DNA from: a virus
Direction: 5' to 3' (one strand)
IMG/VR virus record: IMGVR_UViG_3300023184_003454
Span: 1 to 46,328 of that record
Length of the DNA stretch: 46,328 nucleotides
Position numbers and translations under genes: made by a program. The notes below the pieces were generated by a model. That model searched no databases, was not told where the DNA came from, and was given only the letters and a program-made list of their open reading frames with translations. Positions 1-46,328 of this stretch are shown here, piece after piece. The stretch's first letter is position 1. Each line of letters opens with the position of its first letter.

Positions 1-2
1 AT

Positions 3-179
3 CAAGCCAAAGCAATGGAGAAGGAAGAAATAATGAACTCTTGGGCATCAGGTGTTACAAGTGAGGGCAATATGACGGCAGAACAATACTTTAATGAAAC
101 ATTTGTAAGTAAAGATTCTAAAAGACAATGGGTTATAGAAGGTATGAAACTTTATAAAAAACAATTAAAAAATAAATAA
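3..179 (+). CDS. 3' end of a small phage protein (5' partial)
   Basis: An open frame enters from the left edge of the window and ends at TAA 177-179. The visible 58 codons include an ATG at position 15, so the true start could lie there or upstream. The product is hydrophilic, with Lys/Glu-rich ends and a central AEQYFNETF stretch. I do not recognise a catalytic motif. Similar short charged proteins are common in Bacteroidota phage genomes, but this is recollection and not a search. It sits 2 nt before the next gene, so the two are probably co-transcribed. Confidence 0.55.
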   Translation, partial: QAKAMEKEEIMNSWASGVTSEGNMTAEQYFNETFVSKDSKRQWVIEGMKLYKKQLKNK

Positions 180-181
180 TT

Positions 182-547
182 ATGGAAAAAGAATTTATCC
201 CTTACGAACAAGCATTAGAACTTAAAGAATTAGGATTTGATGAACCTTGTTTTGGTTTATATCATAATGATAAAACATTTTATCTTACTCAATGTAAATC
301 ACACGAACAGTATCATGGACAAATATGTACAGCACCAACATTTTCTCAGTGCTTTAGATTCTTTAGAGAGAAATATGGATTGTACTCTTGGATAACTATG
401 GAACTTGGAGCAACATTGACTTTTTGTTGGATAGTAACAGGAGAAAATAAGGGCACTGAACATAAAGCATTTTTTAAATCTTACGAAGAAGCAGAACTTG
501 CTTGTCTTAAAAAATTAATAGAAATAGTTAAAAACAATAACAAATGA
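182..547 (+). CDS. conserved hypothetical phage protein (121 aa)
   Basis: The product is soluble, with no signal peptide or membrane segment. It opens with EFIPYEQALELKELGF and contains FREKYGLYSW in the middle, then ends with a Lys-rich helix. I recognise this general pattern from many Bacteroidota phage and prophage proteins of unknown role; no function can be assigned. The stop codon is a TGA that overlaps the ATG of the next gene (ATGA at 544-547), which implies translational coupling. The start at 182 follows the upstream stop by 2 nt and has the A-rich context typical of this genome. Confidence 0.75.
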   Translation: MEKEFIPYEQALELKELGFDEPCFGLYHNDKTFYLTQCKSHEQYHGQICTAPTFSQCFRFFREKYGLYSWITMELGATLTFCWIVTGENKGTEHKAFFKSYEEAELACLKKLIEIVKNNNK

Positions 548-915
548 AAACAATAACAATTGATGGAGTAGAGTACAACTTAACTCCTATTGAAAAACAA
601 TCTAATCAAATTATCTTAAAGCAAACACTCAAGTTTGAAGTCTACCCTAAAGATTTAGGTCAACACAATTGGGAAGATGCTAAGAAAGTATGTGAAAATT
701 TAGGAGATGGATGGAGACTTCCTACAAGGGAGGAGTTACATTTGATGTGGCTAAATAAAGATAGTATTGGAGGTTTTGTTGCTGCCTACTATTGGAGTTC
801 AAGTGAGAGCGGTAACCTCAGCGCATGGTCTCAGTACTTCAACAATGGCTATCAGGACTACGACCTCAAGAACGCCACTTACTATGTTCGAGCGGTTCGG
901 GATGTATCAATTTAA
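544..915 (+). CDS. C-type-lectin-fold (DUF1566/FGE-like) protein; likely diversity-generating retroelement target
   Basis: The 123-aa product has an N-terminal strand region and then the hallmarks of the CLec/FGE-type fold used by retroelement variable proteins: WEDAKKVCENLGDGWRLPT at about residues 40-58, YYWSSSES at about 81-88, W at 95, and the closing YYVRAVRDV at about 112-120. Such proteins present a randomised ligand-binding face, often on tails or on the cell surface. The last 110-120 bases are strikingly different from the rest of the gene: GC-rich and full of NNC codons (AGC, AAC, CTC, GAC, TAC, GCC), where neighbours prefer A/T endings. That is the footprint of adenine-mutagenised retrohoming from an AAC-rich template repeat. 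No reverse transcriptase or template repeat lies in this window, so they would have to be elsewhere in the genome. Its start overlaps the upstream stop (ATGA). Confidence 0.75.
   Translation: MKTITIDGVEYNLTPIEKQSNQIILKQTLKFEVYPKDLGQHNWEDAKKVCENLGDGWRLPTREELHLMWLNKDSIGGFVAAYYWSSSESGNLSAWSQYFNNGYQDYDLKNATYYVRAVRDVSI
784..903 (+). repeat. putative DGR variable repeat (VR)
   Basis: This is the 3' segment of the CLec-like gene. It is about half GC, against well under a third around it, and ends in CGAGCGGTTCGG, a GC-rich block in the place where an initiation-of-mutagenic-homing site normally sits. Third positions are mostly C in exactly the codons predicted to face the ligand. I infer a VR from composition and position. 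The matching template repeat is not in the window, so the boundaries are approximate. Confidence 0.6.
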
Positions 916-927
916 AACAATAAAATT

Positions 928-1206
928 ATGACAGTATTATTATGGGTAGTTGCTTATATTATAGTAACTTTAATCAATAGAAAAATATATATAAATTTAC
1001 AAAAATTAGATAAATATTATTATCCTAATCCAATAGCTGTGTTTACATGTTTTTTGTTTTTATTTGGAACAATTATATCATTATGTGTATATTTATTAGA
1101 ATGTAAAACATCACCATTTATTGATAGATTGTTTAAATACATTCCAAAAGAAAAAGATAAAAAAATAAAAAATGATGAAGAAGACAAAAGATGGGGTGGA
1201 TGTTAA
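928..1206 (+). CDS. small membrane protein, two predicted TM segments
   Basis: This 92-aa protein has a hydrophobic stretch at about residues 3-17 (LLWVVAYIIVTLI) and a stronger one at about 36-57 (IAVFTCFLFLFGTIISLCVYLL). A strongly charged Lys/Asp/Glu-rich tail follows, probably cytoplasmic. No family is recognised. The gene lies 12 nt after the lectin-like gene, and its 3' end overlaps the next small frame at 1172. An inner-membrane location is inferred from hydropathy alone. Confidence 0.6.
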   Translation: MTVLLWVVAYIIVTLINRKIYINLQKLDKYYYPNPIAVFTCFLFLFGTIISLCVYLLECKTSPFIDRLFKYIPKEKDKKIKNDEEDKRWGGC

Positions 1207-1348
1207 AATAACTAAAGATGATATACAACTACAAGCACTTCCTATTGCATTATTATTTTTTACAAAAGATTTTGTAAGTATTTGACTAGGAATATGTATG
1301 GGTTTATTTGTAAAATTTAATAAAAAGTTGTATTTTTATATTGTATAA
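1172..1348 (+). pseudogene. small membrane-protein gene interrupted by an in-frame TGA
   Basis: A frame starting ATGATG at 1172 overlaps the upstream gene and encodes MMKKTKDGVDVKITKDD followed by a hydrophobic segment. It stops at TGA 1283-1285 after 37 codons. Read through, the same frame continues as L-G-I-C-M-G-L-F-V-K-F to a TAA at 1346-1348, which would complete one transmembrane helix, with Trp (TGG) the likely original codon. TGA is a genuine stop elsewhere in this phage, so recoding is unlikely. I read this as a decayed or truncated small membrane protein next to an inserted homing endonuclease. The alternative is that the 37-aa form is functional. Confidence 0.4.
1307..1338 (+). promoter_or_regulatory. 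Bacteroidota-type promoter for the free-standing GIY-YIG gene
   Basis: TTTG at 1307-1310 is followed after exactly 20 nt by TATTTTTA at 1331-1338, matching the Bacteroidota consensus (-33 TTTG, -7 TAnnTTTG). The endonuclease ATG is 22 nt further on. The same arrangement precedes three other endonuclease genes in this window, which strengthens the call. Confidence 0.5.
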
Positions 1349-1360
1349 AATAAATAAATT

Positions 1361-2164
1361 ATGAATATTCCTAAATCATTTGGTTTAAAAAAATGTGGTA
1401 TTTATTGTATAACTAATATAGTAAATAATAAAATTTATATTGGTAGTAGTAAAAATATATATCATAGATTAAAAAGGCATTATTCTGAACTTAAAAGAGG
1501 CACCCATGCTAATAAATATCTACAAAATAGTTATTTAAAACATGGGTCTTTTAATTTTAATGTCTCTATAATTGAAGAAACTCTTTATGAAAATCTTCAA
1601 CAAGCAGAACAGAATTATATAAATACTTTAAAGCCTGATTATAATATTACTCTTGAAGTTATTAGAAATACACCTTCTTTAGAGTCTAGAATGAAGATAT
1701 CAGCTACACTAAAAGAACAAAAAAAATTAGGTACTCTTAAGTATCCTACTCATGATGACAAGAAAAAACCTGTTATTATTTATGACACAGATTGTAATTG
1801 TATTGGTAATTATGAATCAGAAAGAGCTGCTGGTAAAAAATTAGAAGAGCTTTATCCTGGTCTTAATCATTCTCAAGCTGTTGTTAATACTGTTATAAAT
1901 TTACGTTCCAAAAGAGCTAAAGTAAAAAGATATAAACAACATTACTTATTAAGACCTAATGAAAAATGTAATAATGAAAAAACTTTTAGATCAAATGGTA
2001 TTAAAATTAAAGTAATAGATGTATTTTCTAATATTGAATATACATTTCCTACATTAATTGAAGCAAGTAAAGTTTTAGGATGTTGTGAAACTGCTGTAAA
2101 AAGAGCATTAGTAAAATCTAGACCATTACTTAAAAAATATAAAGTTATAAAGTATGAAGATTAA
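1361..2164 (+). CDS. free-standing GIY-YIG homing endonuclease with NUMOD-type DNA-binding tail
   Basis: This 267-aa site-specific DNA nuclease has the GIY-YIG domain at the N-terminus: GIY at residues 13-15, YIG at 26-28, the catalytic Arg in YHRLKRH at about 36, and a downstream Glu in the AEQNYI helix. The C-terminal half carries two repeats resembling nuclease-associated modular (NUMOD) DNA-binding motifs, PVIIYDTDCNCIGNYES at about 138-154 and IKVIDVFSNIEYTFPTLIEA at about 215-234. No group I core surrounds it, and the SF2 helicase gene starts 11 nt before its stop, so it appears to be inserted between genes and not within an intron. It has its own promoter-like element upstream and may have damaged the preceding small membrane-protein gene. 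Confidence 0.85.
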   Translation: MNIPKSFGLKKCGIYCITNIVNNKIYIGSSKNIYHRLKRHYSELKRGTHANKYLQNSYLKHGSFNFNVSIIEETLYENLQQAEQNYINTLKPDYNITLEVIRNTPSLESRMKISATLKEQKKLGTLKYPTHDDKKKPVIIYDTDCNCIGNYESERAAGKKLEELYPGLNHSQAVVNTVINLRSKRAKVKRYKQHYLLRPNEKCNNEKTFRSNGIKIKVIDVFSNIEYTFPTLIEASKVLGCCETAVKRALVKSRPLLKKYKVIKYED

Positions 2165-3121
2165 AAAAACAAGAGAAGAAGTACAAAGTGATTGTTTGAA
2201 TGTAATGCTTCAACATAAAAGAGGAACGGCAGCAGTCAGCATGGGTGTTGGTAAAACTTATCTTGGTTTACAATATCTAAAATATCTTCAATATTTAAGT
2301 AAAAATAAGAAACTTCAAATTCTTATTGTAGCTCCCAAAAAAACTGTTATACAAAGTTGGAAAGATGAAGCCACAAAATTTAATATTGAAGGTATTTTAG
2401 AAAATGTTGTATTTAGTACTTATCTGTCACTTAGTAAACAAACAATTGATTTTGATGTTATTATATTAGATGAATGTCACAATCTTTTATTTAGTCATGA
2501 TGATTATTTAAAGAATGTTAATTCTAAAATATTAGGATTAACAGGAACTCCACCACGTTATACAGATTCAGAAAAAGGATGGATGGTAAATAAATACTGC
2601 CCAGTTAAATTTGAATATTTAACAGATGATGCTGTTGGAGATAATATTCTTAATGATTATAAAATTTATGTTCACTATTTAAGTCTTAATAGTAATAAAG
2701 AATTAGAAGTGACATATAAAACAGGTAGTTTTATGACTTCTGAAGTTGCTAATTACATCTATTGGACTAAAAGAGTGGATGATGCAAGACCAGGTAAATC
2801 TAAACAAATAGCTTCTGTTATGAGAATGAAAGCTATAATGGAGTATTCTAGTAAAGAGCAATATGCTAAAGAACTATTTAATCAACAAACTGATAAATGC
2901 ATATTATTCTGTAACACTCAAGTTCAAGCTGATAGACTTTGTTCTCATTCCTACCATAGTAAAAATCCTGATAATGAAGAAAATCTTATTAAGTTTAAAG
3001 ATGGTGTCATCACTAAACTAAGTTGTGTATTGCAACTTAGTGAAGGTGTTAATATACCTAATTTAAAATCAGGTATTATTATGCATTCATATGGTAATGA
3101 AAGAAAAAGTTCACAGAGGAT
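2154..3121 (+). CDS. SF2 (SNF2/DEAD-like) helicase, exon 1
   Basis: This encodes residues 1-322 plus two bases of codon 323 of a 368-aa ATP-dependent DNA helicase or translocase. Visible motifs are Walker A GVGKT at 31-35, motif Ia LIVAPKKTVIQSW, the DECH box at 106-109, motif III LTGTPPR, and CILFCNTQVQADRLC with the first half of motif VI (SSQR) from the second RecA-like domain. Without splicing the frame runs off into KIPVLFKFL and stops. The exon ends in ...CAGAGGAT, which pairs with GTCCTCT at 3132-3138 to form P1 with the expected U.G at the splice site. Joining to 4216 gives an intact QRIGR (321-325). The start overlaps the endonuclease stop by 11 nt. It probably assists phage replication or recombination. 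Confidence 0.85.
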
Positions 3122-3275
3122 AAAAATACCTGTCCTCTTTAAATTCCTTTAACTCAGGGAAACCTCAGCACATAATGGTGGTGGCAATCCTGATCCAAGC
3201 TTAAAAATAAGAAGGAGCAGAGACTATCTAGAAATAGAGTACATGTAATTAGTAACTACATGGAAACGGGGAATA

Positions 3276-3307
3276 TTTGGATAATTCATATTTTTTACTT
3301 ATCTTTT
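3276..3307 (+). promoter_or_regulatory. Bacteroidota-type promoter inside the intron
   Basis: TTTG at 3276-3279, a 20-nt spacer, then TATCTTTT at 3300-3307. The GIY-YIG start at 3329 is 21 nt downstream. This promoter lies after the in-frame ATG at 3260, so it supports 3329 as the real start. The endonuclease could thus be expressed independently of the helicase transcript. Confidence 0.5.
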
Positions 3308-3328
3308 TATTGTAAACTATACAAAGAT

Positions 3329-4210
3329 ATGGAAGATAATAATTATAAACTTTATTCATTAAATGATGAAACAGGTGTTAGATATATAGGAATAACTAAA
3401 CAAAAGTTATCTTATAGATTATCAGGACATATTTCATCTTGTAAACAAGCATTTAAAAATAAAAAATTTAGAAATCATAGACATTGTTGGATTAAATCTT
3501 TATTAGATAAAAATTTAAAACCAGAAATTTATTTAATTAATGAATTTAAAACAATTGAAGAACTTAAAAAAGCTGAAATAGAAACTATTAAATTGTATGA
3601 TAATTTAGTAAATAGTACAGCTGGTGGAGACGGTCTTAAAAATTATAAATTTACTAAAGAAAGATTGGAAGAAGTAAGATTTAAGGTTGATCAATATGAT
3701 TTAAAAGGTAATTTACTAAATACATTTAATAGTTTATCTGAAGCATCTTTAATTGTTACAGGAACTGAAAAAAATAATAGTAAAATATCACAAGTTACAA
3801 GAGGAATTTATGGAAGAAGAACTGCTTTTGGTTATGTATGGAGAATACATGGTGAACCATTTAATAAATATCCAGTTATTCCTCAAATTAATATTACTGA
3901 AGCTCAAAAAAAAGCTTTAAGTAAAAGACAACTTGAAAATAACATTATGAAAGGAAAAAGAGGTTTACAATGTAAAAATAGTAAACCTATTATTATAACA
4001 CATAATGATATTATTATTAATATTTGTGAATCAGTAGCTGAATCTTTTACAATTCTTCCTTTTTCAAAATCTTTTATTAATAAAATGCTTAAAACAAGTA
4101 TAAAAGTTAATAATTATAAATTATATTATGCAAATAAAGATATAGTCCAATCCTTACAGAAATGTAAGAGTCTAACATTAAGTACTTTTGTTGGACAAAT
4201 ATATAAATAA
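3329..4210 (+). CDS. intron-encoded GIY-YIG homing endonuclease
   Basis: The product is about 293 aa from ATG 3329; an in-frame ATG at 3260 exists but lies upstream of the promoter and within the ribozyme core. The GIY-YIG motif is the variant K-L-Y (7-9) ... Y-I-G (19-21), with the catalytic Arg at about 30 (LSYRLSGH). A NUMOD-like segment VDQYDLKGNLLNTFNSLSEA lies in the middle, followed by an IYGRRTAFGYVWRIH block typical of nuclease-associated DNA-binding modules. It should cut intronless alleles of the helicase gene and drive homing of the host intron. The final 24 or so codons overlap the P7-P9 part of the ribozyme, and the stop ends 5 nt before the 3' splice site. Confidence 0.8.
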   Translation: MEDNNYKLYSLNDETGVRYIGITKQKLSYRLSGHISSCKQAFKNKKFRNHRHCWIKSLLDKNLKPEIYLINEFKTIEELKKAEIETIKLYDNLVNSTAGGDGLKNYKFTKERLEEVRFKVDQYDLKGNLLNTFNSLSEASLIVTGTEKNNSKISQVTRGIYGRRTAFGYVWRIHGEPFNKYPVIPQINITEAQKKALSKRQLENNIMKGKRGLQCKNSKPIIITHNDIIINICESVAESFTILPFSKSFINKMLKTSIKVNNYKLYYANKDIVQSLQKCKSLTLSTFVGQIYK

Positions 4211-4215
4211 CTTAG

Positions 4216-4354
4216 AGGTAGGTTATTAAGATTAAATCCTAAAGAAACAGCCACTATACACATTTTATGTTATGAAAATACTGTAGATGAATTTTGGGTA
4301 AAGAGTGCACTAAAAGATTATGATCAATCAAAAATTATACATTTAAAAAATTAA
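4216..4354 (+). CDS. SF2 helicase, exon 2
   Basis: This exon completes codon 323 (Ile) and supplies the rest of motif VI and the C-terminus: GRLLRLNPKETATIHILCY, then NTVDEFWVKSALKDYD, ending at TAA 4352-4354. Alone it has no start codon and would be overlooked as intergenic. It fits the frame of exon 1 exactly when the intron is removed after G4215. The QRxGR arginines contact ATP in SF2 enzymes, so the unspliced protein should be inactive. Confidence 0.85.
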
Positions 4355-4357
4355 AAA

Positions 4358-4816
4358 ATGGGTTTAGATAGTAATTTATATAAAAAGAATTATGTTAAGA
4401 ATTGGGATTTTATTAGTCCTGAAGAAAGATATGAAATTACCATAACAAAAAATGGTGAAGAAGTTAAAACTATAGACAAAGAAAATATAATTTATATTAT
4501 AGAAGAAATTGCTTATTGGAGGAAGTTTAATGCATTACATAAATGGTTTGTAGATAATTGTCAAAAAGGTATAGATGATTGTAGAGATGCTTATGTAGAT
4601 ATAAATGATTTACAAACTCTTCTAAATACTCTTAGAGAAGTTAGTGCAGATCATTCTAAAGCTTCTGAATTATTACCAGTAGGATACGGATTCTTTTTTG
4701 GTTCTGACCAGTATGATGAATATTATTTTAAAAATATTGATGATACTATTAAAACTTTAGAAGAAATAATAAAAAATCATACAAATAGTGAATATATTTA
4801 TGGTTCAAGTTGGTAA
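4358..4816 (+). CDS. conserved phage protein of unknown function (152 aa)
   Basis: The protein starts MGLDSNLYKKNYVKNWDF and contains the blocks AYWRKFNALHKWFVDN and FFFGSDQYDEYYF. I recognise this aromatic-rich pattern as a protein found repeatedly in unrelated phages, without a known activity. It has no membrane segment, signal or obvious nucleotide-binding loop. It lies 3 nt after helicase exon 2 with an A-rich leader (TTAAAAAATG) and probably shares its transcript. Confidence 0.75.
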   Translation: MGLDSNLYKKNYVKNWDFISPEERYEITITKNGEEVKTIDKENIIYIIEEIAYWRKFNALHKWFVDNCQKGIDDCRDAYVDINDLQTLLNTLREVSADHSKASELLPVGYGFFFGSDQYDEYYFKNIDDTIKTLEEIIKNHTNSEYIYGSSW

Positions 4817-4819
4817 ATT

Positions 4820-5095
4820 ATGATAACAATAAATAGTGAAGAATGGGATGAAGAGTTTATCCCTATTATGGATGGAGAATCATATAAAGATTTCCATCCA
4901 AAAGTTGTAAATGATGATGAAAAAAAAGTTTTAGAAAAAGCTTTATTAGAAGATAGAGTATGGACATTATTAGAAGGTGATAGTGGAGATTTGTTTTTAG
5001 CAAATGGATTACATTATGTAAATAGAATTGATGTATATATCACTGAAAAACCATATGATAGAAATTTAATTTATGAAATAAACTGGGAATACTAA
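4820..5095 (+). CDS. hypothetical acidic protein (91 aa)
   Basis: A small acidic protein, rich in Glu/Asp (SEEWDEEFIPIMDGE), with a conserved-looking centre VWTLLEGDSGDLFLANGLHYV. No motif is recognised. It is separated by 3 nt from the preceding gene, and its TAA overlaps the ATG of the following small membrane protein (TAATG), so it belongs to the same operon. Its role is unknown. Confidence 0.65.
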   Translation: MITINSEEWDEEFIPIMDGESYKDFHPKVVNDDEKKVLEKALLEDRVWTLLEGDSGDLFLANGLHYVNRIDVYITEKPYDRNLIYEINWEY

Positions 5096-5199
5096 TGATA
5101 ATAATTATAACAATAGTAATAGTTACAAGTATAACTGTATATTTATTAATTTCAAAGAATACTGAACAACATAACAAACACAATAAACATACAAAATGA
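5095..5199 (+). CDS. 34-aa single-span membrane peptide
   Basis: A short frame begins at the ATG overlapping the upstream stop (TAATG) and ends at TGA 5197-5199, overlapping the next ATG. The peptide is almost entirely one hydrophobic helix (IIIITIVIVTSITVYLLI) with a His/Asn/Lys-rich tail. The tight overlaps on both sides argue that it is real despite its size. Function unknown; it probably sits in the inner membrane. Confidence 0.5.
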   Translation: MIIIITIVIVTSITVYLLISKNTEQHNKHNKHTK

Positions 5200-5489
5200 T
5201 TAAATGGCTATCAAAACCGCACAAAAAATATCAAATTCAAGCTGAAGGGTATTTTCTAGGTAGATATTTTTATTTTAGAAGTAAATTTAATGCATCTGTA
5301 ATTGAATTTTCAAATCACAAAAATCACTATGACTATCATCTTGAAAAATCTTATCTTCTTCACGTAAATAATGATTATGAAGCTGAATATTTAAATTTAA
5401 ATTTTTGTAAATTGTTGATTTATAAAGGTTGTTTTTTATTTATGCTCCATCTTATTAAATCTAAAATTAAAGAATTATGCAAGCTATAA
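5196..5489 (+). CDS. hypothetical protein (97 aa)
   Basis: A basic, aromatic-rich protein (YFLGRYFYFRSKF) with a moderately hydrophobic C-terminal segment (LLIYKGCFLFMLHLI) that might be membrane-associated. No family is recognised. It overlaps the upstream peptide gene by ATGA, and its 3' end overlaps the next gene by 13 nt in a different frame. Confidence 0.5.
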   Translation: MIKWLSKPHKKYQIQAEGYFLGRYFYFRSKFNASVIEFSNHKNHYDYHLEKSYLLHVNNDYEAEYLNLNFCKLLIYKGCFLFMLHLIKSKIKELCKL

Positions 5490-5845
5490 AAATTGATCCA
5501 ATAAAACAAGAACTTAGTCTTGTGGAAATAGACGGGAGTCTTGAAAGTATATATAAAGAATTAGATTGTACAACATTTACATGTCCTTCTATATTAGATA
5601 ATATGGATAGTTTGTATGTTGATGATGAAGGATTATTTGTATCAGAATATAAAGGAGCTTTTTATTTTAATAATTTTCCACAAATTCTATTTGGGAATGG
5701 TTTATTAATGGGTTCAGATGGAGAAGGTGAAAGTGTAGATGTAAAAAGCACAATAGAAGATGTGATAAATAAAATTAAATTTATTCCTGAAAATGCTGGA
5801 AGATATGTTTTAGAAACATTTCAAACTACAGGTAGTACTTTTTAA
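5477..5845 (+). CDS. DUF3846-like protein (122 aa)
   Basis: The N-terminus, MQAIKIDPIKQELSLVEIDG followed by SLESIYKEL, is the usual opening of DUF3846-type proteins. These are small proteins common in phages and plasmids whose function is unknown. A GAFYFNN segment and NGLLMGSDGEGE in the second half match the same general layout. It is cytoplasmic by sequence, with no membrane segment. It overlaps the preceding gene and is followed 9 nt later by the next. Confidence 0.55.
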   Translation: MQAIKIDPIKQELSLVEIDGSLESIYKELDCTTFTCPSILDNMDSLYVDDEGLFVSEYKGAFYFNNFPQILFGNGLLMGSDGEGESVDVKSTIEDVINKIKFIPENAGRYVLETFQTTGSTF

Positions 5846-5854
5846 AATTAGATT

Positions 5855-6247
5855 ATGAGTAATAATAGCTTTTATGGAAAATTAATAAAAAAAAATGGTA
5901 AACTCACCCACTATAAAGATGCTGAAAAAAAGCTGTATGAAGATTTTGTCAAAGAGATACCTGAAGGGAGTATTATTGATTTCTATTCGGAAGTGCAAAC
6001 AAATGATGGTAACTTGGCACAAATGGCAAAAATTCATGCTATAATTAGAGATTTAGCTAATCATACAGGATATACATTTGATGAAATGAAACTATATACA
6101 AAAGAAGAGGCTGGTATGTGTTATACCAGCCCTGATGATTCTAAGTTGATTTGTAAATCTTTTGGAGATTGCTCTAAAGAAGAATTAAATATGGTTATTC
6201 AGACACTTCAGATGATTGGTCTAAAGGTGAACTTTCCTGTGATGTAA
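5855..6247 (+). CDS. hypothetical protein, weakly NinB-like (130 aa)
   Basis: A soluble protein whose centre, NDGNLAQMAKIHAIIRDLAN then HTGYTFDEMK, has the spacing of the helical core of phage NinB/YqaN-type recombination accessory proteins (Q/N-x-AKIHA, then a CxxD/E-type tail, here SFGDCSKEELNMVIQTLQ). The resemblance is weak and is my inference. The last 53 nt overlap the 3' end of the convergent gene on the minus strand. Confidence 0.5.
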   Translation: MSNNSFYGKLIKKNGKLTHYKDAEKKLYEDFVKEIPEGSIIDFYSEVQTNDGNLAQMAKIHAIIRDLANHTGYTFDEMKLYTKEEAGMCYTSPDDSKLICKSFGDCSKEELNMVIQTLQMIGLKVNFPVM

Positions 6248-6575
6248 CAGGAGATGATTCTGTAACCATTTCAGATAACATATCTTCCATTGGTCTATAA
6301 TCCACCAATCCTTCTTTATCAGCTTCTTCAAATACAGTTCTGATTAAGACTTGAATAGTGGCAATAGCTCCCATCCAAGGTTCTAAAGGTTGCTTGTCTT
6401 TGATTAGTTGTTCAATTTTAGATACATCTTCTTGAGTTTTACCCTCAATTAAGATTGGGATAATAGCACCAAGTTGTTGTACAAATCCTGTACCCAATTT
6501 AACATTTACAATTGCTTCTTTTTTAAGATAGGGCATCATATCCTGACTATCTAACTTTGAGGTTGTTTCTGACAT
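6195..6575 (-). CDS. isolated minus-strand gene, small acidic protein (126 aa)
   Basis: This is the only minus-strand gene in the left 12 kb. The product is helical and acidic: MSETTSKLDSQDMMPYL, then GTGFVQQLGAIIPILI, then a low-complexity Ser/Glu/Gln tail (SSPVTSQESSPLDQSSE). No motif is recognised. Its composition and clean frame look like a real protein and not a shadow. It overlaps the 3' end of the gene at 5855-6247 and diverges from the uracil-DNA glycosylase gene with 28 nt between starts. Its strand matches the virion and lysis genes, so expression late in infection is plausible. Confidence 0.6.
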   Translation of the reverse strand: MSETTSKLDSQDMMPYLKKEAIVNVKLGTGFVQQLGAIIPILIEGKTQEDVSKIEQLIKDKQPLEPWMGAIATIQVLIRTVFEEADKEGLVDYRPMEDMLSEMVTESSPVTSQESSPLDQSSEVSE

Positions 6576-6603
6576 ATTAATTATTTTTATACAAAAATAT
6601 AGA

Positions 6604-7314
6604 ATGAATACTACAATACCAAATATTGAAGAAATTAAATTAAAATTTATAGAATTATTAAATGAATCTGGTTGGTCCTCACAACTCAGAGCATTTTTAC
6701 ACAGCCAAGAGTTTACAAATATTATTGAAAAACTATGGTTGTTAAAAACAGATGATAGGAGATTTACTCCACCACTAAAAACAGTATTTAAAGCATTTCA
6801 AGATTGTAAGTTTGATGATGTAAAAGTGGTAGTGTTAGGTCAAGATCCTTATAGTCAGTTGGGTGTAGCTAATGGAGTGGCATTTTGTTGTGAACTTCCA
6901 GGTAAAGTGCAACCAAGTTTGAGATATATATTAAAAGCAGTTAATAGAACTGTGTATTTAAGAGATGAAAAAGAAGAATTAAATCCTAGTCTTAAACATT
7001 GGACTGAACAAGGTATATTACTTCTTAACACATCATTAACATGTGAGATTGATAAACCAGCATCTCACTATGAAATATGGAATGATTTTATTACATATGT
7101 CATAGATGTATTAAATACAAGAAAAGAAAAATTAGTTTTCTTACTCTTAGGTAAAAGAGCACAAGAATTTGAAGATTTAATTGATACAGAAAAACATTGC
7201 ATAGTTAAAGCATCTCATCCTGCATCTGCTGCTTATGCAAATGAAAGAATGTGGAACAATAATGATTGCTTTAACAAAATAAATGAATTATTAACAGAAA
7301 AAATAAAATGGTAA
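6604..7314 (+). CDS. ung: family-1 uracil-DNA glycosylase (divergent)
   Basis: At 236 aa it is close to the 229 aa of the E. coli enzyme. It removes uracil from DNA. The water-activating loop is VVVLGQDPYS at residues 75-84 (catalytic Asp81), followed by an Asn-Gly-Val-Ala-Phe block; the central strand motif is LLLNTSLTCE at 139-148, and the DNA-intercalating loop is SHPASAAYANE at 204-214 (His205). Two departures from the family stand out: GQDPYH reads GQDPYS with a shortened following segment, and HPSPLS reads HPASAA. The fold is unmistakable, but activity or specificity may be altered. The gene starts 28 nt from the divergent minus-strand gene and overlaps a possible early ATG of the next. 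Confidence 0.9.
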   Translation: MNTTIPNIEEIKLKFIELLNESGWSSQLRAFLHSQEFTNIIEKLWLLKTDDRRFTPPLKTVFKAFQDCKFDDVKVVVLGQDPYSQLGVANGVAFCCELPGKVQPSLRYILKAVNRTVYLRDEKEELNPSLKHWTEQGILLLNTSLTCEIDKPASHYEIWNDFITYVIDVLNTRKEKLVFLLLGKRAQEFEDLIDTEKHCIVKASHPASAAYANERMWNNNDCFNKINELLTEKIKW

Positions 7315-7325
7315 ACAAAAACAAA

Positions 7326-7652
7326 ATGGCAACACAAAAAATTGATTTAAAACTATCAGCTTTGTTAGAAGATCTTGACAATGGATTAACATGGTTTAAG
7401 AAAGAAGATGTTGGATATGGAAATATTCAAGAAAAATATGAAGCAACAGAATTTCATATTAAAATTATACAAAAACATCCTAAGTTGGTAAATGTACAAC
7501 CTAATATTAAAATATTTAATATTATAGATGATGTAAGTGGTAGTGATTATGATGTAGACAAAACTCCTATTATTCTTAAATCACAAACAACAGAAGAAAT
7601 TATACCAGCAGCAACATTAAAAACTGAAACAGAAACATTCTTTAATCTTTAA
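7326..7652 (+). CDS. hypothetical protein (108 aa)
   Basis: I place the start at MATQKIDLKL (7326, A-rich AACAAAATGG context). An alternative ATG at 7308 overlaps the glycosylase stop. The protein is soluble and acidic, with a DNGLTWFKKEDVGYGN segment near the N-terminus and a low-complexity Thr/Glu tail. No family is recognised. Confidence 0.6.
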   Translation: MATQKIDLKLSALLEDLDNGLTWFKKEDVGYGNIQEKYEATEFHIKIIQKHPKLVNVQPNIKIFNIIDDVSGSDYDVDKTPIILKSQTTEEIIPAATLKTETETFFNL

Positions 7653-7663
7653 AATAAAATAAA

Positions 7664-7891
7664 ATGGAATTAGTAACATTTGACCAAATAATTCAAAATG
7701 TAGTTTTAGAACTTGAAAATGATGTAGTTTCTACACCACCAATAAAAGTAAAAAAAGCAAGAAAAGTAGGATCAGGAAGAAAACAATTGTACACATCTAA
7801 ATGTGTTTCATTTGTTGCATCTGTACCTTCAGAAGCTATTGATGAATTAAAAGATTTTACAATAAATCTTAAAGCAAAATATAAAAAATAA
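7664..7891 (+). CDS. hypothetical small protein (75 aa)
   Basis: A small protein with a basic centre (KVKKARKVGSGRKQ) that could contact nucleic acid, and a C-terminal helix (SEAIDELKDFTINLK). No recognised domain. It lies 11 nt after the previous gene and 2 nt before the AAA+ gene. A long open frame on the opposite strand at the same place is a shadow. Confidence 0.55.
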   Translation: MELVTFDQIIQNVVLELENDVVSTPPIKVKKARKVGSGRKQLYTSKCVSFVASVPSEAIDELKDFTINLKAKYKK

Positions 7892-7893
7892 GG

Positions 7894-8432
7894 ATGACTT
7901 ATAAGTTTAATATAGGTGATCAAGTTAAAATTATATATTCAGGATTAGGATGTTCTCCAGAAACTTTACATGAAGTTGTAACTATAACTGAACAAGGTGT
8001 GTATGCTAATAAACCTGGATACAAAATAGATAATATAACAATACAAACTAACACCAAAGATGGTAGTTTTGGTGGTATGATAGGTGAAGAAAGTTTTGAA
8101 TTAGTACAAAGTAATAAAATAACAAAAATAAATAAAATGGCTATTAATAAACCAAAAAAAATTACAAAATCAAAAGTTGCAGAAACAAGAATTATTGATA
8201 GTTCTCTTATCAATAAAGATGAAGTATTTAGAATGTTAGCATTAGCAGAAGCTACACAACTACCTCTGTTATTAGTGGGAAAACCTGGTACAGGTAAGAC
8301 AAAAACTGTTATAGAATATTCTAAAGCATGGTTACAAAAAAGTGGTAGTGCAGTTACTAACCAAGATTTTATGAATAAGCTTTATATTCTAGAAACTGAT
8401 GAAGGTACTAAATCATCAGAAATTAAGGGGAT
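7894..8432 (+). CDS. MoxR-type AAA+ ATPase, exon 1 (with fused KOW/SH3-like N-terminus)
   Basis: This encodes residues 1-179 plus part of codon 180 of a 466-aa protein. Residues 1-72 (FNIGDQVKIIY ... GGMIGEESFELV) resemble a stand-alone KOW/SH3-like phage protein. An internal ATG at 8137 in ideal context (AAATAAAATGG) begins the ATPase proper. Walker A is VGKPGTGKT at 128-136. The exon ends AAGGGGAT, perfectly complementary to the guide GTCCCCTT at 9245-9252 with the terminal U.G. Without splicing the frame reads NKKKLYII and stops. The next gene encodes a VWA protein, the classic MoxR partner. MoxR/VWA pairs remodel or activate protein complexes and insert metals; the phage substrate is unknown. 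Confidence 0.85.
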
Positions 8433-9498
8433 TAACAAAAAAAAGTTGTATATTATATAGTAGGGTTTAAAAAACTACAATATAAAATATGAAAAACATT
8501 ATTTCTACAGAAAACATTAAAAAATCAGGTGTTTATAAAATTATAAACACAATTACAGAAGATTATTATATAGGCTCATCAGTTAATCTATATCATAGAA
8601 TTTGTCAACATTATCATAAACTTAGAAAAAATATTCATGGAAATAGTAGACTACAAAATAGTTATAATAAATATGGAGAAAATAATTTTCAAGTTTTAAT
8701 AGTAAGTTATGAAGATTCTAAAAATGTAAGAAAAGTTGAATATGATCTTATAGAAAAAGAAAAACCTGCTTATAATTTGGTTAACATATTTAATGAATAT
8801 TATTTTGATGAGAAAGTAAGACTAAAAATGTCAAATAGTCAAAAACTTTTACAAAAAACAGGTTTAAATAATCATGAGAGCAAACCAGTAGAATGCTATG
8901 ATTTAGACGGTAATTATGTAAAAACTTTTAATTCTATGAGTTTAGCTTTAAAAGAATTAGGTAAAAATAATTCTTGCGGAGCACAACAAATAGGTAAATG
9001 TATAAGAAAAGAAAGAATGTCAGCTTATGGACTACAATGGAAACTTGTAGATGATCCAATTAAGATAACACCGCTTTCTTTTAAAGGTAAGTTAAATGCT
9101 ATTGATGGTAAAAAAATTATTACTTTAGCAGATGGAACAACCTTTACTGACTCTAATTCTTTAGTTAAATATTTTAATAAACAAATTGTATCATTATGTA
9201 ATGGTGGTGAAGTAGAAATATGTTTAAATATAAAAGTTCGGGAAGTCCCCTTTAAATCCTGTGAATTGCTGGAAAACCCAGAGATGGATAATCAGCAGCC
9301 AAGCTCTACAGAAATGTAGTGAAGGTTCAACGACTAGTACATGGAATCTGACCACATAATGGTGAAGATGGTAAAGTACCACGAGCTCAGGACAATTATA
9401 AATTAATTTATAATTGATGATATAGTCTGATCTGCATGTATAATCTTATAAAAAGATGCAGAACTAAGAGATAAAGAACTCTTAGGATAACAAAAATG
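8433..9498 (+). ncRNA. group I intron in the AAA+ ATPase gene
   Basis: The 1066-nt intron has its open reading frame in the P1 loop: the guide sequence GTCCCCTT (9245-9252) comes after the endonuclease coding region, far from the 5' splice site. The core has AATCAGCAGCC at 9290-9300, GTTCAACGACTA at 9325-9336 (P7 5' strand, then P3) and GATGATATAGTC at 9416-9427 (P7 3' strand). The last intron base is G9498, and the joined exons read ATT-AAG-GGG-ATG-CCC-GAC (I-K-G-M-P-D). A hairpin in P6, CTACA-gaaa-TGTAG, supplies the TAG stop of the endonuclease. Confidence 0.88.
8489..9319 (+). CDS. intron-encoded GIY-YIG homing endonuclease
   Basis: This 276-aa nuclease has GVY at residues 14-16, YIG at 27-29, Arg at 37 (YHRICQHYHKL) and the LQNSYNKYGENNF block typical of the GIY-YIG core. 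It is followed by a NUMOD-type segment, PVECYDLDGNYVKTFNSMSL. It should promote homing of the intron into intronless ATPase genes. The C-terminal 25-30 residues (from VREVPFKS onward) are encoded by the ribozyme guide and P4-P6 region, so RNA structure and protein share sequence. A -7-like TATATTAT at 8449 precedes it, but I find no good -33 box, unlike the other endonuclease genes. Confidence 0.85.
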   Translation: MKNIISTENIKKSGVYKIINTITEDYYIGSSVNLYHRICQHYHKLRKNIHGNSRLQNSYNKYGENNFQVLIVSYEDSKNVRKVEYDLIEKEKPAYNLVNIFNEYYFDEKVRLKMSNSQKLLQKTGLNNHESKPVECYDLDGNYVKTFNSMSLALKELGKNNSCGAQQIGKCIRKERMSAYGLQWKLVDDPIKITPLSFKGKLNAIDGKKIITLADGTTFTDSNSLVKYFNKQIVSLCNGGEVEICLNIKVREVPFKSCELLENPEMDNQQPSSTEM

Positions 9499-10360
9499 GC
9501 CCGACTTAGAAAAATTATTTACAGAAAATAAATATGAAATTGTAGCTCCTGTTAGTCAAGCAGATATAGTTGTAGTTAATGAGGTGGATAAAGCTAGTAG
9601 TAATATCCGTAACTCAATGTTGGGTGTTATGAATGAGAAATTTTTATTTAATGGTAAATATAAAATTCCTTGTAAATGGAAATTATTTGTAGCCACTTGT
9701 AATGAAATTCCTAAAGATGAAGTTAATAGTCCATTCTGGGATAGATTTATTCTGAAAATGAATGTATCTAGAGTTAGTGCAGGTGAGCTATCTAAATATT
9801 ATTCAGGAGGTTGTAAAAACTATTCTGAAAAAATTGAATTAGGAGTTCCTAATAAAACAGAAATGGATAGTTTAGTTATTCCAGCTAGTAAACTTGAGAA
9901 ATTCTTAGAAGTGGGTTACACTCATCTTTCAGATAGAACTTTAACTTTTGTACCTACATTGGCTAGAGCTGTAAGTTTTATTTGGAATATCAGTATAGAT
10001 AAAGCTTTAGTTAAAGTGGCATCTATTATGATTAATAATGCAGCAGCATCTTCTCTTCAAGATAGATTGTACACTCAAGAAATTAAGAATGTTCTTAATA
10101 GAATTGAGCAATTACAAAGTTATAATAATGAATCTTCTCTTAACCAAGCCTTAACAGAAATTGAAAGTTTAATTTCTGGATATGCAGCACAAGGTAAGAT
10201 TAATCAACTTGAAGTGGATGAAATAGAAACTACTCTATCTTATGTATTAGATTCTCATCCTTGTCATAATCCATCCTCTGATACTGAAGATGCAGTGTTA
10301 AAGATGATAGAAAAAGAAGAAGAAGCAACATCTATTGCATTTGAAGAATCTCCTTTCTAA
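9499..10360 (+). CDS. MoxR-type AAA+ ATPase, exon 2
   Basis: This completes the ATPase from Met180 (AT|G). It encodes the Walker B region ADIVVVNEVDKAS (the usual DE is NE here), sensor 1 LFVATCNEIP, and the arginine-finger region NSPFWDRFILKM, then the C-terminal lid with SDRTLTFVPTLARAVSFIW. The first in-frame ATG, at 9584, lies inside the AAA+ core, so this is not an independent gene. Replacement of the Walker B Asp by Asn is visible (VVVNEVD, about 204-210) and may slow ATP hydrolysis. A weak hairpin follows before the VWA gene. Confidence 0.85.
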
Positions 10361-10381
10361 TAAATAATAACTAATAAATGG

Positions 10382-10415
10382 GGTGTATCAGAGAGATTAT
10401 TCTTTTTGATACACT
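10382..10415 (+). terminator. possible intergenic hairpin terminator or attenuator
   Basis: GTGTATCA (10383-10390) pairs with TGATACAC (10407-10414) around a 16-nt loop, followed by an AT-rich run. The stem has 8 pairs and the T tract is poor, so termination would be partial. It lies between the ATPase and VWA genes and may set their ratio. Confidence 0.35.
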
Positions 10416-10440
10416 CTTATTTATTTAAACCTTAAAAATT

Positions 10441-11698
10441 ATGGCAAAAGTATATAAAAATATGTCAACTCTATTTGAAAGAGTTAAATTGGGTAAAATT
10501 GATAATCAATCAAGTGTTGTTACAAAAACATTCTCTAATATATCTTATTTCAAAAAGAAAGAATTAGTGCAACCACATCTTCATTATTTAGATGTAAGAG
10601 CATTAGATTCATCTATTAGTAGTTTTGTACATGAAAATTCTTTTAAAAATACTCCGTTATTTAGAAAAACACAAGATAAAATAAATGCTAAACGTGCTAG
10701 TAAAAAATTAGAACATTATGATGCAACTAAATTGCATTTAGAAATGGAGAAGATTTATGAGGATTTTCCTAAAGAAGTATCTAGAGATGTGTTTAATCAA
10801 TATTATTGTGAAAATGGAAAACTTCAATTTGAAAATAGAAGTGAAAACAATAAATATAGATATAAAATGATTGATAGAGCTAATGATCCTGTCACTAAAG
10901 TTATCACTAGAGAATCTCACATAAAAAGTATGGTTTTTGCAAGAAATATGGTGCAATACTATTTAAGTATGTTTGCTATTATGAAAGAAGAAGATCCTCA
11001 AGAATATCAAGAGATGATGAATAAAATTCAACAGGAAAGTGCACAAAGCAATCAAGATGGTGATAGTGGTGATTCTAAAAATAATGGTAAACAACAAAAA
11101 TCTGATGGGGGTGATAGTAAAGGAGATGATAGTAAAGATGATGCTGGTAAACCAAATGGAGATAAATCAGGTGAACAATCAGGATCTGGTAAAGGTGATG
11201 GTGATCAACAACAAGATAGTCCACAGTCTGCTTTAGATAAACTTATGGAAAAGTTTTTAAATAAACCTGATAATGCAGCTCAAAAGTTATATCAAGAAGC
11301 TATGGATACAGCTAAACAAACTTCTAATAATCTTGATGAAACAATGTCTAAAGAAGATATGGATGATTTATGGGAAGAATTAGCAAACAACCCACATAGA
11401 ACAGGTACATTAGATAAACTTTCTGATGGTTATTTAAAAGAAATGCAACAAAAATTATCTGAAATAGATATAAATGGTGATAAACTTAAATCTCATCTTA
11501 AAAAGATTTTAGATAAAAGTTTTTCATATTTTAATGCTAAAGAAGAACCAATATTTGATGAATTTTTAAATAGTCCTAATATTGATGGGATACTTGATTT
11601 TGAATTTTTACATCCAAAATTTAGAAAATTTTCATTAGAAGATATTCAAGTTAAAGATGTTAGAAAATCAGGTAAAATTAATGTTTACGTTGATGTCT
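10441..11698 (+). CDS. VWA-domain protein (CobT-like), exon 1
   Basis: This encodes residues 1-419 plus one base of codon 420 of a 561-aa protein. After a helical N-terminal region comes a strongly hydrophilic Gly/Asp/Ser/Lys/Gln linker at about 198-262 (GDSGDSKNNGKQQK ... GDKSGEQSGSGKGDGD), like the acidic linker of cobaltochelatase CobT. The von Willebrand A domain then begins at INVYVDVS. The exon breaks exactly in the metal-ion-dependent adhesion site: D418-V-S420, with Gly-Ser422-Met supplied by exon 2. It presumably works with the upstream MoxR ATPase. Confidence 0.85.
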
Positions 11699-12034
11699 CA
11701 ACTCGGGACTTGTATATAGTAATATATACTAAAATTAGAGTTAATTGACTGGAAACCCCTAAAGATTTGTACACTCCCTTAAGCAGTAATGACTTAAGTA
11801 TAGTAAAAGAGACAAATATGTTACAATGGGCAATCAGCAGCCAAGCTACAGATACATCTGTAGAAGGTTCAACGACTATGGGTTTATCACCCAGTACATT
11901 CAAGTGAATGGAAAAGCTCTACTCCTTTTTAAAAGGATGATGATATAGTCTAATCTTACATGAAAGTGTAAGCTGTGAAATATAATAATTATATTTTCCG
12001 AGCATAAATTAACGAATTATGCTGAATATAAATG
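11699..12034 (+). ncRNA. ORF-less group I intron in the VWA gene
   Basis: A compact 336-nt intron without an endonuclease gene. The 5' exon GTCT pairs with GGAC at 11706-11709, with the terminal U.G. The core contains AATCAGCAGCCAAGC at about 11832-11846, GTTCAACGACTA at about 11867-11878 and GATGATATAGTC at about 11938-11949. The last base is G12034. Splicing gives GAT-GTC-TCA-GGT-TCT-ATG (D-V-S-G-S-M), restoring the canonical MIDAS. This is the strongest protein-level confirmation of any splice site in the window. Unspliced translation would stop at 11748. Confidence 0.9.
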
Positions 12035-12462
12035 CAGGTTCTATGGGATCTAGTGCTGATATTAAAGATACTAATATGGATAGATTGACATTTGCTAAAG
12101 CTGTATTAATTAAACTTAAAAGAATGGATGTTATTAATGAAGTTTATACTTTTAATACTAATATTAAAAAGAGAAATACAGAGTTAAATGATTTATTAAC
12201 AATAAATACTAGTGGTGGTACATCATTGAATAGGGTTGTTAATCATATAGCTGAACAAGGAGTAAATGCTATTGTTATAACTGATGCTGATGATCATTTA
12301 AATGCTTATTCTGGTAATGCATTTTTTCTTGGTGTAGCAGGATCTAATTTTAGACATTTTTCTACTGAATGTAGAAAGCAATATGTAGAAAATAAACAAC
12401 TAATCCAATTCACTGGAGATCATGTTTATAACATTGGATTAGATGGATATCCTATTATGTAA
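12035..12462 (+). CDS. VWA-domain protein (CobT-like), exon 2
   Basis: This encodes the rest of the VWA domain. GSMGSSADI completes the DxSxS metal site, then MDRLTFAKAVLIKLKRMD, the second MIDAS element SGGTSLNRVV (metal-binding Thr), and VITDADDH (metal-binding Asp). All three metal-binding elements of a functional VWA are therefore present after splicing. The stop at 12460-12462 lies 1 nt from the stop of the convergent minus-strand gene. Confidence 0.88.
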
Positions 12463-12463
12463 T

Positions 12464-12592
12464 TTATCTTCCTTGTGATCTGTATGCAGAAACACTTTTG
12501 TCTTTTGGACCAGAAGATTTTGTAGCTTTTCCTCCTTTACGTTTACCAAAACTTATTTTAGTAGAAGATGCTGATTTTGTTACTTTTGCCAT
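12464..12592 (-). CDS. small basic phage protein (42 aa)
   Basis: A 42-aa, Lys/Ser/Gly-rich protein opening MAKVTKSASSTKISFGKRKG and ending KSVSAYRSQGR. I recognise this pattern from short basic proteins next to structural genes in Bacteroidota phages; a DNA- or capsid-associated role is a guess. It starts 4 nt after the stop of the upstream minus-strand gene and ends 1 nt from the convergent VWA gene. Confidence 0.65.
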   Translation of the reverse strand: MAKVTKSASSTKISFGKRKGGKATKSSGPKDKSVSAYRSQGR

Positions 12593-12596
12593 GGTG

Positions 12597-13016
12597 TTAT
12601 GCTAAATTTAAAGTTCTTGATATGTCATACATATTAGTACCGTCACAAACAATAGTTATTAGATTTTTATAATTTAATCCAGCACTCCATGATGTATTTC
12701 CTGATGTATTTCCTTTTTTAATTCCAGTTAATGTAGGCTCACTATTAAAAGCATTTGGAATTAAAAATAATAAATAATAAATTCCAGGATTTTTATCTGT
12801 AAAAGTATATGTTGTTACAGTTCCACTACTATAAGTAGGCATTGTAATATTTATAAAATTACCAGCTGCTAATGATATAGTTTGACTTGTTGCAGGTACA
12901 TTTTGTACAGTGATGTTATCAGCAGCTAATATACCATTAAGCTGATTTAACATTCTGTTTACACCTTTGGATGTGGCTAAATATCTATTATTTCCTAATT
13001 TAGGTACTGATGACAT
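12597..13016 (-). CDS. probable virion/appendage-associated protein (139 aa)
   Basis: A Thr/Ser/Asn/Gly-rich, beta-strand-like protein (QTISLAAGNFINITMPTYSS, then GTVTTYTFTDKNPGIYYLLF) without charged helical regions, as in decoration or fibre proteins. The N-terminus MSSVPKLGNNRYLATSKGVN may be an attachment segment. No enzymatic motif. It follows the endolysin gene by 12 nt, so it is probably transcribed late with the lysis cassette. The assignment is by composition and context only. Confidence 0.5.
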   Translation of the reverse strand: MSSVPKLGNNRYLATSKGVNRMLNQLNGILAADNITVQNVPATSQTISLAAGNFINITMPTYSSGTVTTYTFTDKNPGIYYLLFLIPNAFNSEPTLTGIKKGNTSGNTSWSAGLNYKNLITIVCDGTNMYDISRTLNLA

Positions 13017-13028
13017 AGTTTTATAGTT

Positions 13029-13535
13029 TTATAGGATGACATATCCTTGTTTATCAATTTTTTTAGAGTTGTGTAGTGCAAGAAGATCTCTTACAGATTT
13101 TCCAAATGTTTTTTGGAAATGAGGATAATCTTTGAAATTCCAATCACCACCCCATTCCCAGCCATATTGCTTGAATAGTGTGACAATTTCTTGAAAATCT
13201 GATTTACCATCACCATCAAAATCTATAACTCTATCCCAAGATGCAGTTTCATAATTGCCATCTTTATCTTTATCTACAAGAAGTACTACATCAACAGCCA
13301 ATCCATAGTTGTGATATGATAACCCAGCTTTGGCTTGTGTAACAATCTTACCTGGTTTTGTTCTACCTTGAGCATACAGACCAGATTGTTCTTCAAATGT
13401 TCTAAGAGTGAATGAAAATCTACAAATAGCTTTACCTGTTAGACTAATGCATATTTGATTGTAAATTTCTAAAGCTTCATCTCTAAGCTTTGGATGTAAT
13501 GATTTAATACGTTCAATTGTAATTTTGTCTTGCAT
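13029..13535 (-). CDS. endolysin, M15-type L,D/D,D-peptidase
   Basis: This 168-aa peptidoglycan peptidase of the M15 family (VanY or L-alanyl-D-glutamate peptidase-like) has the zinc-site motif SYHNYGLAVDVV at residues 73-84, giving ligands His75 and Asp82, and the third ligand in DYPHFQ (His139) after the WEWGGDW signature. Two Asp-rich loops, VDKDKDGNY and DFDGDGKSD, look like EF-hand calcium sites inserted in the domain. It has no signal peptide, so access to the cell wall would need the holin. It overlaps the spanin candidate by one base and is the middle gene of the lysis cassette. Confidence 0.85.
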   Translation of the reverse strand: MQDKITIERIKSLHPKLRDEALEIYNQICISLTGKAICRFSFTLRTFEEQSGLYAQGRTKPGKIVTQAKAGLSYHNYGLAVDVVLLVDKDKDGNYETASWDRVIDFDGDGKSDFQEIVTLFKQYGWEWGGDWNFKDYPHFQKTFGKSVRDLLALHNSKKIDKQGYVIL

Positions 13536-14107
13536 TATATTAATTTAAACTTAAAATATACATAAACACATATAGATAAACCAATAATCACTAATAACAT
13601 CATCAGTTTAGTTTTAGCTTTAGCTATTGATATGTTTTTATCTCTTATGGTTAATTCTTTATCCTTAATTGTTAATAATAAGTTACTGATGGTGTCAGAT
13701 TTACTAGTGCTTTCTTGTTTAAGAATAGACTCTAGTTTTAAATCACGGATGTATTGTGTTTTAGTTACAGTTTTTACAATTTCTTTAGATGAAGGACATT
13801 TAACAGATACAATTCCATTTTTTACAGAAACCACCGCACCTGAATTGAATACAGTGTCTATGTTAAAATTATTTTGTATGGTGAATGTATCTACAATATA
13901 GTTTTGCTTATACAATGTATCTATTCTTGAAGAATCTATTATCACGGTGTCATTAATACAATAACCACGTTTAACAACTTCTTTTGCAACTATTTCAAAC
14001 TTCTTAGAGTTGGTTAACACTCTATTAACAGAGTTACATGAAGAAAAACAAATTAATGTTATAATTAATAACATGTAGAATAGTGTGAGTTTGAGGGAAG
14101 TAGACAT
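13535..14107 (-). CDS. putative unimolecular spanin (lipoprotein with C-terminal TM)
   Basis: The 190-aa protein begins with a lipoprotein signal (LTLFYMLLIITLICFSSC, lipidated Cys at about 24). A periplasmic part follows, rich in beta then helical/coiled-coil sequence (KDKELTIRDKNISIAKAK). It ends in a transmembrane helix (LMMLLVIIGLSICVYVYF, about 167-184). A lipidated N-terminus in the outer membrane combined with a C-terminal inner-membrane anchor is the topology of unimolecular spanins such as phage T1 gp11, which fuse the two membranes at lysis. Its position between holin candidate and endolysin fits. The function is inferred from topology and context. Confidence 0.65.
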   Translation of the reverse strand: MSTSLKLTLFYMLLIITLICFSSCNSVNRVLTNSKKFEIVAKEVVKRGYCINDTVIIDSSRIDTLYKQNYIVDTFTIQNNFNIDTVFNSGAVVSVKNGIVSVKCPSSKEIVKTVTKTQYIRDLKLESILKQESTSKSDTISNLLLTIKDKELTIRDKNISIAKAKTKLMMLLVIIGLSICVYVYFKFKLI

Positions 14108-14108
14108 A

Positions 14109-14309
14109 TTATGCTTTTTTTGTAAATACAGATGAAATTTTGTTCAATACAGTGTCAGGACTGAATAGTAATGTTATACCAATTGTTAATGGAATTGAAG
14201 CATCTGCCCAATTTATTGATGGTATTTTAAATACAGAAATAATAGAAGCTATAATGATTATAGATCCTATTAGGGTTGTTTTCCAACTTTTGATTAAGTT
14301 TTTTTTCAT
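14109..14309 (-). CDS. holin candidate (66 aa, two TM segments)
   Basis: The protein has a basic N-terminus (MKKNLIKSWK), then hydrophobic segments at about 12-27 (TLIGSIIIIASIISVF) and 38-50 (SIPLTIGITLLFS), and a short basic C-terminus. Size, topology and its place directly upstream of the spanin and endolysin candidates support a holin, which would time lysis by opening the inner membrane. The stop is 1 nt from the spanin start, and the gene overlaps the upstream gene by 4 nt. Confidence 0.6.
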   Translation of the reverse strand: MKKNLIKSWKTTLIGSIIIIASIISVFKIPSINWADASIPLTIGITLLFSPDTVLNKISSVFTKKA

Positions 14310-14644
14310 GAGTTAGATTTTTTGAAATATTTTTTATCATCAACTAATGTTATAAGAGTGTTAACGCAAGTATCTGGAATATAAGGAGACTTTTCTTTAT
14401 TATTTGGTTTTTGAATGATTGAGAAAGTATTAAAAGCAAACACTTTATTATGTAAGGTGTTTGTTTCTTCTTTTAAATTCATAATTTCTACATGATCAGC
14501 TGCTGATTGTGCTAACAACTGCTTAACATCTGTTTTGATTTCCTTGATGTCATCATACAACATTAAAGCTAAAATACTTAATACTGTTGGGAATAACCAA
14601 CTTTTAACCGTGGTTAATAGTGCATTTTGAGGAATTGATGCCAT
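14306..14644 (-). CDS. membrane-anchored coiled-coil protein of the lysis cassette (112 aa)
   Basis: An N-terminal hydrophobic helix at about 14-30 (SWLFPTVLSILALMLYD) is followed by a heptad-like region (IKEIKTDVKQLLAQSAADHV) and a soluble tail. The arrangement resembles XhlA-type haemolysin/holin-accessory proteins. As first gene of the minus-strand cassette it is overlapped by the holin candidate. An alternative role is a lysis regulator (antiholin). The function is inferred. Confidence 0.5.
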   Translation of the reverse strand: MASIPQNALLTTVKSWLFPTVLSILALMLYDDIKEIKTDVKQLLAQSAADHVEIMNLKEETNTLHNKVFAFNTFSIIQKPNNKEKSPYIPDTCVNTLITLVDDKKYFKKSNS

Positions 14645-14721
14645 ATTTCAATAAATTTGCGTAGATGTATAAATAAATATTACACTATTAATATACAAAA
14701 TAAAAACAACAAACAAAAATT
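14645..14721. promoter_or_regulatory. divergent promoter region between lysis and replication operons
   Basis: The 77-bp AT-rich gap separates the minus-strand lysis cassette from the plus-strand replication block, so both must initiate here or upstream. On the minus strand, TTTG followed after 20 nt by TATTTATA fits a Bacteroidota-type promoter. On the plus strand, TTTG at about 14657 with TACACTAT 21 nt later is a poorer match. Neither matches well enough to be sure. Confidence 0.35.
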
Positions 14722-15237
14722 ATGACTAAAGAAAATTATAGAAATATGATGTCTGAAAAGTTAATAGTAGCTTTTCAGCAAACATTTTATGAAAAAGTGG
14801 GATATGTACCTGTAGTGCATACAAATAGAGAACATAGAAATAATAATAAAATATTGAAATTAGAAGAATTAGAATCAATTATTAATCAGTTTATTCCTGA
14901 AGAATTAACTAAAAGACATAAAATTAAATCTGTAAAAAATCAGTCTAGATTTAGACCATTAGCAGATATCAGGCATATTTTTTGTCATATAGCTTATTCT
15001 ATGGGTTATAAACTTACAGATATAGGTAGATATTTAGATAATAGAGATCATACAACAGTGATAAATTCCTTAAAAAGATTTAAAGAATTAATCTCATATG
15101 ATGAATTATTTTTAAATAATTATGAAATCATATTACAAAATATAAATAAACACATGGATAATGGAGATAAATTACTACACTTTGCTTTTGAAGAATCAGT
15201 TGACACCGAATCAACATTATCTTCTGTATTGTTGTAA
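14722..15237 (+). CDS. DnaA domain-IV-like replication initiator (171 aa)
   Basis: The C-terminal half carries the DNA-binding signature of DnaA domain IV: a helix around RHIFCHIAYSMGYKLTDIGR at about residues 87-106, then the recognition-helix motif RDHTTVINSLKRF at about 111-123. This helix-turn-helix binds DnaA boxes. There is no AAA+ ATPase domain, so this is not a full DnaA; the N-terminal part is helical and unrecognised. As first gene of the replication block it probably marks or opens the phage origin, or recruits host DnaA or helicase. Its 3' end overlaps the next gene by 77 nt in another frame. Confidence 0.8.
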   Translation: MTKENYRNMMSEKLIVAFQQTFYEKVGYVPVVHTNREHRNNNKILKLEELESIINQFIPEELTKRHKIKSVKNQSRFRPLADIRHIFCHIAYSMGYKLTDIGRYLDNRDHTTVINSLKRFKELISYDELFLNNYEIILQNINKHMDNGDKLLHFAFEESVDTESTLSSVLL

Positions 15238-15727
15238 AAACAATATAAAAAGTTCACTTATATATAATCCTGCACAAGATATAGGATTATTACAAGCATC
15301 TGGCTTTTTAAATAAAGATAATACAATTACAGATAAAGCTGAAAAAGCTATAGATAATCTTGGTGGTATATTTAGAAAAACTAAATCCACTGCTGCTGAA
15401 GATTTAATGGGAGCTGATTTTTTAGTGTATATGAGTGAATTTAGAAATCATTTTCCCACAACAAAGAGATCATCTCCAGCAGAAATAAAAACAAAGTTTG
15501 CTAAATTATTTATGGAAAACCCAGGAATTGACTGGAAAATCTTAATAAAAGCAACACAACTTTATTTTTCTGAAGATAGAGATGACAAATACATATATAA
15601 AGCATCCAATTTTATAATGGTTCAAAGAGGTGGAATTAACACCTATCCTATTTTGGAATATTATGAAAGAGTTGAAAATGGTGAACAACCCTTAGATTCA
15701 GATGTAAATATGTATCAGATATATTAG
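15161..15727 (+). CDS. hypothetical replication-block protein, possible helicase loader (188 aa)
   Basis: The protein begins MEINYYTLLLKNQLTPNQHY and contains a winged-helix-like N-terminal region and a basic middle (FPTTKRSSPAEIKTKFAKLF). I do not recognise a named family. Sitting between the initiator-like gene and the DnaB helicase gene, it occupies the position of a helicase loader or primosome protein in many phages, but this is inference from context. The start is deep within the upstream gene; LTPNQHYLLYC near the N-terminus looks conserved, so the early start is preferred. Confidence 0.6.
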   Translation: MEINYYTLLLKNQLTPNQHYLLYCCKNNIKSSLIYNPAQDIGLLQASGFLNKDNTITDKAEKAIDNLGGIFRKTKSTAAEDLMGADFLVYMSEFRNHFPTTKRSSPAEIKTKFAKLFMENPGIDWKILIKATQLYFSEDRDDKYIYKASNFIMVQRGGINTYPILEYYERVENGEQPLDSDVNMYQIY

Positions 15728-15740
15728 CAAATAATTATAT

Positions 15741-16514
15741 ATGAATACAAAACAACAAGATGTTCCAGTTAAAAAATGGAGACATGTGTCTGAAATAAGA
15801 CATGAGACACTTAATTACATTAAGAAGAGAAGGATAGGACTTATTAAGTCAATTAGAACTCCATGGCCCAAATTAAACAATGTGCTAATGGATGGACTAG
15901 AGTGGGGAAGCATATATGTTATTGGAGGTAGACCTGGGACGGGTAAAACAAGTGTTGTATCTCAGATTACTAATCAAGCTCATATGAATAATCCTGGACA
16001 GGATTTTGCAGTGCTTAATTTTCAATTTGAGATGGGAGATAGAGTGATTGGTGCTAGAGAGCTTACTAAGCCACTTAACATGGATATAAAAAAGATTTTT
16101 AGTGCACATCCCACTGATAAATTAACTAATAGTGATTTACAAGAGATTGAAAATTTTCACACTGATAAAAAATCTGATGAAATATACTATGTCACTGATG
16201 CATTAAATGCAAAAGACTTTACAAAAGAAGTTTTAAAGTTTTATAGTATAGTTCAAAAGCCAATTATTATCACTATTGACCATTCTGTATTAGTTAAAAA
16301 AGGTGCAGATGAACTAAATCAAATGGAAGCACTTTATAATCTTTCAAGTGAAATGGTTTATTTAAAGAAAAAGATACCTGATAGCATGTACATAGTATTA
16401 TCACAAATGAATAGATCTATTGAGGATCATACTAGAAGAGTGAATGGTAATATAGCAAATTATCCCACCTCTAATGATTTATTTGCTGCTGATGCTTTGA
16501 TGCAGAATGCGGAT
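15741..16514 (+). CDS. DnaB-like replicative helicase, exon 1
   Basis: This encodes residues 1-258 of a 334-aa RecA-fold SF4 helicase, which is the motor domain only and lacks the DnaB N-terminal domain. Walker A is GGRPGTGKT at 62-70, the glutamate-bearing motif 1a is FQFEMGDR, Walker B is IIITIDHSVLV, and motif 3 is YIVLSQMNRS. The exon ends with AATGCGGAT, whose GCGGAT pairs with the guide GTCCGC at 17406-17411 with the terminal U.G. Unspliced translation adds RRVKKKLCNN and stops at 16571. It unwinds the fork for the phage polymerase. Confidence 0.88.
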
Positions 16515-16531
16515 AGAAGAGTAAAAAAAAA

Positions 16532-16563
16532 GTTGTGTAATAACATCTTTTATGTTATATTTG
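16532..16563 (+). promoter_or_regulatory. Bacteroidota-type promoter for the LAGLIDADG gene
   Basis: GTTG at 16532-16535 is followed after 20 nt by TATATTTG at 16556-16563, a full match to the -7 consensus TAnnTTTG. The ATG is 21 nt downstream. It lies wholly within the intron. Confidence 0.5.
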
Positions 16564-16584
16564 TAATATAAAACTATTATAAAT

Positions 16585-17400
16585 ATGAAAAAACAAGAAG
16601 AAATATCATTAAAATTATCTAAAGATGAAAATTTTTATAAACTAACTAATAAAGAATTAGCAATTAAGTATAATTGTTCTAAAGCTACTATTGATAGAGC
16701 TATCAGATTATCAAAACTTAAAAAAGATAAATCAATAATAGGAAGTTTAAAAAAATATTCTGAAAAGAAAAAACCAGAGTTACATATTAGTAAAGAATTA
16801 GATGAAATAATTACAGGATCTATGTTAGGAGATGGATATATAAAAGATTATATTAAACATACTTCTGGACCAGAAAGAAGAAAAAATAGAAATTCTTCTT
16901 TAGTTTTAAAACATGGTTATAAACAAGAGGAGTATATAATGTATAAAAGAAATATAATTAATAATCATGTTCTTTCTTACATAAGAAAACAAGATATAAC
17001 AGATATTAGATTTAAAAATCCTTTATATACTCAATATATTGTAGAAACTAGTCAAAATTCTGCGTTTAATAAACATAGAGATTTATGGTATGTTAATGGA
17101 AAAAAAATTATTCCGTTTAATAAACTAATATTTACTCCTTTAATACTTGCTATATGGTTTCAAGATGATGGTTTTAAAACTTCTAGTAGTTATATATTAA
17201 GTACTAATGGTTTTAATAAAAATGAAGTAGAAAAACTTTCTAATTTATTAAACTATACTTATGGTTTATCTACTTATATTAGACATCAATCTAATAATCA
17301 ATGGATTATTATTATTCCAGCAAAAGACATAAGTAATTTTAATGATATTATTCTTCCTTACATACATGAAAGCATGTTATACAAAATAATTTTTAAATAA
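16585..17400 (+). CDS. intron-encoded LAGLIDADG homing endonuclease
   Basis: This 271-aa nuclease has two LAGLIDADG-type motifs, ITGSMLGDG at residues 76-84 and LAIWFQDDG at about 187-195, whose acidic residues form the two metal sites of a monomeric enzyme. An N-terminal helix-turn-helix (NKELAIKYNCSKATIDRAIR, about 22-41) adds DNA binding, as in related terminase- or NUMOD-associated enzymes. It should cleave intronless dnaB-like genes and promote intron homing. It sits upstream of the guide sequence inside the P1 loop and has its own promoter-like element. Confidence 0.88.
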   Translation: MKKQEEISLKLSKDENFYKLTNKELAIKYNCSKATIDRAIRLSKLKKDKSIIGSLKKYSEKKKPELHISKELDEIITGSMLGDGYIKDYIKHTSGPERRKNRNSSLVLKHGYKQEEYIMYKRNIINNHVLSYIRKQDITDIRFKNPLYTQYIVETSQNSAFNKHRDLWYVNGKKIIPFNKLIFTPLILAIWFQDDGFKTSSSYILSTNGFNKNEVEKLSNLLNYTYGLSTYIRHQSNNQWIIIIPAKDISNFNDIILPYIHESMLYKIIFK

Positions 17401-17643
17401 AAGCAGTCCGCTTAAAATAGGGTGAATTGTCTGGGAAGCCTTGAAGAAGGTAATCAGCAGCCAAGCTTGGGTAGTAATACCCTTGAAGGTTCAACGACTA
17501 ATAGCCAAATCCTACCAAGTAATGTTGAGGATAGTAATGCTAACACGAGCTCCCTACCTGATAGTAATATCAGTGATGATATAGTCTAAACTAGAGATAT
17601 GACTAAATGAAACTCTAGAAATATAGAATAAAGAGTCTATATG

Positions 17644-17874
17644 ATAATAAAATTGGCTGTTATACTTTTAAATAGTCCAGATAAGATGGGAATTACAGAG
17701 TATGGTCCAGAAAAAATTAAAGTGGAAAATGGTATGATTGTATTTCATCTTATAAAAAATAGATTTGGAGAATTATGTATGTTATTCTTTAAACAAGATT
17801 TAAAATATTTTGAAGTACAAGAAGGTCCAACACCACAAACAAATAAAGTTCATATTAAAAAATTCACACCATAA
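17644..17874 (+). CDS. DnaB-like replicative helicase, exon 2
   Basis: This supplies the last 76 residues: IIKLAVILLNSPDKMGITEY, GPEKIKVENGM, the strand FHLIKNRFGELCMLFF and a short tail. This is the C-terminal strand region following motif 4 of DnaB-type helicases; K-N-R-x-G is the usual loop (KNRxG) that carries the arginine finger. The apparent ATG at 17641 is part of the intron's 3' end and not a real start. The stop overlaps the start of the next gene (TAATGG). Confidence 0.85.
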   Translation: MIKLAVILLNSPDKMGITEYGPEKIKVENGMIVFHLIKNRFGELCMLFFKQDLKYFEVQEGPTPQTNKVHIKKFTP

Positions 17875-18515
17875 TGGCAAAATTAAATACAAGAAGTCTA
17901 GATACACCAAAAGTAAAAACTACTGACAGAACAAAGATTGTTAAAGAGATGTTATCATATCATGAACCTGCTTTTTGCATGTTAAATGAAGATAATCCAT
18001 TGTTTTATCCAAAATGTCCATTTATATGGAATGATGAGGAAACTATTTCATTAATGAAAGCTGAACTTATTTCTCCTGTATTCTATACAGAAATAGTAAA
18101 TGCAGATTACACTATAAAAGATCCTAACAGAACTTTGTATAAATTCCGTGGAAATATCAATTACATTAACGAATATTTTAGTAAAATTGAGAACGGAATT
18201 ACTGGGGAATATTCAAGATATTTCGTACCTTTACATGAGTTTGAAAGAGTTGATTTACAATTGCTGTTTCCTGAAGAAAAGCCTCCTGTTCTCAACTTTA
18301 ATCTTCAAGAACCTCTAAACACTTCTAAATTTACAGAACTTCCTTTATCATTTAAGGAAGATGAAGATGATAGAGATAATGATGAAGATTCACTGATGAC
18401 AAAGCTTACCATTCGTGATCATGCTGCAATTCAATGGAAATTACCAGTTTCAAAAAAAGAATGGTTAAACAAATTAATAAAACAAGTAAATAATGGAACT
18501 AGAGAAAACAAATAA
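17874..18515 (+). CDS. hypothetical protein of the replication block (213 aa)
   Basis: A soluble protein with a basic N-terminus (MAKLNTRSLDTPKVKTTDRT), a Pro/aromatic middle (FYPKCPFIWNDEE) and a strongly acidic stretch (FKEDEDDRDNDEDS) before a basic end. No motif is recognised. It overlaps the DnaB exon 2 stop by one base and the annealing-protein gene by 23 nt, so it is embedded in the replication operon. Confidence 0.6.
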   Translation: MAKLNTRSLDTPKVKTTDRTKIVKEMLSYHEPAFCMLNEDNPLFYPKCPFIWNDEETISLMKAELISPVFYTEIVNADYTIKDPNRTLYKFRGNINYINEYFSKIENGITGEYSRYFVPLHEFERVDLQLLFPEEKPPVLNFNLQEPLNTSKFTELPLSFKEDEDDRDNDEDSLMTKLTIRDHAAIQWKLPVSKKEWLNKLIKQVNNGTRENK

Positions 18516-19104
18516 TATAGAAAACGTAAAAGAATATTTACAAACTTTAATAAACAGTAAACAAATACCTGTTCATATTAAAACTGTAGAACAAGCTTTT
18601 ATGATTAACCAAATGGGTAAAGAATTAGGGTTTCCTACTCTTCAATCTTTTCATTATTTAATTCCCATCCAAGGAAAATTAAGTTTGAGTGCAAAAGCTG
18701 TAGGTGCTTTATTGAGAAAAGGTGGTGTTAAATATATCACTAAAGAAGATGGTGTATATGTATTTGCTGATGGCACAACAGATACAATATCACTGAAAAA
18801 AGATGGAACAAAACCAATTGATAGAAGAACTACAATTGATTTTTATAGAGATGGTTTAGTGGAATCTTGTTCTTTTACTTGGAGAGATGCTGAAGGTCAA
18901 GGTTTAACAAGTAAAGACAATTGGACACGAATGCCCAAGGAAATGCTTTTTGCTAGATGTTTAGCAAAAGGTGCTAATAGAATTGGTTCAGATTTATTAT
19001 TAGGATTGTACACTGCTGAAGAATTAGCAGATACATTTTTAAATGAGAATCAAGTAAAAAGAAATGAAGACTGCACAATAGCAGAAATTATAGAAGTAAA
19101 ATAA
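18493..19104 (+). CDS. RecT-like single-strand annealing protein
   Basis: At 203 aa it resembles the RecT/Bet-type annealing family: a helix with AFMINQMGKELGF, then FPTLQSFHYLIPIQGKLSLS, a WRDAEGQGLTSKDNW block and the signature NWTRMPKEMLFARCLAKGAN, followed by LLGLYTAEELAD. Such proteins pair complementary single strands during recombination-dependent replication, usually with an exonuclease. The PD-(D/E)XK exonuclease candidate at 22273 would be the partner, and the SSB-like protein comes next. The assignment is from motif pattern; the length is shorter than typical RecT. Confidence 0.7.
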   Translation: MELEKTNNIENVKEYLQTLINSKQIPVHIKTVEQAFMINQMGKELGFPTLQSFHYLIPIQGKLSLSAKAVGALLRKGGVKYITKEDGVYVFADGTTDTISLKKDGTKPIDRRTTIDFYRDGLVESCSFTWRDAEGQGLTSKDNWTRMPKEMLFARCLAKGANRIGSDLLLGLYTAEELADTFLNENQVKRNEDCTIAEIIEVK

Positions 19105-19128
19105 ATTAAAAATTAAAAACTAAAAAAC

Positions 19129-19782
19129 ATGGCATTAAGCACAAAAAACATGAAAACTTCAGAAGGTAAACTGAACAAAACCATCAATCCAGGAAATGTA
19201 ATTGGTAAAGTTTATGACATTTCATTAAAACCAGGTTACAATCCTGATAGTTATTATCTTGTATTGAATGTTGAAACATCACCAATTGATGATTTTGAAG
19301 GATTTTATATTGATCCATCAGATGAATCTAAAGGTAGACATTTAGGTCAAGTGGGTAGAGTGAGAACTTCTCAATATGCTTATGAAACAAAAACACTTCC
19401 TAGTGGTGTTGAAGTAAACCGTGATGAGAACATCTTAAAAGTTTTAATGACATTAGCTAAAGCTCAAAACACAATTGATGCTCTCAATGAAATTGAAGCT
19501 GATACAATTGAAGAATTTGTATTAGAAGCAAAAGATGTAGTTTGTAATAATGTTTATTTAAATTTCTGTATAGCTGGTAAAGAGTATACTAATAAAGATA
19601 AATACATTGCACATGATTTATATCTTCCAAAATTATCTGGAAAGAAATATGCATTTTCTAATGATGTTGATAGTGTATTGACATTTGATGAGAAAATTCA
19701 TATTCTTTCTGAAAAGAAAAAAGCAACAGAATCTTTAGCTGATTTTGAACCAGCACCAGCTAACAGTTTTGATATGTTCTAA
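19129..19782 (+). CDS. probable single-stranded DNA-binding protein (217 aa)
   Basis: The N-terminal two thirds look like an OB-type fold: a strand region NPGNVIGKVYDISLKPG, then VLNVETSP and HLGQVGRVRTSQYAYE. The protein ends in an acidic and aromatic tail, DFEPAPANSFDMF, comparable to the protein-interaction tips of SSBs. It directly follows the annealing-protein gene and precedes a strong terminator. The SSB role is inferred from tail, layout and position. Confidence 0.6.
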   Translation: MALSTKNMKTSEGKLNKTINPGNVIGKVYDISLKPGYNPDSYYLVLNVETSPIDDFEGFYIDPSDESKGRHLGQVGRVRTSQYAYETKTLPSGVEVNRDENILKVLMTLAKAQNTIDALNEIEADTIEEFVLEAKDVVCNNVYLNFCIAGKEYTNKDKYIAHDLYLPKLSGKKYAFSNDVDSVLTFDEKIHILSEKKKATESLADFEPAPANSFDMF

Positions 19783-19801
19783 TTGTTAATGACATGTGAA
19801 T

Positions 19802-19834
19802 AAGGGGAAGTGTAATGCTTCCCCTTATTTTTTT
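19802..19834 (+). terminator. Rho-independent terminator
   Basis: AAGGGGAAG (19802-19810) and CTTCCCCTT (19818-19826) form a perfect 9-bp stem with a 7-nt loop, followed by ATTTTTTTG. It ends the operon containing the SSB-like gene. It also argues against the ATG at 19815 as primase start, because that ATG is inside the loop. Confidence 0.85.
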
Positions 19835-19850
19835 GTCTTTATTTTATTTT

Positions 19851-20849
19851 ATGATTAGTATAAAGAATTTAATAATTGATTATAAAGATATTCCTGAAAC
19901 GTGGATTTTTGAACATTATTGTAAGTTAAGTAGAAAATTAATTGGACAAGATGAGAAAATAAAAAGCATGTTTAATAGTAAAGATACTGTTCCTAGTATG
20001 TGTATTTATTTTAATAAATCCATTGGTAAGTATAAATTTAAAGATTTTTCCACTGGTAAAAGTGGTGATGCTATTAATCTTGTTATTTATATTTATGAAT
20101 TGTCTTTTAAAGATGCAGTTAATAAAGTGATAAATGATTATAAGAAATACATTAATCATCATAAAGAATATACTATATCAGAATTCAGAGAATATACAAA
20201 GTTTAAAGTTTGCTCACATAGTGTAAGAGAATGGAATATATTAGATAGAGATTTTTGGGTGAGATATAATGTAGGTACATCTTTGTTGAATAAGTATAAT
20301 ATTAAGCCATTAGAAAGTTACACTATGGAAAAAGGGTGTGATGATGAAAATATTGAAATACAATCTATAACAATAAGTGGTGATTATATTTATGGATATT
20401 TTAAAGAAAATGGTGACATGTATAAAATATATCAACCCAAAAATAAAAATAAGAAATTCCTTAAAATTAAATCTTACATACAAGGATCTGAACAATTAGA
20501 AAATCATCATAACTTATTGATAACCAGCAGTTTAAAAGATATTTTATCTATTAAAAGTTTAGGTTTAAAAATAGATTGTGTAGCACCTGATAGTGAAAAC
20601 ACTATGATTCCTAAAGCAGAAATGCTTAAATATTTAGAATTATATCACGGAAATGTTTCTGTTTTATTTGATAATGATGATCCTGGAATAGAAGCTATGA
20701 AAAAATATAAAAATATTTATAACATTAATGCATTTGTATTACCACTAAGTAAAGACCCAAGTGATAGTATTAAAGAACATGGTGTTAAGAAAGTGTTATA
20801 CACTTTAGTTCCTCTGTTGCAAAGATCATATGAAAGAGTATCTTTGTAG
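19851..20849 (+). CDS. DnaG-type primase (TOPRIM)
   Basis: The product is 332 aa from ATG 19851; an in-frame ATG at 19815 lies within the terminator hairpin and is rejected. The N-terminal part resembles the primase zinc-domain fold without the cysteines (SMCIYFNKSIGKYKFKDF then SGDAINLVIYIY). The TOPRIM catalytic site is at the C-terminus: NLLITSSLKDILSIKSLGL (Lys instead of the usual Glu region), then FDNDDPG with Asp274 and Asp276, and KDPSD. It synthesises RNA primers for the PolB replisome. The loss of zinc ligands suggests a different template recognition. Confidence 0.75.
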   Translation: MISIKNLIIDYKDIPETWIFEHYCKLSRKLIGQDEKIKSMFNSKDTVPSMCIYFNKSIGKYKFKDFSTGKSGDAINLVIYIYELSFKDAVNKVINDYKKYINHHKEYTISEFREYTKFKVCSHSVREWNILDRDFWVRYNVGTSLLNKYNIKPLESYTMEKGCDDENIEIQSITISGDYIYGYFKENGDMYKIYQPKNKNKKFLKIKSYIQGSEQLENHHNLLITSSLKDILSIKSLGLKIDCVAPDSENTMIPKAEMLKYLELYHGNVSVLFDNDDPGIEAMKKYKNIYNINAFVLPLSKDPSDSIKEHGVKKVLYTLVPLLQRSYERVSL

Positions 20850-20851
20850 CT

Positions 20852-21262
20852 ATGGCTAAAATAGTTAAAACAAGAAAAGGAGCTGCTCCTAAAACAAGAA
20901 ATTCAGGTACATTAACAGAATCTATGTATTTTTCTAAAATTCGTTCTGCATTAAGAAATGCATTTAGATATTGGACTCCTATGTTAATAGCTTTAGAACA
21001 AGCATCTAGACCTTCTCAATCAAGTAATAAAAAAATTAAAAAAGAGTATCAATGTGCTCATTGTAATAAATGGTTTAAAAGAGCTGATGTGCAGATTGAT
21101 CATAAAATTGAATGTGGTAGTTTAAGATGTTATGATGATATAGTACCTTTTATACAAAGGCTTACACAAGAAAATGTTGATGCATATCAGATTCTTTGTA
21201 AAAATAACTGTCATTTAATTAAAACTAAATTAGAAAAAAATGAAAGAAAAAATAAAAAATAA
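20852..21262 (+). CDS. HNH-type protein conserved in phages (136 aa)
   Basis: A basic N-terminus (MAKIVKTRKGAAPKTRNSGT) precedes a zinc-bound HNH domain: YQCAHCNKWF at about 64-73, VQIDHKIECGS at about 79-89, and LCKNNCHLIKTK at about 115-126. It probably nicks or cuts DNA during recombination or packaging. Its position 2 nt after primase and its lack of NUMOD domains or a private promoter suggest a resident phage function and not a homing endonuclease. The last HNH position reads N-C-H, which retains a usable His. Confidence 0.75.
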   Translation: MAKIVKTRKGAAPKTRNSGTLTESMYFSKIRSALRNAFRYWTPMLIALEQASRPSQSSNKKIKKEYQCAHCNKWFKRADVQIDHKIECGSLRCYDDIVPFIQRLTQENVDAYQILCKNNCHLIKTKLEKNERKNKK

Positions 21263-21566
21263 AGAAGACCTTATAGATGCAGTGTATGATCAAATCATGG
21301 ATGATATAAAAATTGGATATGGAGAAGCTATAGAAGAATTAATTACATTCTTACCTGTAGTAAACCTTATTGAATATCTTCCAGAAAAAAGATGGGAAGA
21401 ATTTAAACATTTAAGAGAAGATATTAGTACAAAAAATGAACTTATACATGATATTGTACAGGATTTAATGGAAAATGAATATGATTCTCAACAATATATT
21501 AAAGATCTTTTGATAGAAGTACTATCTACAAGAACTTTAGAAGATTTAAAAGAAATAAATGCTTAA
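21240..21566 (+). CDS. hypothetical acidic helical protein (108 aa)
   Basis: A strongly helical, acidic protein (KNKEDLIDAVYDQIMDDIKI, then ELIHDIVQDLMENEYD) with no recognised motif. It starts inside the 3' end of the HNH gene (23-nt overlap), so it is probably translationally coupled. The function is unknown. Confidence 0.6.
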   Translation: MKEKIKNKEDLIDAVYDQIMDDIKIGYGEAIEELITFLPVVNLIEYLPEKRWEEFKHLREDISTKNELIHDIVQDLMENEYDSQQYIKDLLIEVLSTRTLEDLKEINA

Positions 21567-21594
21567 TTTACAAACAATTAAAAATTAAAAAAAC

Positions 21595-21960
21595 ATGGGA
21601 AGATATTATACGGGGGATATAGAAGGTAAATTTTGGTTTGCTTTACAATCAAGTGATGCTGCATCTAGATTTGCACCAAGTGCTGAACAAGATTTAGCAT
21701 ACATACCTTACTATTTTACTGAAGAAGATCACTTAGAAGAAATTCAAGCAGAATTAAAAAATATAGAAGATAAGTTAGGAGATAATCTTAAAAAAATTGA
21801 TGATTTCTTTGAAAAAGTTGATGGATATAATGATAATATACTCAAAGAAAATGATATCAGTAGAGAACACCTTAGTGATTATGCTGATTATAAATTAGGT
21901 AAACAAATAGAAGAATGTGTCATTAGAACAGGAGAATGTTCATTTGATGCAGAATTATAA
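21595..21960 (+). CDS. conserved phage protein (121 aa)
   Basis: The opening MGRYYTGDIEGKFWFALQSS followed by DAASRF is a pattern I recognise from many phages of Bacteroidota and Firmicutes, always of unknown function. The rest is a long acidic coiled-coil-like region (LEEIQAELKNIEDKLGDNL) and a conserved-looking end with CSFDAEL. Cytoplasmic. Confidence 0.65.
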   Translation: MGRYYTGDIEGKFWFALQSSDAASRFAPSAEQDLAYIPYYFTEEDHLEEIQAELKNIEDKLGDNLKKIDDFFEKVDGYNDNILKENDISREHLSDYADYKLGKQIEECVIRTGECSFDAEL

Positions 21961-21963
21961 AAT

Positions 21964-22170
21964 ATGGCACAATTACACGAAACATTAATGGGTAAGAAGC
22001 TCATTACACATGATATACCAGAATTAATTAGAAATATTGAAAATCTAGGTAGATCATTAGAAAAGATTAATGATATATTAGATGATATGCATTTATTATT
22101 TTTAGAATTAAAAGAAAAAGAAAATGGAAGAAGCACAAGAGATGGCAAGTCTGATATCAATACTCAGTAA
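21964..22170 (+). CDS. hypothetical small protein (68 aa)
   Basis: A short helical protein beginning MAQLHETLMGKKLITHDIPE, a common opening among small phage proteins. It is followed by an amphipathic helix (LIRNIENLGRSLEKINDIL) that may form a coiled coil. No function is assigned. Its last 47 nt overlap the next small gene in another frame. Confidence 0.6.
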   Translation: MAQLHETLMGKKLITHDIPELIRNIENLGRSLEKINDILDDMHLLFLELKEKENGRSTRDGKSDINTQ

Positions 22171-22282
22171 TACTTTAAAAGTATATAGTGATTTTGTTGA
22201 AAGACTTGAATCCACCACTACAGATAAAGAAACAGCTGAAAAAATTAGAAAATTTTTAAAAGAACAAAAAATATGGAATTAA
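22124..22282 (+). CDS. hypothetical small helical protein (52 aa)
   Basis: A 52-aa frame starting ATGGAAGAAGCACAAG encodes MEEAQEMASLISILSNTLKV followed by a charged helix and KEQKIWN. It bridges the gap between the 68-aa protein and the exonuclease gene, overlapping both, as is common in this operon. No motif. Real status is supported by the otherwise empty 100-nt gap and an A-rich start context. Confidence 0.5.
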   Translation: MEEAQEMASLISILSNTLKVYSDFVERLESTTTDKETAEKIRKFLKEQKIWN

Positions 22283-23313
22283 TGGAAGAAGATTTAATGC
22301 AAGAATCAATCACGGCTGCTGAGAATGAATTTTATAATAAAGATTTTAAATTCTCTTATAGTAGTTTAAGTAAATTGTTATGGAATCCCATAGCATTTTA
22401 TCAGATATATGTTATGGGTATTAGAGAGGAAACCACCACTCCTTCTCTTACTAATGGTAAAGTGATACATGCTTTGTTGTTAAGTGAAAATTTATTTAAT
22501 GAGCAGTTTATTATTAGTCCAGATAATTTACCAACTGGTAATAATAAAACAGTTGTAGATAGAGTGTTTGCACATTATATAGAACTATCTAAAAATGGAG
22601 ATGGAAGAACAATGCTTTCAGAATATTCTGATGCTATAATAGATGTACTTGCTGACATCAATCTTCATCAAACTTTGAAGACTGATCAACAAAGATTGGA
22701 CAAAATAATAACTCCTGAAACTATAAACTATTGGGAATTCTTAAAATCAAAGAATGGTAAACAGCTTATAGACCAAGAAACATATAGATATTGTTTAGGA
22801 GCCACTGATATGATTAGAACTTCTCCAGAGTTAACAAAACTAATGGGACTAAATGTATCAGAATTTGATAATATTCAAGTGTTTAATGAACATCCTTTAG
22901 AAAAAGTGATGGAGAAATATCCATTTGGACTTAAAGGAATATTAGATAATATAGTTATTAATCATGATGAAAAAGTAATTTATATCAATGATCTTAAAAC
23001 CACCAGCAAAGATTTAAAAGATTTTCCTGATAGTATTGAGTATTATTCTTATTGGATGCAAGCCACTATATACATTATTTTAGTATATTTTAATTTTATG
23101 GAATTAATAATGCACAATCTTTACCAAGTTAAGTTTAACTTTGTAGTTATTGACAAGAATTTTATGACATATGCATTTCCACTATCTGCTAAAACACAAG
23201 AAGAATGGTTGGAAAGATTTCAAAGTGAAGTGTTAGTTCCAGCAAACTATCATTACACTCAGAAAAAGTATGAGCTACCATATAAATTTTGTACTAAACA
23301 AGTTATTCTTTAA
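22273..23313 (+). CDS. PD-(D/E)XK exonuclease (RecE/Cas4-like)
   Basis: The 346-aa protein begins with the YSSLSKLLWNPIAFYQ motif seen in RecE- and Cas4-type nucleases, then GKVIHALLLSE (catalytic His region). The active site is GILDNIVI (Asp225) and INDLKTT (Asp240, Lys242), followed by a QATIY motif IV (YWMQATIYI). It would resect double-stranded ends for the RecT-like annealing protein at 18493. The start is one of two close ATGs (22273 or 22282); the first overlaps the upstream stop. Confidence 0.75.
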   Translation: MELMEEDLMQESITAAENEFYNKDFKFSYSSLSKLLWNPIAFYQIYVMGIREETTTPSLTNGKVIHALLLSENLFNEQFIISPDNLPTGNNKTVVDRVFAHYIELSKNGDGRTMLSEYSDAIIDVLADINLHQTLKTDQQRLDKIITPETINYWEFLKSKNGKQLIDQETYRYCLGATDMIRTSPELTKLMGLNVSEFDNIQVFNEHPLEKVMEKYPFGLKGILDNIVINHDEKVIYINDLKTTSKDLKDFPDSIEYYSYWMQATIYIILVYFNFMELIMHNLYQVKFNFVVIDKNFMTYAFPLSAKTQEEWLERFQSEVLVPANYHYTQKKYELPYKFCTKQVIL

Positions 23314-23322
23314 ATTATATAT

Positions 23323-23880
23323 ATGATAACAACATTATATGACAAGTACTTTCAAAAATCTAAAGTGTTTTTATTTCCACTATTAGAATTACCAAAATCT
23401 AGCTTAATTGCTTCTGTACAAACATATATTGCTTGGGAAAATAATATAAGACAAGAAGATTGTAAACTTATATGTGTATTTAGTGATATTACATCCACTT
23501 ATTTTGAAGCATATGAAGAGAATTATATTAATCTATCTCCACGTCTTTTAACTAAACATGATGGAAAGGATAATAAAAGAGTCTGCATATTTGATTTAAG
23601 TGATTTTTCAATAGATATAAAACATTTCTTAAAAGGAAAGTATTCATATCTATCTGATAATGCTAAAATGTTAATAAAGCGTTATTATGGATCTACTTCT
23701 ACTGAATTTGCATATGTAGATACATTTATTAATCCTAAAGAATACATTAAAATCTATTCAGAACTTCTTGGTGTCACTGAAGAAACACTTAGACAAGTGG
23801 GTGAATTATGTGACCCATATGATATTAACAAAGAATTTTTAAAATTTACTCCTGTTAATTTGGAAGTAGTTCCAATTTAA
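23323..23880 (+). CDS. hypothetical protein (185 aa)
   Basis: A soluble protein with FPLLELPKSSLIASVQTYIA and VCIFDLSDFSIDIKHFLKGK segments, then SDNAKMLIKRYYGS. I do not recognise a family. Its location between the exonuclease and PolB genes suggests a role in DNA metabolism, but nothing in the sequence proves it. Confidence 0.6.
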   Translation: MITTLYDKYFQKSKVFLFPLLELPKSSLIASVQTYIAWENNIRQEDCKLICVFSDITSTYFEAYEENYINLSPRLLTKHDGKDNKRVCIFDLSDFSIDIKHFLKGKYSYLSDNAKMLIKRYYGSTSTEFAYVDTFINPKEYIKIYSELLGVTEETLRQVGELCDPYDINKEFLKFTPVNLEVVPI

Positions 23881-23909
23881 GGTTAAATTTGCTTTTTAAA
23901 CTAACAAAC

Positions 23910-24305
23910 ATGATGATACTTTACAAGAGTGGTTGGGGAACTGACACTCAATTTTATCCAACATTTAAAATGATGCCCACTTCAAATGACTGTCCGTTTA
24001 ATGAAGTGTTGTATGATCCTAAAAGCAAAGTCTTGGCTATTGTAGGAAAAGAAAAAAAACAAGCTTATAGATTAATTCCAAAACTTAATGACAAAGGTAA
24101 ACCTACCATTGCTGTTGAACGTGGAATGCAAGTTGAAGTGCAAGAAAGAAAACTCATGGAGAATTTCTATGAGTATTATTTAGAAGATGTGGATGACATT
24201 AAGAATTTTATTAAACTATTTGCAACAAATTCAAAAGAGTTTGATTGGGAATCTTTTATAAAATCAGATGTTAAACCAGAAGAAATTTCTGACGTAAAAT
24301 CCTAA
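23910..24305 (+). CDS. hypothetical protein (131 aa)
   Basis: I choose ATG 23910 (CTAACAAACATG context) over the in-frame ATG at 23889, which follows the previous stop too closely and has a poor context. The protein contains FYPTFKMMPTSNDCPFNEVL and RLIPKLNDKGKPTIAVERG. No motif is recognised. A strong terminator follows, so it is the last gene of its transcript. Confidence 0.6.
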   Translation: MMILYKSGWGTDTQFYPTFKMMPTSNDCPFNEVLYDPKSKVLAIVGKEKKQAYRLIPKLNDKGKPTIAVERGMQVEVQERKLMENFYEYYLEDVDDIKNFIKLFATNSKEFDWESFIKSDVKPEEISDVKS

Positions 24306-24326
24306 AAAACCAACGAAGGATTTAAA

Positions 24327-24356
24327 AGAGAGTGTATATTACACTCTCTTTTTTTT
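24327..24356 (+). terminator. Rho-independent terminator upstream of polB
   Basis: AGAGAGTGT (24327-24335) pairs perfectly with ACACTCTCT (24341-24349), with a 5-nt loop and a run of T after the stem. It isolates polB from the upstream operon, so polB and the HNH gene need their own promoter. Confidence 0.85.
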
Positions 24357-24404
24357 CCTTTTAAATTTAATATAACGGGGAAACAGCTTAACTGAACAAA
24401 TAGT

Positions 24405-24437
24405 ATGAGAACACATTGGGTGATAAATTATTTGTGA
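24405..24437 (+). pseudogene. orphan 5' end of polB, truncated by the HNH insertion
   Basis: This ten-codon frame begins ATG-AGA-ACA-CAT-TGG (M-R-T-H-W-V) and stops at TGA. The same R-T-H-W-V opens the conserved part of PolB at 25145, and the DNA matches there as well (CATTGGGT and flanks). I read it as the original start of polB, cut off when the HNH element inserted. The element's promoter begins at 24431, immediately after the duplicated block. Confidence 0.6.
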
Positions 24438-24461
24438 TTATAAAAATAATTACTATCTTTA
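24431..24461 (+). promoter_or_regulatory. Bacteroidota-type promoter for the HNH endonuclease
   Basis: TTTG at 24431-24434, a 19-nt spacer, then TATCTTTA at 24454-24461. The ATG of the nuclease is only 5 nt further on, so the transcript would be leaderless or nearly so. The -7 element TATCTTT matches that of the GIY-YIG gene at 3329. Confidence 0.5.
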
Positions 24462-24466
24462 TAGTC

Positions 24467-24934
24467 ATGAAAACATGTACAAAATGCAAAATTGCTCAGT
24501 CTAATGAATGTTTTAGGACTGACCGAAGTAGAAAAGATGGTTTACATTCACATTGTAAAATTTGTTCTAATAAAAGTATGAGTGAATATTATGCAAAGAA
24601 TCCTGATAAATGCAGAGCAATTGCAACTAAAGCTTATACTAAAAATAAACATAAACATGTATTGAGAAGAAAAGTGTATTCATGGAATAAAACCTATGGT
24701 ATTGACATTACTCATGATGTATATTTAAAAATGTTAGAAGAACAAGAACATAAATGTGCCATTTGTTCAACTCTTGATACAGATCTTGAAAAGTTATTAT
24801 CTGTTGACCATTGTCATACTACAGGTAAAGTAAGAGGTTTGTTATGTAACAACTGTAATCTTGCTCTGGGTAATTTCAAAGATAAAATAGAAAATTTAGA
24901 AAAAGCAATTAATTATTTAAAACAAAATATATGA
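24467..24934 (+). CDS. HNH / endonuclease-VII-type homing nuclease
   Basis: The product is 155 aa from ATG 24467; an in-frame ATG at 24416 precedes the promoter and is rejected. The N-terminal zinc motif is CTKCKIAQ ... HCKICSNK, and the C-terminal catalytic domain is of the recombination-endonuclease-VII/HNH type: HKCAICSTL, VDHCHTTGKVRGLLCNNCN, ending LGNFKDKIENLEKAINYL. Its position at the very 5' end of polB, with a private promoter and duplicated polB codons upstream, marks it as a mobile free-standing nuclease. No group I core is found around it. The TGA stop overlaps the next ATG. Confidence 0.8.
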   Translation: MKTCTKCKIAQSNECFRTDRSRKDGLHSHCKICSNKSMSEYYAKNPDKCRAIATKAYTKNKHKHVLRRKVYSWNKTYGIDITHDVYLKMLEEQEHKCAICSTLDTDLEKLLSVDHCHTTGKVRGLLCNNCNLALGNFKDKIENLEKAINYLKQNI

Positions 24935-25140
24935 ATAAAACTTATGATAAAGAAAAAGTATACACTCTGTGTTTATCTCCAACAATAACTGATGTAGATT
25001 GTGTCTGTGTATACCATAGAAATTATCCAACAGTTGAAATTGAATTTGAACATTGCAATTGTTGTGAACATACATCAGATAATTATGCTGATACAGAATT
25101 TAATAAGACACACTTAAAAAAATTGGAAGATGCAGACTAG
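24931..25140 (+). CDS. hypothetical Cys-rich small protein (69 aa)
   Basis: The protein has five cysteines, most in VDCVCVYHRN and FEHCNCCEHTSD, which could bind zinc. No family is recognised. It lies between the HNH gene (4-nt overlap) and polB (11-nt overlap). It may have been brought in with the HNH element, since the presumed original polB start is upstream at 24405. Confidence 0.5.
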   Translation: MNKTYDKEKVYTLCLSPTITDVDCVCVYHRNYPTVEIEFEHCNCCEHTSDNYADTEFNKTHLKKLEDAD

Positions 25141-27058
25141 TACTAGGACTCATTGGGTTATGGATTTCGAGACTTTATCTAATTGCTTTGTTGCAGTGTT
25201 TGTTCACTATATAACAGATGAAACTAAAGTATTTGTAGTACATGAATTAAGAAATGATTTTAAAGAATTAGTAGAATTCTTAGAACACAATGCTGCCAAC
25301 AATGAGTGGCATATATCCTATAATGGACTTGCATTTGACTCTCAAATAACTCACTATATATTACAACATAAGAAAGTCTTTCTTAAAAATCATCCTGAAA
25401 CTAATGCAAGACTTCTTTATGATTATGCTCAAAAGACAATAAACAAGCAAAATGATTTATTATTTAATGATTATCCTTCTTGGAAGATGTCCATCAAGCA
25501 AATAGATTTATTTAAAATGAATCACTGGGATAACCCAGCAAAAAGTAGCAGTTTAAAATGGATACAGTATAGTATGGATTGGGAGAATGTATTAGAGATG
25601 CCCATTCATCATAGTGAAACTATCACCACTATACAACAGATTGATGAGATTATTACTTATTGTATTAATGATGTCTTATCTACTAAAAAGATTATGACAT
25701 TATGTAAAGATCAAATAGCTCTTAGACAAACTCTCACTAATGAATATGCTGTGGATTTGTATAGTGCATCTGAACCTAGGATATCTAAAGAACTATTTAG
25801 TTATTTCTTAACTAAAAAACTTAATTGGGATAAAAAAGATTTAAGAGAGATGAGAACTAATAGACATGAAATAGTTCTTAAAGATTGTATTCTTCCACAA
25901 ATTGAATTTAAAACACCAGTATTTCAATCTGTATTAGATTATTTTAAATCTAAAACTGTAGTTGAAACAAAAAATGCACTCAATTTTAGTATTGAACACA
26001 AGGGAGTAAAGACTGATTATGGATTAGGTGGTATGCATGGTGCAGCCAATCCTGGAATATATGAAGCAAAACCTGGATGGATTATTATGACTAGTGATGT
26101 AACTAGTTATTATCCAAATTTAGCTATTAAGAATGGATTTACTCCAGCACATCTTCCAGCTAAAGATTTTTTAGAGCAGTATGAGTGGTTTTTTGAAGAA
26201 AGAAAATTAATTCCTAAATCTGATCCTAGAAATTATGTATATAAGATTATTCTTAATAGTACTTATGGTTTATCCAATGATGCTAATAGTTTTCTTTATG
26301 ATCCAATGTTCACTATGCAGATAACTATCAATGGTCAGTTGTGGTTATCCAAGCTTTATGAAATGTTATCTACAGGTATACCTGAAGGTATTCCAATTAT
26401 GCAAAATACAGATGGTTTAGAAATGATGATTCCTTCTCATTATAAAGAAAAATATTTTGAAATATGTAGAGAATGGGAAGAAATGACTAAGCTGAATTTA
26501 GAGCATGATGAATATATTAAACTCATACTAAGAGATGTCAATAATTATATTGCAGTGTATAAAAATGGTAAGACTAAATGTAAAGGTTTCTTTGAATATA
26601 AAGATTTAGCTCTACACAAAAATAAAAGTTTTCTTGTTATACCTAAAGCAGTATATGAATATCTAGTAAATGGTATTAAACCTGAAGACTATTTAGAACA
26701 GAATCAAAATCTTTATGATTATTGTGGTGCTGTTAAGTCTAAGGGAGGATGGAATTTTGTAGAAAGAAAAATAGAAAATGGTCAATATATCACTACAGAT
26801 CTTCAAAAGATAAATAGATATTACATTAGTGAACAAGGTGTTAAGATAGTAAAAGTTCATAATGACAACAGAGAAATTCAAATAGAAGCAGGTAGATGGA
26901 TGCAAACAGTATGTAATGATATTAAACCATTTTTAAATGTTCCATTTGAGAATCTTGATATTAACAAACAATATTATCTTGAAAAAATATACAAAGAAAT
27001 AGAAAATGTAACAATACAAATTTCTAAATCTGGATATGTACAAGGTGTTTTATTTTAA
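25130..27058 (+). CDS. family-B DNA polymerase
   Basis: This 642-aa replicative polymerase has an N-terminal 3'-5' exonuclease domain with Exo I MDFETL (Asp12, Glu14), Exo II around HISYNGLAFDS and Exo III near TYCINDVLSTKK. Polymerase motif A is SDVTSYYPN (Asp323), motif B is KIILNSTYG (Lys372, Asn376), and motif C is QNTDGLEM (Asp428; the usual D-T-D reads N-T-D). The N-T-D form leaves a single visible aspartate in motif C, which I recall from crAss-type PolB. The first codons (M-Q-T-S-T) are probably not the ancestral N-terminus; see the orphan start at 24405. There is no terminal-protein (TPR1/TPR2) insertion that I could recognise, in line with DnaB/primase-dependent replication. Confidence 0.88.
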   Translation: MQTSTRTHWVMDFETLSNCFVAVFVHYITDETKVFVVHELRNDFKELVEFLEHNAANNEWHISYNGLAFDSQITHYILQHKKVFLKNHPETNARLLYDYAQKTINKQNDLLFNDYPSWKMSIKQIDLFKMNHWDNPAKSSSLKWIQYSMDWENVLEMPIHHSETITTIQQIDEIITYCINDVLSTKKIMTLCKDQIALRQTLTNEYAVDLYSASEPRISKELFSYFLTKKLNWDKKDLREMRTNRHEIVLKDCILPQIEFKTPVFQSVLDYFKSKTVVETKNALNFSIEHKGVKTDYGLGGMHGAANPGIYEAKPGWIIMTSDVTSYYPNLAIKNGFTPAHLPAKDFLEQYEWFFEERKLIPKSDPRNYVYKIILNSTYGLSNDANSFLYDPMFTMQITINGQLWLSKLYEMLSTGIPEGIPIMQNTDGLEMMIPSHYKEKYFEICREWEEMTKLNLEHDEYIKLILRDVNNYIAVYKNGKTKCKGFFEYKDLALHKNKSFLVIPKAVYEYLVNGIKPEDYLEQNQNLYDYCGAVKSKGGWNFVERKIENGQYITTDLQKINRYYISEQGVKIVKVHNDNREIQIEAGRWMQTVCNDIKPFLNVPFENLDINKQYYLEKIYKEIENVTIQISKSGYVQGVLF

Positions 27059-27069
27059 ATAATTATTAA

Positions 27070-27417
27070 ATGAAAAGAAATAAATGTCCAGCCACTGGAA
27101 AAACTATATTTTTTACTCAAACTGAAGCTAATGCTACAATAAGTAGCATTAGCAGTCATAATAGTTTGAATAGAAAGAAATTTAAAACAAATAAAAGAAG
27201 TAACGGTAGATCACAACTTAAAAGAAGTTACTTTTGTGTATTCTGTAGAGGTTATCATCTTACATCTATTGAAAATATGGATTATCTCTATAAGAAACAG
27301 AAAGAACAAAATGAAGAAACAAAGAAGTATTTTGAATCCATTGACATTGATGCTTGGAAATTAAACTCTATACCATTTGATCAAGGTCATATACCACCAC
27401 CAAAAAGTAAAAAATAA
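27070..27417 (+). CDS. small zinc-ribbon-like protein (115 aa)
   Basis: It starts MKRNKCPATGKTIFFTQTEA, and the second metal-binding pair is FCVFCRGYHLTS. C-P-x-T-G-K with a later C-x-F-C-x-G-x-H-L-T-S is a pattern I recognise from small phage proteins related to zinc ribbons. The basic centre (RSNGRSQLKRS) suggests DNA or RNA binding. The function is unknown. Confidence 0.6.
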   Translation: MKRNKCPATGKTIFFTQTEANATISSISSHNSLNRKKFKTNKRSNGRSQLKRSYFCVFCRGYHLTSIENMDYLYKKQKEQNEETKKYFESIDIDAWKLNSIPFDQGHIPPPKSKK

Positions 27418-27418
27418 A

Positions 27419-27745
27419 ATGGATAGTGCTACACTTTATATAAAAACAGTACTGACATTATTGTCAAATGCATACAAGTATTTAGATCAATTTATTATTG
27501 AAACAAAACCTGTACAAAAACCAAAACAATTACTTAAATTTGAACTTAATAAAATTAAATCAATATTAGATGATTTAATTATGATGGCAGGACCAGAACA
27601 TGCTAACACTATTAGAGAAGAAATTACCAATAATTGGGAAACACTTTCTATACAGAATGTATTAGGTATGATGGTTCAGCTATCTGATGAAGAAAAAAGA
27701 AAAGTTGAGGAGTTTACAGAAAAAATATTAAACAAAGAATTATGA
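27419..27745 (+). CDS. hypothetical protein (108 aa)
   Basis: I use ATG 27419 (AAAATAAAATGG), not an upstream in-frame ATG at 27377 inside the previous gene. The protein is helical and basic in the middle (TKPVQKPKQLLKFELNKIKS), with an acidic C-terminal helix. No motif is recognised. Its TGA stop overlaps the start of the dNMP kinase gene. Confidence 0.6.
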   Translation: MDSATLYIKTVLTLLSNAYKYLDQFIIETKPVQKPKQLLKFELNKIKSILDDLIMMAGPEHANTIREEITNNWETLSIQNVLGMMVQLSDEEKRKVEEFTEKILNKEL

Positions 27746-28392
27746 GTATAATAGGAATACATGGGTACATAGAATCTGGAAAAGATACTGTAGCCAACAT
27801 TATAAAAAAAATTGATGCAGAACGTGATTGGAAAATTAAAAAGTTTGCTTCAAAGCTTAAACAAATAGCAACTATCCTTACAGGAATTCCTTCAGAAATG
27901 TTTGAGAATCAAGACTTTAAGAAAACATATTTAGGAAATGAATGGGATATCACTAAAAGAACAGACCACACTCTTATTGAAAATGGTAAAGCTGCCAGTG
28001 AATATATTGAAAATAAAATGACTGTAAGAGACTTATTACAGAAGATTGGAACTGAAGCTATGAGAAATGGATTACATCCTGATGTATGGGTGAATGCTTT
28101 ATTATGTGATTATAAAAAAACAAAAGATAAAGATGAAGAATACACTCATCCTAATTGGATTATTAGTGATTTAAGATTTCCTAATGAATATGATGCCATT
28201 AAGAAAAAAGGTGGGCTTTGTATAAAAGTTGTACGTCCTGTAGTTGATAAATCCACATCAGAACAACAGCATATTTCTGAATATGCACTAGAATATCATA
28301 GATTTGATTACACTCTTGATAATTCTGGTGATATTGATGAACTTGAAAAAGAAGTTAGACAAATGCTTTTTCATATTAAATTAAATAATTAA
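27742..28392 (+). CDS. deoxynucleoside monophosphate kinase
   Basis: This 216-aa P-loop kinase resembles T4 gp1. The nucleotide-binding loop is GIHGYIESGKDTVANII at residues 5-21 (G-x-x-x-S-G-K-D-T, the Asp being diagnostic of this family). The lid and substrate region includes MTVRDLLQKIGTEAMR, then WVNALLCDY, and ISDLRFPNEYDAIK, the usual D-x-R-x-x-x-E. It phosphorylates dNMPs to dNDPs for phage DNA synthesis. It starts 4 nt inside the preceding gene and leads a run of small coupled genes. Confidence 0.85.
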   Translation: MSIIGIHGYIESGKDTVANIIKKIDAERDWKIKKFASKLKQIATILTGIPSEMFENQDFKKTYLGNEWDITKRTDHTLIENGKAASEYIENKMTVRDLLQKIGTEAMRNGLHPDVWVNALLCDYKKTKDKDEEYTHPNWIISDLRFPNEYDAIKKKGGLCIKVVRPVVDKSTSEQQHISEYALEYHRFDYTLDNSGDIDELEKEVRQMLFHIKLNN

Positions 28393-28393
28393 T

Positions 28394-28555
28394 ATGCCAC
28401 AAGCAACAATAACAATAAAAGACTTACCTGCTCTTAAACAAGCATATAAAAAAGCAGTAGAAGAAAACAAAGATTATTTTGTGTACAGAGATAGTGAACT
28501 AATCACTTCTTATGCAAAGTATTTAATTGAATTTTTAGAAATGAAACAATGTTAG
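28394..28555 (+). CDS. hypothetical small protein (53 aa)
   Basis: ATG 28394 follows the kinase stop by 1 nt. The product is MPQATITIKDLPALKQAYKK then a charged helix ending LIEFLEMKQC. A likely soluble helical protein without recognised motif. Its stop overlaps the next gene by 7 nt, supporting a real coupled gene. Confidence 0.55.
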   Translation: MPQATITIKDLPALKQAYKKAVEENKDYFVYRDSELITSYAKYLIEFLEMKQC

Positions 28556-28752
28556 AATTTAATAATCCAATTCCTGTAGTGGTTGAAGGTAACAAAGATG
28601 GCTATGCACTATATGTCACTAACTCAGGTATGCTTGAGAATGATGTATGGTGTGTAGTACATTGTGATGGAGGGATTGTTAGACATTACACAACTGATCA
28701 GATAAGGATATTCCATAATGCAACTTTTAAAATAACTAAAGACAATGGTTAA
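28549..28752 (+). CDS. conserved small phage protein (67 aa)
   Basis: A compact beta-rich protein with NPIPVVVEGNKDGYALYVTN and NDVWCVVHCDGGIVRHYTTD. I recognise this pattern from short phage proteins of unknown function. It is coupled by overlap to genes on both sides. Confidence 0.6.
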   Translation: MLEFNNPIPVVVEGNKDGYALYVTNSGMLENDVWCVVHCDGGIVRHYTTDQIRIFHNATFKITKDNG

Positions 28753-29062
28753 ATGTACATGTATTGATGATAAAAATAAACCTGCTGAAATTCCATCTAG
28801 TAGTTGGGTTAAAGCAGAAGAATCTTATCATATCACTCACGTTTACTATCATCCTAATCAAGGAATTCAAGGATGTAGCTTATATGAAAAACCATTAGGA
28901 GAAGATTGTGCTCCTTATGAAACATTTAAATTGTCCAGGTTTGGAATTAGTGTAGATGATTTAGAAAAGCTTATAGAGCTTATTAAAAACTGCACAGAAT
29001 TAAATGATCTTGATATTCAAGCACTTATTGAAGAATCACAATTACAATTAATAGAAGAATAA
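28745..29062 (+). CDS. conserved hypothetical protein (105 aa)
   Basis: It starts MVKCTCIDDKNKPAEIPSSS and has a central HITHVYYHPNQGIQGCSLYE segment and an acidic helical tail. The opening K-C-x-x-D-x-N-K-P is familiar from other phage proteins without known role. Possible metal binding through Cys residues is a guess. It overlaps the previous gene by 8 nt. Confidence 0.6.
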   Translation: MVKCTCIDDKNKPAEIPSSSWVKAEESYHITHVYYHPNQGIQGCSLYEKPLGEDCAPYETFKLSRFGISVDDLEKLIELIKNCTELNDLDIQALIEESQLQLIEE

Positions 29063-29073
29063 AAAATAAAAAT

Positions 29074-29712
29074 ATGATATTATCAGATAAAACAATCCTG
29101 CAAGAAATGGAAGCAGGAAACATCATTATAAGTGAATTTAAACAAGAACATTTAAATCCAAATAGTGTAGACCTCACATTAGCTCCTTTAATGAAAATAT
29201 ATCCTAAAAAATATATTAATGTTAATAGTTATAATGAACTACCTAATTATATAAAAGAATCTAGTATTTCATCTGCAACCACAAGTTTTGAATATAGATA
29301 TGAAAAACCATTAGATCCTAGAGAAAAACAGGAGATTATAGAATTTATTATTCCAGATGAAGGATTTGTATTAGTTCCTAATGAAGTGTATTTATATGCT
29401 TGTAATGAACGTATAGGATGTAAAAAGAATATATGTGCTCAAGTACAAGCTAAATCATCTCTAGGAAGACTAGGATTGGATATTGTTATTGGTCCAGCTG
29501 GATTTATTGATACAGGATTTGAAGGTAGCCTTGTGCTTGAATTGAGGGCTACAAGACCTATTATTGTCTATCCTAATATGAAGATATGTCAAATTAAGTT
29601 TGAGAGAGTAGAAGGAGATATATTAGAATCTTATGATGCTAAATCAGGATCTAAATATATGAATCAAGTTGGTGTACAAGAATCACTTATGCACAAAAAT
29701 TTTAAACAATAA
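29074..29712 (+). CDS. dcd: dCTP deaminase / dUTPase-family protein
   Basis: This 212-aa member of the trimeric dCTP deaminase/dUTPase fold has HLNPNSVDLTLAP at about 26-38 (the L-x-P-x-S-V-D-L signature), the core AQVQAKSSLGRLGLDIVIGP at about 126-145, AGFIDTGFEGSLVLEL with the likely catalytic Glu in VLEL, and PNMKICQIKFE. Deaminases make dUTP from dCTP; some are bifunctional and hydrolyse it on to dUMP for dTMP synthesis. Given the AT-rich genome, raising the dTTP supply makes sense. An insertion between strands (PKKYINVNSYNELPNYI) makes it longer than bacterial Dcd (193 aa in E. coli). Confidence 0.85.
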   Translation: MILSDKTILQEMEAGNIIISEFKQEHLNPNSVDLTLAPLMKIYPKKYINVNSYNELPNYIKESSISSATTSFEYRYEKPLDPREKQEIIEFIIPDEGFVLVPNEVYLYACNERIGCKKNICAQVQAKSSLGRLGLDIVIGPAGFIDTGFEGSLVLELRATRPIIVYPNMKICQIKFERVEGDILESYDAKSGSKYMNQVGVQESLMHKNFKQ

Positions 29713-29723
29713 AAAAAATAAAT

Positions 29724-29897
29724 ATGAGTGCAGAAATTAAACTAGAAATAATTTCCAATATAAGAACTTTAATTGGAATAAGTTACATGAAAGGAATGAA
29801 TACTTTAAACAATAAACAAATTATATTTCATGAAATTGGAATAGGATTTTTATTCTTTGGTATATTTATTACATTTTATAATAAAGGGGAATCATAA
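29724..29897 (+). CDS. small membrane protein (57 aa)
   Basis: The 57-aa frame has one clear transmembrane helix near the C-terminus (IGIGFLFFGIFITFY). The N-terminal half is soluble (MSAEIKLEIISNIRTLIGIS). It is the last plus-strand gene before the convergent virion genes, and its stop lies within the terminator hairpin. The function is unknown. Confidence 0.55.
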   Translation: MSAEIKLEIISNIRTLIGISYMKGMNTLNNKQIIFHEIGIGFLFFGIFITFYNKGES

Positions 29898-29907
29898 ATC
29901 CCCTTTA
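29882..29907. terminator. bidirectional terminator between convergent operons
   Basis: TAAAGGGGA (29882-29890) pairs with TCCCCTTTA (29899-29907) around an 8-nt loop, with AT-rich sequence on both sides. It sits exactly between the plus-strand replication operon and the minus-strand virion gene, so it can stop transcription from both directions. Confidence 0.8.
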
Positions 29908-29912
29908 TTATA

Positions 29913-32900
29913 TTAATCTAATTTCTTTTGATAATAAATAACTTGATTAATATTACTTAAAACTGGAAGTACTTTTGTTATTTTTAAAGCTGTTCTTTCT
30001 CCATCATATTCTAATTCACCATCTTCTTTTTCAATTTGCATTCCATAATAAGTTATTGCTTTACCAGTTTCTCCCCAGTTTCTTATAGTTCTTACAATTG
30101 GAAATATTTCTTTTTGTAATTCACTAGCTGAACCTATATTAGAATAATATGTTAAATCACGGTTTAAATCATGAAGTTGTCTTAATACTAAAAGATTATA
30201 CATTTTTTTATATCTATCATCATCTGGAGCCATAGCTTTTAATAACATATATGCTAAGTATAGTGCTACAATTACTTTTAATTCTGATACAGCTTTTTTA
30301 AAATTGGATAATTGCATTTCATCTGTTAATCCTGTAATTTGTCTATTTAAAACAGCATCCAACATCATTTTTAAAATTCCAGCTTTTTTTTCTAATAATA
30401 TTTTTCCAAAAGTTCTGTAATAACCTTCTTCATATCTTCCTAATTGATCATCTTTATGTTTAGGATCAAATCTTACACCCACTGTTTCTGGAAGCCATGA
30501 TTTAAATAATATTAAAAGTTTACCTACAGCATTATCTTTAACTTTTATATATGTGTTTTTACCAGAAAGTCCGTGTAGTTTATTAGCTAATTGTTTATAT
30601 TTTAATAATTTTTTATTATAATATTCATCAAATGTTAAATTGTCATTTGCAGCACTATCCCAAGCTCCATATTCTTTTTCATTATATTCTCCATTTTCTA
30701 ATAAAGCATCATAAAAAGATATTTCTTTACCAGTAGATGTTTTAATTTTATCATGATATGCACAAGCAACAGTCATTTCAGCTTTAAAATGATAATCACC
30801 AGAAGCTAATAAAGTATATGCTTTTGGTAAAATTTCATTAACTCTATCTATAATTGTTTTCTTATCTATAAGTTCTTTTATATAAGCTCCAAATTCTCCT
30901 TCTGCAATACCTGCATCAATCAGCATTCTAAGTATTTTTTTAGTATTTTTTGTTTCAATTTTACCTGCTGAAAAGTAATTTTTGCTACAATCTATTATTA
31001 TTCTATTAGCTTTAGCTAATTCTTTTTTGTTAAAATCACGTTCTCCTGCTGCATGATTATAATTATTAATTTTTCCAACTAATAAATTTCTTACAGCTGC
31101 AAATGGTTTTAAAGCTAATGCTCCAAGTCTAGTTTGAGTTATTAAACTTTCAATAACAGACGTTGTAGATAAACTTCTACCACCAAGTTTCATATATTCA
31201 CCTTTTAATATATAAACTTGATTTTCTTTTTTTTCACGGTCTTCATCACTTAATGTATCATTTTCTAATTCTTCATTTAATTTTCTAATACCATCTTCTA
31301 ATTTTTTTGCTTTATCTGCTTTTTCAGATTTCCAACCACCAAAAGAAACTAATTCTTTCCAATCATAAAATTTTTTACTACTTACAGGTAAAGTATCTTC
31401 AGGAACAATACCATAAAAACTAGCAGCAATTGTAGAAGCAGCTAATGATTTTATTCTTTTTGCATCTTCATATTGTGCTTCACGTTCACCTGTTTTTTTA
31501 TTTACCTTATAAGATCCTTTTGTACTTTGCAATACATCATTTATAGTATCAATTTCTGATTTAACCATACTTCTATGTTTATACATAGTAGCCATATCAC
31601 TAAACATTTTAGCAATTACAACAAGATTTTTTGATCTATCTTTTACATCTACATTTTCTTTAAGAAATCTTGTTTTGATAGTCATTCTTTGTTTATTAGT
31701 AACAGGGTTAACTTCAATTTTATTATCAAAATTATATGAAGTTAATGCTTTTAAAAACCAATCACCAACACCATTAATAGATTCTTTTAATCCTGTAAAA
31801 CCATACTCTTTAGCCAATCTATCAGCTGTTACTGGTAAAAAATTTGAACCTAAAGTATCACTTTCTTCTTCAGGAAGATAGCCAATTTGATCTTTCATAA
31901 AGTTCATATACCAAGAGTAGAATTCTTGAAGTTTTGGATCTTGACTAATTTTTATAAAATTTTCATCATAAAAATCAGTGTTTTTACCGTCAACTATTTT
32001 AAGAGGTATTAAATATAAATATTTAGTTGCACCATAAGCAGTGAATATTTGTGTACCAAAGAATTTTTGATCATAATATTTTAGTGGATTATTTATATCA
32101 TCATATTCTTCAACTTTGCTTTTTACATAATCATCTATTGTTTTACCAGTAGGAATTACAGAAGGATCATTAATAGCATTTTGTTCCACTCTATACTTAT
32201 AAGTATCTTTATTCCATAAATAACTATCATATTTTCTTTTAGATTCAGCAATCATGTTATTAATTTCTGATTCATTAAAACCCATTGCTTTAATTCTATC
32301 TATTTCACGTTGTCTTTGTACATCTGAATATTTAGCATTATCTAAAAAATATAATGCATTAAAAGTTACTGTATATTTATCTTTCCATTTATTAAATTTT
32401 TCATATGCTGCTTTAATTTTAGCTTTATCTTCTCCAGCATTTAATAAATCTTTTGTTTTATTTTTATTCACTTCTCTAAATGCATCCCAAAATTTTTGAT
32501 TATATCTTGTAACGACACCTAATGATTCTTCACCTTTTTTATTTTTTTGTGATTTTATAAATAAATCCCAACCCATTCTTTTAAAAGTAGAATTATTTTT
32601 AATTAGTTCAAATTTTTCATCAATCTCAGTATGATTTTTATTATGTTCTTTATTAATAATTAAATTAACTTCATTTATTATATAAGAAAGTTTGTTTGTT
32701 ATTGGTATCCCAGCAGTAGATAATTCTCTTAAATATTCTGTAAGTATACTTGTATCTACAATCTGTAATAAATCTATTCTTTCTACTTTTACACCTTTTG
32801 TAGAATTTTCTATTAGAGTTAAAGCAACTTTTCTACACTCTTCTGAATATTGTAAATATGTAGATTTTATTTTATCTAATCTTTCTTTTGGAGAAGCTAT

Positions 32901-33434
32901 CTCTATTTTATTTCCTTCTAAATCTTGTATAATTTCTTTTTCATCACTTACATTTTCTGTTGTTTCAATACCCAATAAGTTATTTATACTACTCCATGTA
33001 TCTACAATATCTAATATAATACGAAAATCACGTATATTTAAGTTATTACTTTTAAATGCAGCATCAACTATTTTAATATCATTTTCAGCTGTAGTAAGTA
33101 TTAAATTAAGTTTTTTACTTGGAGTTACAAGTTTAAGATTATTGATAGCTTCATTAGCTTGTTCTATAATTTGATCATACTTATAAATATCTTTAATTTT
33201 TTCTTCTTTTGATGCATTACTATTTTTAATAGTTTTTTTCATATTAATTGCATCACTTTTTCTTTGTTGCAATACTGTTACAGACTTGCTAATTATATCA
33301 GATGTTTTAGGTTTTGTAGTTATAGACCTAAGCTCCATCATAGACATATTGTTTAATGCATTGTCTCTTTTTAATATATCTAAAAGTTCTTCTTTAGAAT
33401 ATTCTTCTCCTTTGTATACGTATTTGCAAGCCAT
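29913..33434 (-). CDS. large virion-associated protein (1173 aa)
   Basis: A mostly helical, Lys/Asn/Asp/Glu-rich protein beginning MACKYVYKGEEYSKEELLDI, with no recognisable enzyme motif. One moderately hydrophobic segment lies near the C-terminus (IVALYLAYMLLKAMA), followed by RQLHDLNRDLTYYS. The gene starts 2 nt after the stop of the giant polymerase gene, so both are in one operon. In crAss-like phages the genes next to the virion RNA polymerase encode other large proteins packed in the tail or capsid and ejected with DNA. By that analogy I infer an internal cargo or ejection protein. I have not seen a conserved domain. Confidence 0.65.
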   Translation of the reverse strand: MACKYVYKGEEYSKEELLDILKRDNALNNMSMMELRSITTKPKTSDIISKSVTVLQQRKSDAINMKKTIKNSNASKEEKIKDIYKYDQIIEQANEAINNLKLVTPSKKLNLILTTAENDIKIVDAAFKSNNLNIRDFRIILDIVDTWSSINNLLGIETTENVSDEKEIIQDLEGNKIEIASPKERLDKIKSTYLQYSEECRKVALTLIENSTKGVKVERIDLLQIVDTSILTEYLRELSTAGIPITNKLSYIINEVNLIINKEHNKNHTEIDEKFELIKNNSTFKRMGWDLFIKSQKNKKGEESLGVVTRYNQKFWDAFREVNKNKTKDLLNAGEDKAKIKAAYEKFNKWKDKYTVTFNALYFLDNAKYSDVQRQREIDRIKAMGFNESEINNMIAESKRKYDSYLWNKDTYKYRVEQNAINDPSVIPTGKTIDDYVKSKVEEYDDINNPLKYYDQKFFGTQIFTAYGATKYLYLIPLKIVDGKNTDFYDENFIKISQDPKLQEFYSWYMNFMKDQIGYLPEEESDTLGSNFLPVTADRLAKEYGFTGLKESINGVGDWFLKALTSYNFDNKIEVNPVTNKQRMTIKTRFLKENVDVKDRSKNLVVIAKMFSDMATMYKHRSMVKSEIDTINDVLQSTKGSYKVNKKTGEREAQYEDAKRIKSLAASTIAASFYGIVPEDTLPVSSKKFYDWKELVSFGGWKSEKADKAKKLEDGIRKLNEELENDTLSDEDREKKENQVYILKGEYMKLGGRSLSTTSVIESLITQTRLGALALKPFAAVRNLLVGKINNYNHAAGERDFNKKELAKANRIIIDCSKNYFSAGKIETKNTKKILRMLIDAGIAEGEFGAYIKELIDKKTIIDRVNEILPKAYTLLASGDYHFKAEMTVACAYHDKIKTSTGKEISFYDALLENGEYNEKEYGAWDSAANDNLTFDEYYNKKLLKYKQLANKLHGLSGKNTYIKVKDNAVGKLLILFKSWLPETVGVRFDPKHKDDQLGRYEEGYYRTFGKILLEKKAGILKMMLDAVLNRQITGLTDEMQLSNFKKAVSELKVIVALYLAYMLLKAMAPDDDRYKKMYNLLVLRQLHDLNRDLTYYSNIGSASELQKEIFPIVRTIRNWGETGKAITYYGMQIEKEDGELEYDGERTALKITKVLPVLSNINQVIYYQKKLD

Positions 33435-33436
33435 AA

Positions 33437-36400
33437 TTATTTACATTTAGTTTTTATATCAAGATAGTTAATTATTTTATCAAATTCTGATTCAACTATA
33501 CCATCAAGAAATGATTTTGTTTTTATTGATTTTAATGTTTGATCTGTTTGTGCATCATTTTGATTTCTTGATTCTACAATTCCAATTACATTTTTAATAC
33601 CTTCTTTTAATACTGAATCTTCTTTTACAGAGATTCCTAAAGCTTTAAGAATATTTACAAATATATCAATAAATCTTTCCATTAAAGTTTTTTCACCTGA
33701 ATAAGATGTATTATTCATAAAATCTCTAAAATTTTCATCAGACATTAACATACTTACAAAATCATGTATATTAGTTAAACCATAGTAGAATGATTTATCT
33801 TTTGCAGATAAGAATCCTCCTTCTTTATTTACTTGAGCAATTGCATTTTTTAAATTATCAGAATGTGCAGGATCATTTAAAATCTTTTCTTGTGTAGATT
33901 TGAACAGATTTTCTAATGAAATAACCCATTTACGTTGATCAGGAGTTAATTTAGATTTATCCATTTCAATAATATTAGCTGTAACATGATGAAATAATTC
34001 ATGAATTATAACATCATATAGTGCATTAATATTATCAGTATCAGATTCAAAAGCCAACTTTGGATTAATTCTTATAGTTTGTTCATATCTATTATATGAA
34101 CCTGGATCTGTCATTGTTTCATCAACAATAATTTTTAGATTACCTACACCACCAGTTTTACCAACTAAGTCTAATACTTGTTTATAAAAAGGTGATATGT
34201 TAGATTTATATAAACTATTTAATATTGTTTTAGCATCAGCATTTTTATCTTTTCCAAATATATCTGTAATTAAATCATTTTGATCTGATTGCATTATTTG
34301 ACTAAATAAATCTCCAATAAAATCAATAGGTTCATTTTCTATTTCATTTTCAGCCTCTTCAATATCACTTTTTATTTCAGATGCACTAGTCATTCTTTGT
34401 GCTTGATTATCATCTGTAATAGCTCCTAAAAATACTTCTTGATTATTTACTATATCTGTACCAGCTGGTTTTATAATAATAAGACTTCCACTAGTTCTTG
34501 TGAGTGCAACATACATAGAACTAAATATATCATCTTGATTTACATTAGATGCTGCATTCTTTTTAATATTATAATCACCAACAATTACATTTTTAATACT
34601 GTTTCCTTGTGCTGTATGTGATGATCCTATATAAGATGGCACGTAAGGAGGTGTATAAAATTCATTTAGTTGATCTAATTCTGGTTTAAAAATATTTAAA
34701 TAATCTCCATACTTTAAATCAAATGTAGAAATAACTTCACCAGTTTTTGTATTTTTAATTTGAATACCTTCCATTGACTTTGTCTTAGTATTATATTTTC
34801 CATATTCAAATTCTCCTGTTTTTGCATCTTTAATCCCAACAACTTCTATTCCTAAAACTTTATGTATATGTCTAATTCTATCTTGTCTATTGTATACAAT
34901 TGTATGTTCAATTTCAACAATCATGTTTTTAGGTAAAAATTTTAATAATTCACCACTTACATAATTTGCTATATTTTCAGATTTAGTTTCAATATCTAAT
35001 ACTTTAAATCTTGCACCAGGTTTAACAGCACCTCTATTTATTTTATATGCACCATTTTTAATTGTGTATTTTTGTTTATCTAATAATTTTTTAATTTTAT
35101 CATCAGAAGGAATATATTCATATTCACTTGTAGCAATTTCCACTTTACCGTTAAAAATTATATAATCTTGGTTTGCATATAATCTATAACTTGGTGATGA
35201 AAAATCTAATCCAAGTTTTTTAAAATAATCATTTCTAATTTTTTTAGAAAGATTTTTTGTATTTCCATGTTCTACATTATTATAATGAACCCAAAACATA
35301 CCATAAGGATTATTATTTTGAATTAAATAATTAGTGTAATCATCTATAACTCCATCTTCATTTTTAACTACAAGTATGTTTTCTGAAGATTTATTAGTAA
35401 GTTTATCATATTTATCAAATGATAATTTTTTAACTGGTCTATTGTTTTTTAGATTTTCTATATTTTCTACAATTTCATTACCAACCTGATCATATATTTT
35501 ATGTAATATTTTATTATCAGATCTCATTACTTGGATAAGTTCTTTAGTTTTAGATTTATCAAGTAATAATGTTGATGATATTAAACCTTTATTTACATCT
35601 TTAGATTGTTGTTCACCAATAGGTCCAAGTTGTCTATAATCACCCATAAATATAAATATAGGCAGTCTACTAATTAATCCATTTTTAAGATCTTGTTTAA
35701 TTCTTAATAAAATATCTCCAAAATCTTTTTGACCAATCATTGAACTTTCATCAACAATTATAATATCTGGTTGACCCATTGCAGGTTTAAATTGAGTTGA
35801 TTTAATATAATCTATTTCATTTGAAAGAGATAACACACCATCAATCATTTTATTTCTTCTAGTTTGAGAAGCAATAGTATTAACTACACCATCATTTGCT
35901 ATTTCACTATCTAATCCTAATGATTCTTGTAAAACAGTTGCTGCTGTATGTGTAGGAGTTAAATACATTACACTAGGTTGTGCATATTTATTTTTACCTT
36001 CTATTGCTGCAATAATTGCTTTAATTACTGTTGTTTTACCAACACCTCCTCTACCAGCTAATCCAATCATATTATTCCACATATCCATTGGAATCAATCC
36101 ATTAAATTTTTGAGTTAATGGATCTGTGAATGCAACTGTTTTTTCTAAATCAGATTCTGTAATTATTTTTTTATTAGCTAATAAATTTTCAACTTTACCT
36201 TTAATAAAATCAAATGCTTCTTGTTGACCATCATTCATTAAAGATATAGTGTCTTCTGATTCCATAATAACATTGTTATTTGGATTAGAACCTTCAGGAA
36301 CATTTATTCTTTTTTCTTTTTTAATAGGTTTTTCTTGAACAGGTGGTAATTCTTCTTCAGTTTCTCCAAAAATATCTTCTTCAGATGTTGCTATAAGCTG

Positions 36401-39400
36401 TTGAGGTTTGATTTCTGGAGTTTCAATTTGAGATTTATCATAGTATAATGACATTACTCTTTGAATAACATCTTTAGATTGTATAACATCTCCAAAACTT
36501 GTTTTTTGTAATGATTTTATAGATCCTTCAAAATCAACAAAATATTTAGGTTGATTTTGAATACTAGTAAGAGTTACCACTCTATCAGGATGTAAATTAA
36601 CTTCATGTGTTAATATAACTTTAGATAATAAATTAGTATCTGAAACAGGTTTACCTTTTTCACCTTGAGCTTGGAAATAAACATTATATCCATCTTCCAT
36701 AGTTCCTTCAATAATATAGTTTTTACCACCATATTCTACTACAGTTGATTTAACTTCTGGTTGTTCTATTGGTTCTTCTATTTCTTTTATTAAATTAAAT
36801 TGAACTGTAGTTGCTGTGCTATATCTATTACCAGATGAATCTTCAGAACCAATAAATATATCATTATTTATAGTACCATAAATAGCAATTTTTTTATCAT
36901 TAATTCCTTTTAAAATAATATAATCTCTTTCATAAATTTTATTACCATGTTTTACATCTTTTGTTGATATACTTACAACAGTATATGTACTACCTTTATA
37001 AAGACCATAATCTGATGTTATTTGTGAACCTACAGTAATAACATCATTTTTTTGAGTTTGTTGTGTTACTTCTTTTTTAATCTCTTGTGTAGGTTCTGTT
37101 GTTTTTATAGAAAGTAGTTTACTAAATCCTTCTTCAAACACCATATTATCAGGAATAGGAAATGCACTAAACATATTAGCCATATCCTGATCTGTATAAC
37201 CATTAAGATTTTTCTTACCATCTACACTGTATGCTACTACAAATTCTTTATCAGGATTTTGTAAAGCAACATCATATAGCTCTTTTATGTTAGTTTGAAT
37301 TTGTTCTGATGTTAAACTTTTTTCTCCAGCTTTTTCATATTTAATACCTGTTTCTTTTTCTACAAATCCTGCTGTAAGATTTTTTGTAACTAATGCATAT
37401 GTTTGATTTCTTAATCCTCTTCCTATAAACTGCACTGCACCAAACTTATCTTTAGCTTGTTTAGCAGCACCAGCTCCATGTCTTCCTTGTGGATTAGAAC
37501 CAAATACAAATATTTGGTTAGGTTTTAATGATTCTATTTTACCTTGATATGTTTTTACAGGTTCTGTTGGTTCTTCTGCACTTTTTTGAATATTAGTAGA
37601 TGGTTGTGTAGATTTAAATGTTTTCTCATATACATCTCTAATTGCTTGTAAAGATTTATCTATTACTTCTTGTGTAGATAAGCTTCTACTTCCAATACCA
37701 GCAAAGTTTTTAGTAAGTGTTGGAGGTTCTGTTGGAACAAAGTTTTTTACTTTATAATCATAAGTATACCACCCTTCTTTAGTACCATCAAATACATAAA
37801 CAGGTTTGCCTTCATTGATAGCCATTTGAACAGCATAACCTGTACCACCTTTAACAATAGGAATAGCAGCTATTCTTGTTTCACCTGCTTTATCAGATGC
37901 ATTTTCACCAGGTTGTTTTATAGTACCCAATGCATAAATTGCATCAGCATTTTTAACTTGCATCCAGTTTCTAATGATATATGCACTTCTTACTGATTTA
38001 TTTCCTGCATCTTCAAACATCATTCTAAAAGCTTGTGTAGCTTTTTTTGCACCTTCATCATAATCTTCTTGTTCTATATAAGTAGGTTTAATTCCTGCTG
38101 CTTGTAATTTTTTAGAATCTACATCTTTACTTCCTTTTGCAGGTTGTCCTTTTGTATCAATATATTCTAATGGTTCTCTATAATGTTTATGTTTAAATAC
38201 ACCAAATTCTCTACCAATTTGATCCCATTCAGCATCAGATAAAGCAGCACCACCTGAATGATTAGTATAATCAGCAGGATTAGATGTACCTTTTTGTTCA
38301 GATGTTTTAGTCGTAGATTGATTTAATATATCATTTCCAGCATCTTGTTCATTCTCATCTCTACTAACATTATTCATTTTTATAGATGAAACTAAATTTG
38401 GATTATTAAAATCAAATTCAGAAATGTTTTTAAATCCTAATATTTCTATTCTTTCATATGTTGCATCACCAAGTTCTGTTACAATAGAAGATGTACGTTT
38501 ATATAAATAAGAAATATCTTCACCACGTACACCTGGAATATCACTTACAACTTGATCTTTAATTAAAAGATATTTTGGATATTTAAAATCAATTCCTGCT
38601 GGTATATTAACTAAAGAAGATTCTTTAATACTTTTTAATTCATTTTCTGTTAATGGAATTTTAAGTGATTTTATAATACTTTTATATTTAGCAGTATCAG
38701 GAAAATCTCCTATTTTAAAAGTAAATGTAGTTACATCTTTTAATCTTTGAGATTTAACAATTTTAGTAAATACTTTTTTAAATGGATTATTATAAGTACC
38801 GTCTACAGCATTAGTGGTTGTAAATGAAAATTGTTTACTAAATACTTCAGAATAATTTTGAACAATTTGATCAATTAATATAGCTTTTGATCCAGAAGTT
38901 GTTATATGTTTGTTAAACATATTTTGGAAATCAGCCATTGCTTTTTTATAATCAACATCACTCATATAATAACCAACAGGTATATATCTTCCTAAATATC
39001 CTGCATCACCAGTAAGATGTGGATATAAAGCAAAATCTTTTGCTAGTTGTTTAATATCATTATTCTCATCTAATGCTAAATTATAAAATCCTAAACTAAC
39101 TTCCTTTTCATCTACATCAGTTCCAAAAGGTGCTTTAAATGAAATAGTGTATGTATCACTCTTATAGTCTTTTTCTACTTCTATATTTTTTAAAAATCCA
39201 TTTTTAGAATATTTAGAATCTTTTTTAAGTTCAAGAACTCTATATCCAATTGATGATTCACCATTAATTAATTTATTTCTTTCTTCAATGGAATTTTTAA
39301 ATAATTCAAATGAAGAATTTGTTTTCATATAAGAAACAATTGAATCAAAAACTGTAGAATAAAATGTTTCATATTTATCTTTAGATAAATTAAATTTATC

Positions 39401-42400
39401 TAATCCCATAAAATTAAGAATATTGTCTACAATAGATTCTAATTCTTCACCAGAACTTATTGGAAATAATGATTTATATAAATCTTGTGCAAATAATAAA
39501 GAGTTTTTAATATTAGATCCAATTTCACCAACAGGTTCTGCTAATTGTATATCTCCATTATCTAACTTTGTTATTTCACCTGCAATATTTTCAAGACCAG
39601 AAAAGTTTGATGAAAACTGAAGCTTGTTAAGTTGATTTAATCTTTGTTTAGTTGAAAATACATTAGCCCCAATTCCTTTTGTATAAGGATATATTGCACC
39701 TAATATTGTCATCAATTCTCTACCTAAATCTTCTAGTCTTATATATGTATCAATTGAATTATATTGTGTATTATAATAATTCAACATCATATCATTTACT
39801 GAATCATATTTAAAATCTTTTGCAATTTGCTCTAATGTTTCTTTACTTGCTTTTTGCATTACAGCTTTTCCTATAATCCATGATTCAGATAAAGATTCAG
39901 CATCTATTACATCATTTCTTGTTTTATCTTCAAAATATGATTGAGCAGTTGAACCTACAGGAAGATAACCTTCATTATCTATCTTTTTAATTATTCCATT
40001 TTGAAGTTCTTTTGCAGATGTTAAAATTGCATCAGATTCATATTGTCCAAAAGAATCTTGTTTTTGTTCAATCAATTTAAATAATTCAAAAATAGCTGGT
40101 TGTGATGTTAAATCCATCATTATTTCAATTGGAGCAGAATCACCATTTGAATCACTTAACATTGCTAACACTCCTACAGAAGACATAGCTTTATCACTCC
40201 AATTAAATTCTCTTAAGAATTGATTTTTAGCATTATCCACTGATTCAGTAAACATAATGTTTAAGTTATCAGATATACTTCTTTCTTCAATTTTTCCTGG
40301 TTCATATAAAAATGATTTAGATTTACCAAGCTTACCAATAAATTCAAGGTTAATTGCTTTACCATTTTTAGAAAGTTTTATTTGCAATGGATTCGGAACA
40401 CCATCAAAAGATAAATTAATAATTTTATCTTGAAAATCTGCTTGTGCAGATATTAATGTTGCAAATATACTAACCCCAGTTTTACCAGATCTATTATCAA
40501 TATATCTATTTATTGATGTAGTAAAATCAAGTGGAAGATTTACTTTAACATCTTCATCTAATTTATATTTTTTTAATTGTTCATTTCTAATATCTACTTT
40601 ACTTTTGACTTCAGGTAAATCAACAGAATTTGTTATTTTAGAAAAAGCAGCTGGGTTCATTAACACTTCCCAATGTATATCTCTATATAATTGTTTAAGT
40701 TGATCTTCACTAAACTTATTTACATCTTCTAATGAATTTAAATCATATGTAACTTGTTCAATTGATGCTGGTTTTTCAATTTTAAATTTAGGAACCTCTG
40801 CATCACCATATTTTTCTTTAACTGCTTGAGATAAATATGTATTAAAGTTTTTAAACATTCCTTTTTTATCTGCTTTTTCTCCAGCAGCTTCAGCAATCTT
40901 TTTTGCAGAATTTACAAGTTCATCATATTCTTCTTGATTTGCACCAAGCTTTTCAGTTGTACTTTTTTCATTATATTTAAATTTACTAAAATAAGCATAA
41001 AGTTTATCAACGTCAAAGTCAGATCCCATTTGACCAGTTATACCATCAGGAACCACCATGGAATTTTCCATATATGATGGTAAAAATCCCACCACTTCAA
41101 TAGGAAGAGTTGATGGATGAGATTGATTTGGAATACGTGTTCCAATAAGTTGAAACATTTTTTCATCAAAAGTAGATGTATCTAAAATCTTGCGACCATA
41201 TTTATCTTCTTTAATGTAATTAGCTAAGTTAATTAAATTGCCATCTTCATCTCTTAAATATTGTGATACAATAACTTGTGCAGCTTTTGTTTTACCATCA
41301 ACTTGTCTCATGTATTTAAGTGTAGCACCATCTTCAGAAAATTGTTTAGCATGTTTATCAAGCCATATAATATCTGATTTAACACCTTTACTTATTTTAC
41401 TAAATGTAAATTTAGCACCAACACCACTAACTTGAATAAATGATGATCCATCCACTTTAAGCATTACATTCTTATTAATAAGACTATTAATAAGACTTTG
41501 GAATTTAGTAAGTTTCCATAATCCTTCTAATGGTATTTCAAATTGATTTGTTTTAGGATTAATTTTTAATGAGTTTAAATCATTTTCACTATATGATCCA
41601 GTAGTATCATTTACAATTACATCTTTTAAAAGTGCATATAATTTTCTATGATCTCTATTTAAATTATCACCTAATTTTTCTTTAAGTTTTGCAGTTTCAA
41701 TATCAAATAATCTAGATCTTACAGCTTCTTTAAGTGTTTTACCAGTAGCTCCAGAAACATCTTTCATATTTCCAAACTGAAAATCATCAACTCCAAGCAA
41801 TCCATCAAATAGTGTACGGTTCATTTGACTAACTGTACGTATTTTATCTTTTTGATCTGGTATTTCTTGTTGATTTCTTAAACCATCTCTACTTAAAAAT
41901 TGTTTTGATGATTCAAAGTCTTCAGATGTAGGTTCAATAAAATTATTATTTTCATCAAATAGTGTTAAAGATTTAGTTGGTCTGCCAATTTTCTTACCTG
42001 AACCAAAATTAATAGACCTTACATTATTTTTTTCCATCCATATTCTAAGCTTATCTCTTTCACTTCCAGCTTCATGTTGAGGAATTAAAGGATATCTAGA
42101 TGATTTTATATAATCAATTCTATTAAGACCACTTTCTACATCACCAACTGCTACAGAATTAACATGTACAGGTTTTATAGGTGAAAATACAATGCCAAGT
42201 TCTTCAGAAGTAAGTGTATAATATCCACCTGGACCAGCATCTTTAATTTTTTTATAAATAGAATACCAAGTATTAATATCCATTTTACCTTCACTCATTA
42301 AATAATCAATATGCTCTTGCATTATTACTAATTCTTGAGCATCTGTTGTTTCACTTTTATTTAATTTACTACCATCAGTATTTTTTATTTCTTTTTTAAT

Positions 42401-45151
42401 ATCTTTTCCAGTTACTGTAAGATAGTCTTTACCTGCATCAGTATATTCTTCTCCATTTGGTAAATTCCAAAACCAACTACCTTGAGATCCTGGAGCTATA
42501 AGTGCAGCAGCACGTTTTGAAAATTCATCCCAAGTACTATTTGCCATTTCAACTCTATCATTTACATCAATATCTGAAATAGATTTATCTTTTACATCTA
42601 TTGACGTTTTAAATGCAAGTGCTGGATCAAATTTTAAAAACTGTATAGTTTTAATTTGAGAATTAAGATAGTTAAGTTTCATATCCATAACCATCAATCT
42701 TGCCATATTTCTACCAGTGGTAGATACTTTTCTAAATCTATTTACATAATCATTTTCATTATAACCATTAATAAATGTAGGGAATGTATAATTATTTTTA
42801 TCATCAACTGCAATTACATTCATAGAAATTAAATCATCAACTTGTTTTTCTGAAGCCATGATCATTTCATTTAATACAGCTTGAGAAACAACATCACCAT
42901 ATTTTACTGCAAGTTCTTCTATAGTAAACTCACCACTATACAAATCATTTCTAAAATCAATAAGGTTGCTGTTTCTATTAAGATTAGGAAAAAAATAAAA
43001 TAATTTAGAAGCTATTTCATGGTTTTCTATATTAGTAGATTTTTTATTTTTAATTGATGCAAGTATTCTAGAAATTTCAGGTTCAACAAATGAATTATAT
43101 ATTTTTCTTTTTAATGCAGTTGTATATACAATACCTCCATTTTCAATAGTGTAATCAGAATTAAAACCAACTGGATTTGCATCATCTTTATCAACAAAAA
43201 ATTCTTTTGTCATTGATGTCTCCATTGTAGTTGTCTTATCAGACAATGTAAATGCTATATAACTACCAACATTTAAATTTTGTTGGTGTTTTAAAAACAT
43301 ACTTACAATTTGTTCTTTTGGAGTTAAAGTTTTTCTGACATCTCCTTTTTGTCCAGCTTTTTGTTCTCTAACACCATTAAAGTATTGTAAATCAAATTTT
43401 GCATTTCCAGATATAACTTTTTGCCAAAAAGAAGTTTGTTTTTGAGAATTAGGTTTTGATAAAACACCATTTGTAATAGAAGATGTTTTACCATTAGACC
43501 ACTCTCTTTTAATTTGTTCTAAATATGTTGGAAATATATATGAGTATTTACTTTTTCCATCAGCAGTTTTTGTTGATGTAATTTTATATTTACCTGGATT
43601 TTCTAAATAATAAAGTTTAGCAATTTTCTTCATTGAAGTATTTTCATTCTCAAATCCATATTGTCCTATAAAAGGTTCTTTAATGTGTGTTTGAAAAGAA
43701 TCTACTATATTATTTAATAAATTATTTTTTACAAAAAATTGATTAAAGTTTGATTTTTTTAAAAGTTTAGGTAATTTTTCATAAATACTTTTTGCTTCAT
43801 TCTCAGAAAATTCAATACCTAATACATTAAAAAATTCTTGAAACTTTTTAATTTGTGAATCTTTATCTTTATCTTTTCCTTCTTCAATAATTTTAGTTAA
43901 TTCATTAATTTTTTCTTGTTTTGGAAATATATCACCAAAACTATCAGTTCTATAAAAACCAGATTGAAGATGTTGAAATAACCATTCTTTAGATATTTGT
44001 CTATCTACTGTATCACGGTTAGTTGAAATTATTTTAACATTATTAATACCAAATACATCAGACCCTACTCTTTTTAAATTATATAATAATAAAGTTTCAG
44101 TAGCATAAGATTTACTTGATACAGTGAGTATATCATTTATATTATCCCACTGATTATTATTTTCATAATTTATAATTTTTTCAAGAAGATTTTTAAGATA
44201 AGGTCTTGATGTAGCTCTTTCAGATAGTTCTTTTTTAAATGCTTGTAGTTTTGTTTTACCAGACTTATATCCAGCCAAGTTTATATCAGATCCTATTTCT
44301 AACATATCAGCAAAAACATCATTAGGATTTGCATATAATGGTACTCCAAATTCATATTCACCAGTAAGAATAGTTTGTATTAATGCTTTAACTCTAGGAG
44401 TTGCTGAATCTCTAGGATTTACTTCAAAAACATCTTTACCATATCTTTCACCTATTTCATTTTGAGATATTGATCCAGTATCATTACTAGTTTCATCTTC
44501 TTCATTTGTTGTTTTTTCTTTAATGTCAATGTTTTCTATTTTTCCTTTGGTTATTTTAATACCATTGTGTGCCAAATCAATTTTAACAAAATCAACATAT
44601 GAGTTAAAATCATCTACAACATTTTTATAAACATTAGAAGCTTTAACTAAATCTTCATAGGTGTCAACATATTTTAAAACAGGTAAGAAATCTAACATTT
44701 CACCATATGATTCTGAATTTTTAATTATTTGTAAATCTTCTTCAGAACTAATATGAGAATTAAGTGTAACAGCAATATCATTATTAATTTCTAAAAATGT
44801 TTCTTTAGCTTTTTGAAAAGCTTCATTAGGAGACATTTTTAATTTTTTTCCAGGTGCAATATCTCCTAATAAATTCAACACCATAGATTTAATATATCCA
44901 GAATATTTAATCTGTTGTTCAGATCTAACTAAATCAGTGTTTAATCCTTTAGCAAGTTGTTCTAAAGATTTAGTTCTTATAGAATATAATACATCTTTGT
45001 TTTCTGTTTCAAACACAGGTTTAACAATATCATAATTATCAGCAGATGGAATATATCCATTTGCAAGAAATTCTCTCCATGAATTATTTTCACCAATTTT
45101 ATTTACTAATTCTTTCCATTCAGGACTGCTGATATTAGGACAACTACTCAT
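33437..45151 (-). CDS. giant virion RNA polymerase polyprotein with SLOG, macro-like, SF1 helicase and zincin domains (3904 aa)
   Basis: One uninterrupted frame of 11.7 kb. About the first 2200 residues correspond to the single-chain crAss-type virion RNA polymerase (phage phi14:2 gp66 type). The catalytic loop is GSDFDVDKL, with Asp1378, Asp1380 and Asp1382. Then come a SLOG-like nucleotide-binding region (SGGAALSD at about 2299, KGGTGYAVQMAINEGKPVYV near 2430, FAGIGSRS near 2480), a macro-like domain (FVFGSNPQGRHGAGAAK from about 2547), beta-rich segments and acidic/proline linkers (ETEEELPPVQEKPIKK). An SF1 (RecD/Pif1-like) helicase follows (Walker A GRGGVGKTT 3033-3041, VDESS 3133-3137, MGDYRQLGP 3169-3177, YVALTR 3547-3552). 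The C-terminal zincin has HELFHH at 3717-3722. It is probably injected to transcribe early genes. It could be processed at the linkers. Confidence 0.88.
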   Translation of the reverse strand: MSSCPNISSPEWKELVNKIGENNSWREFLANGYIPSADNYDIVKPVFETENKDVLYSIRTKSLEQLAKGLNTDLVRSEQQIKYSGYIKSMVLNLLGDIAPGKKLKMSPNEAFQKAKETFLEINNDIAVTLNSHISSEEDLQIIKNSESYGEMLDFLPVLKYVDTYEDLVKASNVYKNVVDDFNSYVDFVKIDLAHNGIKITKGKIENIDIKEKTTNEEDETSNDTGSISQNEIGERYGKDVFEVNPRDSATPRVKALIQTILTGEYEFGVPLYANPNDVFADMLEIGSDINLAGYKSGKTKLQAFKKELSERATSRPYLKNLLEKIINYENNNQWDNINDILTVSSKSYATETLLLYNLKRVGSDVFGINNVKIISTNRDTVDRQISKEWLFQHLQSGFYRTDSFGDIFPKQEKINELTKIIEEGKDKDKDSQIKKFQEFFNVLGIEFSENEAKSIYEKLPKLLKKSNFNQFFVKNNLLNNIVDSFQTHIKEPFIGQYGFENENTSMKKIAKLYYLENPGKYKITSTKTADGKSKYSYIFPTYLEQIKREWSNGKTSSITNGVLSKPNSQKQTSFWQKVISGNAKFDLQYFNGVREQKAGQKGDVRKTLTPKEQIVSMFLKHQQNLNVGSYIAFTLSDKTTTMETSMTKEFFVDKDDANPVGFNSDYTIENGGIVYTTALKRKIYNSFVEPEISRILASIKNKKSTNIENHEIASKLFYFFPNLNRNSNLIDFRNDLYSGEFTIEELAVKYGDVVSQAVLNEMIMASEKQVDDLISMNVIAVDDKNNYTFPTFINGYNENDYVNRFRKVSTTGRNMARLMVMDMKLNYLNSQIKTIQFLKFDPALAFKTSIDVKDKSISDIDVNDRVEMANSTWDEFSKRAAALIAPGSQGSWFWNLPNGEEYTDAGKDYLTVTGKDIKKEIKNTDGSKLNKSETTDAQELVIMQEHIDYLMSEGKMDINTWYSIYKKIKDAGPGGYYTLTSEELGIVFSPIKPVHVNSVAVGDVESGLNRIDYIKSSRYPLIPQHEAGSERDKLRIWMEKNNVRSINFGSGKKIGRPTKSLTLFDENNNFIEPTSEDFESSKQFLSRDGLRNQQEIPDQKDKIRTVSQMNRTLFDGLLGVDDFQFGNMKDVSGATGKTLKEAVRSRLFDIETAKLKEKLGDNLNRDHRKLYALLKDVIVNDTTGSYSENDLNSLKINPKTNQFEIPLEGLWKLTKFQSLINSLINKNVMLKVDGSSFIQVSGVGAKFTFSKISKGVKSDIIWLDKHAKQFSEDGATLKYMRQVDGKTKAAQVIVSQYLRDEDGNLINLANYIKEDKYGRKILDTSTFDEKMFQLIGTRIPNQSHPSTLPIEVVGFLPSYMENSMVVPDGITGQMGSDFDVDKLYAYFSKFKYNEKSTTEKLGANQEEYDELVNSAKKIAEAAGEKADKKGMFKNFNTYLSQAVKEKYGDAEVPKFKIEKPASIEQVTYDLNSLEDVNKFSEDQLKQLYRDIHWEVLMNPAAFSKITNSVDLPEVKSKVDIRNEQLKKYKLDEDVKVNLPLDFTTSINRYIDNRSGKTGVSIFATLISAQADFQDKIINLSFDGVPNPLQIKLSKNGKAINLEFIGKLGKSKSFLYEPGKIEERSISDNLNIMFTESVDNAKNQFLREFNWSDKAMSSVGVLAMLSDSNGDSAPIEIMMDLTSQPAIFELFKLIEQKQDSFGQYESDAILTSAKELQNGIIKKIDNEGYLPVGSTAQSYFEDKTRNDVIDAESLSESWIIGKAVMQKASKETLEQIAKDFKYDSVNDMMLNYYNTQYNSIDTYIRLEDLGRELMTILGAIYPYTKGIGANVFSTKQRLNQLNKLQFSSNFSGLENIAGEITKLDNGDIQLAEPVGEIGSNIKNSLLFAQDLYKSLFPISSGEELESIVDNILNFMGLDKFNLSKDKYETFYSTVFDSIVSYMKTNSSFELFKNSIEERNKLINGESSIGYRVLELKKDSKYSKNGFLKNIEVEKDYKSDTYTISFKAPFGTDVDEKEVSLGFYNLALDENNDIKQLAKDFALYPHLTGDAGYLGRYIPVGYYMSDVDYKKAMADFQNMFNKHITTSGSKAILIDQIVQNYSEVFSKQFSFTTTNAVDGTYNNPFKKVFTKIVKSQRLKDVTTFTFKIGDFPDTAKYKSIIKSLKIPLTENELKSIKESSLVNIPAGIDFKYPKYLLIKDQVVSDIPGVRGEDISYLYKRTSSIVTELGDATYERIEILGFKNISEFDFNNPNLVSSIKMNNVSRDENEQDAGNDILNQSTTKTSEQKGTSNPADYTNHSGGAALSDAEWDQIGREFGVFKHKHYREPLEYIDTKGQPAKGSKDVDSKKLQAAGIKPTYIEQEDYDEGAKKATQAFRMMFEDAGNKSVRSAYIIRNWMQVKNADAIYALGTIKQPGENASDKAGETRIAAIPIVKGGTGYAVQMAINEGKPVYVFDGTKEGWYTYDYKVKNFVPTEPPTLTKNFAGIGSRSLSTQEVIDKSLQAIRDVYEKTFKSTQPSTNIQKSAEEPTEPVKTYQGKIESLKPNQIFVFGSNPQGRHGAGAAKQAKDKFGAVQFIGRGLRNQTYALVTKNLTAGFVEKETGIKYEKAGEKSLTSEQIQTNIKELYDVALQNPDKEFVVAYSVDGKKNLNGYTDQDMANMFSAFPIPDNMVFEEGFSKLLSIKTTEPTQEIKKEVTQQTQKNDVITVGSQITSDYGLYKGSTYTVVSISTKDVKHGNKIYERDYIILKGINDKKIAIYGTINNDIFIGSEDSSGNRYSTATTVQFNLIKEIEEPIEQPEVKSTVVEYGGKNYIIEGTMEDGYNVYFQAQGEKGKPVSDTNLLSKVILTHEVNLHPDRVVTLTSIQNQPKYFVDFEGSIKSLQKTSFGDVIQSKDVIQRVMSLYYDKSQIETPEIKPQQLIATSEEDIFGETEEELPPVQEKPIKKEKRINVPEGSNPNNNVIMESEDTISLMNDGQQEAFDFIKGKVENLLANKKIITESDLEKTVAFTDPLTQKFNGLIPMDMWNNMIGLAGRGGVGKTTVIKAIIAAIEGKNKYAQPSVMYLTPTHTAATVLQESLGLDSEIANDGVVNTIASQTRRNKMIDGVLSLSNEIDYIKSTQFKPAMGQPDIIIVDESSMIGQKDFGDILLRIKQDLKNGLISRLPIFIFMGDYRQLGPIGEQQSKDVNKGLISSTLLLDKSKTKELIQVMRSDNKILHKIYDQVGNEIVENIENLKNNRPVKKLSFDKYDKLTNKSSENILVVKNEDGVIDDYTNYLIQNNNPYGMFWVHYNNVEHGNTKNLSKKIRNDYFKKLGLDFSSPSYRLYANQDYIIFNGKVEIATSEYEYIPSDDKIKKLLDKQKYTIKNGAYKINRGAVKPGARFKVLDIETKSENIANYVSGELLKFLPKNMIVEIEHTIVYNRQDRIRHIHKVLGIEVVGIKDAKTGEFEYGKYNTKTKSMEGIQIKNTKTGEVISTFDLKYGDYLNIFKPELDQLNEFYTPPYVPSYIGSSHTAQGNSIKNVIVGDYNIKKNAASNVNQDDIFSSMYVALTRTSGSLIIIKPAGTDIVNNQEVFLGAITDDNQAQRMTSASEIKSDIEEAENEIENEPIDFIGDLFSQIMQSDQNDLITDIFGKDKNADAKTILNSLYKSNISPFYKQVLDLVGKTGGVGNLKIIVDETMTDPGSYNRYEQTIRINPKLAFESDTDNINALYDVIIHELFHHVTANIIEMDKSKLTPDQRKWVISLENLFKSTQEKILNDPAHSDNLKNAIAQVNKEGGFLSAKDKSFYYGLTNIHDFVSMLMSDENFRDFMNNTSYSGEKTLMERFIDIFVNILKALGISVKEDSVLKEGIKNVIGIVESRNQNDAQTDQTLKSIKTKSFLDGIVESEFDKIINYLDIKTKCK

Positions 45152-45181
45152 ATTATTATTTATTATATAGTTTATTATTTA

Positions 45182-46328
45182 TTAATTACCAGAACATTTA
45201 TCTTTCTGATTCTCAACTTGTTCTCTTTTAAGTCTTTCAGCTTTTAATGCTGCTAAAAGTGCAGCTGCTTTATCTACTTTAGGTGTTTCTGTTACATCAC
45301 TCAAAATAACTTCAGGTTTTTTAGTTTCTCCTGCATCTTTATATAAATCTTTAGATGGCTCAGAATACTGAAATTTAACTACTGGGTTTGCAAAATACAC
45401 CCAATCATTATCTGCATTATTTGATTCAATTCCTTTATCAAGATGAGTCATAGCCCCATCCATAATATACTTATTATAAGTGGTATTATTAGAAATAAGC
45501 TTGTCATTTTTTACACCAAGGAGTGTAAATTTATCTTCACTATTAATACCTACAAGATTATCATTTTTATTATCTGTAAATCTTACGGATGTTAATAATC
45601 CATCCATATAATCTAAAACATCTGAAGGAATATCTTGTTCTTTTCTAATTGTTACATTCATCCATTTACCATTCTTTTTACCTTGAAGTTTGATATTACC
45701 ATCATCAAATATATCTATTCTAGAAGTATTATCTGGAGCATCTTCCCCATTTCCTATTTGAGATAGGGATTTACTACTTAAATTAGTAATGTAATGATTA
45801 ATGTAATCTTTTAATATATTAATATTTGGTGTAGAATTTTCAACATACACACTTCCTTGTGCAGTATAAACTGCTTTAATAAACTCATTTCCAGATTCTC
45901 TACCAGTAAATATTTTCCAAGCTTTTAATATAAATTCAGATTGTTCTCTAGCTACATTAGGTATTTTCATAAATGTTGGAAAATACAATCCTGTAGGAGT
46001 TGGAACTAAAAATATTGAATATCCTTCATAATTACTTATGTTAGAATTATCAAATGATTTTACAGCTGCTAGTTGATCAGCATTTATTTGAACACCTTTA
46101 CTAATTTCAATATAACCATTACGGATTATACCAAACATTCCATGTCTATTTTCTAATCCACCTTTACCAACTTCTGGATTTATTCTATCTTTAAGCAATC
46201 CTGCTTTTTCTGTTGTTACCACTATACCATTAGATTTATCATTAACAATGCCGTTTAGTACAAAGTTACTGTCTAATTTATGGTTATCCAAGATAAGTTT
46301 TCTTAATTTTCTGTTAGTCTCAAGCTCA
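45182..46328 (-). CDS. C-terminal part of a large virion-operon protein (5' partial)
   Basis: The frame stays open to the right edge; the upstream codons read E-L-E-T-N-R-K-L-R-K-L-I before D-N-H-K-L-D, and no ATG is present. The visible C-terminal 380 residues contain EGYSIFLVPTPTGLYFPTFM, a GRESGNEFIKAVYTAQGSVY region and a Lys/Ala/Glu-rich coiled tail (AAALLAALKAERLKREQVEN). No motif is recognised. The stop is 30 nt before the polymerase gene. It is probably another large co-packaged protein. A start at the TTG codon 46289-46291 is possible in principle but unlikely, because the open frame continues upstream of it. Confidence 0.7.
   Translation of the reverse strand, partial: ELETNRKLRKLILDNHKLDSNFVLNGIVNDKSNGIVVTTEKAGLLKDRINPEVGKGGLENRHGMFGIIRNGYIEISKGVQINADQLAAVKSFDNSNISNYEGYSIFLVPTPTGLYFPTFMKIPNVAREQSEFILKAWKIFTGRESGNEFIKAVYTAQGSVYVENSTPNINILKDYINHYITNLSSKSLSQIGNGEDAPDNTSRIDIFDDGNIKLQGKKNGKWMNVTIRKEQDIPSDVLDYMDGLLTSVRFTDNKNDNLVGINSEDKFTLLGVKNDKLISNNTTYNKYIMDGAMTHLDKGIESNNADNDWVYFANPVVKFQYSEPSKDLYKDAGETKKPEVILSDVTETPKVDKAAALLAALKAERLKREQVENQKDKCSGN

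Follow-up and report, generated by a model that had tools for sequence, protein, structure and literature searches.

A small lectin gene near the left end of a viral DNA record closes with some 40 codons whose composition departs from that of everything around them, and the question is what wrote them. The stretch analyzed here, which we call the window, is the whole record of 46,328 bases. An original prediction, made from the letters of the window, read this gene end as the variable repeat (VR) of a diversity-generating retroelement (DGR), written by a reverse transcriptase (RT) from a template repeat (TR) that lay left of the window or was supplied in trans. The following features are needed for the argument.

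182..547, + strand: upstream neighbor of the lectin gene, 121 aa, a possible passenger (41-44% identity to the neighbors in G002, G001, and G008)
544..915, + strand: DGR-type target gene for a stand-alone C-type lectin (Lcl_C/DUF1566-type), 123 aa (ORF, Pfam, AlphaFold2 [AF2], viral relatives)
544..633, + strand: N-terminal leader (MKTITIDGVEYNLTPI...) of the lectin (alignment, neighborhood listing; AF2 beta-hairpin at residues 3-12)
778..894, + strand: VR, codons 79-117, with variation of NNC/NNT codons restricted to their first two positions (GC peak, excess of third-position C, codon-position test, differences from the template)
883..900, + strand: near-invariant, GC-rich 3′ end of the VR (TATGTTCGAGCGGTTCGG) (homologue alignment; control DGRs)

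A GC-rich repeat at the 3′ end of a C-type lectin gene

The compositional break on which the prediction was built is real. GC content reaches 0.508 at 781-900, the highest value for any 120-bp interval in all 46,328 bases, against a mean of 0.27 for the record, and C occupies the third position in 44% of codons 79-117 (778-894), compared with 3.8% in the 7,668 codons of the other genes in the window. Among the pyrimidine-ending codons of this stretch, 17 of 29 end in C when 7.6% would be expected (binomial p 2e-12), and the excess ends at about codon 117. Eight of 10 phage homologues share the first 14 bases of 883..900 without change, and the TR and VR of control DGRs have identical 3′ ends; judging by its position, 883..900 may correspond to an initiation site of the IMH type. 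We looked for a conserved hairpin downstream of the VR among the relatives and found none.

The lectin fold was likewise recovered, both by profile and by predicted structure. The product of 544-915 matched Pfam Lcl_C in a profile search (E 1.7e-12), and the best match of its AF2 model (mean pLDDT 87.8) among solved structures in Foldseek was the C-terminal domain of Legionella Lcl (8q4e, E 1.2e-8). The protein has, as DGR targets do, a C-type-lectin fold with a variable stretch at its C-terminus. In the relatives L009 and L010, the alignment and the neighborhood listing showed the leader to be swapped for a different N-terminal region.

Variation is centered on adenines and spares silent sites

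A scan of IMG/VR viral contigs returned 13 relatives of the lectin, and the proteins of L001-L010 align with that of the window at 63-80% identity. The lectin-bearing contigs have an overall GC content of 0.27-0.43 and, judged by the genes they share, form about four groups. We compared ten homologues from these approximately four phage groups by codon position. In codons 17-78, pairwise differences at positions 1/2/3 were.146/.064/.283, which shows purifying selection, and in codons 82-113 the order was reversed, at.373/.316/.137. Across codons 82-117, the first two positions of AAY codons held nearly all of the changes, so that TAC, CTC, GAC, AGC, GCC, and AAC interchange with no change of the third base, which is C or, at fixed sites, T. 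Where an alignment column had at least three states, A was one of them in 31/31 cases and the column was at codon position 1 or 2 in 28/31. The variation is thus centered on adenines and confined to codons ~79-117.

Leave-one-out prediction of the template from the ten homologues placed 220/245 mismatches at a predicted template A, and L007 alone contributed 13 of the other 25, so the concentration at template adenines that the prediction had proposed to look for in an alignment was found. Because the upstream region is A-rich DNA and makes a weak control for this procedure, we relied on the codon-position test and on silent sites. Silent-site diversity was.10 in the VR and.26 upstream (Mann-Whitney p.0018 without L007 and p.021 with it). 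This homogenization indicates that near-identical templates served to rewrite the VRs once the gene copies had diverged. Third positions differ by only 2.6% between the backbones of the window and its relative G003, yet over 36 codons their VRs show 14 first-position and 7 second-position differences; gene replacement may contribute to this, as the whole lectin genes differ too. On the other hand, the VRs of L001 and L002 are identical though they come from different samples, so rewriting is not constant. The pattern is that of a DGR target, with variation at template adenines and mainly at positions 1-2 of AAY codons, where the template is an inferred one and none was found in the same genome.

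The inferred template matches real templates next to RT genes

We inferred a phage template of 117 bases, spanning 784-900, from the VRs of the RT-less phages alone; the interval of 784-903 proposed earlier for a near-copy agrees with this span. The window VR differs from the inferred template at 19 A sites and 1 other site. The corresponding A/non-A differences were 20/1 in L004, 24/2 in L009, 21/2 in L010, 22/3 in L001, 11/3 in L006, 24/5 in L005, 16/6 in L003, and 23/6 in L008, with L007 as an outlier (19/14); non-A mismatches thus numbered only 1-3 in six of the ten VRs. The template comes from the very sequences that it explains, a circularity that is lessened by the leave-one-out prediction and by two independent matches to real TRs.

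The first match came from an exact search of 2.9 million viral contigs with a 29-base core of the template, which returned one VR (L006) together with L030 and L031. Each of the latter two proved to be a true TR with an RT downstream of it (RVT_1 E 7e-18 and 2e-17), and within the repeat the VRs paired with these TRs deviate at A alone. TRs were present in the control records G014 and G015, and the RT search also detected the control RTs. For the second match, we inferred another template from Flavobacteriales genomes that have related chromosomal lectin genes and no RT, and compared it with 399 Flavobacteriales genomes. It was 96-98% identical to sequences in G457, G361, and G414 and 89% identical to one in G365, each closely followed by an RT gene, which in G457 is broken into two ORFs; in G457, G361, and G414 a VR lies ~700-800 bases from the TR. 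Since both template predictions match real TRs next to RTs, and the variation is adenine-centered, the assignment of the repeat to the DGR type is strongly supported, and we take it as settled, for practical purposes, that the window VR originated from a DGR, although our searches did not recover its own template.

RT and template are missing from the phage records

No RVT_1 match was obtained in the window, in the 13 other lectin-bearing records (including those of 161-180 kb), or in 43 relatives of the window's backbone of up to 131 kb. A direct scan for a near-copy with mismatches at A yielded no template in the window or in G001-G010, that is, in 11 of the 14 lectin-bearing records (G011-G013 were not scanned whole). 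The suggestion that RT and template lie left of the window is therefore not borne out. Most lectin-bearing records are fragments, and the 46-kb record of the window is classed as a possible fragment. However, G009 (89 kb) carries the same exact 127 bases at both ends, which suggests that it is a complete 89-kb genome, although its database entry records no end repeat. What distinguishes the locus from a complete DGR is that both the RT and a near-identical TR are missing from the records examined, among which that of the window is itself a fragment.

Nor was a donor found elsewhere. The exact template core was absent from ~85,000 bacterial and archaeal species genomes, and the full inferred template had no match in phage or plasmid records. 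Searches for a donor TR in 19 bacterial genomes with lectin relatives and in 395 Bacteroidia genomes gave relatives only, as did searches of the viral contigs with exact 3′-end, 5′-end, and core patterns of the template. Seven matches to the 3′-end pattern (L022-L025 and L027-L029) were rejected as unrelated sequence. A DNA-level search for the lectin gene in annotated phage records returned nothing.

The lectin gene is an accessory gene outside the tail module

Among the phages with the lectin, G003 is close to that of the window (44 shared ORFs, mean identity of ~90%), and G009 and G010 are distant relatives. G001/G002, G005, G004/G007, G006, and G008 have little in common with the window beyond the lectin and sometimes its neighbor, and among the 43 records related to the window's DNA polymerase backbone, just 1 has even a weak lectin match. 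This patchy distribution indicates an accessory gene that moves between phages. The upstream gene 182..547, which has a homologue in the same position, immediately before the lectin gene, in G002/G001 and G008, matched phrog_25117 (E 3e-8), and only PHROG families with no assigned function were hit. Small accessory genes, such as those of the 'GFDEPCFGYY' and 'MKNIH...YIT' families, surround the lectin gene in every record; in G008 it adjoins an apparent sigma-factor gene. Genes for a helicase, a DnaB-like helicase, RecT, an exonuclease, and a DNA polymerase follow further on in the window.

In none of the lectin-bearing records did the neighborhood listing show a recognizable tail module around the lectin gene. 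A tail-receptor function is thus unsupported, and a receptor-binding role for the lectin is doubtful. The 123-aa lectin is probably a small nonstructural protein, more likely a diversified binding protein acting inside the host or at the host surface. Its diversified face might bind a varying intracellular or surface ligand, e.g., a component of host defense or a receptor.

Two further observations concern small genes of these phages. The ~67-aa protein encoded at 28549-28752 of the window is 98% identical to the product of the gene directly after the lectin in G010 (8075-8503) and 86% identical to a protein in G009 (84619-84855), genomes whose shared genes average ~45% identity, which suggests that small genes may have been transferred recently between the window phage, G009, and G010. 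The phage contig L012 has two related lectin genes in tandem, at 8001-8357 and ~9250-9590, with the same fold signature and no clear NNC pattern.

Origin of the variable repeat

As for mechanism and ALTERNATIVES, we favor, with a probability of about 0.6, the view that the gene is an orphan DGR target and that a host-type DGR, resembling those of Flavobacteriales, rewrites its VR in trans. An AAY-rich template RNA would be reverse-transcribed with errors at adenines, and the resulting cDNA would replace the last ~40 codons of the lectin gene. The gene would travel as an accessory between otherwise mostly unrelated phages, and during infection either the host cell, with a Flavobacteriales-type DGR or a close relative of one, or a co-resident element would supply the RT and template that rewrite its VR. 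Supply in trans, one of the two sources proposed originally, is thus the favored, if unproven, option given the lack of an RT in the phage records examined, since the donor TR was not found in the ~85,000 species genomes or in the phage and plasmid records. The Bacteroides phages named in that proposal should read phages of Bacteroidota, among which Flavobacteriales-type hosts seem most likely. There is about an even chance that the mostly unrelated phages, lacking any retroelement themselves, carry the nonstructural lectin as a 'landing pad' on which the infected bacterium's RT and template carry out hypermutation, so that the phages would in effect borrow a protein-diversifying machinery from their host.

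The same lack of RT and TR would also follow if an ancestral phage or bacterium had possessed the complete DGR that wrote the VR and both components had later been lost, the RT in several lineages, leaving frozen variants to spread among phages. Epsilon crAss-like phages provide documented cases in which the RT is lost or fragmented (PMC11054128), the lectin gene clearly moves horizontally, and L001 and L002 share one VR. However, frozen variants should be as diverse as the upstream region at silent sites, which is not what we saw in these mostly unrelated phages (.10 versus.26), and six of the ten VRs have kept within 1-3 non-A mismatches of the template. We consider such a relic unlikely, albeit the most serious of the competing explanations. 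An RT and template of the phage's own, encoded elsewhere in its genome and missed in fragmentary records, would suit a 46-kb possible fragment, and DGRs can occur in crAss-like phages (PMC7290462, PMC12386605). Against this, RVT_1 was missing from 13/13 other lectin-bearing records and the template from the window and the ten others scanned; the RT-less records include G009, with its 127-bp terminal repeat, and those of 161-180 kb, and 0/43 backbone relatives had an RT, all of which makes this explanation improbable.

Diversifying selection could plausibly act on C-type lectin surfaces, and selection with recombination on the surface of a horizontally mobile gene, recently acquired from a GC-richer donor, could be proposed with no retroelement at all. 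This would have to produce constant silent sites, variation limited to the first two positions of AAY codons, and A in 31/31 highly variable columns. Selection alone does not predict that the inferred template core should exactly equal true TRs next to RTs, and we give this explanation very little weight.

Comparison with known systems

DGRs with C-type-lectin targets, of the BPP-1 Mtd type and of the phage clades described previously (PMC8144416), likewise have the VR at the 3′ end of the lectin gene, AAY variation at positions 1-2, and a GC-rich invariant 3′ end. Unlike them, the phage records here lack RT and TR, and the 123-aa target lies outside the tail module. The chromosomal Lcl_C DGRs of Flavobacteriales (G457, G361, G414, G365, and G258) are closer; their proteins are 47-58% identical to the phage lectin, and the nearest real templates are 86-87% identical to the phage-inferred one. 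They differ in having RT and TR together, and in three of five the VR too, and in fixed template bases (TACGGAG versus TAGTGAG; GCGTGG versus GCA/GCCTGG), so none of these five is the donor.

A VR apart from its RT is not new in itself. Targets served by a DGR RT elsewhere in the same genome are known in Thiohalocapsa PB-PSB1 (PMC10907252), and second, distal VRs are known in gut prophages (PMC12629997), although in both RT and target share one genome, whereas here the implied donor would be outside the phage genome. The epsilon crAss-like phages (PMC11054128) likewise have a DGR-type lectin target with no working RT. Their target is the receptor-binding protein of a recognizable DGR cassette, in contrast to the window lectin, which has no cassette remnant that we could find, is mobile between phage groups, and has silent sites that indicate later rewriting. 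The largest DGR survey takes the RT as its starting point and, by its own account, would overlook remote targets (PMC8144416); a hypermutated gene whose genome has no RT is therefore invisible to it. We found no phage target diversified by the DGR of another genome in the searchable literature, an absence that is no proof of novelty.

Orphan DGR targets can thus be recognized from codon-position statistics alone, and their template can be predicted accurately enough to locate its real relatives. If the VR is indeed rewritten in trans, a host diversification system would act across genomes on infecting phages, and DGRs would be part of phage-host conflict in a manner that we have not found described.

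Other observations in the window and in bacterial relatives

The window contains homing-endonuclease-like genes at 1361-2164, 3260-4210, 8489-9319, 16585-17400, and 24416-24934, a set that comprises two GIY-YIG proteins, a NUMOD1 protein, a LAGLIDADG_2 protein, and an endonuclease VII. The inserts at 8489-9319 and 16585-17400 split the ATPase gene and the DnaB-like gene; in G003, a single ORF matches both ATPase pieces and another matches both DnaB pieces. Rfam gave no match in the window, intron families included. Two giant reverse-strand ORFs lie at 33437-45151 (3904 aa) and 29913-33434 (1173 aa), the latter weakly matching a putative RNA-polymerase subunit from the crAss-like phage cr128_1.

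Lectin VR-like sequences of the same family were also seen in 15 Bacteroidota genomes, mostly Flavobacteriales, that have no RVT_1 match genome-wide (G060, G062, G063, G066, G067, G121, G141, G158, G208, G339, G357, G363, G410, G447, and G726). Orphan VRs may be common in bacteria too, with MAG incompleteness as a confounder. In G797 (contig C19, 228140-228578; L239 and L242), four template-like or VR-like copies stand upstream of an RT gene and on the same strand, spaced 354-369 bases apart in an unusual tandem arrangement.
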